A stretch of 64,000 nucleotides of DNA from Hemileia vastatrix (taxonomy: Eukaryota; Basidiomycota; Pucciniomycetes; Pucciniales; Zaghouaniaceae): positions 434,001 through 498,000 of the forward strand of contig JASXTE010000015.1 of the NCBI GenBank assembly GCA_030280995.1, written 5' to 3'. Below, piece after piece: positions 1 through 64,000 of this stretch. Numbering within the stretch: position 1 is the stretch's first letter; each line of letters opens with the position of its first letter. Made by a program: the position numbers and the translations under genes. The notes under the pieces are model-generated. The model saw only the letters and a list, made by a program, of their open reading frames with translations, searched no databases and was not told where the DNA came from.

Positions 1-487
1 ATTTGTTTGAAAGGTCATTATATTTATTACTCAATGAATCATATTTAAGAGTTAGAGACAAATGTTCTTTCTCTAATTCTTTATTACGTGTTGCTAATTG
101 AGAAATGTTCAATGTTAAGGATGAAATTGTATCACTAGTGAGCTTAACTGTCTGTTCCTCACAATCAGTCATTCTATTCCACAATGCTGAAACAATTCTA
201 TGGACAGTTGGATTATTGTTAAAATATTCCATGTCCTCCTTTTCAATTCTCTCACTCTCCTGTGAACTTCTCATCTCACTAGTAGGTGGTTGCAACTGAG
301 GATTAACTGTATTATCATTGTATATAGTACTGTTATTATGGACAAAAGACAAGTCAGGTGTATCTACTCTAAAACCTAAATTTCTTAAATCCTCCTCTAT
401 TTTTTGTACAGACTTAACATCAATAGAATTACCTATATTGTAATTATCAGTATTATGTCTAATCTGAGAGGGTAAGTTACTTACCAA
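1..487 (-). pseudogene. gag: gag N-terminal part of G2, start codon lost
   Basis: The minus strand is colinear with the first 160 or so codons of G's gag at 46993-48060, including the coiled-coil stretch rich in Asn, Ser and Leu. The ATG of G (48058-48060) is TTG here (485-487), so initiation at the homologous place is lost unless a non-ATG start or a fusion with the upstream ORF is used. The sequence around the start, ATGGTAAGT in G, also looks like a 5' splice donor, so the real N-terminus could be a spliced one. Confidence 0.7.
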
Positions 488-942
488 GGGATGGTTGCCA
501 GTCCTGATTTTTGGCGCTTTTTTCCCTTGTAAGGGTGAGCTGAGGAAGTCAGATGAGGGGGTGGATCCCTGTTGCAACTGTGGCTTGTCCACTGTTGGTG
601 AAACCAGTCCCATTTCCATTTGTCTACCAGGATTTTCTCCTGGGAGTGAGTGGACCCTCCTTGGGTAGGGGGTTGCTGATTTGATTGACTGGGCTGGCCT
701 CCCTTTAATTCTGCCATTGCCTGATTCATCTGCTGAAATCCTACCTTGCAATTGTTTTGCAACTGCTCTACTTCTTTGAACATGAGAGATTTTGATTCCT
801 CTAGCTTCAGAATCTGTTTGGCCAGGTGGGACAGTTGATCCTGAAGAGGAGGAGACGTCTTTTTGATAGTTATCTTTTTTAAGAGGGCGTCCTTTTCCTC
901 TATACTCATGCTTTCTGGCTGGGGGTACTGTTGTCCCTTCAT
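481..942 (-). CDS. G2 upstream ORF: coiled-coil protein, possible N-terminal Gag segment
   Basis: An intact ORF of about 153 codons; I chose the Met at 942 because the ATG lies in a favourable ACCATG context shared with G (48515). The middle is heptad-like (repeated L-x6-L around residues 30-75, with QLSHLAKQ and FKEVEQLQ), followed by a Gln/Pro/Ser-rich stretch and a Trp-rich tail. The stop codon overlaps the gag start region: in G the string ATGGTAA holds both the gag ATG and this stop. That arrangement suggests reinitiation, frameshifting or splicing. I do not recognise the protein; it could be the matrix-like part of Gag. The G copy carries two extra stops. Confidence 0.55.
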   Translation of the reverse strand: MKGQQYPQPESMSIEEKDALLKKITIKKTSPPLQDQLSHLAKQILKLEESKSLMFKEVEQLQNNCKVGFQQMNQAMAELKGGQPSQSNQQPPTQGGSTHSQEKILVDKWKWDWFHQQWTSHSCNRDPPPHLTSSAHPYKGKKRQKSGLATIPW

Positions 943-1538
943 GGTGATGTCCTGGAAAGTTTTTATTAGCTTTAGACCTGGTATTATAAGCAGGCTGTTC
1001 ACTTACACTATCCTGGGGAGCGTTCATATTGTTCAGAATAACAATATTTTACGTCTACAAAAGGAAAAAACTCTTTGGAATTAGTAGACAAAAGATATTA
1101 GTAATTATCTTACTAATAAAAAAGCAATGGAGCTTACCCTGAATTTATATCTTTATTTATTTAAATAAAATATAAGAAAAATTCGAAAGAATCTGTTAAA
1201 AATATAATAATAAGTTTAAATAGACCTCTATAAGGGTGAATAATTAGCTTACCAAGCTTTAGCCAAATACCAATTTAATTGGGTGTTATATTGGTGTCCA
1301 AATACCAAGTGAAATTGGGTTTATATTGGGTACAGTTACTACTGTAAATATCTAATTTTTATGATAAAAAATTAGTACAATTATTATAAGGATTCTTTTC
1401 CGCAATCAATGAGTTATGATGACCCACTAATATGCCACAGACCCAAATATTTGGTTAATTTTGAGTTGTACTAAGGTAAAAATCACGTCCCAAGGCTTAT
1501 ACTAAATAATAAGTAAAATATAAGGAAAGACCCCCAAT
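943..1538 (-). other. G2 untranslated leader with primer-binding region
   Basis: There is no gene. The leader matches 48516-49110 of G. It holds short palindromes such as CCAATTTAATTGG near 1270-1285 and several near-repeats of AAATACCAA. The primer-binding site should sit next to the LTR: on the minus strand the LTR end CTGACA is followed by ATTGGGGGTCTTTCC, a plausible tRNA 3'-end match that I could not assign to a tRNA. Confidence 0.5.
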
Positions 1539-2715
1539 TGTCAGTACAGTCTAGTATATAAGTATGATATAATAGTATTATTTTATGGTCCTACTACTTA
1601 TTAATAAATGATTTAGTGATTAAACCTCAGGGGAAGACTAATAGAATAGTTATACTCAAATTAAACTCACAATACTTGGATTTAAATGCGTGCTAGTGGT
1701 GGAAAATAGAAGAATAAAATATAGTTATAGCTTTTATAAAGATAATATCAATTTATAAGGGCTTTATAATATATTTCTGAATGTTAATAATTGTAGTGTA
1801 ATGTTTATTTGAAGTGTAGTAATTGAATGATGATAATAAACCGTCAAAATCCCTCCTTACTTATACCCAAATCCACTGGAGTGCACAGACCTTCAATCCA
1901 GATGATGTCACTGCTATCCCCGGCAATTACAGCACTGTGAGGGCCCATCACCTCCCCATGGCGTCCACTTCAAGCAGTTTCAACACCCAGACCTCCAGTA
2001 AGGACCCTCCATCACTATTAATAATAACACAGAGTCATACCATAAATAGAAAACCCAGATAAAAGCGGATACCATAAAGAAACAGGTAAAATAAATGATC
2101 AAAAAGAGATTTAATGAAACTAAAAGCATATAAAGGAAACAAATAAAATGTCCAAGCCCCCAATAACATCCCCAAGCATCCACATTAACCCAAATACATA
2201 TTTCCAACCCATAAATCCGTGAATAACCATCCAAGGAAGTAATTTTAGTTGTCCAAACTGGGTGTATGCGCCTGATATAGGTGTCTATGCTTCTGTAGGC
2301 GTTGTGAGTCCACTGATTTCGTCCATATGACCTAAAATAAGCAGAAAAACAAAGGTTATAGGCTATTAAGGGGCTAAAACCCACTTATATACCTAAATAT
2401 ACATAATATACTGCATATTTCACTGAATATGAGATTTATGTATACATATAAGCTTATGTATGTCAATAATTACTTCATATCACTTAAGATAAGTATATTA
2501 TGACTCCATTAACACCTTAATAAGTATTATTAGGCCATGGATAAGCTATTTAAACTATTATAAATTATATAATAGAATAATAATTATATATATATATAAT
2601 AAAATAATATATATTATTATTTTAACCTTATTTTTAAGATATAAGCTTAATCTAGTTAAGGTTATCTTATTTTAAGCATAAGAAATACTCAGTCCTAAGG
2701 ATATTTAGGCTGACA
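1539..2715 (-). repeat. G2 5' LTR
   Basis: A full LTR of 1177 bases with terminal inverted repeats TGTCAG and CTGACA. It is closely similar along its length to the two LTRs of G (41458-42634 and 49111-50286). It contains an AT microsatellite near 2585-2625 and no convincing ORF. The three copies allow relative dating of the two insertions. Confidence 0.92.
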
Positions 2716-3767
2716 TTGACCAAGGGAGTTGGAGAAAACCCAGAGAAAAATCCCCTGTCCCTTTAGAAAAATATAAGTGAGTTTTACCTGCTACAGTAAA
2801 TTGGTTCCTGTTGTTTAAAGCCCCTTTTCCAATACACTTGACTGCTTGATGAAACAAGAAAGTAGTCTCCAGACAGACTACCAAACCAAAGAACTGAAAT
2901 GTATACCAATGTCCACACCAGAGAAAGAAATGATACTTGATGTAGGTTGCAAATCCACACAAGAGACTGCAATAACACTTGATATAGCATTCAAGACTAC
3001 ACCAGATAAAACAGTTGCCAAAATTGAGTTAAATGAAGAACTAACCTTGCAACAAACACAGCCAATTGTGGCCAAAAAACAGTGAAAATTGAGTGAGGAA
3101 CAAGTATATCACCTCCGGATGGTTGTATGAAAATTAAAGTTGCCCCAAACTGTCTTATTCACTATATACACACAGACCACTATCTAAGAGCCCATGTACA
3201 CCAACGAATTTGGTGTTTCTGAGTGCCAAATTGCATAAAAGCCCTCTAGAAACGCTTCCCAGCTTTCTAAAACAGAGGCAGGTGATTCGCCCACCTGAGG
3301 CGGCCGGACCACCCTGAAGCCAGAAAACCACCAAAAACCTCCAAAAATACTCAAAATACTTAGAAAAATCTACTAAAACTACTCAAACTTTTAAACACAT
3401 AATTAAGCTATAAAAACATTGTGACATGAAACATATAAAAAATTAGCCCATTCTAATGGTATTAAGCACTTAACCCTAAGACTTAAGGTTAGCCAGTAAA
3501 ATGCAAAAATCAAAATCAAACAGCAATCTTTTAAAATGAAAAATGAGAAATAATCCTTTAAATACTTAGAATATAAAAAATGTCTAAGAGACATAAAAGA
3601 TAGAGAAAGACTGGGGCTATCCAATGGTAATACTCATATTTGCGCAGTCCCAATATTCGCCCAAAAAGTCTAGAAAAAAACCCAACTATTAAACAATGCC
3701 TTTTAAGACATTTCAAAACAACACCAAATAGACCAACAAAGGGCTCTGCCAATGTTGGAACACCACA
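2716..3767 (-). repeat. K 3' LTR, interrupted by G2
   Basis: Read on the minus strand it starts TGTGGTGTTCC at 3767, directly after the polypurine tract GGAGGCAGGATG, so it is the downstream LTR of minus-strand K. The first 330 bases match the plus-oriented LTR at 63688-64000. The end (2716-2850, and around 3210-3320) matches the solo LTR at 37770-38674. The last bases are displaced by G2. Its U3 edge lies 18 bases from the start of an opposite-strand gene, so antisense promoter activity from this LTR is plausible. Confidence 0.85.
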
Positions 3768-3785
3768 TCCTGCCTCCAATAGAGA

Positions 3786-4440
3786 ATGTCCACATTCTCC
3801 TACATCACAACCACCATGTTCAGCTTTCTTTCCAAATCTGCTACTGACATGGGTCCTTGCCAATACTGCATTGACAACAATTTCATCTGTACCATCACAC
3901 CACCAGCTCATCCCTACAGAACATCCTGTGATGCATGTCACTCTAGGAAGAAGACTTGTTTCAGACATGGACCATTTTCCTCTTCAAAATCTTCTCCTCC
4001 TCCACCATCTGATCCACCTTCCACCAGCACCAAAAGATCCATACCATCCATCCTGATCCCCAGACTGTTCAACAAACTACACCCTTCAAAAAAGAGTGCC
4101 AACCCTGCTACAAACACTAGCTCTTCCATTCCTGGTCCTTCTGATGGTAAGCCCAATACTTCTTCATACTGAAACTCAATCTGAAAAATTTCCAGTTCAT
4201 TTCCATCCAGACAGTGATGATGACAATTTGGGAACCATTGAAGAACTCCCACCTAATCCATTGCCCACCATCAAAGAAAAATTTCAACAAAATTCTTCAC
4301 AACAGAAGCATCTAATTCTAAATTACTTCCAATAAACTCCTGCCAGAAATCCACATGAACTTGAAAAAAGGAAGAACCTCATTCACCAGTTCAAAGCCAA
4401 TGCTGAGCATTTTGTTACATCTCTTGATTCTTTTCTGTAA
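3786..4440 (+). CDS. Antisense six-cysteine (Zn-cluster-like) gene K-a in K's 3' region
   Basis: It lies opposite to K's transcription. Exon 1 is 3786-4146; an intron of 49 bases (4147-4195, GTAAGC to TTCCAG) joins in frame to exon 2 at 4196. Residues about 25-60 hold C-x2-C-x6-C-x12-C-x2-C-x6-C with a basic HSRKKT before the last Cys, which is Zn2Cys6-like spacing but with the basic half second. A Ser/Pro-rich linker and an acidic patch (DSDDD) follow. An in-frame TAA at 4333-4335 is followed by 34 open codons with an ELEKRKNLI motif that resembles the tails of the P and H homologues, so the stop is probably a mutation. DNA binding is inferred only. Homologues: 5120, 31287, 37411 and 39811. 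Confidence 0.62.
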
Positions 4441-5119
4441 TTTCTTCTTGCCTGAAAATCTTTATTTAGAAATAAAAAATAAAAAAACTTCTCATTTTAG
4501 AGTCTTGGGGGACTAATCCTCAGTTTTATGTCTTGGGGGACTCAAAAACCCTCAGTTTATAGTCTTGGGGGACTCCAAAACCTGAATTAAAAAGACAGAA
4601 CCAGAGATCAAAACATTAAAGACCAAAGAAACAAACTAATATTCTGGGGTAACTGTTCTACAGAGCAGCCAGCTAATCAGTTACCCCTACACTTGCCTTA
4701 ACAAAACTCAGAGACTCCCCCTTGGGTGCCCTCTGCCAGAATCACACCAACTCCACATTATCAGTTTATAGTCCTGAAGGACTCATCCAACAACCATCCT
4801 CAGTTTAAAGTCTTGGGGGACTATCCACAGCATTCAGTTTAAAGTCTTGATGGACTTACAGATCCACAGTAGTAATAAAAAATAAAAATCTTGAAGTAAT
4901 CTTGAAATAACCAGCCAGTTTTAAGTCTTGGAGGACTTCCATACTTCAGTTTAAAGTCTTGATGGACTACAAACATTTTGCATTTAAAGGCAGAGCCACC
5001 TCCATGCACAGTGCTCCACAGCCAACCTGATGAACTTCCACTCTTTCTTCATTATCTACACATCACTAATGAAATTTTCATTCATCTCTTTTCTCTTCAT
5101 TATTTTTCCTTCACAGATC
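4441..5119 (-). repeat. Array of stem-loop/TTAAACTG motifs in K's 3' region, first block
   Basis: There is no gene on either strand. On K's sense (minus) strand about eight copies of the motif occur (near 4478, 4521, 4553, 4762, 4800, 4838, 4918 and 4945). Each has a stem AGTC/GACT around a six-base loop (CCCCAA, CACCAA-like), then a tail close to TTAAACTG. A separate 42-base hairpin sits inside at 4646-4687. The block lies between two opposite-strand genes and resembles the second block at 7440-7986, as if gene plus array had duplicated. Confidence 0.7.
4646..4687 (-). other. Conserved hairpin, copy K1 (10-bp stem GGGGTAACTG/CAGTTACCCC)
   Basis: Perfect ten-base arms flank a loop of 22 bases containing GAGCAGCCAG. 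The same hairpin recurs at 7544-7585 and 7805-7845 in K, 12502-12542 in M and 29048-29089 in P. In M and P the C:G pair near the stem base is T:A on both sides (GGGGTAATTG / CAATTAC), a compensating change. Function unknown; it may act in RNA processing, packaging or translation of the element transcript. Confidence 0.65.
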
Positions 5120-6250
5120 ATGGCTGAATCCCCAGACTTTGACCCATTGGACCTTCCCTGTTTCACTTCTTCAAAGGACTATACTTGTAAACAGTGCATC
5201 CACATGTGCAGGAATTGTACTTTCACTCTTTCAAATCCTCAGGCCAAATTCTATAACAGAGCCTGTGATTCTTGCAGCTCTAAAAAGAAAAGATGTGACA
5301 GAAACCCCAACTATCCAATACCTCTGCCTTCACCTTCACATAAATATATTTCCAGATCTCCTACCAGGTCACCAGAACTTGGACCTGCTTCCTCTTCTTT
5401 ATCTTCTGCTCCTTCCAGAAGATCACACCGTTCTATTCCCAAAATACTCCCTAAAAGACCTGCTTTATCTTCTCAAGAATCTGATTTTATCTCAGAAAAT
5501 TTGGCTAAATCAGCTTCAAAATCAGCTCCCATTCTGTTAGACCACGTCCAGGCAGCCTGCCCGCCTTTCCGGAAAGCAAAAATCTGGCTCTAAATTCCCA
5601 AATTCAGCCAGATAACAGCCAAAATACACCATTAAACACCAACAACTCTACGCAACCACCTCCTAGCGCTCCCAGAGCAATGCGTACACACAAAATTTCT
5701 TCCTCAGAAAACCCCAATAATTTAAACATCTCTAAAAAGCCTGCCAGAGGACCTTCTGAGAAAACCAGAGCATGCAACACTGGTTCCAAAAAAAAATCTC
5801 CGGTTACTTCAAGAAGAACTAACTACACCTCTCCTCTAGCTGCCATTTATTCCTCTTATGGGTCCCTTTCTTCTAGATATTCATCTAGCAAATCACAATC
5901 AGCTCCCAGGTCACTTCTCCTGATCCTTCCTTCAACAACCCAGGTAATCCACCACCAGTGTTCAAACCAACTGGGCCAAGCAATAATAATATCCACAACA
6001 ACAACAGCAGCCCTGCTGCTCCAACAAAGCCACAGGAACGCCCTTCTTCTCCTTCATCTTCTCAGAACCATTTGGAGAATGATAATGAGAATCCATACCT
6101 CTATCTGGTTTATCCTCCTTCAACATCCATTCAGCTTTCTTCAACAGCTCAAATCCTGGCCACTTACAAATTTGATGATCTCCCAATCTGTAAGTACCAT
6201 ATTAATAAATCCAATTTCTTTAACAGAGAAAAATTACTGATCTAATACTT
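5120..6250 (+). pseudogene. Antisense six-cysteine gene K-b (two frameshifts)
   Basis: A second opposite-strand gene of the same family. From ATG 5120, right after a possible splice acceptor TTCACAG, residues about 23-60 show C-x2-C-x6-C-x15-C-x2-C-x6-C ending CDSCSSKKKRCDRN, very like the basic half of a fungal Zn2Cys6 domain. A Ser/Pro-rich linker follows. The frame shifts near 5540 and near 5905; the three pieces together form one low-complexity Ser/Pro/Asn-rich chain. A GTAAGT to TTAACAG intron candidate lies at about 6190-6227. A piece at 6369-6728 (NELEKNLRKKLLDDHW) could be the C-terminal helical part. Not functional as it stands. Confidence 0.5.
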
Positions 6251-7365
6251 CCATGTAGTTGGAATCATGTCTCCTGAAACTACAATTGGGATTGGTCAAC
6301 CTCTAGAAACTACCTTAACGCTGGATTACGCCAACATGAAACAACACCTAAGCATGATGTGTTAAAACATGCTTAAGGCCTTTGCTCTCAACGGTCCGTT
6401 GAATGAGTTGGAAAAGAATCTGAGGAAAAAGCTCCTTGATGACCACTGGAAAATGTCTAGAATAATCAAGCACACCTTCATACACTCTATCCCCGCTTCT
6501 TTTACTTCTTCCCAAAAATTACCTTCAACTCTGGTCCCTGACCATTACAACCAATATACACTTTCCAGACACCTACACCACAAAGAACACAGTTCTTCCA
6601 CCAATCCTAAAAAATGTAAAAACACCATCATAATCCAGACCAACTGCTGGAGGTTTCTTCTTCCAGACATTAAAATAAACAAGAAAGAAATTAATAAGTC
6701 ACTAAATAGAGATAACAATAATAATTAACAGAAATATATATATATAAATTTGTTTTATTTTTATTCTACTTTATTTTATTTTTATTTTTTTTATTTTTAT
6801 ATATTTTTTTATATTTATTTTAAACTACTAACATACTAAAAAAAAACTTGAAAATAAATAACAAAATTAACCAAAAAATATGAGTGTTGAAAATTTAAAA
6901 TGAAATGAATAATAATAATAACATGAGACAAATAATAGTTACTAATGGTATTCCCCAGACAAATGATGAGTTTATCCCCTGATACCTTACCCACATCCAA
7001 GTGCACTTTGATGTGAATACACTGTTAAATAAAATTTATTTGAATTGAAATAAAGATGAAATAAATTTAAATTGAGAAAATAAAAAGAAAATAGAAAGAA
7101 AATAGCATTGCCTGGCCAATTGATGAGCCTTTTCTAACTAATGCTTTCCCACATCCAGGTGATCCTGATGTGGTGAAACCAAATAATATAATTTTTGATT
7201 TTTCCCTCTTTATATCCTAATAACTCTTATAAAAAAATTAAAAGAAAAAAAAGAAAAAAGAAAATAATCTAAAACTAGCATCTAACACAACCATAGACAC
7301 AAAAATTAAAGAAAAGAAAAAGAAAAAAAAAATCCGGCTCCATAGAAAGTCCAGTCCAAGGAAAT
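6251..7365. other. K 3' region: AT-rich tracts and two near-palindromes
   Basis: There is no supported gene beyond the possible tail at 6369-6728. About 6730-6880 is low-complexity T/A sequence. Two short near-palindromes occur at 6991-7016 and 7149-7173: outer arms CCACATC and GATGTGG enclose AAGTGCACTT in the first and AGGTGATCCT in the second, so the inner arms changed together. Each follows a conserved phrase around TTGATGAG. Counterparts are 12127-12152 in M and 29434-29459 in P. Confidence 0.55.
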
Positions 7366-7421
7366 GATCACTGGGTGGGCTCCCTCCAATAAGTAAGAAT
7401 GATAGGAGGCCACCAGTGATC
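7366..7421 (-). other. Conserved long hairpin, copy in K
   Basis: Arms GATCACTGG-TGG-CTCC and GGAG-CCA-CCAGTGATC pair around a loop of about 17 bases. Counterparts with the same arms and a changed loop are at 12225-12280 (M) and 29307-29362 (P). It lies about 120 bases before the GGGGTAACTG hairpin in K and about 220-280 bases before it in M and P, so order is conserved and spacing is not. Not coding in any of the three. Confidence 0.6.
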
Positions 7422-7979
7422 CCTCACCAAGCTAAATAAACGTAAGAAGCCAGTTTAAAGTCATAGTGGACTTGAAAACTGAATAACAAAAACCAGAACT
7501 AGGATTCAACTAGGACAAAAAAAATACTTGAAACAGACATTATGGGGTAGCTTTTCTACAGAGCAGCCAGCACATCAGTTACCCCCACACTTTCCAAAAC
7601 AAAATCTAGAAGCCCCCCCTGGGTACCTTCTAACAAAAACACAAAATCCAACACATTAAACCAAAACCAATAAGCGTGAAGAGTCTGGCACTTGAAGACC
7701 AAAAGAAGTTCCAGTTTAAAGTCATAGAGGACTAAAAAACTGTGAAGAAAAACCAATACTAGGGTTCAACCAAATTAAGAGAAGGAGTTAGAAGCAGACT
7801 ATCTGGGGTAACTGTTGATAGAGCAGCCAGCCCATCAGTTACCCCCACACTTGCCAAAATAAAATCTAGAATCCCAACACATGGGTACCTTCTAAAAAAA
7901 AGTTTCAAACAAAACAGATGCACAGCATCAACAAAATCCAAAATTAAAGAATGGTCCATAGTTTATCCTCATTGTGGAG
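7422..7979 (-). repeat. Second block of stem-loop motifs and GGGGTAACTG hairpins in K
   Basis: There is no gene. Motif copies sit near 7451, 7712 and 7964 (the last with the CTCC/GAGG-type stem). GGGGTAACTG-type hairpins lie at 7544-7585 (5' arm decayed) and 7805-7845 (arms intact). The two hairpins and their flanks, about 260 bases apart, are a tandem duplication of one unit. Confidence 0.65.
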
Positions 7980-8402
7980 TCAATCTTCTTCACTTCTAGT
8001 GCCTCTAGTATAAAATCTCTTCACCTGATCCACAGCCACTCTCTTCTTTAAGACAGCACCATCTAACTCCTCCAAAACATAGGAGCCTCCAGACACCTGA
8101 GATCTGACTCTGTAAGGTCCATTCCATCTTTCAGAAAACATCTTTCCCCACTGACTCTCCAAACTTCTACTATACACCAAAATCAAACAACCAGGTTTCA
8201 ATGGATTCCTGAGTCTATGAGCCAACTTCTTGTCCCAGTACCTGACTGATTAATTTCTTATCTTTATCATTCTAGAGAATGCCTTCTCTTGACGTTCCTC
8301 TCTACATTTCAACTTTTGAATCCTGGCACAGAGCAACTCTTCTGTTGAGCATATATCATCCCAATCAATTCCAAAATAAGAGACAGTTTCCAAATCCACC
8401 GG
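7980..8402 (-). CDS. pol: K integrase C-terminal part (interrupted by H)
   Basis: The minus strand encodes the integrase tail shared with M, P and H: LVYSRSLESQWGKMF, ERWNGPYRV and VLEELDGAVLKKRVAVDQ. One in-frame stop (8250-8252) separates it from the upstream helix-rich part that starts VDLETVSYFGIDW. The upstream reading frame continues at 57447, where the protein reads AVLP; together with VDLE here this matches the uninterrupted motif in M and P. The break is exactly at the CCGG duplication flanking H. There is no chromodomain. Confidence 0.85.
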
Positions 8403-8886
8403 TGTAGACTGTTCTAAATTACTAAGCAGTAGACACAATGCAAGATGGGTTGGTTCTCCTTTTCAATTTCTAAAATGAAGCGCCTGACACTCTTATTTTC
8501 AAAGACAGCGCAATAATGTGTAACACTAATATTTGATTAGAAAGTTGAAAAGATGAGATGAGTCTTAGAGATCAGGAAAACAAGTATTTCTATCTGGATA
8601 TTTCTATTCTTAATAAGCACTAATATCAACAGCTAATCCCTCTTGAAGCGCTCTCTTTGAATATGCCTTATTATATCAATAAAATAACTATAATAATAGC
8701 TACTTCTACTAAATCTATATATTCTCTCTATTTTGCGCTCTTTCACTATACTATATGAAATACACACACAGACGCACAAATGGTAAAATACTCAGAAATA
8801 TCTTTAATTCACTATTCTATTTTACTTATATATATATTTCTCTTCTGTCATTCTATATATATATTTTTTTCCTTCTCTTTCGAATA
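8403..8886 (-). repeat. H 3' LTR, left piece
   Basis: It matches 56200-56683 of H's intact 5' LTR base by base apart from scattered changes. It ends at GAATA (8882-8886), the duplicated target of the copia insertion; the LTR resumes at 36528. Confidence 0.92.
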
Positions 8887-8891
8887 TAAAA

Positions 8892-8905
8892 GGTTATGGG
8901 CCCAG
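8892..8905 (+). promoter_or_regulatory. Copia primer-binding site for half initiator tRNA-Met
   Basis: GGTTATGGGCCCAG is complementary to the anticodon stem-loop of eukaryotic initiator tRNA-Met (CTGGGCCCATAACC), not to a tRNA 3' end. Drosophila copia is known to prime from the cleaved 5' half of this tRNA. The position at the very start of the internal region fits. Confidence 0.8.
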
Positions 8906-9336
8906 AGCTCCTCCAACTCTATTACAAAGTGGCTTCATCTCCAACAAATTCAGAGTCTTCCGACTCAGATTCCTCCTCACACACTATTACTCGACAAGCT
9001 CCTCTGACAAATTCTACACACTGGAACGAAATGGAAGTCAACTCTTACTCCGAAATTAAGGGAGTCGAAACTCTAACGAACAAAAACTTCTCCACCTGGA
9101 AAAATCAAATCTTCTATGCCCCGGAGATCAGAAATATGGACAAATTTCTCCTCAAAACTGTCATTGCCCTTACTGATGCCGCCGCTCTTGAATTTTTAAC
9201 TTTTGTAAAAATCAAACTGCTTTGATCTTACGAATGTTTATGGACGCCGAAAATCATACCTGATTTGTACATGATGAATCTGTTTTCGATCCCGCCACCC
9301 TATGGAAACAAGTTCAAGAACATTATGCTTCCACTT
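8896..9336 (+). pseudogene. gag: Copia gag, N-terminal fragment
   Basis: A Ser-rich start, then the gag motif LTNKNFSTWKNQI and, after a frameshift near 9225 and a TGA, ATLWKQVQEHYAS. The ATG at 8896 lies in the primer-binding site; the Met at 9031 (MEVNSYSEIKG) is an alternative start. The frame runs into M's LTR at 9337 and resumes at 21129 with TSAKNCASV; removing M and one duplication copy gives a continuous copia-type Gag sequence there. Confidence 0.75.
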
Positions 9337-10438
9337 TATGGTAAGGTTAACTCTTACAGTCGCCTTGCTGTAAGCAGAATCCGGAGGAGATGTGTGGATT
9401 TAGCTGAAAACCCCGTCCTTCCAATAAAAATAACAAAAATGGGAATTCTAAATCACTAAGCTAACCAGTCTACTTGTATCTGATTGATAAAAATAATGAA
9501 ACTCTAAAATATTTAACGCTTATTGAGATTTAAATAAAAGTGGCTGTTGAGAAAGAAATACTGATAAAAACAATTAAGGTGTACCAGTGAAAGATCTGAA
9601 AAGATTGACTTTTATGTTTTTATAATAATTTGAATTTTTATGAGACAGCAATAATCAAGTCCCAGTGATGAAGACCTTTTTAAAGATACCCTGTTTGAAG
9701 TGTGATTTAAATTGTTGAGTAGTATTTCTAAAATGTTATATATAAAATATAAAGTTATAAGGGTATTACAATTTATTTAATTTGTTGAGTAATAAAAAAT
9801 GAGACTGTGGTGGTTAAAGATTAAGATGTATGTTTTTTTATGATTGTAAGATGATGCCCAATTTCGAGTCTGAGAGACTGTTAAATATACCTAGTCACGT
9901 GCCTATATTTTCCCCTCCAGAGATCACCCAGAGTTAATCCGGAGCCCGTACGGAGTCGAAGCGGAGTCAATCCGGACTCAATTAGAACCTTTAAAACTAT
10001 AATAAAAAATATAGAAAAATTATACATAATTGAACCATTTCCCTTACATTCAAAACTAATTGTCGTAGCCTGCGCAGCTCTAATCACCCCTTGAAAATTC
10101 ATCAAAGTTAAGTAATTTCTAAAAACGTAAATATTTCTATAAATCTTTAAAATTCATTTAAAAATATAAGAAAAATAGTAAAAATTCTGGGAAAATTTCC
10201 CAAGGTTCTTGAGTGACTCGACTTAATACTTATAAACTCTTCAGACCGTAAAAATAAGTTTTCTCCATAAAATAAATTGTTTTGGCGTAGGCATTCGCTC
10301 TTGACCAATTTCTTCATATTTAAAAATCAAATAAATTAAATAAAACCCTTTTATAAAAAAAATAATAACACCAATCTTGCACACCGTAATAATTCCATTT
10401 ACGTACTTAGGTGCCATACTAAACTTTAGGCTACCACA
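9337..10438 (-). repeat. M 3' LTR
   Basis: 1102 bases, preceded on the sense strand by the polypurine tract GGAGGGAGGA. It differs from the 5' LTR at 19992-21128 by scattered substitutions and lacks short segments near 9940 that are present at about 20600-20660 (repeats of a CGGAGTC unit). Confidence 0.92.
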
Positions 10439-12940
10439 TCCTCCCTCCAATTGAGAATGTCCCCATTCTTAAACCTTTGCATAAGTGGTTGAGCAATTCC
10501 AAAAGAATTATCTTTTCTAATAAAATAATTTGATAAATTTGTTTTAGCTGGTCTTCTTTTAATTCTTTATAATAAAAACGTTGTTTCTTCTTCTCTGGCT
10601 TGATTTAACATAAAATAAAATAAATCTTGTGATGATTCCACTTCTGAGAGCAAGTTTTGAATCCCTTCAGACTCCCATTAACCAGTCTTTATACTGGTCA
10701 CAGCATTGAGAGAGTGGATCTTCCTAATGAGCCGAATACTCCTGATTCCAATCTCATAGGGCCCCCCACTGAGCCGAATTCTATGATTCCAATCTTGCCA
10801 TAAGGTCCTCCAAGCTTCACACCAAAAATGGCCTAACACTGAGGCACTAAAAAAAATCATTCCCTAAAATCCAACTACCATCCTAACTTTTGATTCCTTC
10901 ATCACAATATTCAAACTTTGCTATACAGCAAACCCATAAAATACTTTTTCCAGGCTTCCAATAATAATATTAACTTTAGAACATGTTAACGCGCCACAAA
11001 TTTCACCTAATTAACCATTATGCTTTCCTTAGCATCATCACCACCTAAAATTTTAACCTGCTAAAGCTTATCAGTACCCAATTCCAGAAATGATTGAATA
11101 ACCAGTTTAGAGTCTTAGTGGACAGTGATAAATTAAAAGATTGAATTGAGTTATCCAAACAAGATTGACATTCCAGTTTAAAGTCTTGGTGGACCAAACA
11201 TATAATCGATTGCCAGTTTATAGTCTTGGTTGACCAATGAATGTTGAGTTATTCTTCAGATATTAATTTTCCAGTTTAAAGTCATAGTGGACTAAACAAT
11301 GAATGAACTACCAGTTTAAAGTCATGGTGGACCAAACATTTGATCGTTAAGAAATCCAGTTTAAGGTCATAGTGGACCCAACAGCTTGATAATAGTCCAG
11401 TTTAGGGTCTTGGTGGACCTAACATTTGATTGATAAAAAAAATAAAAAAAATCCGTCTCCAAAAATATCCATAAAATCTTGAACATCATTGAAATTCAGT
11501 TTAAAGTCTTGAAGGACTAATAGCTCCAATATAAAATCTTTAATGACAGTCTAGAAAATTAGCCAGTTTAAAGTCTTGGAGGACTAACAGCTCCAAAATT
11601 TGTATAAAAACCTTAAGGAAAGTCTTGAACTGTAGCCAGTTTAAAGTCTTGGAGGACTAACAGATGTCATGAAGTAAAATCCCATAGGTTTTGAGTTCCC
11701 CTAGACCCTGTTTCCTGTCTAAACTAAATGAATAAAACTAAAAAGAATGAAGACTGAAAAATAAAACTATGAAATATAATAATAATTATAATTTAATTAA
11801 TTAAATTTTTTTTATTTTATTTTATTATTTTATTTTTATTTATTAATTTATTTATTTTATTTATTTATTTTATTATTTATTTTTTTTATTTTTTTATTTT
11901 TTTTTATTTTTATTTTTTTAATTTTAATTTTAATTTTGTTTTTAATTTAAAATAAAAGATTTTTGAAAAGATATTTTTGAAATAAAAGTTAAAACTTAAT
12001 TTTTAAAGAAAGATAAACAATTGTGAAAAGAAAGATAAAAAAAGTAATAATAATAAAAAATTTAAAAAGTAAAATTTGAAAAGATGCCCCCCGGCCATTT
12101 GATGAGCTGTACCCTTGACATCATACCCACATCCAAGTGCAACTTTATGTGGTTACACAATTTTGAGAAATTGAAAAGAAAAGAAAAGAAATAAAAGTTT
12201 TTAGAAGATAATTTTTATAATGATGATCACTGGGTGGGCTCCTTCCAATTTATAAAAATGATTAGAGACCACCAGTGAGCATCACCTTTACAATAATTCA
12301 TAATATATGTTAAAAAAAGAAATCACAATCTAACATAAAAAAATAACAAAAACAAAATAAAATAAAAAGAATCTTGAATCCGGCGTTGAGAGCGGTGTCT
12401 CTTGATTCGTTCCAGTTTATAGTCTTAGTGAACTTCCTATAATTAAAAGACCAAGCCATGATTCAACTAGAAACAGGGAAAATTTTGGAAACAAACATTA
12501 TGGGGTAATTGTGTATAGAGCAACCAGCCCATCAATTACTCCCACACTTGCCAATATTAAATTAAGAAGGTTCCCCTGTGAACAATTCTTCCAATAATTT
12601 TTTTTTAAAATTTTCCAACACTATCTTCACCCATATTTTAAGAATTTTAATTTTTGAAAATTTCAAAGAAGGTTTTCTTGCATTTCGTTAAGTTTCATCA
12701 CAGTTTCGTCGCCCATATGCTGTGTAACGATAGTAAAGTATTTTGATAAAAAAGAAGATAGTTTATCCTTGTTGCGGAGGTCAATAAAATTTGATAAATT
12801 TCATAGTTTATCCTCATTGTGGAGGAAGCCTTAAAAGTTTGTTAATATTATAGTTTATCCTCATTGCGGAGGGTAATAAAATTTTCGTTGATATCATAGT
12901 TTATCCTCATTGCGGAGGAATCCATGAAATTTCATAAATG
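10439..12940 (-). other. M 3' region: stem-loop array and conserved hairpins, no gene
   Basis: I see no gene. Compared with P, about 750 bases are missing next to the LTR (junction near 10490), removing nearly all of the antisense six-cysteine gene; only a trace of its tail region remains at 10490-10560. Stem-loop/TTAAACTG motifs lie near 11103, 11173, 11212, 11273, 11311, 11355, 11396, 11494, 11563, 11636, 12411, 12768, 12806, 12851 and 12897. About 11770-12000 is A/T low complexity. The near-palindrome (12127-12152), long hairpin (12225-12280) and GGGGTAATTG hairpin (12502-12542) are conserved with K and P. Confidence 0.7.
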
Positions 12941-14494
12941 TCATAGTTTATCCTCATTGCGGAGAAAGACTTCGGCACTACTGGTGCCTCTAGGAGAGAA
13001 CCGTTTCACTTGATCGGCCGCTACCCTCTTCTTCAATACTACTCCATCCAACTCTTCTAGCACATATGAACTGCCAGAAACTTGATCCTTAATTTTATAC
13101 GGTCCATTCCACCTATCTGCAAACATCTTTCCCCATTGACTCTCTAGACTTCTATTATACACCAGGACCATATCACCTGGGTTCAAAGCTTTATACGGTC
13201 CATTCCACCTATCTGCAAACATTTTTCCCCACTGACTTTCCAAACTCCTATTATACACCAATACCATATCACCTGGGTTCAAAGGTTTCCTTAATCGATG
13301 TGCCAACCGCTCATCCCAATATCTAACTGATTGATTTTGGATCTTCATCATCCGCAAATATGCCTTTTCTAAATATTCTTCTTTCTTTAATAGCTACATC
13401 ATTCTTGCACACAATAATTCATCAGTAGTTTTGACCGTGTCCCAGTCAACTCCAAGATATGATTCAGCTTCTAAATCAACCGGTAAAACTGCTTTCTGTC
13501 CAAAAACAAGTTCATAAGGTGAAAATCCGGTTGTCCTTTTGGCAGTGATTTGATCAGCAAATAATACTAAAGGTAAATAGTGCCTCCACTTTTTGGCACT
13601 TGTCCCACACATTTTAACTAAAGCATCCTTAATAACTTGATGCCCTCTTTCAACCATGCCTTCAGCTTCAGGATAATATGGGGTTGCTACCCTAACCTTT
13701 GATCTAACTTTCAATACGGCCTCTTTAAACTCTGTCCCAAATTCAGGACCTCCATCCACTGTCACCAACTTCATCACCCCATACCTATATAACTAATTAT
13801 TTAACAAAAATTCTGCCACATTTTTGGCAGTTAAATTAATAAGAGGCGCTGCCTCTACCCAACCAGATAAATCATCTCTGGACACAATTAAATATTTATA
13901 CCGTCCCTCTTTTATATGAACGGCATCTAAACTAACTCTCCAAAAGAGCGTATATTCACCTGTCACGCGTCCAGGTTCTTTTGGCCTTAAATAACTTCGT
14001 CTTTGACATTCTTCGCATGACTGAACCCACTGTTTAACAGCCATCTTCATGCCAGGCCACCAAAATCAATCAGAAATTCTTCTAAACGTTTCTCCAATGC
14101 CTCTATGCCCGAGATCTTCATGCAGTGATTTCAAAACTAATTCTTGCCCTTTCTGTTGAGTTATAACTACTTGAGGATTTGGATACCTTCTCCTCATTAA
14201 AAGTCGACCAGATAGGTAAAACGTAGATGACTTCCTCTTGATAGCCACCCATTCATCGTCTTCACAATCTTCTGGCCTCTCTAAGGTCAACAAATATTTG
14301 ACTAACAAAAAATAAAAACCAGTCTGACCCCAGACTTCATCTTGAAAATCGATTGATATAACATCAATAGGGACTTCTCTATCACCAATATCACCTGCAC
14401 ATGAATGAGCCAATAATCGTTGACCCCTAAATAAATCTTTAATCAAGCTATGTTGACATTTTTCTTCTGAACCTTTGGATCCTTTGTAAACCAT
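12941..14494 (-). pseudogene. pol: M integrase (HHCC, DDE core, C-terminal domain), broken
   Basis: It inserts the cDNA. On the minus strand, in order: zinc-binding HEDLGHRG ... SCEECQRRSY, core with SLDAVHIKEG (first Asp), VDGG (second Asp) and PEAEGMVERGHQ (Glu), then the tail LVYNRSLESQWGKMF. Single stops break it near 14050-14066, 13778-13793 and 13390. The tail contains a 32-codon tandem duplication (13101-13292) whose copies differ at silent sites. No chromodomain. A stem-loop motif lies at its 3' end (12944). Confidence 0.85.
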
Positions 14495-14506
14495 ATTCGA
14501 AAATAC

Positions 14507-16429
14507 TTATTTCTCTTTATCCACCTTTTTATTTAAATTCTCTAATTCTCCAACATATACACCATTCCTTAACTTACTACTATCCCACACTACCAATCCA
14601 TCTTCCTCTACATACACCACATCTTCTTCTACCTCCTTTCTACCGAATTTATCTACACCTTTTCCAACACCTTTATTAACATAAAAACTATTTTCCAGTT
14701 TATCCTCTTGGTGGAGGTCATCATCACCATAATCTAAACACAATAATACTGCCAGTTTAACCTCATGGGAGAGGTATGGAAAGTCTTCAGCTCCTTTAGT
14801 GCTGGCTTTGATAATAGGTATATCTTCATCGAACTCTTCTGAGTCTGAATCTTCTTCAGTTGGTGGTCTCCTTGATAAACCATCTGGCATAGTAAAAGTT
14901 TTGCCAGGCTTATGAACTAAATCAAATGAAAAATGTTGAATAAAAGCTACCCATCTCGTCATGGGTGCATTCGGTAAACTTGGGGAATTAATCATCTGGA
15001 TTAACGATTTCGCATCCACTTGCAACTCAAAATGTTGCCCCCACAAAATATGCTGAAGTTTCTTCAGTATTTTTGCCACACCACGTAATTCTAATTTTGA
15101 TTGAGAATATCTTAATTCAACCTCAGTAAATACTACAGATTCATACCTAACTGGCCTGATGTAACCAGCTTTATCCATCTGAGACAAAACCGCCCCAGCT
15201 GAAACCTGACTTGAATCAACTGCTAAATAAATTCTGCCAGCTTCTTTTCCATAATCCAACTTGTGCAGGACTAAATCCTTCCCCACAACCTCCTTCTCAC
15301 ACTCTTCATCCCACTCCAAGTCTGCATCCTTTCTCGTTAACCGTCTCAATGGAGCTTCCAATGAAGAAAAGTCCTTGATAGAAATTCTAACATATACGCA
15401 AACGCCTAAAAACCCTCTAACTTTGGTCGTATTCTTGGGTCTTGGCCAGGACTGAATTTTGTTAACTTTCTTCTTGGACATAATCCTACCCTCTCTACAT
15501 ACCACATGGCCTAATATTTCTAAGGCTGGCACACAACATGAAAATTTTGAACCTGAAATAGTTAAACCAGCCTCTTCAATTCGAAACAAGATTCTTTCTA
15601 AAGTAATTGCAAACTCCCAAATGAATTTGCGTATACCGGAATTCTCTTCCAACACCTGGTTATCATAGTCGGTTGTTGGTCCCTTAATTCCTCCATCATC
15701 TATAAAGATTCCAGCATATTGTGGAATTTTGTCTTGAAGGATCCAAGCCATCTGAGCTTGATAAACTGCAACCAAATTTGTTGCTCCTTGAGGTAATCTT
15801 GTTAATTGTAAACGTCCTAGTGGCGTATTGAATGTAGTGAGAGGCCTTGAGTCTGGATGTAACTCTCTCTCATCATATCCACCCATAATATCTCCCAAAC
15901 CATAACACACTCTCCCTGCAAATGCTTCAACAACCTCCTCAGCACTAGGCGGTATCCCAGCATCCTTTATTGTAACCCTATTTAATTCCCTAAGATCATG
16001 AACAACTCTAAGCTTGCCATTTGGTTTCTTAATACAAAATACCGGACTAGAATAACTTGACGTTGGTTGCTCATACAGTCCAGTGCGTATCCGTTCTCTG
16101 ACAACTTTAATATAGGCTTCTTTTAATGCAGCCGGAATAGGAATTGGTTTCTGCTGCCACGGTTCATGACATACCACAGGAATCTTGTAAGGCTCCCCAT
16201 AGGAATGCTTCAACACACCCCTCTCCTCTTCTACAAAAGCAATGGCCTTCTCTCGCTTGACCATCACATCCAACAACAACTTCTTCTCTTCTCCAGACAA
16301 CCAACCATCAGGTCCAAAATTAACAACACCCAGTCTCTCAAAAGTGATTCTTGACGTCTCAAAAAATTCAGGCAGATTCTTTACCAAGGGACTTTCATAA
16401 GGATCTCTTGATAACCTTGGTCTTCTCAA
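14507..16429 (-). CDS. pol: M reverse transcriptase and RNase H
   Basis: A 640-codon open frame. RT: KLRVVHDLRELN (about residue 140), YGLGDIMGGYDE with the first catalytic Asp (about 180), LTRLPQGATN, and FIDDGGIKG (about 242-250), the F-x-DD active site. RNase H follows: LAVDSSQVSAGAV, then LELRGVAKILKK and QVDAKSLIQMI, ending HKPGKTFTMPDGLSRR. Next to P it lacks about eight residues before GKDLVLHK. The C-terminal part (about 540-640) is an acidic linker in which two stem-loop motifs (14697 and 14752) are translated. Confidence 0.9.
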   Translation of the reverse strand: MRRPRLSRDPYESPLVKNLPEFFETSRITFERLGVVNFGPDGWLSGEEKKLLLDVMVKREKAIAFVEEERGVLKHSYGEPYKIPVVCHEPWQQKPIPIPAALKEAYIKVVRERIRTGLYEQPTSSYSSPVFCIKKPNGKLRVVHDLRELNRVTIKDAGIPPSAEEVVEAFAGRVCYGLGDIMGGYDERELHPDSRPLTTFNTPLGRLQLTRLPQGATNLVAVYQAQMAWILQDKIPQYAGIFIDDGGIKGPTTDYDNQVLEENSGIRKFIWEFAITLERILFRIEEAGLTISGSKFSCCVPALEILGHVVCREGRIMSKKKVNKIQSWPRPKNTTKVRGFLGVCVYVRISIKDFSSLEAPLRRLTRKDADLEWDEECEKEVVGKDLVLHKLDYGKEAGRIYLAVDSSQVSAGAVLSQMDKAGYIRPVRYESVVFTEVELRYSQSKLELRGVAKILKKLQHILWGQHFELQVDAKSLIQMINSPSLPNAPMTRWVAFIQHFSFDLVHKPGKTFTMPDGLSRRPPTEEDSDSEEFDEDIPIIKASTKGAEDFPYLSHEVKLAVLLCLDYGDDDLHQEDKLENSFYVNKGVGKGVDKFGRKEVEEDVVYVEEDGLVVWDSSKLRNGVYVGELENLNKKVDKEK

Positions 16430-16468
16430 GGGTGGATTTAATTTGGCAGGTAGCAGTTCATTAATAGG

Positions 16469-16963
16469 TCAAAATTTATTTGCTACTTTCTTATATTTGG
16501 CTGCGTCCACATATAAATAAACTTGCGGTAAAACATTTACTTTTGTTTTGCCATTAAAAATTTCATCAATTAAATCTTCTTCACCATCACAATCGGAATA
16601 AGAAAAATTAGAAAAATATTTTATTTCATTTTTAAATTTTACCCTTTTCTCCTTTCCCTCGTCTAATTTATAAACAGATTTTCCAACACCTTTGCTTCCC
16701 TTATCCAACAGTAAATCACCCGTAAATATAGTTGGCAGTTTAACCTCTTGCTGGAGAACTGGAATTAAATTTTCACAAAAATTATTTTTTTGTGTTTTAA
16801 TTATACCGAGATTTTTTATTGGATTTTGATAAGATTTTTTCAGTTCACCCTCTTGCTGGAGGTCCAAAATAGAAGGAGATACTTGCAGTTTAGCCTCTTG
16901 CTGGAGGTCCAAAATAGAAGGAGATACTTGCGGTTTAACCTCTTGCTGGAGGTCATAAAACAT
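16469..16963 (-). CDS. M pre-RT linker carrying stem-loop repeats
   Basis: An open frame of 164 codons just before RT. Residues 1-45 are three near-repeats of DLQQEVKL-type sequence, which is simply the translated stem-loop motif (16931, 16885, 16839; a fourth at 16736). The rest is Lys/Glu-rich and ends QVYLYVDAAKYKKVANKF, matching P's 24544-25296. A separating stop precedes RT (about 16466). I know no family for it; the RNA motif, not the peptide, seems to drive its conservation. Confidence 0.6.
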   Translation of the reverse strand: MFYDLQQEVKPQVSPSILDLQQEAKLQVSPSILDLQQEGELKKSYQNPIKNLGIIKTQKNNFCENLIPVLQQEVKLPTIFTGDLLLDKGSKGVGKSVYKLDEGKEKRVKFKNEIKYFSNFSYSDCDGEEDLIDEIFNGKTKVNVLPQVYLYVDAAKYKKVANKF

Positions 16964-17099
16964 ACCCTTTCAATTTTTATCCAACCTAATTTGGCCCATT
17001 TTGCCTTTTTCACTATTTTTAAATTTAATAGAAAAACAGGGTAAATCCAATAAACATATAGAAAAGTCCAAAATGTATTTGCACTCCAAAGTAATATTA

Positions 17100-17226
17100 A
17101 CAGAAAATAATTGAGAATCCACTTGAATTATCTCCAAGTGAGCTGACCTATTTCAATCCAGGATCTCATCCTGAGGAGAGATTACAAAATTAGAGTGATC
17201 AGCCCCTACTACCCCTAAAAATGAGG
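17100..17226 (-). other. Conserved structured segment between protease and RT ORFs (M copy)
   Basis: The gene-free stretch 16964-17214 includes a block conserved in P (24582-24705) and K (61145-61262). It contains small stems, CACTTG/CAAGTG and ATCTC-CCT/AGG-GAGAT, and ends at the protease stop. Conservation between two ORFs in three diverged elements suggests a cis-acting RNA for translation or splicing of pol. Confidence 0.5.
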
Positions 17227-17799
17227 GCATTCATCCCTTTCCAACAAACATAATTCACCAGAAGCCGTCCGTTTTATATGCCGCTTCTTGGTGCAAACAC
17301 AACACTGGCACAGAGTAGTAATCCCTGGCCGTTTTTCCCAACCTTCATCTCCAGGATGCGCTAACCACATATGTAACCTCTGCATATCTTCACCAGTGAT
17401 TTCCAAACTAATCCCCATGCCAGCTTGATACCCTATCCTGGCCTTAAAATCCATCAAAAAAGGACCACCAAGAACAGTTTTGACCGCTCCTCTGGCCACA
17501 TAAAAGTGAAACTTACCAACAGTTCCATCAATTCCTAACCTGACATGCTCAGCTGTGCCCATCAGCTCTGTTGCATGCCCTCCAATGCCTCTGAGGTTTC
17601 CCCCAGTTCCACTTTTAATTGGCAAGCCTATACTCGTTGCTTGCTCCAATAAAATTAAATTAATTTGAGACCCTGAATCAACCAAGGCCTTTACTTCTTT
17701 ACCATTAAGAGTTACCACCAGGTAACCCAGGGGAGTGGAAAAATGCATATCTACATCTTCCCCAAACTTTTCAACATTTTCACAAATATGTTCCACCAC
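17215..17799 (-). CDS. pol: M aspartic protease
   Basis: Processes Gag-Pol. LGYLVVTLNGKEVKALVDSG carries the catalytic DSG (codons at 17671-17679), followed by SQINLI, a flap-like GGHATELMG and VLGGPFLMDF, the usual order of a retroviral-type protease. The C-terminal third has CQCCVCTKKR, a Cys cluster also seen in K. It ends at the conserved inter-ORF segment. The start at 17799 is uncertain because the frame is preceded by a stop separating it from the linker. Confidence 0.85.
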   Translation of the reverse strand: MVEHICENVEKFGEDVDMHFSTPLGYLVVTLNGKEVKALVDSGSQINLILLEQATSIGLPIKSGTGGNLRGIGGHATELMGTAEHVRLGIDGTVGKFHFYVARGAVKTVLGGPFLMDFKARIGYQAGMGISLEITGEDMQRLHMWLAHPGDEGWEKRPGITTLCQCCVCTKKRHIKRTASGELCLLERDECPHF

Positions 17800-17822
17800 T
17801 CCAGTGGAAACCTAACACCTCG

Positions 17823-18482
17823 TCAAATTCTCTTTTGCTTTTCAGCAAGCGCCGGACTAATCGTAAATAACTCTCCCAAAGATAAGGGAATCTGCAGTTG
17901 ACTCACCCTATTCAAAACTTCATCCATTGCATTAGCTTGACCAGAAACTACTGGCCGCTCATACTGGACCTTTGATTTAACAACCTTGGCCCTGGGTACC
18001 TCTTGAGGTCCAACCAAGCCATCTTCACCCCCCATTATAACATCTTCACTTTCTATAACCCTAACTCTGTCACCAGCTTCTTGAACTAATCCTGATCCAT
18101 CGCTAGTCCTTGTTACTCCCTCCATTGGGATGGGACCTCTAAAACTTGGTCTGGGTAGAGACGCCAACAGTACATCCTCCTCAGAATCTGATTCATCCTC
18201 TGGCATAGGCTCACCATTTAAATCAAACTGGCCATAACTAGGGGGCCCTATATCAGCAATCCCCTTCTGCATTTTATATAATTCGTCCTTAGAGTAAGGG
18301 TTCAATTTGTTGGCGGCAGTTTGAGCACTAGAATTTTTGTCCTTAGAGTAAGGATTCACTTTGTTATTGGCCTTTCCAGGATTAGCCCTCAATTGGCTCT
18401 GAATGCTACTCTTTGCCTTAGTAGCAGCTGCTCTTTTAGCAGCATTAACATCGTATTTGCTGGCCATACAACTACCCTCCAC
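17823..18482 (-). CDS. M acidic linker between Gag and protease
   Basis: About 219 codons: an Ala/Lys/Asn-rich start with a repeated NPYSKD, then an acidic stretch (EDESDSEEDV) and the phrase ELYKMQKGIADIGPPSYG that is shared with K (62200-62260). No catalytic motif. Probably part of the Gag-Pol precursor; its conserved GIAD-PP core suggests a structural role. Confidence 0.55.
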   Translation of the reverse strand: MEGSCMASKYDVNAAKRAAATKAKSSIQSQLRANPGKANNKVNPYSKDKNSSAQTAANKLNPYSKDELYKMQKGIADIGPPSYGQFDLNGEPMPEDESDSEEDVLLASLPRPSFRGPIPMEGVTRTSDGSGLVQEAGDRVRVIESEDVIMGGEDGLVGPQEVPRAKVVKSKVQYERPVVSGQANAMDEVLNRVSQLQIPLSLGELFTISPALAEKQKRI

Positions 18483-18524
18483 TTGGGCAACTGTTGCCAG
18501 CTCTAAACCTCCAAAACAAGTATA

Positions 18525-19816
18525 TTATGTGGCTTTACTGACCACTTTATCTTTACCTTTGTCAGCTTTTCCACCATTACCATTACCATTTTTGCCACCC
18601 TTGGCATTAACATCTTCATCCGTCAACTCTTCAAATCTGGCTCTCCTTTCAGCCATTAAACTTCTTCTGACCAAAGCAGAAGGAGACTTTCCATCACTGG
18701 GCTTGATGAACAAACCATCAGGAAATTTATAAACTTTACCATCAAATAAAACTTGCCCAGCATCCATATCCTTATCAAGAGCAAAACAAACTGTTGCTCT
18801 GTGCCCCCTCCTATCACAATAGGAGCACACCTTTGGCTCATCATAGACACCTCTATAACTACTACCACCATTCCCACCATTTCTCCCATTGCCTGGGAAG
18901 CGGTTTCAATAATTATTGCCTTATAATTTCGACGTTCATAGCCTCTAGATTGATAAGAAGTAGACGTCGACAAAGAAGTGATTGGGGCCTTGTTAGCCTT
19001 CTGTGTCTCTTGAACAAATATTTTTAATTGTTTAGTTAAATCAGCCAGGTGATCGACCATCTTATTATCCACATTACCCTCAACTTTTGCAGCTGGTAGT
19101 CCCATTTGAGCCTTCTTTTACTCCTGAGCTTTGACCATGATATCATTATTCTCAGCCAAAACTTCACTAACCTTGCTAACATATTGAGTGCATGACTCTT
19201 GATATTTGTCCAATGCTAACAACTTGAGATGGGCCTGAATGTTCTCTTTGATAACCTCCAGAGCTGGCATTTTCTGCTCACCATTTGGCAGTTCCTTCAT
19301 CAAATCTTTTCTTGAAAGATCCTTCAAGATGTCCATTCAATTATCCCTACTGCATGCTGACCAAAACAAATCTCTTGCCTGGTTCTCATGCACTAACTTG
19401 TCCACCAGTATGAGATATTCCACCACTTCATCAAACTGAACACAGAGCTTTTTGAAGTCATCCATAGAAGAAACTCCACCTTTTGCTTGCCAGTCTCCAA
19501 CAATTTTATTGAGGTCCATCATAGTAAACCTAACACCCCATCTATCAACCATAGCTTTAGAAAGCTTAACCCAATCCTTGTCCTTAAATGCCTGCATAGC
19601 AATAACCTCTTTTTCCACCTCCCTATCAGCAATAAAAAATCTAACTTGCTTCACCATATCCAAATGAGAAGCACCATCAACAGCAGCAGCAGCTTCATAC
19701 CTGCTAATGAACCATTTAACCTCCTCCCCATCAAACTTTGGGCCATCCCAAGAAACATTCCTAACAGAGGGAGTAAGAGTTTGAGGAGATCCAGAAACAA
19801 CAGCAGAAGAAGACAT
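18525..19816 (-). pseudogene. gag: M gag: capsid and nucleocapsid, frameshifted
   Basis: Starts at the Met 19816 (MSSSAVVSG), which matches P's start. Capsid-like motifs VSWDGPKFDGEEVKWFISRY and DMVKQVRFFIADREVEKEVI follow. Stops or shifts occur near 19337, 19110 and 18900. The nucleocapsid has an intact CCHC knuckle CSYCDRRGHRATVC (about 18800-18830). It packages the genomic RNA in the virus-like particle. About 430 codons in all, in line with the family. Confidence 0.8.
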
Positions 19817-19991
19817 CCCAATAAGTAATGAAAAGCGTTAACAATCGATAAAATAACAAGCCTCTTGCAGGCCAATAACAAAAATCCAATTAGAGTTCCA
19901 GAAAATAAGCCTCTTGCAGGCTAAGAACGTTCTTGATCCAGTAAGTCTTTAAAGAAAGCTAGAGAAGTCGAACCCCACGTTGGGCGCCAAC
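19817..19991 (-). promoter_or_regulatory. M leader: primer-binding site and two AGCCTGCAAGAGGCT-type repeats
   Basis: Next to the LTR the sense strand reads TTGGCGCCCAACGTGGGG, a tRNA-3'-end type primer site. Further on, two copies of a repeat with arms AGCC and GGCT lie at 19859-19873 and 19908-19922; P has the same pair at 23214-23229 and 23263-23278. Confidence 0.7.
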
Positions 19992-21128
19992 TATGGTAAG
20001 GTAAACTCTTACAGTCGCCTTGATGTAAGCAGAATCCGGAGGAGATGTGTGGATTTAGCTGAAAACCCCGTCCTTCTAATAAAAATCACAAAAATGGGAA
20101 TTCTAAATCACTAAGCTAACCAGTCTACTTGGATCTGATTGATAAAAATAATGAAACTCTAAAATATTTAACGCTTATTTAGATTTAAATAAAAGTGGCT
20201 TTTGAGAAAGAAATACTGATAACAACAATTAAGGTGTACCAGTGAAAGATCTGAAAAGATTGACTTTTATGTTTTTATAATAATTTGAATTTTTATGAGA
20301 CAGCAATAATCAAGTCCCAGTGATGAAGACCTTTCTAAAGATACCCTGTTTGAAGTGTGATTTAAATTGTTGAGTAGTATTTCTAAAATGTTATATATAA
20401 AATATAAAGTTATAAGGGTATTACAATTTATTTAATTTGTTGAGTAATAAAAAATGAGACCGTGGTGGTTAAAGATTAAGCTGTATGCTTTTTAATGATT
20501 GTAAGATGATTCCCAATTTCGAGTCTGAGAGACTCTTAAGTATACCTAGTCACGTGCCTAAGTTTTCCCCTCCAGAGCTCACCCAGAGTTAATCTGGAGC
20601 CCGTATGGAGCTCGTACAGAGTCCATACGGAGTCGAAGTGGAGTCCAAAGGAAGTCCGTCTGGACTCAATTAGAACCTTTAAAACTATAATAAAAAATCT
20701 AGAAAAATTACACACAATAGTAACACTTCCCCTTTACATTTCGAGCTATTTTTCGTAGCCTGCGCAGCTCTAATCATCCCATGAAAATTCATCAAAGTTA
20801 AGTAATTTCTAAAAACGTAAATATTTCTATAAATCTTTAAAATTCATTTAAAAATATAAGAAAAATAGTAAAAATTCTGGGAAAATTTCCCAAGGTTCTT
20901 GAGTGACTCGACTTGATACTTATAAATTCTTCAGACCGTAAAAATAAGTTTTCTCTGTAAAATAAATTGTTTTGGCGTAGTCATTCGCTCTTGACCGATT
21001 TCTTCATATTTAAAACTCAAATAAATTAAATAAAACCCTTTTATAAAAAAAATAATAAAACCAATCTTGCAAGCCGTAATAATTCCATTTACGTACTTAG
21101 GTGCCATACTAAACTTTAGGCTACCACA
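19992..21128 (-). repeat. M 5' LTR
   Basis: 1137 bases, followed on the sense strand by the primer-binding site. Flanked on the right by ACGT. The U3 part has a cluster of CGGAGTC-like repeats at about 20600-20665. Confidence 0.92.
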
Positions 21129-22062
21129 ACGTCAGCCAAAAATTGTGCCAGTGTCATTGCGGATCTTTTCAATATTCACTTTGATGACTCTGACATGTCG
21201 GTCTCCATTAAAGATTTTCGGTCAACCCTTAAACTCCTTAATGAAGTATCCCCATCTCTCTTCACTGGCGAAGTTCTCTCCACTATTATTGCCTTTTACA
21301 TTTTACATCACCTCCCAGAATCTTATTGCAACGTCGCTCATCTAATCTTCACAAATATTAAAGTTACTAAAAAGACTCCAACAATTGGATAAGTCCTATC
21401 AGAGGTCGAAAAAGACTGCAGAAGACAAAAAATGGAACCTGCTAAATCAAGTATGGCATTTAACGTTTGAAACAAATATCTGTGCCACAACGGTAAGCAT
21501 AATCCTTTGGCACCACATTTGGAAGCTACCTGTTTTCAACTTCATCAAGAAAAAAGGGACGAATACCATAAAAGAAGAAAGGAGAATAAACAAAAGGAAG
21601 GCAAGGCTCTGTCAATACTCACTACCATCAACAACACTTCCATTCTTGACAGTGGAGCCTCCCATTCTCTCTTCAATGACAGACAATTTTTCACATCTAT
21701 CTCTCCTTCCTCAAAATCCTTAATAACTGCCAACGGACAGATTATTCAAGCACACAGAATTGGGACTGTTGACTGAATTATTAATCAGAAGCATTTGCCA
21801 ATAACCAATGCCTTAGATGTTCCTGATTTCCAATCCAATCTTATTTTGGCAGCTTGATTTTTACGTCAAAACTTCATTGTCAAAGGTTGTGGGAATACAG
21901 CCAAATTATTTGACAGAAAAAATAACTTCATTATTGAATGCTCTTTGGAAGACAATGTACTCTTGTTTCCTCTTGAATGTCCTGGAGTGGATAACGCTGT
22001 TGTTTCCACAAAATCCCTTCTAAAACTACATAATGCTTCAGGACATCCAAACAACGACACGG
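21129..22062 (+). pseudogene. gag: Copia gag end, CCHC knuckle, protease and pre-integrase segment
   Basis: Continues the copia Gag after M: TSAKNCASVIADLFNIHFDD, FYILHHLPESY. After shifts, a knuckle-like CHNGKHNPLAPH...CFQLH (21485-21540), then the protease ILDSGASHSLF (about 21640-21665, catalytic DSG) and SLLKLHNASGHPNND (pre-integrase) up to 22058. The last codons read NND and the frame is cut by P at 22063. At least four frame breaks. A GKHNP-type knuckle is, to my recollection, common in rust-fungus copia elements. Confidence 0.75.
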
Positions 22063-23141
22063 TGTGGTAGCCTAAAGTTTAGTATGGCACCTAAGTACGT
22101 AAATGGAGTTATTACGGCGTGCAAGATTGGTGTTATTATTTTATAAAAGGGTTTTATTAAATTTATTTGAGTCATAAATATAAAGAAATTTGGTTAAAAG
22201 CAAATGCCTACACAAAATCAATTTATTTTACGGAGAAAACTTATTTTTATAGTCTTAAAAATATATAAGTATCAAGTCGAGTCACTCAAGAACCTTGGGA
22301 AATTTTCCCAGAATTTTTACTATTTTTCTTATATTTTTAAATGAATTTTAAAGATTTATAGAAATATTTACGTTTTTAGAAATTACTTAACTTTGATGAA
22401 TTTTCACGGGATGATTAGAGCTACGCAGGCTACAAAAATTAGTTTGAAATGTAAAGGGGAAGTGGCTCTATCATGTGTAATTTTTCTAGATTTTTTGTTA
22501 TAGTTTTAAAGGTTCTAATTGAGTCCGGACGGACTCTGTTTGGACTCTGCTTTGACTCCATACAGGCTCTGGAGGGGAAAACTTAGGCACATGACAAGGA
22601 ATACTTAAGCGCCTCTCAAACTCGAAATTGAGAGGGGGGGATAGATCATACAGCTTAATCATTAACCACCACGGTCTTATTTTTTATTACTCAACAAATT
22701 AAATAAATTTGTAATACCCTTATAACTTTAATTTTATTTATAACATTTTAGAAATACTACTGAACAATTTAAATCACACTTCATACAGGGTATCTTTAAA
22801 AAGGTCTTCATCGCTGGGACTTGATTATTGCTGTCTCATAAAAACTCAAATTATAATAAAAACATAAAAGTCAATCTTTACAGATCTTTCACTGGTACAC
22901 CTTAATTGTTGTTATCAGTATTTCTTTCTCAACAGCCACTTTTACTTAAATCTCAATAAGTGTTAATTATTTTAGAGTTTCATTATTTTTATCAATCAGA
23001 TCCAAGTAGAATGGATAGCTTAGTGATTTAGAATTCCCATTTTGTTATTTTTATTGGAAGGACGGGGTTTTCAGCTAAATCCACACATCTCCACCGGATT
23101 CTGCTTACAGCAAGGCAACTGTAAGAGTTTACCTTACCATA
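22063..23141 (+). repeat. P 5' LTR
   Basis: 1079 bases, TGTGGTAG...TTACCATA. Compared with the 3' LTR it lacks about 35 bases of the CGTACGGACTC-type repeats (near 22560). Followed by GT and the primer-binding site. Confidence 0.92.
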
Positions 23142-23318
23142 GTTGGCGCCCAACGTGGGGTATGAAATCTCTAGCTTCTTCTAGGACTTACTTGGATCTA
23201 GGACTTTGTTAATAGCCTGCAAGAGGCTTATTCTCTGGAACTCTAATTGGATTTTTGTTATTGGCCTGCAAGAGGCTTGTTATTTTAACGGTTGTTAACG
23301 CTTTTTTTATGTTTTGGG
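23142..23318 (+). promoter_or_regulatory. P leader with primer-binding site and twin short hairpins
   Basis: TGGCGCCCAACGTGGGG at 23144-23160 is the primer site, identical to M. Two copies of a motif with arms AGCC/GGCT (first) and GGCC/GGCT (second) around TGCAAGA-like loops lie at 23214-23229 and 23263-23278. Twin leader hairpins could serve RNA dimerisation or packaging; this is inference. Confidence 0.7.
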
Positions 23319-24239
23319 ATGTCTTCTACTATTGGAACTGCTGTGTTGGCTGCTGGTGTACCTGTTAGGGCATCAGTAAGGATTGTATCTTGGGTTGGGC
23401 CCAAGTTTTCTGGAGATGATTTAGAAGGATTTTTACATAGGTATGAAACTGCAGCTGTGATTGATGGTGCTTTACCTTTGGATATGGTGAAGCAGATTAG
23501 GTTCTTTATTTTGGACAGAGAGGTGGAAAAGAAGGTTATTTCTATGGATAGTTATAAAGATCAAGATTGGAGAAAGCTCAAGATGGAAATGGAAAAAAGG
23601 TGGCCAAAAGTTTATTCATTGGAGGATCTAAAGGATATAGCTAGGAAATGGGAATCAAAAGGTGGTGTAACATCTCTGCATCAGTATCATCAGTTTATGG
23701 TTGAATTTCAGGTGGTTCTGAATTATTTGTTGGAGTATGAAATTTTATTTCATGATAATTCATCAAAGTATGTTTATTGGGGTGCCATGGGGGAAAAGGT
23801 TAAGAAAGATGTTTTGATGGTGCTTATTAAAGCAAATTTAATGAAGGATCTTCCAGATGGAGAAACTAGGATTCCTGGTATGGAGGTGCTAAAGAAGGTT
23901 CTTTTGGAACATCTGGATACTCATAACTCTGTTGATTTGGACTCTGGAGAAGAAACTGAGGTCGCTCAAGAGATAGAAGAGGATGGTGTAAAAGAACTAG
24001 TTACTGATGATATTTCGGATTCAGCCATTCCTGAAGATTTTGTCCAGCCTGAAGATATTATTTTTGTTGACTCTTCTGTTTGGAAAGAAGAGGTTTCTGA
24101 AGATGAAGATATTATTGTCACTGATGAAGAAAATTTGGATGTTGGGGATAATATTTACCTCAGGTTTTGTCTTCAAAAGGGGAGACTGTCTGCAATTCAG
24201 ATGTGGATATGGTTTATGAATCTGGTATATGTATGGTAA
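23319..24239 (+). CDS. gag: P gag: capsid with a new acidic tail
   Basis: Start at 23319 (MSSTIGTAV) by alignment with M. Residues about 25-200 match the family capsid: VSWVGPKFSGDDLEGFLHRY, DMVKQIRFFILDREVEKKVI, LMKDLPDGETRIPGMEVLKK. From about residue 215 the sequence leaves M and becomes strongly acidic (EETEVAQEIEED, EEVSEDEDIIVTDEENLD). No CCHC knuckle is present. The frame then appears to shift into the ORF at 24167. A Gag without nucleocapsid would depend on related elements for RNA packaging. Confidence 0.8.
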   Translation: MSSTIGTAVLAAGVPVRASVRIVSWVGPKFSGDDLEGFLHRYETAAVIDGALPLDMVKQIRFFILDREVEKKVISMDSYKDQDWRKLKMEMEKRWPKVYSLEDLKDIARKWESKGGVTSLHQYHQFMVEFQVVLNYLLEYEILFHDNSSKYVYWGAMGEKVKKDVLMVLIKANLMKDLPDGETRIPGMEVLKKVLLEHLDTHNSVDLDSGEETEVAQEIEEDGVKELVTDDISDSAIPEDFVQPEDIIFVDSSVWKEEVSEDEDIIVTDEENLDVGDNIYLRFCLQKGRLSAIQMWIWFMNLVYVW

Positions 24240-24487
24240 ATTTGTTTCAATCTCAGGAAGAGATTTTTATGGAGGATATGGTTTTTCCTGCACTAATAGA
24301 GAGTTTAGTGCCATTGGACAATAGGGTGCATAAAGTGGATGCACTCATATTTTGGAAAAAGGTAGTTTATTTTTTATGTCCTTTTATAGGACAAATTCTG
24401 GGAATTTATTTTTGGGTTTTATGGAATCGGTGGATAAGCCCTTGGGGAAAAATTATGGATTATCTCCAGGGGATATCAAGAATTTAA
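24167..24487 (+). CDS. P-specific ORF with a predicted membrane segment
   Basis: 106 codons overlapping the gag end in another frame. The first part continues the acidic style of the Gag tail (NLFQSQEEIFMEDMVFPAL), so one frameshift may link them. Residues about 68-92 form a hydrophobic run, VVYFLCPFIGQILGIYFWVL, with flanking Lys and Arg, like a single transmembrane helix. No homologue occurs in M, K or H. I do not recognise it; calling it an envelope gene would be unsupported. Confidence 0.4.
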   Translation: MSSKGETVCNSDVDMVYESGICMVNLFQSQEEIFMEDMVFPALIESLVPLDNRVHKVDALIFWKKVVYFLCPFIGQILGIYFWVLWNRWISPWGKIMDYLQGISRI

Positions 24488-24543
24488 TTCCTCCGAAATG
24501 AGGATAAACTACCTAAACTCAGCTGAAATTTTTTTTTATCGTT

Positions 24544-25296
24544 ATGTATTCAATTTATTCAGGATTCAAATTATTATGGATGCCCTCATTTTTTGGGGTA
24601 GCAGGGGCTGATCACTCTAATGTTGTAATCTCTCCTCAGGATGAGATCCCGGATTGCAATAGGTCAGCTCACTTGGAGATAATTCTAGTGGATTCTCAAT
24701 TATTTTCTGTTGATATTTCTTTTGAGTGCGAATACGTTATGGACTTTTCTATATGTTTATTGGATTTGCCCTGTTTTTCTATTAAATTTAAAAATGGTGA
24801 AAAAGGCAAATTGGGCCAAATTAGGTTGGATAAAAATTGGAAGGGTATGTTTTATTACCTCCAGCAAGAGGTTAAACTGCAAGTATCTCCTTCTATTATG
24901 GACCTCCAGCAAGAGGGTAAACTGCAAAAATCACATCAAAATCCAATAAAAAATCTCAGTATAATTAAAACTCAAAAAAATAATTTTTGTGAAAATTCAA
25001 TTCCGGTCCTCCAGCAAGAGGTTAAACTGCCAACTTTCTTTACGGGTGATTTACTGTTGAATAAGGGAAGCAAAGGTGTTGGAAAATCTGTTTATAAATT
25101 AGACGAGGGAAAGGAGAAAAGGGTAAAATTTAAAAATGAAATAAAATATTTTTCTAATTTTTCTTATTCTGATTCTGATGGTGAAGAAGATTTAATTGAT
25201 GAAATTTTTAATGGCGAAACAAAAGTAAATGTTTTACCTCAAGTTTATTTAGATGTGGACGCAGCCAAATATAAGAAAGTAGCAAATAAATTTTGA
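24544..25296 (+). CDS. P pre-RT linker carrying stem-loop repeats
   Basis: An open frame of 250 codons through the conserved inter-ORF block (24582-24705) into the linker equivalent to M's 16469-16963. Stem-loop motifs at 24858, 24903 and 25008 are translated as LQQEVKL, LQQEGKL and LQQEVKL; one more precedes the ORF at 24490. It ends DAAKYKKVANKF. That this block is open here but closed in M and K suggests the first third is not protein coding. Confidence 0.5.
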   Translation: MYSIYSGFKLLWMPSFFGVAGADHSNVVISPQDEIPDCNRSAHLEIILVDSQLFSVDISFECEYVMDFSICLLDLPCFSIKFKNGEKGKLGQIRLDKNWKGMFYYLQQEVKLQVSPSIMDLQQEGKLQKSHQNPIKNLSIIKTQKNNFCENSIPVLQQEVKLPTFFTGDLLLNKGSKGVGKSVYKLDEGKEKRVKFKNEIKYFSNFSYSDSDGEEDLIDEIFNGETKVNVLPQVYLDVDAAKYKKVANKF

Positions 25297-25853
25297 CCTA
25301 TTAATGAACTGCTACCTGCTGAATTAAATCCACCCTTGAGAAGACCAAGGTTATCAAGAGATCCTTATGAAAGCCCCTTGGAAAGAATCCACCTGAATTT
25401 TCTGAGACGTCAAGAATCACTTTTGAGAGACTGGGTGTTGTTAATTTTTGACCTGATGGTTGGTTGTCTGGAGAAGAGAAGAAGTTGTTGTTGGATGTGA
25501 TGGTCAAGCGAGAGAAGGCCATTGCTTTTGTAGAAGAGGAGAGGGGTGTGTTGAAGCATTCCTATGGGGAGCCTTACAAGATTCCTGTGGTATGTCATGA
25601 ACCGTAGCAGCAGAAACCAATTCCTATTCCGGCTGCATTAAAAGAAGCCTATATTGAAGTTGTCAGAGAACGGATACGCACTGGACTGTATGAGCAACCA
25701 ACGTCAAGTTATTCTAGTCCGGTAATTTGAATCAAGAAACCAAATGGCAAGCTTAGAGTTGTTCATGATCTTAGGGAATTAAATAGGGTTACAATAAAGG
25801 ATTCTGGGATTCCACCTAGTGCTGAAGAGTTTGTTTAAGCGTTTGCAGGGAGA
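25297..25853 (+). pseudogene. pol: P reverse transcriptase N-terminus with stops
   Basis: Colinear with residues 1-165 of M's RT ORF (RRPRLSRDPYESPL, VVNF-PDGWLSGEEKKLLLDV, KLRVVHDLRELNRV). Stops replace residues in NF*PDGW, HEP*QQKP (Trp to TAG), PVI*IKK and FV*AFAG, and there is a shift near 25380. So P cannot make full RT although the downstream part is open. Confidence 0.8.
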
Positions 25854-27980
25854 GTGTGTTATGGTTTGGGAGATATTATGGGTGGATATGATGAAAGAGA
25901 GTTACATCCGGACTCAAGGCCTCTCACTACATTCGATACACCACTAGGACGTTTACAGTTAACAAGATTACCTCAAGGAGCAACAAATTTGGTTGCAGTT
26001 TATCAATCTCAGATGGCTTGGATCCTTCAAGATGAAATTCCACAATACGCTGGAATCTTTATAGATGATGGAGGAATTAAGGGACCAACAACCGACTATG
26101 ATAACCAGGTGTTGGAAGAGAATCCCGGAATACGCAAATTCATTTGGGAGTTTGCAATTACATTAGAAAGAATCTTGTTTAGAGTTGAAGAGGCTGGTTT
26201 AACTATTTTAGGTTCAAAATTTTCATGTTGTGTGCCAGCCTTAGAAATATTAGACCATGTGGTATATAGAGAGGGTAGGATTATGTCCAAGAAGAAAGTT
26301 AACAAAATTCAGTCCTGGCCAAGACCCAAGAATACGACCGAAGTCAGAGGGTTTTTAGGCGTTTGCGTATATGTTAGAATGTTTATTAAGGACTTTTCTT
26401 CATTGGCAGCTCTATTGAGACGGTTAACGAGAAAGGATGCAGACTGGGAGTGGGATGAAGAGTGTGAGAAGGCGTTTGTGAAGTTGAAGGAGGTTTTGGG
26501 GAAGGATTTAGTCCTACACAAGTTGGATTATGGAAAAAATTCTGGCAGAAGATATTTAGCAGTTGATTCAAGTCAGATTGCAGCTGGGGCGGTTTTGTCT
26601 CAGATGGATAAAGCTGGTTACATCAGGCCAGTTAGGTATGAATCTGTAGTATTTACTGAGGTCAAATCAAGATATTCTCAACCAAAATTGGAATTATGTG
26701 GTGTGGCAAAAATACTGAAGAAACTTCAGCATATTTTGTGGGGGCAACATTTTGAGTTGCAAGTGGATGCGAAATCGTTAATCCAGATCATTAATTCCCC
26801 AAGTTTACCGAATGCACCCATGACAAGATGGGTAGCTTTTATTCAACATTTTTCGTTTGATTTAGTTCATAAGCCTGGCAAAACTTTTACTATGCCAGAT
26901 GGTTTATCAAGGAGACCACCCACTGATGAAGATTCAGACTCAGAAGAGTTCGATGAAGATATACCTATTATCAAAGCCAGAACTAAAGGAGCTGAAGACT
27001 TTCCATACCTCCCCTATGAGGTAAAACTGGCAGGATTATTGTGTTTAGATTATGGAGATGGTGACCTCCACCAAGAGGATAAACTGGAAAATAGTTTTTA
27101 TGTTAATAAAGGTGTTGGAAAAGGTGTAGATAAATTCGGTAGAAAGGAGGTAGAAGAAGATGTGGTGTATGTAGAGGAAGATGGATTGGTAGTGTGGGAT
27201 AGTAGTAAGTTAAGGAATGGTGTATATGTTGGAGAATTAGAGAATTTAAATAAAAGGGTGGATAAAGAGAAAGAGGTATTTTCAAATACAGTTTACGAAG
27301 GATCCAAAGGTTCAGAAGAAAAATGTCAAAATAGCTCGATTAAAGATTTATTTATGGGTCAAAGATTATTGGCTCATTCATGTGCAGGTGATATTGGTGA
27401 TAGAGAAGTCCCTATTGATGTTATATTAATCGATTTTCAAGATGAAGTCTGGGGTCAGACTGGTTTTTATTTTTTGTTAGTCAAATATTTGTTGACTTTA
27501 GAGAGGCCAGAAGATTGTGAAGACGATGAATGGGTGGCTATCAAGAGGAAGTCATCTACGTTTTACCTATCTGATCGACGTTTAATGAGGAGAAGGTATC
27601 CAAATCCTCAAGTAGTTATAACTCAAGAGAAGGGGCAAGAATTCCTTTTGAAATCACTGCATGAAGATCTCGGGCATAGAGGCGTTGGAGAAACATTTAG
27701 AAGAATTTCTGATCGATTTTGGTGGCCTGGCATGAAGATGGCTGTTAAACAGTGGGTTCAGTCATGCGAAGAATGTCAAAGACGAAGTTATTTAAGGCCA
27801 AAAGAACCTGGACGCGTGACCGGTGAATATACGCTCTTTTGGAGAGTTAGTTTAGATGCCGTTCATATAAAAGAGGGACGGTATAAATATTTAATTGTGG
27901 CCAGAGATGATTTATCTGGTTGGGTAGAGGCAGCGCCTCTTATTAATTTAACTGCCAAAAATGTGGCAGAATTTTTTTGA
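25854..27980 (+). CDS. pol: P reverse transcriptase, RNase H and integrase N-terminal half
   Basis: A 708-codon open frame, the longest pol piece of this family here. RT motifs YGLGDIMGGYDE and FIDDGGIKG; RNase H LAVDSSQIAAGAVLSQ and KPGKTFTMPDGLSRR; an acidic linker with two translated stem-loop motifs (27008 and 27065); then integrase HEDLGHRGVGETFRR, SCEECQRRSY and SLDAVHIKEG with the first Asp. It ends by a shift in AEFF near 27975. Unlike M, protein continues from RT to integrase without a stop, showing that the linker is part of one polyprotein. Confidence 0.9.
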   Translation: MCYGLGDIMGGYDERELHPDSRPLTTFDTPLGRLQLTRLPQGATNLVAVYQSQMAWILQDEIPQYAGIFIDDGGIKGPTTDYDNQVLEENPGIRKFIWEFAITLERILFRVEEAGLTILGSKFSCCVPALEILDHVVYREGRIMSKKKVNKIQSWPRPKNTTEVRGFLGVCVYVRMFIKDFSSLAALLRRLTRKDADWEWDEECEKAFVKLKEVLGKDLVLHKLDYGKNSGRRYLAVDSSQIAAGAVLSQMDKAGYIRPVRYESVVFTEVKSRYSQPKLELCGVAKILKKLQHILWGQHFELQVDAKSLIQIINSPSLPNAPMTRWVAFIQHFSFDLVHKPGKTFTMPDGLSRRPPTDEDSDSEEFDEDIPIIKARTKGAEDFPYLPYEVKLAGLLCLDYGDGDLHQEDKLENSFYVNKGVGKGVDKFGRKEVEEDVVYVEEDGLVVWDSSKLRNGVYVGELENLNKRVDKEKEVFSNTVYEGSKGSEEKCQNSSIKDLFMGQRLLAHSCAGDIGDREVPIDVILIDFQDEVWGQTGFYFLLVKYLLTLERPEDCEDDEWVAIKRKSSTFYLSDRRLMRRRYPNPQVVITQEKGQEFLLKSLHEDLGHRGVGETFRRISDRFWWPGMKMAVKQWVQSCEECQRRSYLRPKEPGRVTGEYTLFWRVSLDAVHIKEGRYKYLIVARDDLSGWVEAAPLINLTAKNVAEFF

Positions 27981-28003
27981 ATAATTGGGTATATAGGTAA
28001 GGG

Positions 28004-28744
28004 GTGATGAAGTTGGTAACGGTAGATGGAGGTCCTAAATTTGGGACAGAGTTTAAAGAGGCCGTATTGAAAGTTGGATCAAAGGTTAGGGTAGCAACCC
28101 CATATTATCCTGAAGCTGAAGGCATGGTTGAAACAGGGAATCAAGTTATTAAGGATGCTTTAGTTAAATTGTGTGGGACAAGTGCCGAAAAGTGGAGGCA
28201 CTATTTACCTTTTGTTTTATTTGCTGATCAAATCCCTGCCAAAAAGACGACCGGATTTTCACCTTATGAACTTGTTTTTGGACAGAAAGCAGTTTTACCG
28301 GTTGATTTAGAAGCTGAATCATATTTTGGAGCTGGCTGGGACACGGTCAAAACTACTGAAGAATTATTGTGTGCAAGAATGATGCAGCTAGAAAAGAAAG
28401 AAGAATATTTAGAAAAGGCATATTACCGGATGATGAAGATCAGAAACCAATCAGTTAGATATTGGGATGAGTGGTTGGCACATCGATTAAGGAAACCTTT
28501 GAACCCAGGTGATATGGTATTGGTGTATAATAGGAGTTTGGAAAGTCAGTGGGGAAAAATGTTTGCAGATAGGTGGAATGGACCGTATAAAGTTAATGAG
28601 AAAGTTTCTGGCGGTTCATATGTGCTAGAAGAGTTGGATGGAGTAGTATTGAAGAAGAGGGTAGTGGCCAATGAAGTGAAACGGTTCTATCCTAGAGGCA
28701 CCAGGAGTGCCGAAGTATACCTCCGCAACGAGCATAAACTATGA
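28004..28744 (+). CDS. pol: P integrase, core end and C-terminal domain
   Basis: VDGGPKFGTEF (second Asp), PEAEGMVETGNQ (Glu), KKTTGFSPYELVFGQKAVLPVDLE, RLRKPLNPGDMVLVYNRSLE and VLEELDGVVLKKRV. This is the uninterrupted version of the site where H entered K (between AVLP and VDLE) and where G entered H (at GDMVLVY). It ends RSAEVYLRNEHKL, itself encoded by a stem-loop motif (28720). No chromodomain. Confidence 0.88.
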   Translation: MMKLVTVDGGPKFGTEFKEAVLKVGSKVRVATPYYPEAEGMVETGNQVIKDALVKLCGTSAEKWRHYLPFVLFADQIPAKKTTGFSPYELVFGQKAVLPVDLEAESYFGAGWDTVKTTEELLCARMMQLEKKEEYLEKAYYRMMKIRNQSVRYWDEWLAHRLRKPLNPGDMVLVYNRSLESQWGKMFADRWNGPYKVNEKVSGGSYVLEELDGVVLKKRVVANEVKRFYPRGTRSAEVYLRNEHKL

Positions 28745-31286
28745 CATTTATTAAATTTTTTTGACCTCCGCAATGAGGATAAACTATAATACCAACATAA
28801 TTTTATGATGACCTCCGCAATGAGGATAAACTATCTTCTTTTTATCAAAATACTTTACTATTGTTACACTCCATATGGGCAACAAAACTGTGATGAAACT
28901 TTACAAAATTCAAGAAGACCTTCTTTGAAATTTTCAAAAAACTTAAAATTCTTAAAATATGGGTGAAGATAGTGTTGGAAAAATTTTTAAAATTTATTGG
29001 AAGAAGTGTTCACAGGGGAACCTTCTTAATTTAATATTGGCAAGTGTGGGGGTAATTGATGGGCTGGCTGCTATATACACAATTACCCCATAATGTTTGT
29101 TTCCAAAATTTTCCCTGTTTCTAGTTGAATCCTGGCTTTGTCTTTTAATTATAGGAAGTCCACTAAGACTATAAACTGGAACAAATCAAGAGACACCGCT
29201 CTCAACGCTGGATTCAAGATTCTTTTATTTTATTTTATTTTTGATTTTTATGTTAGATTGTGATTTCTTTTCTTTAATATATATTATGAATTATTGTAAA
29301 GGTGATGCTCACTGGTGGTCTCTAATCATTTTTATAAATTGGAGGGAGCCCACCCAGTGATCATCATTAAAAAATTATCTTCTAAAAACTTTCATTTATT
29401 TTCTTTTCTTTTCAATTTCTCAAAATTGTGTAACCACATCAAGTTGCACTTGGATGTGGGTATCATGTCAAGGGTACGGCTCATTAAATGGCCGGGGGGC
29501 ATCTTTTAAAATTTTATTTTGAAATTTTTATTATTATTATTATTTTTTTTTATCTTTCTTTCACATTCTTTTATCTTTCTTTAAAAATTAAATTTTAACT
29601 TTTATTTCAAAAATATCTTTTCTAAAATCTTTTATTTTAAATTAAAAACAAAATTAAAATTAAAAATAAATAAATAAATAAAAATAAAAAATAAATAAAT
29701 TAAAAAAAAAAAAAGAGAAAAAGAGAAATAAATAAAATAAAAATAAAAAATTAATAAAATAAATAAAATAAAATAAAAATAAAATAATTATAAAAAATTA
29801 AAAAAATTAAAAAAATTAATTAGATAAATAAAAATTTTTATATTTCTCAGTTTTTTTTTTTTAGTTTTCATTCTTTTTTAGTTTTATTCATTTAGTTTAG
29901 ACAGGAAACAGGGTCTAGGGGGAACTCAATACCTATGAGATTTTACTTCAAGCCAGCTGTTAGTTCTCCATGACTTTAAACTGGCTACTGTTCAAGACGT
30001 TCTTTAAGGTTTTTTTATACAAATTTTGGAGCTGTTAGTTCACCAAGACTTTAAACTGGCTAATTTTCAAGACTGTCATTAAAGATTTTATATTGGAGCT
30101 GTTAGTCTTTCAAGACTTTAAACTGAATTTGAAGGATGTTTAAGATTTTATGGATATTTTTGGAGATGGATTTTTTTTATTTTATCAAACAGATGTTAGG
30201 TCCACCAAGACCTTAAACTGGACTATTATCAAATGTTAGGTCCACCAAGACCTTAAACTGGGCTGTTATCAAGCTGTTGGGTCCACCATGACCTTAAACT
30301 GAATTTCTTATCGATCAAATGTTTGGTCCACCATGACTTTAAACTGATAGTTCATTCATTGTTTAGTCCACTATGACTTTAAACTGGAAAATTAATATCT
30401 GCAGGATAATTCAACATTCATTGGTCCACTATGACCTTATACTGGATTACTTGTCAATCAAATGTTTGGTCCACTATGACATTAAACTGGATTATCAAAT
30501 TTATTCAATCTTTGGTCAAGCCTAGGCCTTATTTAGGAATATATCAAGTTATTTATGCGCTTAAACGATCTTTGGTCCACCAAGACCATAAACTGGAAAT
30601 CGATTATATGTTTGGTCCACCAAGACTTTAAAATGGAATGTCAATCTTGTTTGGATAACTCAATTCAATCTTTTAATTTATCACTGTCCACTAAGACTCT
30701 AAACTTGTTATTCAATCATTTCTGGAATCGGGTGCTGATAAGCTTTAGGAGGTTAAAATTTTAGGTGGTGATAATGCTAAGGAAAGCATAATGGTTAATT
30801 AGGTGAAATTTGTGGCGCTTTAACACGGTCTAAAGTTAATATTATTATTGGAAGCCTGGCAAAAGTATTTTATGGGTTTGCTGCATAGCAAGTTTGAAAA
30901 TTGTGATGAAGGAATCAGAAGTTAGGATGGTAGTTGGACTTTAGGGAATGATTTTTTTTAGTGCCTCATTGTTAGTCCATTTTTGGTGTGAAGCTTGGAG
31001 GACCTTATGGCGAAATTGGAATCATAGAATTTGGCTCAGTGGGGGGCCCTATGAGGTTGGAATCAGGAGTTTCGGCTCATAGGAAGATCCACTCTCTCAA
31101 TGCTGTGACAAGAAGGAAGACTGGTATATGGGAGTCTGAAGGGATTCAAACCTTGCTCTCAGTAGTGGAATCATCACAAGATTTATTATTTATTATTTTA
31201 TGTTAAGCCAGAGAAGAAAGAAAACAACATTTATGTTGAAAGTTAAAGAAGACCAAGCAAAAACAAAATTTTATCAAGTTATACTG
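28745..31286 (+). other. P 3' region: stem-loop array and conserved hairpins
   Basis: No gene. Stem-loop/TTAAACTG motifs near 28765, 28812, 29157, 29962, 30037, 30097, 30199, 30239, 30280, 30325, 30365, 30423, 30468, 30573, 30613 and 30686. Stems are CCTC/GAGG in the first two, AGTC/GACT or GGTC/GACC afterwards. GGGGTAATTG hairpin 29048-29089, long hairpin 29307-29362, near-palindrome 29434-29459. About 29510-29860 is A/T low complexity. The piece 30960-31210 is unique to M and P and matches M near 10620-10860. Confidence 0.75.
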
Positions 31287-31979
31287 TTAGAAAAGATAAT
31301 TTCTTTGAAATTGTTCAACATCATTATCAAAGCTTTGCATTAAAATTCTTCTTTTCATGAGGTCTTCATGGTTATTAGCTGGAGTTTCTTGAATATAGGC
31401 CAGCAGTTTTCGTTTCAACTCTTTAGTAAAGTCAAGAAAAAGATAGCGATGAAAATTTGGATAATGATTGATATAGTCTGTCTTCACTCTACCAACATCA
31501 TCAGTGTTGGTTATTTCGACAGCTAGAAGTTCAAATATGTTATTAAGTCATAGGTTTAGTCAATTTTGATTAAAAGTTTTTTTTTTTGTAAGATAATAGG
31601 GTCTTACAATTAGAGCCAGGAAACATAGTCTCAGCAAAGTTGGTTGGGGGCACTGGCATTATAGGATTAGGATCTTGTGAAGGCAAAATTAGGCCGGGAT
31701 CTGCTGATGAAGATTGAACTTTTGAAGCTGTTTTTGATCTTATTCATTTTAAGAAGACAGGAATTTTTGATCGTTTTTAGAAGTTGAGGGATCAGGGAGA
31801 GCTGCTGGTCCTAAATATACATTTGTTTTAGAAGGAACTATTGGCCGGTTACATTTGTCTTTTTTCACACAGAATAAGTTGCAAGCTGTCCTGCCAGGAA
31901 GATTAGGGTTGGACATTAAACAAGGTACCTGGTATCAAGCGCAGAGTTCACATGGAGCGACAAGTTCTTTGAAAGACAT
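31287..31979 (-). pseudogene. Antisense six-cysteine gene P-a with intron
   Basis: Opposite to P. Exon 1 runs 31979-31608 and exon 2 31522-31287; the 85-base intron (31607-31523, GTAAGA to TTCTAG) joins in frame. Exon 1 encodes C-x2-C-x6-C-x12-C-x3-C-x5-C (PCELC ... ACNLFCVKKDKC) and a Ser/Pro-rich linker; it has a stop inside the first x6 and another break near 31749. Exon 2 is open for 77 codons and ends NNHEDLMKRRILMQSFDN, resembling the K-a tail. The start lies 123 bases from the LTR edge. Function unknown. Confidence 0.62.
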
Positions 31980-32090
31980 ATTGATGAAGATGAATTTTAA
32001 AGTTGATTAAAGAAGATGGTGGTTGAAGGTTAAAGATGAATATTGTGTTCGACCACTTATGCAAAGTCTTAAGAATGGGGACATTCTCAA

Positions 32091-32102
32091 TTGGAGGGAG
32101 GA
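32091..32102 (+). promoter_or_regulatory. P polypurine tract
   Basis: TTGGAGGGAGGA directly before the 3' LTR; the same tract precedes the LTRs of M (10439-10450, other strand) and H (37292-37303), and a variant precedes K's. It primes plus-strand DNA synthesis. Confidence 0.85.
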
Positions 32103-33215
32103 TTTGGTAGCCTAAAGTTTAGTATGGCACCTAAGTACGTAAATGGAGTTATTACGGCGTGCAAGATTGGTGTTATTATTTTATATAAGGGTTTTATTAA
32201 ATTTATTTGAGTCATAAATATAAAGAAATTTGGTTAAAAGCAAATGCCTACACGAAATCAATTTATTTTATGGAGAAAACTTATTTTTACTGTCTGAAAA
32301 ATCTATAAGTATCAAGTCGAGTCACTCAAGAAGCTTGGGAAATTTCTCCAGAATTTTTACTATTTTTTTATATATTTTTAAATGAATTTTAAAGATTTAT
32401 AGAAATATTTACGTTTTCAGAAATTATTTAACTTTGATGAATTTTCAGGGAGTAATTAGAGCTGCGCAGACTACGAAAATTAGTTTGGAATGTAAACGGG
32501 AAGTGGCTCTATTATGTGTAATTTTTCTAGATTTTTTATTATAGTTTTAAAGGTTCTAATTGAGTCCGGACGGACTCCGTTTGGACTCTGCTTTGACTCC
32601 GTACGGACTCCGTACGGGCTCTGGATTGACTCTGGGAGAGCTCTGGAGGGGAAAACTTAGGCACGTGACTAGGAATACTTAAGCGCCTCTCAAACTCGAA
32701 ATTGAGAGGGGGGGATAGATCATACAGCTTAATCATTAACCACCACGGTCTTATTTTTTATTACTCAACAAATTAAATAAATTTGTAATACCCTTATAAC
32801 TTTAATTTTATATATAACATTTTAGAAATACTACTGAACGATTTAAATCACACTTCATACAGGGTATCTTTAGAAAGGTCTTCTTCGCTGGGAATTGATT
32901 ATTGCTGTCTCATAAAAACTCAAATTATAATAAAAACATAAAAGTCAATCTTTACAGATCTTTCACTGGTACACCTTAATTGTTGTTATCAGTATTTCTT
33001 TCTCAACAGCCACTTTTACTTAAATCTCAATAAGCGTTAATTATTTTAGAGTTTCATTATTTTTATCAATCAGATCCAAGTAGACTGGGTAGCTTAGTGA
33101 TTTAGAATTCCCATTTTGTTATTTTTATTGGAAGGACGGGGTTTTCAGCTAAATCCACACATCTCCTCTGGATTCTGCTTACAGCAAGGCCACTGTAAGA
33201 GTTTACCTTACCATA
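32103..33215 (+). repeat. P 3' LTR
   Basis: 1113 bases, start TTTGGTAG (first G changed to T), end TTACCATA. Contains CGGACTC/CGTACGG repeats at 32555-32640. Next to it the copia integrase resumes. Confidence 0.92.
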
Positions 33216-33751
33216 ATGGAGGTTCTTATGTATCCCAATCATAATTTTTCTAATATTGAATGTGTACTGTTTCTGATCTCAAAATCACATCAACTTCCCT
33301 TCCCTGGAAAATTCCCAATTCAAGAACAATTTTTAAGCGTAGTTCATATGGATCTATGTGGTCCTATTGCCCCAATTTCTCAAGGAGGAAGCAGATACTT
33401 CCTACAAGTGGTAGATGGACATTCCAGGTACCTTTTCACTTATTTTCCTTCACTTAAATCAGACACCTTCAATTTTTTCAAATCTTTCCTTACTCTGGCT
33501 AAAAATAAAACTGAAAAGAAAGTTAAGAAAGTTGTAACTGATAATGGGGGGAATTTGTTAACAGTTCATTTGACAAACTCTTTGTTGAAAAAGGTATAGA
33601 CCTACTAACAACTGCTCCTTACACTCCTCAACAAAACCCATTTGCGGAAAGGGGTAATCTTACTCTTGTTGAAAAGGCTAGGGCCCTTCTAGCCACATGT
33701 GGCCTCGATGGAACCTGGTGGGGTGAGGCCATCAATACGGCTAACTATCTC
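33216..33751 (+). pseudogene. pol: Copia integrase, core domain
   Basis: Core motifs HMDLCGPIAP (first Asp), VVTDNGG (second Asp) and, after a frameshift near 33590, QQNPFAERGNLTLVEKARALL with the Glu. Then WWGEAINTANYLLNRT leads into RT. The zinc-binding part upstream is cut by P and has lost a Cys (ECVLFLISKSH where two Cys are expected). Confidence 0.85.
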
Positions 33752-35866
33752 TTGAATAGAACTCCCTCCTCTAAAATCAACGAAAAATTTCCAATGGAAT
33801 TATGGGAGCCTAAAGAGAAAATAAGCTATGATAAGCTTCACCCTTTTGGCTGTGATGTGGTTTACAATATCCCTAAATCGAGACGATCTTCAAAATTTAA
33901 CCCCATTGGCGAACATGGCATTTTTGTAGACTATGCTGATGGTCATCACAATTACAAAATATTCTCCCTCAAATTGGACCAATTCATTATTACACATGAT
34001 GTTAAATTTTGCGATGAATCTTTTACTTTGGCAAAACGCCTTACCTCCTCTAAACCTACCTTCATTCCATTCCCTGGTATTCCTATTCTATCAGAACTTC
34101 CGAATTCAACTTCGCATACTCATAAAGACGATTCAAACACTACGACTAGTCCAATTGAGTCCATTCCTGAATCGGGGAAAACATTCACTTGGATTGATAA
34201 ATCTTCACCACCTCCTAAAAACATCACTCTAGATATTAATCCCTCCAATATTCTGAATTGTTCTCGACAAAATAATAATATGTGTAATCTTATTGTCCAT
34301 CAAGACGATGTTCCTAGATGTTACAACCAAGCTATCTCTAGCAGTGAGGCTCAACACTGGCACCAAGCAATAAGCTCCGAACTAACCAGTATTGAAAATC
34401 ATGGCATTTGGAAAACCGTCCCAATCCCTTATGGAAGAAAGCCTCTGGGAACATTGTGGGTATTCAAAAAGAAAGTTGTTTCAGAAGGCAACCTATCTAG
34501 ATACAAAGCACGATTGTGTGTTCAAGGTTTTGCTCAAAATGAAGGAATTGATTATCATGATACTTTTGCTCCCACTGGTCGACTTTCCTCACTCCAAACA
34601 CTTCTTAGTCTATCAGCAAGTAATAACTTTGAAATTCACCAAATGGATGTCAAGACAGCATTTCTATATGGTGTTCCAGATGAAGATGTTTATATTCAAT
34701 TTCCTGAAGGCTTCTCTGGCTCACAACCACCAAATTCCTACCTTAAACTCAAAAAGGCTCTATATGGATTAAAACAGAGTCCCCGTTGTTGGTATAAAAG
34801 GCTTAAAGATTTCTTCACTTCTATTAAGTTTCAACCTAATCCTGCTGATCCTTGCGTCTTCTCTAACAACACTTCTGATAATCCATGTCATATATTTATT
34901 CATGTCAATGACTTAATCATCTGTGGAAAAGATATCAGTCAGGTAAAAGAGCAACTTAAATCTTATTTTGAAATGGACAATCAGGGTGAGATTTCCTGGG
35001 TTTTGGGTATGAAAATTACACGAGATAAAATTAAGAATGAAATCTATATCTCGCAACCTCTCTATATCTCAAACATGCTGAAAGAATATGATATGCTTAA
35101 TTGTTGTCCTGCTTCTACTTGTCTTGTTCAAAATGCTAAGCTAGTTCCAAAAGAGCCTGATGAACCCATTAGCTATTTTAACTACCGTAGAGCAATTGGT
35201 CTGTTGAACTATTTGGTGTCTTGCTCAAGACCTGATCTGGCATATGTGGCCAGCTCTCTCTCTCAATTTTTAAATGCTCCGTCATCCAATCATATTCAAC
35301 ACTTCAAACATGTCTTAAGATATCTTCGAAAAACTATTAACTTTTGTCTTAAACTTGGAGGTTGTCAAAACAATGATTGTATTGCTGGCTATGCGGATGC
35401 CGATTGGGGTTTGTCCGCCAGTTGCAAATCCACTTCTGGCTCATTAGTTTTTCACAATGGACTCTTGGGGTGGAGTTCTAGTAAACAACAAGTAGTCGCT
35501 TTGTCTACTACAGAGGCTGAATATTGTGCCATGTCGGAAGTTGGTCAAGATTTTGTCTGGTTTACTCAATTATTTGAAGAACTCAACATAGTCAGCAACA
35601 CACCTACAATTATAAACGACAATCAAGGGGCAATTGCACTTTTTAAAAATCCTCTTTATCAGCACAGGACTTGACATGTCAATATGCGTCTTCACTGGCT
35701 ACAAGAACTAGTTGACTCCAATCAGTTATCTATTACTTATGTTTCCACTTCGGACATGATAGCTGATCCTCTTACTAAATCTCTTACTCGTCAAAAACAT
35801 GTTGAATTTTGTAACCTAATAGGTCTGTCTGATTGCAGCATTGAGCATGTGGGTGTATTAGAATAA
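33752..35866 (+). CDS. pol: Copia integrase end, reverse transcriptase and RNase H
   Basis: A 640-codon frame to 35674, then an in-frame TGA and 60 more codons to 35866. RT: YKARLCVQGFAQ, QMDVKTAFLYG, LKKALYGLKQSPRCWY. The YVDD box reads HVND (34901-34912), so the first of its two aspartates is Asn and RT should be inactive. RNase H: GYADADWG, TTEAEYCAMSE, NDNQGAI, then MIADPLTKSL. The last residues EHVGVLE* are typical of copia polyproteins that run up to the 3' LTR. Closest relatives are fungal Ty1/copia. Confidence 0.92.
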
Positions 35867-36522
35867 ATATTAGATTCCGTTAATTATTTCATTTTTATTT
35901 TTACATGTATTAATTAAAACATATGTATTAGCATACCTGTTGTACTTTGTTTAGATTGTTTCCATACTTATATGCCGCCTTTTTGTCTATAAAAGAGAGC
36001 CCCTTTTTATGCTTATTTGGTATCTCTTTTGTTACTCTTATTTCTCAAAGCCTGTCCTTCGGACAGGTTTCTTACTGACTCATATTTACTTACTTATTCT
36101 TGTTTCTTATTTTTATTATCATCATAGTTGTGGCAGCTATTTATCTTTTAGACTTTATCTTACTTTAAGACATCTCTTATTTATTGATTCCAGGTACTTA
36201 TTTCATATGTTAGTATGCTCTTCTTGCTGCAATACATTTCCTTTTCTTTTTTTACTATTATTTCTCAAATCCTGTCCTTCGGACAGGTTTCTTACTCACT
36301 CATATTTACTTACTTATTCTCGTTTCTTATTTTTATTATCATCATAGTTGTGGCCGCTATTTATCTTTTAGACTTTATCTTACTTTAAGACATCTCTTAT
36401 TTATTGATTCCAGGTACTTATTTCATATTTGTGGCAGCTATTTATCTTTTAGACTTTATCTTATTTAAGACATCTCTTATTTATTGATTCCAGATTCCAG
36501 GTTCCAGTATTTGAGCGTAAAA
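35853..36522 (+). repeat. Copia 3' LTR
   Basis: The likely start is TGTATTAGAATA, overlapping the pol end; it has a TATA-like CTATAAAAG at 35988-35996. The right end GCGTAAAA is fixed by the GAATA duplication. It lacks a canonical CA end, so the exact terminus is uncertain. No 5' partner is present. Confidence 0.7.
36041..36493 (+). repeat. Tandem repeats with strong hairpin in copia LTR
   Basis: A 220-base unit is present at 36041 and 36261, plus a partial third copy at 36429-36493. Each full unit begins with the hairpin CCTGTCCTTCGGACAGG (36051-36067 and 36271-36287), a seven-pair stem with a UUC loop followed by a T-rich run. Confidence 0.85.
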
Positions 36523-37291
36523 GAATATTCCTCCCTTTTATATTTTTCCAGTACTCAAGACACAGTTTGCTAGTGGATCTTCAGCGCTTGCTCTAGCGCC
36601 ATATTAGTAAAACAATAGCTAATTTATTAGTAACTACGTACACTTCTTGTAACAACTACGGCGCCTAAAACATACCCTATGATTACTAACACTAGTATTA
36701 ACTTGTTTCACTCATACTCCACATATGTGCTTTTTTTGACTCTACCTTTGTTGTTTTTTTTTCTTTTTTTTTTGTTTCAGCGCTATTTTCAGTTTTGACC
36801 CAATCTAACGCTGATCCTAGCCGCCTTGACTCTTGGGTAGTTTTGCAATCAAGTCCCCACTCTCCTTTCTTTAATACTAAATTCATAGTTTTTACAATTC
36901 GCTTAACTAGTTAGCCTTCCTTATTACTTGTTTCTGTAAGTTACCCAACTAGCTGAGATACAGTATACTATGCACTTGAATCGTCTTCAAGTCATATCTC
37001 TTTTCTTTAATGCATAACACATAATTATTGGAAAGTCCAAATCCATATTGTTTAGCGCTTTATGGTCCTAAATAAATTAAACACTATTCCCCATTGTGCG
37101 GCACATCTCACTACAAAATCTGAGCGCACAGACCCTTAATCCTTTTCTGCGCTTCCATTTCCTTTGTTCTTTGAAACATGCAAATACATATTATATTTTA
37201 GCACTTCCTACTGCGCTAACTTCCTTTGTTCTTCCTGGACTACGCGCGCTGATTGGTCTAAAATTATGCTACCTGCGAGGCATGTACCACA
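36523..37291 (-). repeat. H 3' LTR, right piece (with GAATA duplication)
   Basis: 36528-37291 matches 56684-57446 of the intact LTR. The LTR edge TGTGGTAC (minus strand) is at 37291 and is preceded on H's sense strand by the polypurine tract GTAGAGGGAGGA. Confidence 0.92.
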
Positions 37292-37410
37292 TCCTCCCTC
37301 TACTCGTGACTGTCCCCAGGAGCCCATAAATACCTGCGTCTCACAGCGTTTTCTTCCTCCATCTTCCGTCTTCTTCTCTTTTTATTTGTCATCCTTTTTT
37401 TTTTCTTATA

Positions 37411-39360
37411 ATGAATACTAGAAGTACCAATCTTACCACTGAAACTACCGCCAATGTTGTGGACAAAATTCAACAGTTCATGCGCACTCAGCCCCCTTCT
37501 GCTTCACCAAAAACACCCGTGACTACACTGATGGGTGGGACAAGATGCATTCTCTGCATCGAAAATGGCATAACTCCTTGTCATTTCTCAAAAACTGGTC
37601 ATGGCAATAATTTCTTCACTGTAAGTCATCTTCACTTTCCTTCCTTGTTGTTACTAACCTTTCTTTTCCTTCCCTTTTTTTTGTTTTAGTCATGCGATTA
37701 CTGCAAAACTTGCAAAAAGAAGTGTAGTTACGATGGCCCACCCACATTTGCACGCCTGGACCCTAACGCTGTGGTGATCCCAACCTGGGTAGGCCTTTGG
37801 AGTTCATATTTGGGGGTATTTGGTATGTAGGGTGTTATTGGGGTTATGGTGTTATTAGTGTTTTTTTTCATCTTTAGGTGATAGTTAGTAGTGTTTATGG
37901 AGGCTTAAGCTAGGGTCATTTATTATGTCTCAGCTTAATGTCTTTTCTTTTCTCTTCATTTTGGTATCCCTTATGGGTGGTTACCTTGTTTTATAGGGTA
38001 GTTATGGTGTTGTTATTGGTATTTATCGGATGTTTATTGCTTAGTGGTGCTTATGTAGGCTTAAGCTAGGGTCACTTATTATGTCTCAGCTTATTTTCCT
38101 TTATTTTCTTTTCATTTTGGTATGTCTTATGTGTGTTTATCTTGTTTATTAGTGAAGTTATAGGTTTTTATGGGTTGTATGGGTGTTTTAAGGCCTAGAA
38201 GCGGCCTGCCTGCACCTAAGAGGAGGCCCCTCTTGAAGCATGGTGTCTTCCTGGGAACTGGGGAAGCGCTAAAATGCACTTTTATGCATGAAAAAGGCTG
38301 GGAAAGCTGGATTTTGGGCAGGGAATCGGTCAGGGTGGTCTGTGCACTGGCTGTATGATGCGTGTGTGGGAAGATTTTAAGAGGATCTTATCTCTTGACT
38401 CATAGCCTCTCTGTTCCTCACTGTCTCATTGACTTTTGTTTTGTTGGCATATATTACTGTTCATTTCAACTCTTTCTGGTAGTCTGCCTGGGACTATTAT
38501 CTTCACTTTTAAAGGGGTCAAGTGTGTTTAATTAGAGGGTCTAGCAAACAGATCTCCAATTTGCTGCAACAGGTAAATCTCACTTTTTTTCTAAAGGGAC
38601 AGGGGTTATTCTTTCTGGTTTTACTCCAACTCCCTTTGTCAAGGCCTATAGCTAGTACTATAGGATTGTCTACAACGCCTCCACTACTAACATGATGAGT
38701 CAAATGACCATTAAGCGCCTGGCTCCTGCTCCTGTTACCCCACCTGGTAACAAATAAACCAAGGTTGGTTACTGCGAACCTTTACCTAGTAGCATCGCTT
38801 CTGTCACAAAATCTCTCTTTTCAGAGGAGAGTACCATGAGTCTTCTTTTCCTACTTCTTCCTTTCTTAATCCTAACATTTCCCCTTTTTTTTTATCAGAA
38901 TGCGCCAGGCACACCTTATGCTGAAATGTCTCCACCGCTGAACATTCCTCTCTTTCTTCCAGCCTTGGAAGAAGATCCTGTGTTGAATACCGCTCCTATT
39001 CCAGAGTGCACTCCTTGTACACCCACCCCTGACTGGACAATTATGCAGCCAGTCTTCAATAAGATCATCCCCCACGAATGGCCCGTCGAAACTACTCTGG
39101 TAACCAATTATGAAAAGCCCGCCACAGCTCAAAACTAGGAATTTTCAGAGCACGTTGCCTGCGCACCATAGGATGCAACCATGCATCGTATGAACAATAT
39201 GATAATCACTGTCGAAAAATTTCTCGAGTCCGTCCCGGTCTATACTCGCGCCTAGTATGACAAAAGAAAACAGCTAGTCACCACCTTGCAGCAAAACATG
39301 CAAGTGGCTGTTTACAACTGGGCTTTCTGTGTTCCGATCTTTGAGGACGCAGAATACTAA
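37411..39360 (+). CDS. Antisense six-cysteine gene H-a, interrupted by a solo LTR
   Basis: Opposite to H. Exon 1 is 37411-37620; a 69-base intron (37621-37689, GTAAGT to TTTTAG) splits the motif in phase 0: C-x2-C-x7-C-x14-C-x2-C-x6-C (CDYCKTCKKKC). At codon LDPNA the frame is interrupted by the solo LTR (37770-38674) and continues at 38675. Further exons are likely: splice-like CTTTTCAG (38823) and TTTATCAG (38899) precede a Pro/Glu-rich piece (NAPGTPYAEM ... ATAQN) and, after stops, a helical tail with YDKRKQLVTTLQQN ending at 39360. Intact before the LTR insertion, now broken by it and by stops. DNA binding inferred. Confidence 0.55.
37770..38674 (+). repeat. Solo LTR of K type
   Basis: 905 bases, TGTGGTGATCC...GTCTACA, flanked by ACGC on both sides (37766-37769, 38675-38678). 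It aligns with K's LTRs at both ends. A 40-base phrase (GGCTTAAGCTAGGGTCA and on) occurs twice inside, near 37902 and 38057. There is no internal sequence, so LTR-LTR recombination after insertion is the simplest explanation. Confidence 0.85.
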
Positions 39361-39810
39361 AAAAAACTTCCTTGTATATAGTACCTGTAAATTTTATATT
39401 ATCTTGTAAAAAAAAAACTGTAATATTATTATTTTATTTTCCCTTAATTTTCCTGTGAAAATTCTACAACTGCAAGATGAGTTGCCTTCAGAAATTATCA
39501 TCCTTTTTCTAAGCAGCACCCTTCTACTAAATGCTTGAGATTGTTGCTACTTCTATAGCAGCAAATACTTCCCCTGCATCAAAGATGCATGCACTCTCTT
39601 TTAATCTTCAGATCATCGCAATATATGACCTTCCCTTGACTGCGACAGATTTGCCTTTCCTTGGGTCCTTCATTATGAAAAAAATTTTTCCCTATCTTCT
39701 TAGAAACCATCTTGGGCTCAAGTCAAACATGGTGCACTGGTGACTTCTCTACAATGCCATGTTATCTTATAAATAACCCTTCTAATAACCTAGATCTCTT
39801 TCATCCAAAT
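39361..39810. other. H 3' region spacer between antisense genes
   Basis: AT-rich; a weak frame at 39531-39743 (MLEIVATSIAANTS) has no motif and may be leader sequence or a first exon of gene H-b. Nothing else seen. Confidence 0.4.
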
Positions 39811-40612
39811 ATTATGACTCAATATCGTACTGACCCAAAAGATCAATTGTGCTTGTTTTGTAAATGCCACAACTTCCATTGTACATTCTCTAAACCTCGG
39901 GGGGTATACCTTCTTTAGACCTGCCGGTGACAATTGCTTTAGATACTGCAAAACTTGCAACATCTCTTTAAACCAGAATACTCCTCCGCCTGCTGGTTAT
40001 ATCCACTTTCCACCTAGCTCTACTAGTAGTGCTCCCATAGCTACAACCACTAGTCCCACTATTTCCACTAATAATAATGTTCCTTATGAATCTCCATTGC
40101 TTCCTAGTTTTCCCAGGCGCAAAATATCTATTCAGCCTAGCACTACACCTTCTTCCACTCCAAGCTCTAATGCTTCTATGCGCTCAGGCTCCACTGCAGC
40201 TGCTCCTGACATGGTTACCATTACTTCGCCATCAGCGCACCCACAAAACTTATTAGCAAGTAAGTATCCTTTATTATACTTATGCTTCCTCTACCAGCTG
40301 ACTCTTTTTCAGGCTTCAATGAATCCATCTCCCTGGGATGGGCTCCTATTCCTTTAACCTTTGTCCATTCCATGCAAATATTTTTCCAGACTTTGTCTTA
40401 TATATGACGCTATGTCTCTATCCTACTCTAACACACCAGCTTTTTCTGATGCTGAACTTGAAGCTTGCTATACCCATATAGAAATGATAGGTCAGCTAAT
40501 TAACAAAATCAGCTCATCAACTATTTTTGGATTCCCCGCTGATCCCCGTCGCTTTGTCATGCCTGAAAACTGGAAAGGATATCCTATTAGCTTTCACTCT
40601 GATACTGAATAG
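39811..40612 (+). pseudogene. Antisense six-cysteine gene H-b, frameshifted
   Basis: A second opposite-strand gene in H. From MTQYRTDPKDQ (39814) it shows LCLFCKCHNFHC (C-x2-C-x6-C), a frameshift near 39900, then NCFRYCKTC and a long Ser/Thr/Pro-rich linker with FPRRKISIQP. The last Cys of the motif is lost. An intron candidate GTAAGT to TTTTCAG lies at 40260-40313. The final part (DAELEACYTHIEMIGQLINKIS ... HSDTE) is open to 40612 in another frame. The pair H-a/H-b parallels K-a/K-b. Confidence 0.5.
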
Positions 40613-41219
40613 CCCACTAGCGCTTTTCCTTATGAGCCTCCTCTGTCCATTCTCCCTGTACATAGTCTTTGTATATTTTTCATGCTATGCCTTCACATAA
40701 TCTTTTTAGACATGGCGCTATTTTATTACACCTGTCTTCCATACTTTTAGAGCGTCTAACTTTGCTCCCTCTACTAACTTTAAAAGACTGTAAACCCAAA
40801 AAAAAATCATAAATAAACCTTCATATTGTAAAACTTCACCGCCTTTACTGCGATACAGAGATATACCATGTAAAATAAGAATTGAACTGTAGAGCGCCTC
40901 ATCTATAAATCACTATTCCACTCCTGGTTAGTTAACCCATTAGCTAAATCCCCAGTGTCTTTTGAGCTTACATGATACGCATCTCCTTTAATCCAATTAC
41001 CTATTTTGTCATGTCCCCTCGAATGATGAAAATATAAGATTTCATTTTCCTCTGCACCCTCATCTAAGCGCTTGTGCCAGTTGCCTGTTCAGCCATAGTC
41101 CGCCTAACTTCCAGTTAGCGCCCTCTATCCGTCACAACTGTGTCAAAAAGCCTCCAATGAGCCCTCTTAGAAAAACAAAACTTAACATAACTTGTTAGTT
41201 TAACCTCTTCCTGGAGGTA
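40613..41219 (-). other. H 3' region next to integrase, two stem-loop motifs
   Basis: No gene. Two stem-loop motifs at about 41198-41219 and 41226-41250 (stem CCTC/GAGG, tail AAACTA) lie beside the integrase stop. H carries far fewer copies than K, M or P, and lacks the three larger hairpins. Confidence 0.5.
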
Positions 41220-41457
41220 TTATTCTGGTAGTTTTTCCTCATTCCAGAGGTTATCTTGTATCACTGGAACACCCCTTGGGTAGAATCTTTTGATCTGATC
41301 TGCAGCTATATGTTGCTTCCACTCAGTAGCATCCAATTCCTCCAGTAAATAAGACCCTCCAGTTATCAGCTTTCTTATCCTATATGGACCGTTCCATCTG
41401 TCAGAAAACATCTTGCCCCATTGGCTTTCTAAACTTCTATTATAAACCAAAACCAAA
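41220..41457 (-). CDS. pol: H integrase, last 78 codons
   Basis: VLVYNRSLESQWGKMF, DRWNGPYRIR and LLEELDATEWKQHI, then RFYPRGVPV. It is joined to 50287 across element G: the flanks CCAAA at 41453-41457 and 50287-50291 are the same target, and one copy restores GDLVLVY. Confidence 0.88.
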
Positions 41458-42634
41458 TGTCAGTATAGTCTAGTATATAAGTATGATATAATAGTGTTTA
41501 TTTATGGTCCTACTACTTATTGATAAATTATTTAGTGATTAAACCTCAGGGGAAGGCTAATATAATAGTTATACTCAAATAAAACTCACAATACTTGGAT
41601 TTAAATGCATGCTATTGGTGGAAAATAGATGAATAAAATATAGTTATAGCTTATATAAAGATAATATCAATTTATAATGGCTTTATAATATATTTCTGAA
41701 TGCTAATAATTGTATTGTAGTTTTTGTTTGAGTTGTAGTAATTGAATGATGATAAATAACCGACAAAATACCTTCTTACTTATACCCAAATCCACTGGAG
41801 TGCACAGACCTTAAATCCAGATGATGTCACTGCTATCCCTGGAAATTACAGCACTGTGAGGGCCCATCACCTATCCATGGCGTCCACTTCAAGCAGATTC
41901 AACACCCAGACCTCAAGTAAGGACCCTCCATCACTATTAATGATAACACATATCTATACCATAAATAGAAAATCCAGATAAAAGCAGATACCATAAAGAA
42001 ACAGGTAAAATAAACAATCAAAAAGAGATTTTATGAAACCAAAAGCATATAAAGGAAACAAATAAAATTTCCAAGCCCCCAATAACATCCCCAAGCATCC
42101 ACATTAACCCAGAAATGTCCTTCCAACCCATAAATTTGTAAATAACCATCCAAGGAAGTAAATTAAGTTGTCCAAACTGAGTGTATGCGCCTGATATAGA
42201 TGTCTATGCTTCTGTAGGCGTTGTGAGTCCACTGATTTCGTACATATGACCTAAAATAAGCAGAAAAACAAAGGTTATAGGCTATTAAGGGGCTAAAACC
42301 GACTTATATACCTAAGTATACATAATATACTGGATATTTCACTGAATATGAGATTTATCTATACATATAAGCTTATGTATGTCAATAATTACTTCATATC
42401 ACTTAAGATAAGTATATTACGACTCCATTAACACCTTAATAAGTATTATTAGGCTATGGATAAGCTATTTAAACTACTATAAGTTATATAATAGAATAAT
42501 AATTATATATATATATAATATAATAATATATATTATTATTTTAACCTTATTTTTGAGATATAAGCTTAATTTACTTAAGTTTATCTTATTTTAGGCATAA
42601 GAAACACTCAGTCCTAGGGATATCTATGCTGACA
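41458..42634 (-). repeat. G 3' LTR
   Basis: 1177 bases; inverted ends TGTCAG/CTGACA. Preceded on the sense strand by GGGGTGAGGGAG (42635-42646), the polypurine tract. Confidence 0.95.
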
Positions 42635-42646
42635 CTCCCTCACCCC
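42635..42646 (-). promoter_or_regulatory. G polypurine tract
   Basis: Sense GGGGTGAGGGAG directly before the LTR, following a run of T. It serves as plus-strand primer. The rest of 42647-42793 is AT-rich 3' untranslated sequence. Confidence 0.85.
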
Positions 42647-42793
42647 AAAAAAATAAAAAAAAATGTTAAAACATTTTAATTAAAAGTATGGAGTGAAATT
42701 AGAAAAAATAAAAATATTTTTTATAATACATATACTAAATAAACAGTATTATTTTGATTTAAATTTTTTCAAGAGATTTTTAAGGTCAGAGAT

Positions 42794-42985
42794 TTAATTT
42801 TCTGGAATCCACTGGTCATATTTACTTGATTTATTTTTAAATCTTAATAGATACTCAACTCTCTTTTCTTTAGTAAGGTGTCTCTTTTTAAGTATCTTTT
42901 CAATTTCTGCCTTTTCAACTATTTCTTCAGGTTGCTGTTCATGCCTTCCTGATCTTCTTGGAAATAGAGCAGTATCATTAGAATG
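42794..42985 (-). CDS. pol: G chromodomain at the integrase C-terminus
   Basis: The minus strand reads RRSGRHEQQPEEIVEKAEIE, then KILKKRHLTKEKRVEYLLRF, then KNKSSKYDQWIPEN and a stop at 42794. The aromatic and acidic pattern (EYLLRFKN ... YDQWIPEN) is that of a chromodomain. It is one frame off the integrase ORF at 42978. Chromodomains of chromoviruses direct insertion to modified histones; none is seen in K, H, M or P. Confidence 0.78.
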   Translation of the reverse strand, partial: HSNDTALFPRRSGRHEQQPEEIVEKAEIEKILKKRHLTKEKRVEYLLRFKNKSSKYDQWIPEN

Positions 42986-44103
42986 GTATGGTTATTATAA
43001 GAGAAAAAGGAAATACTGGATGTTTTCTATCATATGGTGCATATAGAATAACCTCAACAGCATTATTACCAACCATCTTTTTAACTACAAATGGTCCAAT
43101 AAATGGATCCTTCAATTTAACATTACCATTTAAATTGAAATGTAGTGTTGAAATAAGGACTTCATCACCCTCTTTGAACATTTGTTCTTTATGGGCTTTA
43201 TCCCATCTTTTCTTCTCATACTCAAACACCTTATTTATACATTCTTGAGCATGTTTTCTGCATAATTCTTGCATCTGAAGAAAAGATTTAGTACCTGGAT
43301 GGATATCCAATCTAGGTAACTTATTAAGTGTTTTAGAAGGGGTATTAGGTACATAACCCAACCATTACTCAAATGGCTTCTTGCCATTGACAGAATGTAC
43401 TGTACTATTGTATGCAAATTCTAAACCTGGGATAAGGGTTACCCAATCATGCCTGAATTTGTCATTGTCTTTAAAATTAAGACCAAAAGCACAAAATCTT
43501 CTTATCATATCTTCTAAAGTTTTTATCATTCTTTCTGCTAGCCCATAAGTTTGTGGATGGTGTGCTGTAGAAAGTTTCAATTGACACCCTGAAACATCCA
43601 TAAGTGATGTCCAGAAATCAGAAGTGAATTTAGGATCTCTTTCAAAAACTATTGCTTTGGGGAAACCTGCTATATTTAAAATTTGTGTCCACCATAAAAA
43701 AGCTAAGTCCTTTTCAGAAACCTCTTTGTGGGTAGGAATAAATTTACACATTTTTGTAAATCTATCTACAATTACCCAGCAGGATTTATAACTCTTATGC
43801 CCTCCTATTGGAAAACCTGTTACAAAGTCCATGTTAATAATTTCCCATGGAGCTTTTGGTTGCTCAATTTCTTGTAATAAACCAGCTCTTTTGCTTGTTA
43901 ATCTTTTAGATTTTTTACAAGAATCACATGTTTCAACATATTTCTGAACATCCTCAGACATGTTAATCCACCAAGCTGTGTTTTTTACTCTGGTTAATGT
44001 TTTATGGTAGTCAAAATGACCTGCTTATATATTCATGACATATACTTAACATTAACTCCTTCATTGAAGGGGGAATCACAATTAAATTACTTAATTTTTT
44101 TCT
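42978..44103 (-). pseudogene. pol: G integrase
   Basis: Zinc-binding part HEYI, GHFDYHKT and TCDSCKKSKR (43900-44040; one shift near 44026). Core: IINMDFVTGFP (first Asp), second-Asp region IVFERDPKFTSDFW, then HHPQTYGLAERMIKTLE with the Glu. Tail: FKEGDEVLISTLHFNLNG and KDPFIGPFVVKKMVGNNAVEV. A stop near 43363 splits it in two ORFs. Typical length for a chromovirus integrase. Confidence 0.88.
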
Positions 44104-46365
44104 TTAATATATAAAACCATCCTCAATGGAAAATTTTCCTTTTTCTAATGCCTCTTTATACTTATTTGGTAATGTTTTTATTAAAACATTCATTGAAGCA
44201 TTAGATGGATCATTTAATATTGTAGTGAGTTTACTCAAGTCAGGATCTGAATTATAATTATCAAGAATTGATTGCATAAATTCATCCTCAAGATCTACAA
44301 TATAAATGCCATAAATGTTAATAATCTCTGACTCAGGAACATAAGCAGGATTATCATCATTATTAGGCAGAGGTACTCTAGATAAAAGATCTACATTAGA
44401 GTGCAAGGTTCCTGCTCTATGTGTAATAGTCATCCGTCCTCTGTATTCTTGTACATCTAATTTCCATCTAAACATGTGTCTATTAGGAGTTTTCATGTTT
44501 AAGAGTGACTTAACTGCACTACAGTCAGTTATTAACCCAAATTTTTGGTCTTCAAGGTAATAATGTACCTTCTCAAGAGCCCAAACTACTGCCAAACATT
44601 CAAGTTGAGTAGCACCATATTTCAATTCACTACTTCTCAGAGTACGTGAAATATAGCAGATTACTACTTCTGACATTTTCTCTTCAATAAGTTGTTTTTG
44701 ATGCAAAGCAGCACCCAGACCAATAAAACTTGCATCTGTATATAATACAAAAGGTAATTGGAAATCTGGTAGTCCCAAGATAGGAGCTGTCATTAAACAT
44801 TCTTTCAACTTATCAAGAGCCTGTTGTCTTTCATTATTCCAAATGAAAGCTTCTGATTTCTTTATCAGTGTGGTCAATGGTTCAGCAATTGATTGGTAGT
44901 TTTTTATATATTGTCTATAATAACCACACATTCCAAGAAAAGATTGTAAATCCTTTAAATTTTGAGGAATGCCAATATTCTTTATTGCAGCCACTTTATT
45001 TTGGTCTACACATATTTGTAAGCCAGATACAATATGACCAAGCACTTTTAAAGATTCAAACCCAAATTTACATTTTTTCAATGCAAGGGTCATTTTTATT
45101 TCATCCATTTTCTGAAATACCTTCTTTAAATGGATTAAGTGTTCATAATAAGTTTTAGAGAACACTATGATGTCATCAATGTATACCATTAACCATACCT
45201 CAATCATTTCATTATGGAATGTTATATCCATTAACTTCTGAAATACTGATGGAGCATTTTTTGGTCCAAATGGCATTCTGACATACTTATAATTTCCCAT
45301 GTGTGTTGTTATAAGCAAAAGGTTCTGTGAATTCTTTTCAACAGGAATTTGATGGTACCCTTTATTTCCATCTAGGCAACTTATATATTTAGCACCTTTA
45401 AGGGTAGCATGTATAGAGGCAATCCTTGGCAAGGGATAAATATCATCTACTGTAAATGTATTTAATGCTCTATAATCACCGCACAGTCTTGCTTTATCTT
45501 GTTCATAAGAAATTAGCACTGGTGATATTACACAATATTTTGGTGTAGTTTCAACCTTCTCAAGAATGTTCATATTCAATAACATCTTAATATTATCCTC
45601 TATGATTTGTGAAGCAGGGTATGGTTTCTTTTTATGACTAGCAGGAATATTATCCATATCACAGGCTAAACTAATCTTCATTTCATGATCTTTTACAAGG
45701 CCAAGTTCATTGGTACCATGTGCAAAAGCCATTGGAAATGCTTTAATTAATTCCAAAATATTATTTTTCTCAGCTTTACTTATCTGAGTGCCAAATGATG
45801 CTTTTGAAATTTCTGTTTCCAGAAGTTCCATCTCATTGAATTCTCTTCCTTTACACGGGGAGTTTGTTACTGACTCAATGTGTAAGACTGTGTTAAAAGA
45901 ATTTATTTTAATTTTCCTTTTACCATTCATGCCAATTGTAAAATTTTTATTAGCAGGGTCTAATTTCACACCAAATTTAGTCAGAATATCATTTCCAATG
46001 ATAAAACAGTTACTACAGTTAGTATTATCCATTACTACAAAGTCACAAGTTACCCTTACATAACCATGTTGATGTTTAAAGAAAACAGCAGCTTTGTATT
46101 TACCAATGGGGTGTAGCACTGATCCAAAACCTCCCCAATTTTTACTTTGAAGTGGTTCAAGCTTAGACTTATATTCACTATCAATTTTCTGTAATGTATT
46201 AGTGGAAACAACAGAACCAGCAGCTCCTGTGTCCAGTACTATATTAACATTTTCACCAGAAATGATAGCTGGAACCGTGATAGGTGTCATTCTAAATTTA
46301 TCAGCTTGTATATCCTTAATGATTTCAGCATCCTCAAAATTCATTAAAGATTCATTTGAGTCCAT
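44104..46365 (-). CDS. pol: G protease, reverse transcriptase and RNase H
   Basis: A 753-codon open frame. Protease VNIVLDTGAAGSVVS (about residues 36-50, catalytic DTG) and CFIIGNDIL. RT: ARLCGDYRALNTFT, CLDGNKGYHQIPVE (Asp), MPFGPKNAPSVFQKLMD and VYIDDIIVFSKT (YIDD). RNase H: LYTDASFIGLGAALHQ, QLECLAVVWALEKV, LITDCSAVKSL. Active-site residues are all present, so this may be the best preserved pol here. It starts in a fresh Met after the gag stop, probably by shift from Gag. Confidence 0.93.
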   Translation of the reverse strand: MDSNESLMNFEDAEIIKDIQADKFRMTPITVPAIISGENVNIVLDTGAAGSVVSTNTLQKIDSEYKSKLEPLQSKNWGGFGSVLHPIGKYKAAVFFKHQHGYVRVTCDFVVMDNTNCSNCFIIGNDILTKFGVKLDPANKNFTIGMNGKRKIKINSFNTVLHIESVTNSPCKGREFNEMELLETEISKASFGTQISKAEKNNILELIKAFPMAFAHGTNELGLVKDHEMKISLACDMDNIPASHKKKPYPASQIIEDNIKMLLNMNILEKVETTPKYCVISPVLISYEQDKARLCGDYRALNTFTVDDIYPLPRIASIHATLKGAKYISCLDGNKGYHQIPVEKNSQNLLLITTHMGNYKYVRMPFGPKNAPSVFQKLMDITFHNEMIEVWLMVYIDDIIVFSKTYYEHLIHLKKVFQKMDEIKMTLALKKCKFGFESLKVLGHIVSGLQICVDQNKVAAIKNIGIPQNLKDLQSFLGMCGYYRQYIKNYQSIAEPLTTLIKKSEAFIWNNERQQALDKLKECLMTAPILGLPDFQLPFVLYTDASFIGLGAALHQKQLIEEKMSEVVICYISRTLRSSELKYGATQLECLAVVWALEKVHYYLEDQKFGLITDCSAVKSLLNMKTPNRHMFRWKLDVQEYRGRMTITHRAGTLHSNVDLLSRVPLPNNDDNPAYVPESEIINIYGIYIVDLEDEFMQSILDNYNSDPDLSKLTTILNDPSNASMNVLIKTLPNKYKEALEKGKFSIEDGFIY

Positions 46366-46369
46366 ATTT

Positions 46370-46992
46370 AATATTGGATTTCAAAGATGGACAAATCATC
46401 TTCCAACATACAGACTTCATTTTCATCACTATATGAGACATTGCTGTCATAATCACTTGATTCTTTACTTTTTTCAGTTTCAGTTTCGGATTCACATTGA
46501 TTTTCAACAATATTTATGTTTTTCTCACATTTGTGACCTTTTATCCAAGGTTTGTTACACTTATAACAAGTATTTGTTTCATACTTTTTAGGTAATACAG
46601 GTGCAGTAGGTTTTTTCTGCTTCTCCTGAAGTGTTTTTGAATTCTGAATTTTTACAGGTTCAACATTTTTTTATAAGTGGAATACCTTGATTCATACTTA
46701 TGGTTTAATAATATTTCATTGCAAATATTAATAAAGTCAGAATATTCAGTAACATTTAATTTTCTAGCTACAACAATGTCTCTGACAGATATAGGTAATT
46801 TATATATTATCTTATTTTCCATAAGTTAAAATCCATATGAGGCTCAATGGCTTTTAATATTTTATTTAAATTCATTAAAAATACCATAGGTTTGTCACCA
46901 TTCAACGGATTATACCTAGTCTTCTCATAAAGTCTTTGTTGAGTAAGCCTGAATTTAGAACCTCCAAATTGTTTTTCAATAAGTTGTTTCCA
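46370..46992 (-). pseudogene. gag: G Gag C-terminal part with CCHC knuckle
   Basis: The minus strand carries CYKCNKPWIKGHKCE (about 46527-46571), a complete C-x2-C-x4-H-x4-C type nucleocapsid knuckle, in a Lys/Glu-rich setting. It is separated from the capsid ORF by stops and shifts at 46993 and near 46670 and 46825. Confidence 0.7.
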
Positions 46993-48060
46993 TTAAGCCC
47001 AAGAGTAATCTTTACCCTCACTCAATACAGCTTCAAACCATAATAAAGCAACATCCTTAAATAAAGAAATTAATTTTGATGTTATTTCTTCATCTGGTAA
47101 CTTATATGAGAATTTCAAGTTGTCAATTCTTTGAATAAAATGTTGCCAATCAGAGCTGGCTTCCCCATCATAAGTTGGGTACTGATCAATCTTAGGCCAG
47201 TTTTTTTGATTGGATTGTATCTCACTAATCTTAGGTAAATTCAACAACTCATTCACTTTTGATAAATGGTCTTGTATTTCCTCCTGTACGGATTTGTGAC
47301 TTACATTTTCAGATTTGACACTACCACCAGATGGTTTTAATTGTGGTTGTATAGGGAAGGAATGAGATTCACTCTTGCCAATGAAAGGATTATTATTATA
47401 TTGATTATACTTATGATTATCCTGGTTCATTAGTAGATTGGCAGTTTCAATCTCAACTTTAGTTAATCTTTGTAGCAACTCAGAGACACTTTGATTTGTC
47501 TGGGCAAAAGATAACTTAGTTCTTGATTCAGTTTTCAATAAATGTGTTTCATACAATTTTTCTAACTCACAGAATTTGTTTGAAAGTTTATTATATTTAT
47601 TACTCAATGAATCATATTTAAGAGTTAGAGACAAATTTTCTTTCTCTAATTCTTTGTTATGTGTTGCTAATTGAGAAATGTTTAATGTCAAGGATGAAAT
47701 TGTATCACTAGTGAGCTTAACTGTTTGTTCCTCACAATCAGACATTCTATTCCACAATGCTGAAACAATTCTATGGACAGTTGAATTATTGTTAAAATAT
47801 TCCATGTCTTCCTTTTCAATTCTCTCACTCTCCTGTGAACTTCTCATCTCACTAGTAGGTGGTGGCAACTGAGGGTTAACTGTTTTATCATTATAAATAG
47901 TACTGTTATTGTGGACAAAAGACAAGTCAGGTGTATCTACTCTAAAACCTAAATTTCTTAAATCCTCCTCTTTTTTTTGCACAGATTTAACATCAATAGG
48001 ATTACCTATATTGTAATTATCAGTATTGTGTTCAATCTGAGAGGGTAATCTACTTACCAT
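46993..48060 (-). CDS. gag: G Gag: coiled coil and capsid
   Basis: 355 codons from ATG 48060. Residues about 95-190 form a long coiled coil (NKELEKENLSLTLKYDSLSN, NKFCELEKLYETHLL). Residues about 290-355 look like the start of a Ty3-type capsid (WPKIDQYPTYDGEASSDWQH, KLISLFKDVALLWFE). It assembles particles. The start overlaps the stop of the upstream ORF in the string ATGGTAA. Confidence 0.75.
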   Translation of the reverse strand: MVSRLPSQIEHNTDNYNIGNPIDVKSVQKKEEDLRNLGFRVDTPDLSFVHNNSTIYNDKTVNPQLPPPTSEMRSSQESERIEKEDMEYFNNNSTVHRIVSALWNRMSDCEEQTVKLTSDTISSLTLNISQLATHNKELEKENLSLTLKYDSLSNKYNKLSNKFCELEKLYETHLLKTESRTKLSFAQTNQSVSELLQRLTKVEIETANLLMNQDNHKYNQYNNNPFIGKSESHSFPIQPQLKPSGGSVKSENVSHKSVQEEIQDHLSKVNELLNLPKISEIQSNQKNWPKIDQYPTYDGEASSDWQHFIQRIDNLKFSYKLPDEEITSKLISLFKDVALLWFEAVLSEGKDYSWA

Positions 48061-48515
48061 GGGATAGATGCCAGTCCTGATTTTTGGTGCTTTTTTCCTT
48101 TGTAAGGGTGAACTGAGGAAGTCAGATGAGGTGGTGGATCACTGTTGCAACTGTGGCTGGTCTATTGTTGATGGAATCAGTCTCATTTCCATTTGTCTAC
48201 CAGGATTTTCTCCTGGGAGTGAGTTGACCCGCCTGGGGTAGGGGGTTGCTGACTTGACTGACTGGGCTGTCCTCCCTTTAGCTCTGCAAACGCCTGATTC
48301 ATCTGCTGAAACCCTACCTTGCAATTGTTTTGCAATTGCTCTACCTCTTTGAATATGAGTGATTTGGATTCTTCCAACTTCAGAACCTGTTTGGCCAGGT
48401 GGGACAGTTGATCCTGAAGAGGAGGAGACATCTTTTTTATAGTTATCTTTTTTAAGAGGGCTTCCTTTTCCTCTATACTCATGCTTTCTGCTTAGGGGTA
48501 TTGTTGACCCTCCAT
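48056..48515 (-). pseudogene. G upstream coiled-coil ORF, with stops
   Basis: Equivalent to the intact G2 ORF at 481-942. Here a TAA follows QQYP (Pro-Gln changed), and a Trp codon after KWK is a TGA, leaving 48183-48482 open. The heptad region QLSHLAKQVLKLEESKS is conserved with G2. Confidence 0.6.
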
Positions 48516-49110
48516 GGTGATGTCCTGGAAAGTTTTTGTTAGGTTTAGACCTGGTATTATAAGCAGGCTTTTCACTTACACTGTCCTGAGGAGCACTTAT
48601 ATTGTTAAGAATGACAATATTTCACGTCTACAGAAAGGAAAAACTTTATGTTATTAGTAGACAAAAGATATTAGCAATGTTATTACTAATAAAAAAGCAA
48701 TGGAGCTAACCATGAATTTATATCTTTATTTATTTAAATAAATTATAAGAAAAATTCAAAAAAATCTGTTAAAAATATAATAATAAGTTCAACTAGACCT
48801 TTATAATGGTGAATAAGTATCTTAACAAGCTTTAAGCAAATACCAATTTAATTGGGTGTTATATTGGTGTTCAAATACCAAGTGAAATTTGGTTTATATT
48901 GGGTACAGTTACTACTGTAAATACCTAATTTTTATTATAAAAAATTAGTACAATTATTCTAAGGGTTCTTTTCCGCAATCACTGAGTTATGATGACCCAC
49001 TAATATGCAGAAGACCCAAATATTTGGTTATTTTGAGCTGTACTAAGGTAAAAATCATGTCCCAAGGCTTATACTAAATAATAAGTAAAATATAAGGAAA
49101 GACCCCCAAT
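48516..49110 (-). other. G leader with primer-binding region
   Basis: No gene; same features as 943-1538 (CCAATTTAATTGG palindrome, AAATACCAA near-repeats, ATTGGGGGTCTTTCC after the LTR). Confidence 0.55.
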
Positions 49111-50286
49111 TGTCAGTATAGTCTAGTATATAAGTATGATATAATAGTTTTTATTTATGGTCCTACTACTTATTAATAAATAATTTAGTGATTAAACCTC
49201 AGGGGAAGACTAATATAATAGTTATACTCAAATAAAACTCACAATACTTGGATTTAAATGCGTGCTATTGGTTGAAAATAGATGAATAAAATATAGTTAT
49301 AGCTTATATAAAGATAATATCAATTTATAATGGCTTTATAATATATTTCTGAATGCTAATAATTGTATTGTAGTGTTTTTTTAGTTTTAGTAATTGAATG
49401 ATGATAAATAACCGTCAAAATCCCTTCTTACTTATACCCAAATCTACTGGAGTGCACAGACCTTCAATCCAGATGATGTCACTGCTATCCCTGGCAATTA
49501 CAGAACTTTGAGGGCCCATCACCTCCCCATGGCTTCCACTTCAAGTGGATTCGACACCCAGACCTCCAGTAAGGACCCTCCATCACTATTAATGATAACA
49601 CAGATCTATACCATAAATAGAAAATCCAGATAAAAGCGGATACCATAAAGAAACAGGTAAAATAAACAATCAAAAAAAGATTTAATGAAACCAAAAGCAT
49701 ATAAAGGAAAAAAATAAAATTTCCAAGCCCCCAATAACATCCCCAAGCATCCACATTAACCCAGAAATGTCCTTCCAACCCATAAATCCATGAATAACCA
49801 TCCAAGGAAGTAAATGAAGTTGTCCAAACTGAGTGTGTGCGCCTGATATAGATGTCTATGCTTCTGTAGGCATTGTGAGTCCACTGATTTCATCCATATG
49901 ACCTAAAATAAGCAGAAAAACAAAGGTTATAGGCTATTAAGGGGCTAAAACCGACTTATATACCTAAATATACATAATATACTGGATATTTCACTGAATA
50001 TGAGATTTATCTATACATATAAGCTTATGTATGTCAATAATTACTTCATATCACTTAAGATAAGTATATTATGACTCCATTAACACCTTAATAAGTATTA
50101 TTAGGCTATGGATAAGCTATTTAAACTACTATAAGTTATATAATAGAATAATAATTATATATATATATAATATAATAATATATATTATTACATTAACCTT
50201 ATTTTTAAGATATTAGCTTAATTTACTTAAGGCTATCATATTTTAAGCATAAGAAATACTCAGTCATAGGGATATCTAGGCTGACA
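49111..50286 (-). repeat. G 5' LTR
   Basis: 1176 bases with TGTCAG/CTGACA ends, flanked on the right by CCAAA (50287-50291). Confidence 0.95.
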
Positions 50287-51568
50287 CCAAATCTCCTGAA
50301 TTCAATGGCTTCCTTAACCTATGCGCTAAACGCTCATCCCAATATTTAACTGACTTGTCACGGATCTGCATCATTCTTTCATACGCCTTCTCCACAAACT
50401 TGTCTTTCCTTTAAAGCTGTGCTACCCTCGCTAGAATTAAATCTTCAGTCCAGCGCACTTGATCCCAGTCACATCCTAGAAATTATCCAGCCTCCAGATT
50501 AATAGGTAATACCGCCCTTTGACCAAACATCAGTTCATATGGTGAAAACCCTGTTGTCCTTTTAACTTAAATCGTGTCCGCAAATAAAAATAATGGCAAA
50601 TAGTTCTTCCATTTTGCCCCATTATTTCCACATAGTTTAACTAGCGCATCTTTTATAAATTGATGCCCTCTTTCTACCATTCCCTCTGCTTCAGGATAAT
50701 ATGGTGTTGCAACTCGTAACTTTGCGCCAATACCTTTTACTACCTCTTGGAATTCTCCAGCAAATTCAGCGCCACCATCTAAGGTTACCATCTTCATTAT
50801 CCCATACCTGTAAGTCCATTCTTTCTTCAAAAATTCAGCTACATTACTCGCCTTGATATTTACCAACAGCACTGCTTCAATCCATCCTGATAGATCATCC
50901 CTGGCTACTACCAAGTATTTAAAATGTCCTTCTTTTATATGAACTGCATCTAAACTGACCCTACCAAAAACAGTATCTTTGCCCGTCCCTCTTCCTTTCT
51001 CTTTTGGCTTTCTGTAACTCCTGCGCTGACATTCAGGACAAGAATTAACCCAATCTCTTACTTCATTTTTCATATTGGGCCACCAGAATCTTTCCCTAAC
51101 TCTGCCATACGTCTCATCTTGACCTCTATGTCCTAAATTCTCATGTAACTCACTGAGTATCTTCTCCTTCCCTTCCCTAGTTTGAACAACTAACTGAGGG
51201 GACAAAGCTCGATTCTTCCATAACTTCCCATTTTTAATGAAATAACCTTTAGCGCGCTTCTTAATGTTGGGCCAACCCTTTTTATTGCAAAAATCTGGTC
51301 GACTACTACCTTCCAAATATAACCTTAACAACTCTACTCCTTCATCAGTAGATGCGTCGTCTTCAGAATACTCCCCTTCTTTGAGATGAGTACTACTATC
51401 TTGACTTCCCCTTGAATCATCTTCATCATCTGACTCTTCCACTACTTGGCCTTGCGCACTTCTTGTCGCTACATTAGCTTCAGCGTGCCCTAAATCCAGT
51501 TGCAGACTACCCTTGCTACAAACATCATCATCAATATCCATTTTTATGTCTCTACGGACCTTCCGCAT
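50287..51568 (-). pseudogene. pol: H integrase, N-terminal zinc and DDE core
   Basis: An open frame at 50567-51568, then shifts toward 50287. An acidic linker (ESDDEDDSRGSQDSS) leads into HENLGHRGQDETYG and NSCPECQRRSY (HHCC), then SLDAVHIKEG, TLDGGAEF and PEAEGMVERGHQ (D, D, E all present). After a stop near 50566 come TTGFSPYELMFGQ and AVLPINLEA, where K was hit by H itself, and the break at GDL caused by G. Confidence 0.85.
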
Positions 51569-51603
51569 TACTAGTTTATTGTCATCACAGACAATACTGC
51601 CTG

Positions 51604-53330
51604 CTAGTTTTTGTCATTGAGGACGTTACTGTTAAATCTTTCATAACAATAATCTATTCCATTTACCCATTTCTTATCTTCTTCCAATTCTTCCGCTTCC
51701 AAGTCTTCTTCACACAGCGGTCTTCTTGAGAATGAATCCGGCATAGTGAACAATTTTCCTGGTTTATGGACTAAATCAAATGAAAACATGTTAATCTGCG
51801 CTACCCACCTTGTCATGGGGGCATCTGGTAAACTTGGGCTACTAATCATTTGTTCCAACGATAGTGCATCAACCTGCAGCTCAAAATGCTGCCCCAAAGC
51901 ATCCATTGTAGCTTCTTAAGAATCTTTGCTACTCCACATAACTCCAACTTGGACTGAGAGTACCCGGATTCCACTTTGGTAAAAGTCTTAGACTCATAAA
52001 GGACAGGTCTATCATTACCTTCCTCATCCTCCTGCATCAAAACTGCGTCCACCGCGGACACACTAGAATCTACCGCTAAAGTAATTTTCCCAGCTCCTGG
52101 TCCATACTCCAATTTCTTCAAAAGAATGTCTTTCCCTAAAATCCTTTTCAATTACTCAAATGACTCCTTGCATTCCTCTGCCCAATCCCATACAACATCT
52201 TTTATTTTTAAGCGCTGTAAAGGTGAAGAAAACAAGGCGAAATCTCGAATAAACATTCTTACATAGGTACAGATGCCTAAAAACCCTCTAACTTTATTAG
52301 TATTTCTTGGTCTCAGCCACGTAAGTACTATATTCCTCTGTCTCTCAGCAACTATTCTTCCTTCCTTGCATACCACATGTCCCACTATATCTAGCGCTGG
52401 AACACAACAAGAAAATTTGGACCCAGAAGTTGTTAATCCTGCCTCCTCTATCCTAAATAGCACTCTTTCCAGAGTAATTGCATATTCCCAAACAAACTTT
52501 CTAATACACGGATTCTCTTCTAACACTTCCCCATTGTAATCACTGGCTGGTCCTTTTATACCGCCATCATCGATGAAAATTCCCACATGTTCTGAAACTT
52601 CATCCTGCAATATCCACATCATCTGTGCTTGGTATACCGCCACAGAATTCGTTGCGCCTTTTGGTAACCTTGTCAACCTGAAGCGCCCCAGTGGTGTTTC
52701 AAACGTTGTCATGGGTCTGGATGATTCATCCAATTTGCGCTCATCATATCCTCCCATAATATCACCTAATCCATAACATGCACGTCCTGCAAAAGAATAC
52801 ACAAACTCTTCTGGCATTGGTGGCATCCCTGCGTTATTTACTGTAACCTTTTTCATTTCCCTAAGATCATGAACAACCCTTAATTTACCATTATGTTTAA
52901 CAACACAAAACACTGGACTTAAATAACTAGACATAGACTGTTCATACAAACCAGAATTTAACCTTCCCCTAATTAATTACATATACACTTCTCTTATGGC
53001 CACTGGTATTGGAAAAGCCTTCTTCTGCCACGGCGCATGAGGTATAACTGGAACAATATAAGGTTTACCATAAGAGTGTTTTAACAAACCTCTTTCCTCT
53101 TCTGAAAACGCAATAGCATTCTCCCTAAGAACCATAACGTGTAACAACAACTTCTTTTCTTTCTGCGATAACCAATCCTCTGGTCCAAAATTAACCATCT
53201 GAAGCCTTTATATTGTAATCTTGCCAGTAGGTGCAAAATCAGGCGGAAACTTCGTTAAAGGGGTATCATAAGGATCCCTAGACAGCGCTGGCCTCTGCAA
53301 AGGAGGATTCAAATCAGGCATCGCTACATT
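51604..53330 (-). pseudogene. pol: H reverse transcriptase and RNase H, broken
   Basis: In order: an N-terminal piece with QRPALSRDPYDTPL (about 53270-53310), VNFGPEDWLSQKEKKLLL, then KLRVVHDLREMKKVTV, YGLGDIMGGYDERK, LTRLPKGATN and FIDDGGIKG (RT), LAVDSSVSAVDAV and LELCGVAKILKK (RNase H) and HKPGKLFTMPDSFSRR. Stops or shifts lie near 53215, 52965, 52152 and 51880. All RT aspartates are present. Confidence 0.85.
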
Positions 53331-53650
53331 AACTGTTTTAACCTTAACAGCTACTGGTTTATACTTTGATGCAAAACAGCTCTTGCTGATTTCTTCATTA
53401 ATTAAAATAAAACCCTTTTTAATATAACTACGGGTTGTACCTAAATCCTGTTTTTGTCTTTTCTTTTTAATGTAACTATAATAATATCTGTAATCAAGGA
53501 AATTAAAAAGCTTAGGTATAATACATTCTACAGTAGTATTCCCAAGACACCTATGAATTACCTCTTTACCTATCCCTTCTTGTTGGACTGACTGGTCGCT
53601 ATCTGGGTTCCTCTCATCCTGTGAGATAGTAACACCTAAAATGCCAGTAC
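53331..53650 (-). other. H protease-RT interval
   Basis: Fragments of linker peptide only; the conserved inter-ORF block of M, P and K is not recognisable here. The sense strand is AT-rich with no clear ORF. Confidence 0.35.
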
Positions 53651-54391
53651 CTAATGAAAATGTTGGCGCCTTCCTGGTGGTTGCCCTATCTCGTCATTTG
53701 GGACTTTCTCATAAAATTCTCTTTCTTTCTCTAACTGTGCAGCTCCAGAGTACTTAGTTTCCCAGCCACCATCGTTGGGCCCTACTAAGACCGCTGTTAC
53801 TGGAACACCATCACCACCCATAATCCTTTTTCCAATAGTCTTATTCAAACAATAATCTATAGTTGCAGAATAATCCATTAAAAATTGCGTGCCTAAAACT
53901 GGTTTTACTACACCCATTGGAACATAAATATGTATATCCCTTGTTGCTCCCGCAACTCTAGTGCGTACATATTCTGCTACACCTATAACAGGTAACCTAC
54001 CTCCACCAATTCCTGCGACAGTGCCTTCACTGTCTTTAACAGGAAGACCTAACTCCACTGCATCATCCACTGAAACCACATTTATTTGTAAACCTGTATC
54101 TACTAACTCTTTAATTTGCTTACCATTTACAGTAATTGTTAAATACCCTAAGGGTCCTGCATAATGTGGCACCCTAGGTCTTCCAACAATCGGCTGAAAT
54201 GTCTTCCGTTCAACATCAAACTCAACGCAATTAGCGATCCTTTGCTTCCTACACTTATCCACAATTCCATTCGCTACATCCGGCACTACTGCTGTCAGCT
54301 TCCCCAATGGAACAGAGACTGTAGTCTTCAAACATTGCGCAACTAAGTCCTCGGCTGCTTTAGGAAAATCAGAGTGAACCAGACGCTGCAT
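53651..54391 (-). CDS. pol: H aspartic protease
   Basis: 246 codons. GPLGYLTITVNGKQIKELVD continues TGLQINVVS; the catalytic box is DTG (54092-54100), where M and K have DSG. Flap-like GIGGGRLPVIG and PVLGTQFLMDYSATIDY follow. The first 90 residues are a conserved-looking N-terminal extension (VPLGKLTAVVPDVANG) not seen in M. Confidence 0.82.
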   Translation of the reverse strand: MQRLVHSDFPKAAEDLVAQCLKTTVSVPLGKLTAVVPDVANGIVDKCRKQRIANCVEFDVERKTFQPIVGRPRVPHYAGPLGYLTITVNGKQIKELVDTGLQINVVSVDDAVELGLPVKDSEGTVAGIGGGRLPVIGVAEYVRTRVAGATRDIHIYVPMGVVKPVLGTQFLMDYSATIDYCLNKTIGKRIMGGDGVPVTAVLVGPNDGGWETKYSGAAQLEKEREFYEKVPNDEIGQPPGRRQHFH

Positions 54392-54403
54392 TCTCCATTT
54401 AGG

Positions 54404-54745
54404 TTAAGTTGCCTTCCCACCAGCTTTTGCTCTTCCAGGTGGGTTCTTTGGTGTATTGTGCCTTGCTCCTGGCATTCCTTCAGCAGGTACCGCTCTCTGC
54501 TGTACTACCTCTGATTCCTCCAACCTTGCCGTTTGATCTTCTACCTGGTGATCCACGCCATAACCACCTGGTTCCATACCCTCCATTTCAACATCCTCCA
54601 TAGGCGCAGGTGTATCCTCTCTAGTAGTATACCCTACTTCCTCCATATCCTCTGGATTTGCATACCTAGTGCCAGCCCTTCTTGGCTTAGCATCTGTATG
54701 TGGGGCCATTTTCTTGTGCTTTGCTGCGAAAATCTCCAAACGCAC
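54404..54745 (-). CDS. H Pro/Glu-rich linker
   Basis: 113 codons, acidic and Pro-rich (EDTPAPMEDVEMEGMEPGG), between nucleocapsid and protease. The position matches M's 17823-18482 but the sequence is not alignable by eye. Probably part of Gag-Pol. Confidence 0.45.
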   Translation of the reverse strand: MRLEIFAAKHKKMAPHTDAKPRRAGTRYANPEDMEEVGYTTREDTPAPMEDVEMEGMEPGGYGVDHQVEDQTARLEESEVVQQRAVPAEGMPGARHNTPKNPPGRAKAGGKAT

Positions 54746-54913
54746 TGCAGTGAGTGGTGCTGCAACTTCTCCCTCTATTACTTTAAAATCCAGCGCTGCG
54801 CAAGTAACTGCAAAATTGACTGACTTCGTATCCTTGCCTTTTTTTTAATTTTGGGCTCTTTACCCTTGTTTGACCTGCCTTCCATAGACTTTTTATTAAT
54901 ATGATCAATGACC

Positions 54914-55965
54914 ATGGCTCACATCCCTCAATTCTTGTCTTTAACAAGCTTAGTGCCGTCTTCCAACATAAGCGTTGTCCCATCCTCATAAACTACCTTT
55001 TCCTCTTTATCCCTTTGAAACGTGTTACACCTCATCCTAGTATGCCCCTCTTTATTACAATAAGAGCACACCATAGCTGAAAAACGCAAAGGTTGAGGAG
55101 AACTCTTGGGCCTAAACAATTCTTTCCCCTTTGTCACTTCAATTATCTTTTTCTCCAACTCATCAATCCTTGCCATAACTGAATCTGGCTCCTTAGTGAA
55201 AACTTTATCTTTAGGTGACAACATCTGAGGAGGCGATTGTGCACCAGACGCATCTTCATTCATCTCCTCATTATCCAAAGCAACCCTAGCTGCGCAAAGC
55301 TCAACTCAACGCAACTTCATTTCAGCTTCCACCACCATTTCTACTTCTTCTAATCTAGGGTACTTATAATTTCAGTCCCTTTTTTTAACTAGTTTCCCTT
55401 TGTTATCCAAGTGCCTTTGTGACCAGTCTTCAACTTCTGGCGCTAACGCTTCACAAAACCAAGGTAAAGACGCATTAGCATCACTAAATTCTTCATTACT
55501 AACTAAATATTCTGTTATTTGATCAAAGTCTTCCCTAAAACATTTAAATTCCTTAGGGTCTCAAACAACCCCTTTAGCTTTAACTCTTTTTACCAAGATA
55601 TCCAGGTCCTTTATTGTGTACCTAGTTTCTTCGGTAACCTTTGGCCATCTCTTGAGCATCTGTTCTTTTAGCGCTGGCCAATCTTGCTCTTCATGCCCTT
55701 TTAGATCCTCTAAATTGTCTTTGCACTCATTAGTTACAAAAAATAGTACTTGACGTACCATATTGTATTCAGTTGCTCCATGAACTTCAGCTGCCTGTTC
55801 AAACCTGTGTAAAAACTTCTTGGTATTAATGCCCCCAAAACACAAGCTTTCATCTTTACACCTAATTATTTTAGTTACCGCCTTTGGCAACAATGTCAAA
55901 TAATTGGTTGATTTAACCCTCTCCTGACATCCCCTAGATGTAGTTGCAGTAGGATCCATTTCCAA
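54914..55965 (-). pseudogene. gag: H Gag: capsid and CCHC nucleocapsid
   Basis: From ATG 55965 the capsid part has FLHRFEQAAEVHGATEYNMV and VLFFVTNECKDNLEDLKGHE, the same layout as M and P. Stops near 55561, 55380 and 55308 interrupt it. The nucleocapsid at 54928-55278 has an intact CSYCNKEGHTRMRC knuckle and a coiled-coil-like ARIDELEKKIIEVTKG. It diverges from M/P Gag much more than pol does. Confidence 0.78.
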
Positions 55966-56199
55966 AATATAAAATTGAAACAGAGATCACAAAAGCACAC
56001 ACTTGGTAATTATACCTGACTATATTCACTATACAGCCCTAAGCCATCTTCTGATAACAGCTTATTGATCCACTCATTGTAGACCCTAAAACACTTCTGC
56101 TGAAGTTTTGGCTTGATTACGTCCTCTTGACAAAAATCTAAAATCAAACAATCTAATCAAAAATACTAGTTACAATTATGCCACTGTTGGGACACCAAT
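55966..56199 (-). promoter_or_regulatory. H leader with primer-binding site
   Basis: Next to the LTR end (GTCTACA) the sense strand reads ATTGGTGTCCCAACAGTGG, a primer site different from the TTGGCGCCC type of M and P. No gene in the interval. Confidence 0.65.
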
Positions 56200-57446
56200 T
56201 GTAGACTGTTCTAAAGTACTAAGCAGTAGACACATTGAGAGATGGGTTGGTTATCCTTTTCAATTTCTAAAAAGAAGCGCCTGCCACTCTTATTTTTAAA
56301 GACAGCGCAATAATGTGTAACACTAATATTTGATTAGAAAGTTTAAAAGATGAGAGATGAGTCTTAGAGATCAGGAAAACAAGTATTACTATCTGGATAT
56401 TTCTATTCTTAATAAGCGCTAATATCCACAGCTACTCCCTCTTGAAGCGCTCTCTTTGAATATGCCTTATTATACCAATAAAATAACTCTAATAATAGAT
56501 ACTCCTACTAAATCTATATATTCTCTCTATGTTGGGCTCTTTCACTATACTATATGAAATACACACACAGATGCACAAATGGTAAAATACTCAGAAATAT
56601 CTTTAATTCGCTATTCTATTTTACTTATATATATTTCTCTTCTCTCTATCTATATATATATTTTTTTCCTTCTCTATCGAATAGTCCTCCCTTTTATATT
56701 TTTCCAGTACTCAAGACACAGTTCTCTAGTGGATCTTCATGCAGGCTCTAGCGCCATATTAGTAAATCAATAGCTAATATATTAGTAACTACATACACCT
56801 CTTGAAAAAACTACGGCGCCTAAAACATACCCTATGATTACTAATGCTAGTATTAACTTGTTTCACTCATACTCCACATATGCGTTTTTTTTGACTCTAC
56901 CTTTGTTGTTTTTTTTTCTTTTTTTTTTGTTTCAGCGCTATTTTCAGTTTTGACCCACTCTAACGCTGATCCTAGTCGCCTTGACTCTTGGGTAGTTTAG
57001 CAATCAAGTCCCCACTCTCCTTTCTTAAATACTAGTTTCATAGTTTTGACAATTTGCTTAACTAGTTAGCCTTCCTTATTACCTGTTTCAGTAAGTTACC
57101 CGACTAGCCACGATACAGTATATTATGCACTTGAATAATCCTCAAGTCATATCTCTTTTCTTTAATGTGTAACACATAATTATTGGAAAGTCCAAATCCA
57201 TATTGTTTAGCGCTTTAGGGTCCTAAATCAATATCACACAATTCCCCATTTTGCGGCACATCTTGCTACAAAATCCGAGCGCACAGACCCTTAATCCTTT
57301 TCTGCGCTTCCATTTCCTTTGTTCTTTGAAACACGCAAATACATATTATATTTTAGCACTTCATACTGCGCTATTTTCATTTGTTCTTCCTGGACTATGT
57401 GTGCTGATTGGTCTAAAATTATGCTACCTGAAAGGCGTGTACCACA
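56200..57446 (-). repeat. H 5' LTR, intact
   Basis: 1247 bases. It carries the unoccupied copia target GAATA (56679-56683). Flanked on the right by CCGG, where K's integrase resumes. Confidence 0.93.
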
Positions 57447-58772
57447 CCGGTAGAACAGCTTTCTGCCCAAAAATTAATTCATAAGGAGAATAGCCAGTTG
57501 TCTTTTCAAAGTGACCCTATCAGCAAAAAACACCAAGGGTAAATAATGCCTCCATTTTTCAGCACTATCTCCACATATTTTCACCAAAGAATTTTTGATA
57601 ACTTGATGGCCTCTTTCAACCATGCCTTTGGCTTCAGGGTAATAAGGTGTAGCAACTGTAACTTTAGAGTCAATATTTACTAAAGCTTCTATAAATTCAG
57701 CTCCAAACTTTGGCCCGCTGTCAACAGTCATCTACTTCATTAACCCATACCTAAACACCCATTCCTTCTTCAAAAATTCTTCCACGTTTTTGGCAGTCAA
57801 ATTCACCAGAAGCACTGCCTCAACCCAACCAGATGAGTTATCCATGGCAACAATCAAGTATTTATACCTGCAATCTTTGATATGGACAACCTCAAAACTG
57901 ACTCTTCCAAATACAGTTGTTTCACCAGTAGCATTTCCAACCTCTTTAGGTTTCAAGTGACTTCTTATTTGACATTCTTCACAAGATTGAACCCAACCCT
58001 GAACAGCCAACTTCATACCTGGCCACAAAAATCTATCTGCTACTCTTCTATAAGTCTCCCCAAAGCCTCTATGACCAAGGTCATAATACAAAGACTTCAA
58101 TACCAATTCTTGACCGTTCTTCTGAGTCACCACCACTTGAGGATTTGGATGTCTCCTCCTCATCAACCTCCTTCTTGACACATAAAATCCAGGACTCTTC
58201 TTCTTGATTGCCACCCAAGTATCATCATCACAAATATCTGGCTTCTCCAAGGTTAAAAGATACTCAACCATAATAAAATAAAACCCAATCTGACCCCATG
58301 TCTCATCTTCAAAATCCAAAAAAACAACATCCAAGGGTACAGCCCTATCATCAAAATCTCCGGTGTACACATGAGCAACACGACCGGCCCATCCAGGACA
58401 CCAAATCCTAAACTTTGGCATCTCCTTTTTCTTCCACTGAATCTTAAGAGAATCCAGTTCACTAACAAAAACAACATTCTCCAATTTTGAGCCATCCCAA
58501 ACAACTGCCCCATCTTCATGAACAAAAACATCATGATCACCAGAATAAAGATCAAAACCATCCAGTTTAACCTTTTGGTGGAGGCGAGAAAAATCATCCA
58601 GTTTAGCCTCTTGGAAGCAGAGAGAAAAATTTTCAGCACCCTTTGCGCTGGCCCTAATTACTGAAACTTCTTCATAAAATTTTTTCAGAATCAGAATCTT
58701 CACCTGTGGGTGGTCTTCTTGATAATTCATCTGGCATCGTAAAATTCTTACCTGGCTTGTGCACCAGGTCAA
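57447..58772 (-). pseudogene. pol: K integrase, N-terminal zinc and core
   Basis: Zinc part YDLGHRGFGETYRR ... SCEECQIRSH (the H of HEDLGHRG is Tyr here). The first catalytic Asp region reads SFEVVHIKD where the others have SLDAVHIK, so Asp is Glu. Then VDSGPKFGAEF and PEAKGMVERGHQ. A shift near 57731 and another near 57515. The upstream part is the acidic linker with two translated stem-loop motifs (58563 and 58600). The frame stops at AVLP (57447) because H is inserted. Confidence 0.85.
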
Positions 58773-60290
58773 AAGAAAAATGTTGAATAAATGATACCCA
58801 CCTACTCATTGGAGAATTTGGAATACTAGGTGTGTTGATCATTTGAACCAGAGATTTAGCATCCACCTGCAGCTCAAAATTCTGCCACCACAAAACGGTT
58901 TTTAGCTTTTACAAATTTTTTGCTACACCACACAGTTCCAACTTTTGCTGAGAATACCTAGATTCCACTTCATTAAAAACTACAGACTCATACATCACTG
59001 GCATGACCTTCCCAGCTTTATCTTCCTGAGACAAAACAGCACCTTCAGCAATATAACTTGAGTCCACTGCCAGATATATTTTTCCAGCTTCCCTTCCATA
59101 ATCCAAATTGTGAAGAATAATATCTTCACCTACAACCATCTTTAATTTCTGAATAGCCTCTTCACACTCTTCAGTCCATTCCCACTCCACATCTTTCCTG
59201 GTCAACCTTCTCAAGGGTGAAGCCAACAAAGATAAATCTTTAATAAAAATCCTGATGTACACACAAACTCCTAAAAATCCCCTAACTTCAGTAGTATTTT
59301 TGGGCCTTGGCCATGACTGAATTTTATAAACTTTCTTCTTTTCCATAATCCTTCCCTCCTTACATACGACATGACTAAGAATTTCCAGAGCAGGTACACA
59401 ACAACAAAACTTTGAACAGAAATGGTTAAACCAGCCTCTTCAATTCTAAACAGTACTCTCTCTAGAGTAATTGCATATTCCCAAACAAATCTCCTTATTC
59501 CTGGGTTCTCCTTCAGAACTTCATTTCTATAATCAGTGGAGGGTCCTTTAATTCCACTGTCATCAATAAAAATACCAGCATGAGTCGCAACCTCATCCTG
59601 TAAAATATAAGCCACTTGAGCTTGATATACTGCAACTGAATTAGTTGCTCCTTGAGGCAACCTAGTGAGCTGAAATCTTCCCAGAGGAGTCTCAAATGTT
59701 GTGAGTGGCTGTGAATCAGTGTGGAGTTCCCTTTCATCATAACCACCCATAATATCACCCAAGCCATAACACCCTTCCAGAAAAAGCTTCCACAAGGTCC
59801 TCCACACTTGGAGGAATACCTGCATCCTTGGTGGTGACTCTAATCAAGGCCCTAAGATCATGAACCACCCTCAACTTCCCATTCTGTTTCTTAAAACAGA
59901 AAACCAGACTTGAGTAACTAGAAGTTGATTGTTCATACAATCCTGTCCTGACTCTTTCCCTAAAAATCTCCACAAAATTGTCCCAAATAGCAGCTGGGAT
60001 TGTAATTGGTTTGATTTGCCAAGGCTCATGACAAACCACAGGAATCAATTAAGGTTCCCCATAAGAGTGTTTCAACACACCCCTTTCCTCTTTAGCAAAT
60101 GCCACCACTTTCTCCCTGAGCACAATAACGTGCAACAAAAACTACTTTTCCTCATCAGAAAACCACCCATCAGGACAAAACTTAACAACTTTCAGCCTTT
60201 CCACATTAATACAAGGTGATTCCACAAAATCAGGAGGATTCTTAACAAGTAGAGTACAGTACAGATCTCTTGATAACAAAGGCCTCTTCA
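58672..60290 (-). pseudogene. pol: K reverse transcriptase and RNase H, broken
   Basis: Pieces in order: LLSRDLYCTLLVKNPPDF and VVKFCPDGWFSDEEK (60150-60290), KLRVVHDLRALIRVTTKDAG, CYGLGDIMGGYDEREL, LTRLPQGATN, FIDDSGIKG (a Gly of the motif is Ser), RNase H LAVDSSYIAEGAVLSQ, LELCGVAKNL, QVDAKSLVQMIN and HKPGKNFTMPDELSRR. Shifts near 60145, 60050, 59760, 59400 and 58900. Both RT aspartates of the DD pair remain. Confidence 0.85.
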
Positions 60291-60299
60291 AAGTAGGAT

Positions 60300-61097
60300 T
60301 CAAACCCACAGGAATAAGCTCATTGACAGGCCTAATCTTCTGGGCTACCTTCTTATATTTTTCAGCTCCACTGTCAACTTTAGGTATCTTCAGGACGCCT
60401 TCACCACCAGACCTGGAACAAAAACCAAGGGTTTCCCCATTGCTCACATGTGTGACCCAGGTAATGTTTTTGAAAGTTGTAGAAGAAAACCTAGCAGTGC
60501 ACAATTGGGAGGACGTACTTTTAGACCCCAATCTCACCACTCCACAACTTTTCTGCAATTCCACATCTTCATCCTCACTTCCATCTTCCAAATCCTCAAA
60601 TCTTGATTCATCTTTTGAATCACATCTTCTAAAATTATGCCATTTATCCTCATTCTGGAGGCCCAAAAATTGATCTTGATGATCTTCTTTCTTCAAAAAT
60701 TTGTGCAGTTTAACTTCATGCTGAAGGCCCAAAAATTGATCTTGAAAATCTTTAAAAAAAAATAATTCTTTTCTTCTTTTTTGATTATCTTCAGATTTTT
60801 TTCTTGCTTTTCCTCAGTTATCTTGAATTTTTTATCTTCTTTTCCTGAGTTTTCTTCCATCCTACAAAAATAACCATGGTTTTCCCCAATGCTCACAGAC
60901 GTATCCAAGGTAATTTTTTTGAAAGGCATAGAAGAAACCCTAGATGTGCAAAATTGGGAGGACTTACTTTTAGACCCCAATATCACCACTCCAAAACTTT
61001 TCCGCATATCTTTCAATAAAGATATATAAACAATCTTCGTTTTTGAACTTGAACTAAAAATAATTGAAAATACAGAGAAAGCACAGATTCTTGACAA
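60300..61097 (-). pseudogene. K pre-RT linker with an internal duplication
   Basis: Two ORFs (60142-60732 and 60693-61097) carry related blocks: around 60440-60560 and around 60870-60995 the peptides GSKSTSSQLCTARFSSTTFK and GSKSKSSQFCTSRVSSMPFK align. So a unit of about 420 bases is tandemly repeated. Stem-loop motifs lie at 60640 and 60706. It occupies the place of M's 16469-16963 but is longer. No known domain. Confidence 0.5.
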
Positions 61098-61144
61098 AAA
61101 ACATGATAAATATTTTCAGAGAAGAGAAAAATTAAAAAGAGAAA

Positions 61145-61262
61145 GTCGAAAATCCACTTGGTATATCTCCAAGGGAGCTGACCTACTACAACCTTAGATC
61201 TTCTCATCTTGGGGGGAGGCTGTAGCACTAGGGAGATCAGCCCTTATTACTCTAAAAATGAC
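61145..61262 (-). other. Conserved inter-ORF structured segment (K copy)
   Basis: Aligns by eye with 17100-17226 (M) and 24582-24705 (P): shared CCACTTG, ATCTCCAAG-GAGCTGACCTA, and GATCAGCCC on the plus strand. Short arms CACTTG and CAAG-G survive. No ORF is common to the three, supporting an RNA role. Confidence 0.45.
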
Positions 61263-61800
61263 AGACTTTCACTAGAGCCTGAACCACACTCCAAAAAACC
61301 AGAGGCAACACCCACTTCTTTTCTTCTCCTACAACAATCCATGCACTGGCACATTGAAGACAATCCAGGCCTGATCTCCCAGCCATCATCTCCAGGAGAT
61401 GATAACCTCATGTGTAGCCTCCTCTCATGTTCACAAGTCAACTCCAAACTGATTCCCATGTCAAACTGATAACCAATTCTTTCCTGGAAATAAATCCAGA
61501 ATGGTCCACTTTAAACAGCTTTTACATTACCTTTAGCTATGTAAAAATGAACCATTCTGGAGGCTCCACCAACATCAAGCTTTACAAATTTTGCTGTCTC
61601 AATCCACTCAGTGACATGGACACCAATTCCTGTCTTGATTGGAAGGCCCAGATGAGCAGCCTCAAATAAAGAAATAAGGTTAATCTGAGAACCTGAATCA
61701 ACTAATGCCCTGGCCTCCCTGCCATTTAGAGTTACATTGAAATAACCCAGAGGAGCTGAAAAATGATTTTTCTAACCCCTCACCCAACTTCTCAGCAGAA
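61247..61800 (-). pseudogene. pol: K aspartic protease
   Basis: ARALVDSGSQINL places the DSG codons at 61691-61699. The C-terminal part MGISLELTCEHERRLHMRLS and CQCMDCCRRRK is open at 61247-61459 and matches M's cysteine-bearing tail. Shifts or stops at about 61470-61515 and 61770 break the middle. Confidence 0.75.
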
Positions 61801-62660
61801 TAACAGATGTATTCCACCTCTTCAGAAGCAACCCTTCTCCTGGTCAACAAATTTTTTTGTCTATCAGCCAACCCAAGACTGATAGCATACAATTCCCCAT
61901 AAGAAAGGGAAACCTGACCCTGATTTATCCTTTCTAGAAAGATTCCATAACATTGGATTGGCCAGAAACTCCTGGCCTCTCAAAGTGAGCCCTTGGCTTC
62001 ACTACCTTGGTCCTAGAAATCTTCTGAGAACCAGAACCACAAACAAATTTTCCATCAACAGGAATCAAATCAGATCCCTCATTAACACCTCTAACTCCAG
62101 AAGGCTTTGGGAATGAAGTTAAAGGGACATTCTTCTCTGAGTCAGAATCAAAATCCATTGGCATTGGCTCAAAATTCCTGTACAATGCACCAAAACTGGG
62201 GGGGGCCATATCAGCAATCCCCTTCTGCATCTTGTACAACTCCTCTTTTCTGTACTTCCACCTGGCTGCACTCAGCTTAGGATCCACCTTTGAAGCCTTA
62301 GGCTTTTGGTTGGGACTGAGAACTGCTCTTAGGCCTTCCCACCTTTCCAGATTCAACATCATAGACACCAGCCAAGCATTCACCACTTGACTGTCCTCCA
62401 CAATAATACAACTCCAACCCACCAAAGTAAGTAGAAAAAGAGACTTTATTAACCTCCTTCCCTTTTCCCTTGACATCTTCATCTGCCTTAGCAGAAGACT
62501 TCCCCTGGTCAGGGATCTCCTCAAACCTTGGCCTCCTCTGATTGAGACCATTTCTTCTCCTGACTAAATCAACAGGAGCCTTCCCCTCACTGGGATTCAC
62601 AAATGAACCATCAGGTAATTTGAAAACCATGCCGCCAAACTCCACCTTTCTGTCTGACAC
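61801..62660 (-). pseudogene. K Gag-Pol linker
   Basis: Overlapping ORFs 61934-62551 and 62298-62660 share the phrase ELYKMQKGIADMAPPSFG with M's linker, flanked by an acidic DSDSEKNV. One frameshift around 62300-62400. Upstream it begins VEFGGMVFKLPDGSFVNPSE, which in M follows the nucleocapsid. Confidence 0.6.
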
Positions 62661-63607
62661 ATATCTGTTCAGAGCCCAACAATCATTGGACTTCTTCCCC
62701 CTCCTGCTGAAATAAGAGCAGACCTAAGGATCACTCCTACCAGCCCTCCTATAAAAATCTCTAGGCTGAGAAGGAGCACTATTGGCCTTCTTAGCCTCCT
62801 GAAAAAAAATATGTAGCTGTTTTGTCAGATCAGCCAACTGCTCCACCACTGGGTCCCTCTCCTTCTTAAGAACCTCCACCATATTCTTCAATTCCTTCTT
62901 CACCCTACTCTCCTCTTCAGCCAAAGCCTCACTAACTTTGCTGACATACTTGGCACACCCCTCTTGATAGGTATCCACAGACAACAACTTCAAATGAACC
63001 TCCACAGCCTCCTTCCCCTTTTACAAGGCAGAAAACTTCTGGTCTCCATTAGAAAGAGTCTTTATCAAGTCTTTCCTTGACAACTCCTTCATCACATCAA
63101 TCCTGAAATCTCTAGCCAGGGCAGACCAAAAAACATCTTTGGCAGCATTTTCATGTGCCAGCTCCTCCACTTCCACCAAATATTCTACCACAGGATCAAA
63201 TTGCAGCAGAAACTTCCTGTAACTGAGTAAGTTACAACCACCACCATAAGATTACCATTCACTGACAACCTTGTTCAGATCTAAAATAGTGAACTGAAAC
63301 CCCATCTATCCACCATCTCCCTGCACAGCAACTTCCAATCCCTCTTCTTGTAGCCAGACATGGCCACAACCTCCTTCTCCACTGCCCTATCACAAATGAA
63401 GAAAATGATCTGCTTCACCATGTCAAGGTAAGAAGCACCATCCACACCAGCAGCAGTTCCATATTTCTCTAGAAACCACTTCACATCTCCCCCATTAAAC
63501 TTGGTACCATCCCAAGTTTTAATCCTAACACACTCCCTAACCATCACAAAAGGAGGACCTTCCCCCCCACTGACATTCACCACAAGAATAGATGAAGCAG
63601 AAGCCAT
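62661..63607 (-). pseudogene. gag: K Gag: capsid and degenerate nucleocapsid
   Basis: From ATG 63607 (MASASSILVV): RIKTWDGTKFNGGDVKWFLE and DMVKQIIFFICDRAVEKEVV match the M and P capsid. Stops near 63280, 63250 and 63020. The knuckle that reads CSYCDRRGHRATVC in M is CSYFSRRGKKSNDC here (about 62680-62725): the second Cys is Phe and the His is Lys, so zinc binding should be lost. Confidence 0.78.
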
Positions 63608-63687
63608 TCTTCCAGACCAAAATCACCAAAAAAGGACCAACCAAAGACTACAGAGATTCCAAAGAACTAGCTGGTTCCCCCCCACGT
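63608..63687 (-). promoter_or_regulatory. K leader with truncated primer-binding region
   Basis: The sense strand carries ACGTGGGGGG at 63678-63687, the distal half of the AACGTGGGG primer-site type of M and P. The proximal half and K's own 5' LTR are replaced by the plus-oriented LTR. Confidence 0.55.
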
Positions 63688-64000
63688 TGTGGTCATCCAA
63701 CATTGGCAGGGGCCATTGTTGTGTGATTTGGTGCTGTTTGTGCATATCTTAATTGACATCTGTTAAGGAATTGGGTATTTTTCTGGTTTTATTCGGTGGA
63801 TGTTGAGTCTGCAGGTATGTGGGTACTATCATTGGATAGCCCCGGGTTTTCTCTATATTTTATGTCTTGGAGACATTTTTCATATTCTAGGTTTTAAGGG
63901 GTCATTTCCTCATTTTTCATTTATAAAAGATAGCTGTTTAATTTTGTTTTTTGTGTTTTACAGGCTAACCTTAAGTCTTAGGGTTAAGTGCTTAGTACCA
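63688..64000 (+). repeat. Start of a plus-oriented K-type LTR
   Basis: TGTGGTCATCCAACATTGG at 63688 and all following bases align with the reverse complement of K's 3' LTR from 3767 down to about 3445. It is therefore inverted relative to K's gag-pol. The four bases before it are ACGT. It is either the 5' LTR of another element inserted into K's primer site or the result of self-integration; the window ends inside it. Confidence 0.82.

Follow-up and report, generated by a model that had tools for sequence, protein, structure and literature searches.

Genes antisense to gag-pol in nested Ty3/Gypsy-type elements of Hemileia vastatrix, encoding proteins with a putatively permuted Zn2Cys6 motif

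Antisense genes of LTR elements are a puzzle because, to our knowledge, they rarely resemble anything known. HBZ of HTLV-1 is an antisense nuclear bZIP protein of a retrovirus. Zn2Cys6 proteins of the canonical type bind DNA, and their domain is a typical fungal host domain; VANC21 is not known to us as a zinc cluster. Excerpts of PMC8365987, PMC7264820, and PMC4227169 describe Boty of Botrytis cinerea as a fungal LTR element with an extra gene, brtn, antisense to gag-pol. Plant Gypsy elements carry antisense ORFs (aORFs) between pol and the 3' LTR, including Grande gene23, RIRE2, Retand TRP28, and PvRetro13; according to excerpts of PMC7264820 and PMC11963269, DNA binding or nuclear location was reported or proposed for some of their proteins, and tandem repeats likewise occur in that region in roughly half of the recent Retand elements. 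HBZ is named in an excerpt of PMC11963269. VANC21 of VANDAL21 is described in part of PMC5735166 as an element-encoded DNA-binding protein with proven binding and same-oriented motif arrays in the element.

We analysed a window of 64,000 nt from Hemileia vastatrix (bases 434001–498000 of contig JASXTE010000015.1; GC content 36%) and searched the whole assembly (747.6 Mb, 791 contigs) for related copies, which carry L numbers below. In this window, the Ty3/Gypsy-type elements K, H, and P are nested and belong to one clade. They hold five genes (K-a, K-b, P-a, H-a, and H-b), placed between integrase and the 3' LTR and antisense to gag-pol. This is the arrangement termed aORF-3R (an antisense ORF between integrase and 3' LTR). 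Like brtn, as far as its description goes, the genes are antisense to gag-pol in a fungal LTR element. They share their position with the plant aORFs, whose domains, where the excerpts name them, are TRP28 or SMC-like. HBZ is likewise antisense-encoded in a retroelement, but is a bZIP protein of retroviral origin. Gal4-type Zn2Cys6 regulators have both half-motifs, the basic run before Cys3, and the Pfam family Zn_clus in common with the K, H, and P proteins; the latter differ in being small and retrotransposon-encoded and in having the halves apparently reversed. VANDAL21 is an Arabidopsis DNA transposon, whereas K, H, and P are LTR elements, and their proteins are putative DNA binders.

Self-comparison of the window resolved the nested LTR elements O, P, H, K, and Q, with the following landmarks.

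9337–10438 and 19992–21128: LTRs of O
22065–23141 and 32105–33215: LTRs of P
32105–33215, plus strand: 3' LTR of P, adjoining P-a (self-comparison)
56200–57446: 5' LTR of H
36523–37291, minus strand: part of the split 3' LTR of H that adjoins H-a; the rest is at 8403–8886
2716–3767, minus strand: 3' LTR of K, truncated at 2715 by Q
57446–63688, minus strand: gag-pol side of K, parted from 2716–8403 by the H insertion
41453–42635 and 49106–50287: LTRs of Q, a Gypsy element of another kind that lies within H
Window start: a second, partial Q

RT, RNase H, or integrase domains were detected in all five elements by Pfam searches of the submitted ORFs. O and P are relatives in opposite orientation. 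Their pol DNA is 94% identical, compared with 68–73% between families among K, H, O, and P; gag identity is lower (64–66%, O vs. K). No pol match of Q to K, H, O, or P was comparable in the self-comparison of the window. H was inserted within the K integrase: the K parts end at 8403 and resume at about 57445–57446, and both meet the O integrase at 13479–13484 in self-comparison. In copy L015 the two parts are contiguous, which places the K genes, like those of H and P, between integrase and 3' LTR. From 63686 onwards there is K-type LTR sequence that contains an insert and has the opposite orientation to the 3' LTR. A wrong reading of K's orientation was ruled out by L015, in which the antisense genes and pol are contiguous, and also by L019, in which gag-leader sequence is followed by an LTR in normal orientation. 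Further along, the pol of L015 is itself interrupted by a Q-type insert.

The antisense genes have the following structures.

3816–4146, plus strand: K-a exon 1, with the putatively permuted C6 domain at 3858–3959
4147–4195, plus strand: K-a intron (GT..AG, 49 bases)
4196–4440, plus strand: K-a exon 2, with the C-terminal segment and, in the window copy, an in-frame stop at 4333–4335
5120 to about 6189, plus strand: K-b C6 exon, with the domain at 5186–5296 and a Ser/Pro-rich part to the end
6190–6258, plus strand: K-b intron (69 bases), followed by the last exon to about 6600
31979–31608, minus strand: P-a exon 1
31607–31523, minus strand: P-a intron (85 bases; 84 in L016)
31522–31287, minus strand: P-a exon 2; the window copy of P-a is frameshifted and contains stops
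37411–37620, plus strand: H-a exon 1
37621–37689, plus strand: H-a first intron (69 bases)
37690–38835, plus strand: H-a exon 2, split by an insert at about 37770–38673
38836–38898, plus strand: H-a second intron (63 bases), with an AT donor in the window copy
38899–39360, plus strand: H-a exon 3, with in-frame stops in the window copy
39814–40259, plus strand: H-b exon 1
40260–40312, plus strand: H-b intron (53 bases)
40313–40612, plus strand: H-b exon 2; in the window copy, H-b is frameshifted and one Cys is missing

The ORFs, strands, and motif that an earlier note on this DNA had claimed for K, H, and P were found where it placed them, and its introns of 49 (K-a), 69 (H-a, first), and 85 bases (P-a) were borne out; the second H-a intron and those of H-b and K-b are additional. 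The K-a gene itself stands, with 3816 a likelier start than the proposed 3786, because the latter falls in an LTR-adjoining segment common to P; the probable ATG lies 49 bases from the K LTR. For K-b, the start at 5120 was kept, and the end given as 6250 is probably too early, with the gene likely to extend to about 6600. The encoded proteins have approximately 190–300 residues and a Ser/Pro-rich linker. All five window copies are decayed. That of K-b contains stops, is shifted near 5900 when compared with other copies, and has an apparent frame change near 5560. The insert in H-a is about 0.9 kb long, with one end resembling the K LTR end, and the donor of the second H-a intron, AT in the window, is GTAAGT or GTGAGT in six of 10 other copies. 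O is without most of the P-a gene, and no second C6 frame was seen in P or O within the window.

The strict motif was found twice in the six frames of the window (K-a and K-b) and never in 60 Markov shuffles. In relatives it reads C-x2-C-x6/7-C...C-x2-C-x6-C; the first half had been correctly described as C-x2-C-x6/7-C, and the x2/3 and x5/6 spacings attributed to the second half are products of decay. All six Cys were invariant in 19 aligned domains, most of them picked for their match to the motif. Zn_clus (PF00172, gathering cut-off 21 bits) was the best or only Pfam family for all five full proteins. P-a (24.0 bits) and H-a (21.2) passed the cut-off, H-b (12.1) and K-b (14.8) were below it, and K-a scored 19.2 (L015) or 21.4 (window exon). 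For the bare K-b domain, a RING-like family scored 14.9 bits vs. 14.4 for Zn_clus, both below cut-off.

What matters most is the order of the halves; the score is secondary. Zn_clus matched P-a, K-a, and H-a in two stretches. The best stretch placed the N-terminal half on profile positions 18–37 for K-a and H-b, and the later half on positions 1–18 for P-a, H-a, and K-b. When the halves were exchanged, one continuous match resulted for each domain (P-a 34.4, K-a 21.5, H-a 31.7, H-b 17.6, and K-b 15.9 bits). Unexchanged sequences of equal length gave, in the same order, 27.0, 21.7, 27.4, and 17.6 bits, each in two stretches, and 14.4 bits in a single stretch. The exchange thus raised the score of P-a, H-a, and K-b and brought no gain for K-a and H-b; H-b and K-b remained below the cut-off in either order. 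The canonical order of PF00172, Cys1-2-3 before Cys4-5-6, was not found in these domains. The proposal that the halves are swapped, with the basic Cys1-2-3 half second, agrees with both the profile order and the exchange, and we call the domain a putative circularly permuted Zn2Cys6 motif (Cys4-5-6 half first, basic Cys1-2-3 half second). Among PDB sequences, those of PPR1 (E 0.0068) and GAL4 (E 0.34) aligned weakly by their first half with the second half of P-a exon 1. As the Zn2Cys6 cluster has pseudo-twofold symmetry, a swap of halves is structurally plausible. The AlphaFold model of the domain was poor (mean pLDDT 51.5; helices 9–16 and 32–39) and is evidence neither way. PF00172 had at least 13 matches in the same genome among the best 150 of 3258 candidates scored. 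Neither P-a (22 candidates) nor H-a (2302 candidates) had homologues at E ≤ 10 in a protein database that may contain few fungal proteins.

The five genes are related to different extents. K-a matched P-a across nearly its whole length (E of about 2e-16). Judged on single-copy letters, the similarity of all 10 domain pairs was reached by at most eight of 1000 shuffles, and that of seven pairs by none or one. For the C-terminal segments, the corresponding counts per 1000 were zero (K-a/P-a and P-a/H-a) and one (K-a/H-a), whereas pairs with H-b (12, 37, and 431) were not clearly related. By these shuffle counts, the domain is common to all five genes and the C-terminal segment to K-a, P-a, and H-a, for which a common tail had been claimed.

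Searches of the same genome scored the best 40 of 4207 (K-b), 6586 (H), and 1893 (P-a) candidates, so that totals are lower bounds; these 40 places per search were chosen by matching the gene, which biases the frequency of the gene per element. For K, 18 places around the best K-b matches were taken, and 15 of them were aligned with the window (16 rows), leaving out L012, L021, and L022, in which the matched span exceeded 3300 bases. K-a was uninterrupted with six Cys in four of the 15 other copies (L013, L015, L026, and L027) and uninterrupted with the first Cys missing in two more (L017 and L023). Its intron had GT and AG in all 16 rows. P-a was compared in ten rows (window, L016, and eight fetched copies), and its splice sites were preserved in all of them. 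The gene was uninterrupted with six Cys in L016, L042, and L049, and uninterrupted with loss of Cys of the cluster in L047; L046 had a later stop, and where L016 has the codon CGA, L043, L044, L045, L048, and the window have a stop. Among ten H copies (L032–L041) compared with the window, inspection by eye showed all H-a exons open in L033 and L040, and both H-b exons open in L040. Intact copies elsewhere in the genome, one of the points raised in the earlier note, thus exist for K-a, P-a, H-a, and H-b; no uninterrupted K-b was seen among the fetched K copies.

We estimated selection as pooled Nei–Gojobori dN/dS with codon bootstrap, on sequence pairs that are non-independent. For H, eight rows were compared with three rows of an 81–83% group, i.e., between subfamilies. 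The dN/dS was 0.28 (0.21–0.38) for H-a exons 1 and 2, 0.29 for H-a exon 3, 0.34 (0.23–0.54) for H-b exon 1, and 0.47 (0.26–0.90) for H-b exon 2. Stops were found at nine of 1638 codons in H-a exons 1 and 2 vs. 47–132 in the other five frames, at five of 1622 in H-b exon 1 (44–194 in other frames), and at four of 1078 in H-b exon 2 (54–117). The other H frames gave 0.41–1.79; the antisense frame sharing the third position was also low (0.41, 0.44, and 0.53), as expected of a shadow of the true frame. In H-b exon 2, another antisense frame (0.49) was about as low as the true one. For K-a, dN/dS was 0.61 (0.46–0.85), with 0.68 for the shadow frame; the K integrase gave 0.76 (0.58–1.00) in 13 K rows, with stops at 20 of 3507 codons. 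There was no sign of weaker constraint on K-a than on integrase, in a comparison with overlapping intervals and different rows. Across 15 copies, the first Cys of K-a differed in 27%, the remaining five in 0–7%, and non-Cys residues in 15% on average. P-a had a pN/pS of 0.48, vs. 0.60 and 1.54 in the other forward frames, and stops at 7/2019 codons, vs. 130/2009 and 214/2009. In K-b, dN/dS was 0.79 (0.56–1.20), two other frames were lower, one frame had fewer stops, and two of the six motif Cys differed in 27% and 20% of copies (mean of the others 17%). Since the interval spans 1, the coding status of K-b is based on open frames and on the homology of its domain to those of H-b and K-a. The results of the dN/dS comparison of genomic copies, a check that the earlier note had proposed, support the antisense genes being protein-coding and under purifying selection at the codon level, although K-b taken by itself is unproven.

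A 22-bp motif, CAGTTTAAAGTC-N6-GACT, recurs in O, in P, and in the stretch that separates K-a from K-b, as part of a dyad or hairpin repeat located as follows.

4493–4968, plus strand: K array between K-a and K-b, eight matches to CAGTTTAAAGTC-N6-GACT (≤3 mismatches), with two more at 7451 and 7712
11103–12920, plus strand: repeat in O, with arms AGTC, GGTC, and CCTC
28785–30706, minus strand: repeat in P

The motif had 35 window matches (≤3 mismatches) vs. 0.72 expected, on the strand of the antisense genes. In the 18 K copies, 181 matches (≤2 mismatches) had one orientation and seven the opposite; five of these seven were in L016, which also carries an oppositely oriented P-type gene. The general form, AGTTTAN-arm-N6-arm', is dispersed through K, O, P, and H in one orientation, and its sites include gag-pol ORFs as well as noncoding arrays. 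In these four elements, 35 of 58 AGTTTA sites on the gene strand were followed by one base, an arm of four bases, a further six bases, and the complement of the arm, compared with none of 36 on the other strand; Q had none of three on each strand. The geometry was specific, with 35 instances at offset 1 and loop 6, 12 at offset 0 and loop 8 (nested pairing), and at most three elsewhere. The arms were AGTC/GACT (14), CCTC/GAGG (14), GGTC/GACC (six), and TGTC/GACA (one); the other pairs weakened the idea of a protein half-site AGTC/GACT. Covariation was tested on the outer two arm bases, which were free, the inner TC and GA being fixed by the pattern. The outer bases were complementary in 35 of 46 cases in the window and in 139 of 184 in window and loci together. 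Among distinct sequences, 55 of 92 were complementary, a number reached by none of 2000 permutations (maximum 35), although relatedness of the copies overstates their independence. Mismatched arms such as AGTC..GACC exist. In K copies, variation was lower at the fixed bases of the repeat (0.038 and 0.028) than in the spacer (0.073) and in the flanks (0.109). The repeat could be what the antisense proteins target, or may be a separate feature of the elements.

The earlier note had the genes transcribed from the back of the 3' LTR. We modified this for H, in which a TATA-like sequence was found past the LTR.

37326–37332, plus strand: ATAAATA, between the H 3' LTR and the H-a ATG, in 11 of 11 aligned H rows

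Given this location, the core promoter of H may be outside the LTR. Counts of GGACT/AGTCC in the LTRs were not clearly above chance. We lean towards a scenario in which the elements of the clade of K, H, and P (with O having mostly lost the gene) have, next to the 3' LTR, one accessory gene or a pair of them antisense to gag-pol; these genes would be transcribed independently, away from the LTR, and then spliced. Their introns could persist through retrotransposition because, being antisense, they would not be introns in genomic RNA. The proteins, with their putatively permuted zinc clusters, would most likely enter the nucleus, bind zinc and nucleic acid through the cluster, and act on their own element, on its transcription or silencing state, like HBZ or VANC. 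A more specific version, which we offer only tentatively, is a self-recognition system: the protein would recognise the co-oriented AGTTTAN-arm-N6-arm' repeat in its own DNA or RNA, sustaining expression against silencing or controlling RNA export or packaging.

The repeat bears on two further readings, each of which we regard as rather unlikely. The proteins could act on RNA or the particle (Rev-like export, packaging, or nuclear import), with an RNA-binding or structural zinc cluster and the hairpins as RNA target. Covarying arms, a single orientation, and occurrence inside gag-pol ORFs suit a feature of full-length RNA. Against this, folding of the K array was no more stable than that of shuffles on either strand (z +2.0 and +0.9) and Rfam had no matches in the window, so that an RNA function is without folding-energy support; moreover, H has two genes yet only two of the 35 perfect window instances, and canonical Zn2Cys6 proteins bind DNA. 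Alternatively, the proteins could bind the arrays in the DNA of their own element and remove silencing, as VANC does. The arrays beside the genes are same-oriented (181 vs. seven), the motif positions are conserved relative to spacer and flanks (0.03–0.04 vs. 0.07 and 0.11), and the arrangement parallels the VANDAL arrays described in part of PMC5735166; the H genes, however, have no array, and covarying arms are unexpected for a simple fixed half-site.

Two other explanations leave the proteins without a role in the element. That the antisense transcripts matter (through dsRNA or interference) and the protein does not is very improbable: in some elements, a possible role of antisense RNA as such has been suggested (excerpt of PMC7264820), but H-a, H-b, and K-a show codon-level selection and frame retention. 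Recent capture of a host Zn2Cys6 gene, functionless in the element, would fit a domain so typical of fungal hosts and is hardly credible given genes in several diverged elements (68–73% pol DNA identity), selection between H subfamilies, and the apparently permuted order.

The earlier note knew of no described counterpart. The position of the genes is known from Boty brtn, Retand, and Grande. For an antisense Zn2Cys6-like protein or a permuted zinc cluster, no description was found among the open-licence papers listed, judged by titles and abstract openings; in a paper on rust transposons (PMC12210899), the words "antisense" and "zinc" are absent from the main text. What appears to be new, as far as this literature search reaches, is the permuted zinc cluster in an antisense retroelement gene.

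Here, an antisense protein seems to have a recognisable, though permuted, DNA-binding module and is under selection. The genes are paired in two elements (K and H), and in K and P they lie near a repeated dyad that is a possible target. The permuted order would be an addition to a common fungal regulator domain, and a small protein together with a short oligonucleotide would make the function of antisense retroelement genes accessible to experiment.

The arm repeat, a dyad/hairpin motif and candidate target of the antisense proteins, consists of AGTTTAN, a 4-bp arm, N6 and the complementary arm, and the arms covary. It was found in one Gypsy clade, both in noncoding arrays and in the interior of the gag-pol ORFs; none was found in Q, a different Gypsy element. 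The copies lie as follows:

Window 4493-4968, 7451-7733, 11103-12920, 14697-16909, 24510-30706, 41197 and 51573: arm repeat, single orientation.

Inverted K-type LTR sequence, containing an insert of ~1.4 kb, occupies the expected place of the 5' LTR of element K (63686-64000) and continues into locus L010.

An identical codon of P-a, the antisense gene of element P, is a stop in the window and at loci L043, L044, L045 and L048, and is CGA at L016. This recurrence suggests a C-to-T change at CpG or a shared non-intact source. At L024 (717-824, minus strand), a degraded frame resembling the six-Cys motif (C-x2-C-x6-C ... C-x2-C) is followed by sequence that, by eye, resembles the P/O LTR.

When 150 of 3258 candidates from the same genome were scored for the canonical Zn_clus domain (PF00172), 12 of 13 matches lay below position 111,000 on their contigs. 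The contigs bearing these 12, which had no K, H or P place among the matches listed, are perhaps contaminating or unplaced.

The otherwise AT-rich P LTR contains tandem CCG/CGG-rich, TCCGTACGGAC-like units (32559-32632). Zn2Cys6 factors have half-site triplets of the CCG/CGG kind, which these units resemble in sequence.
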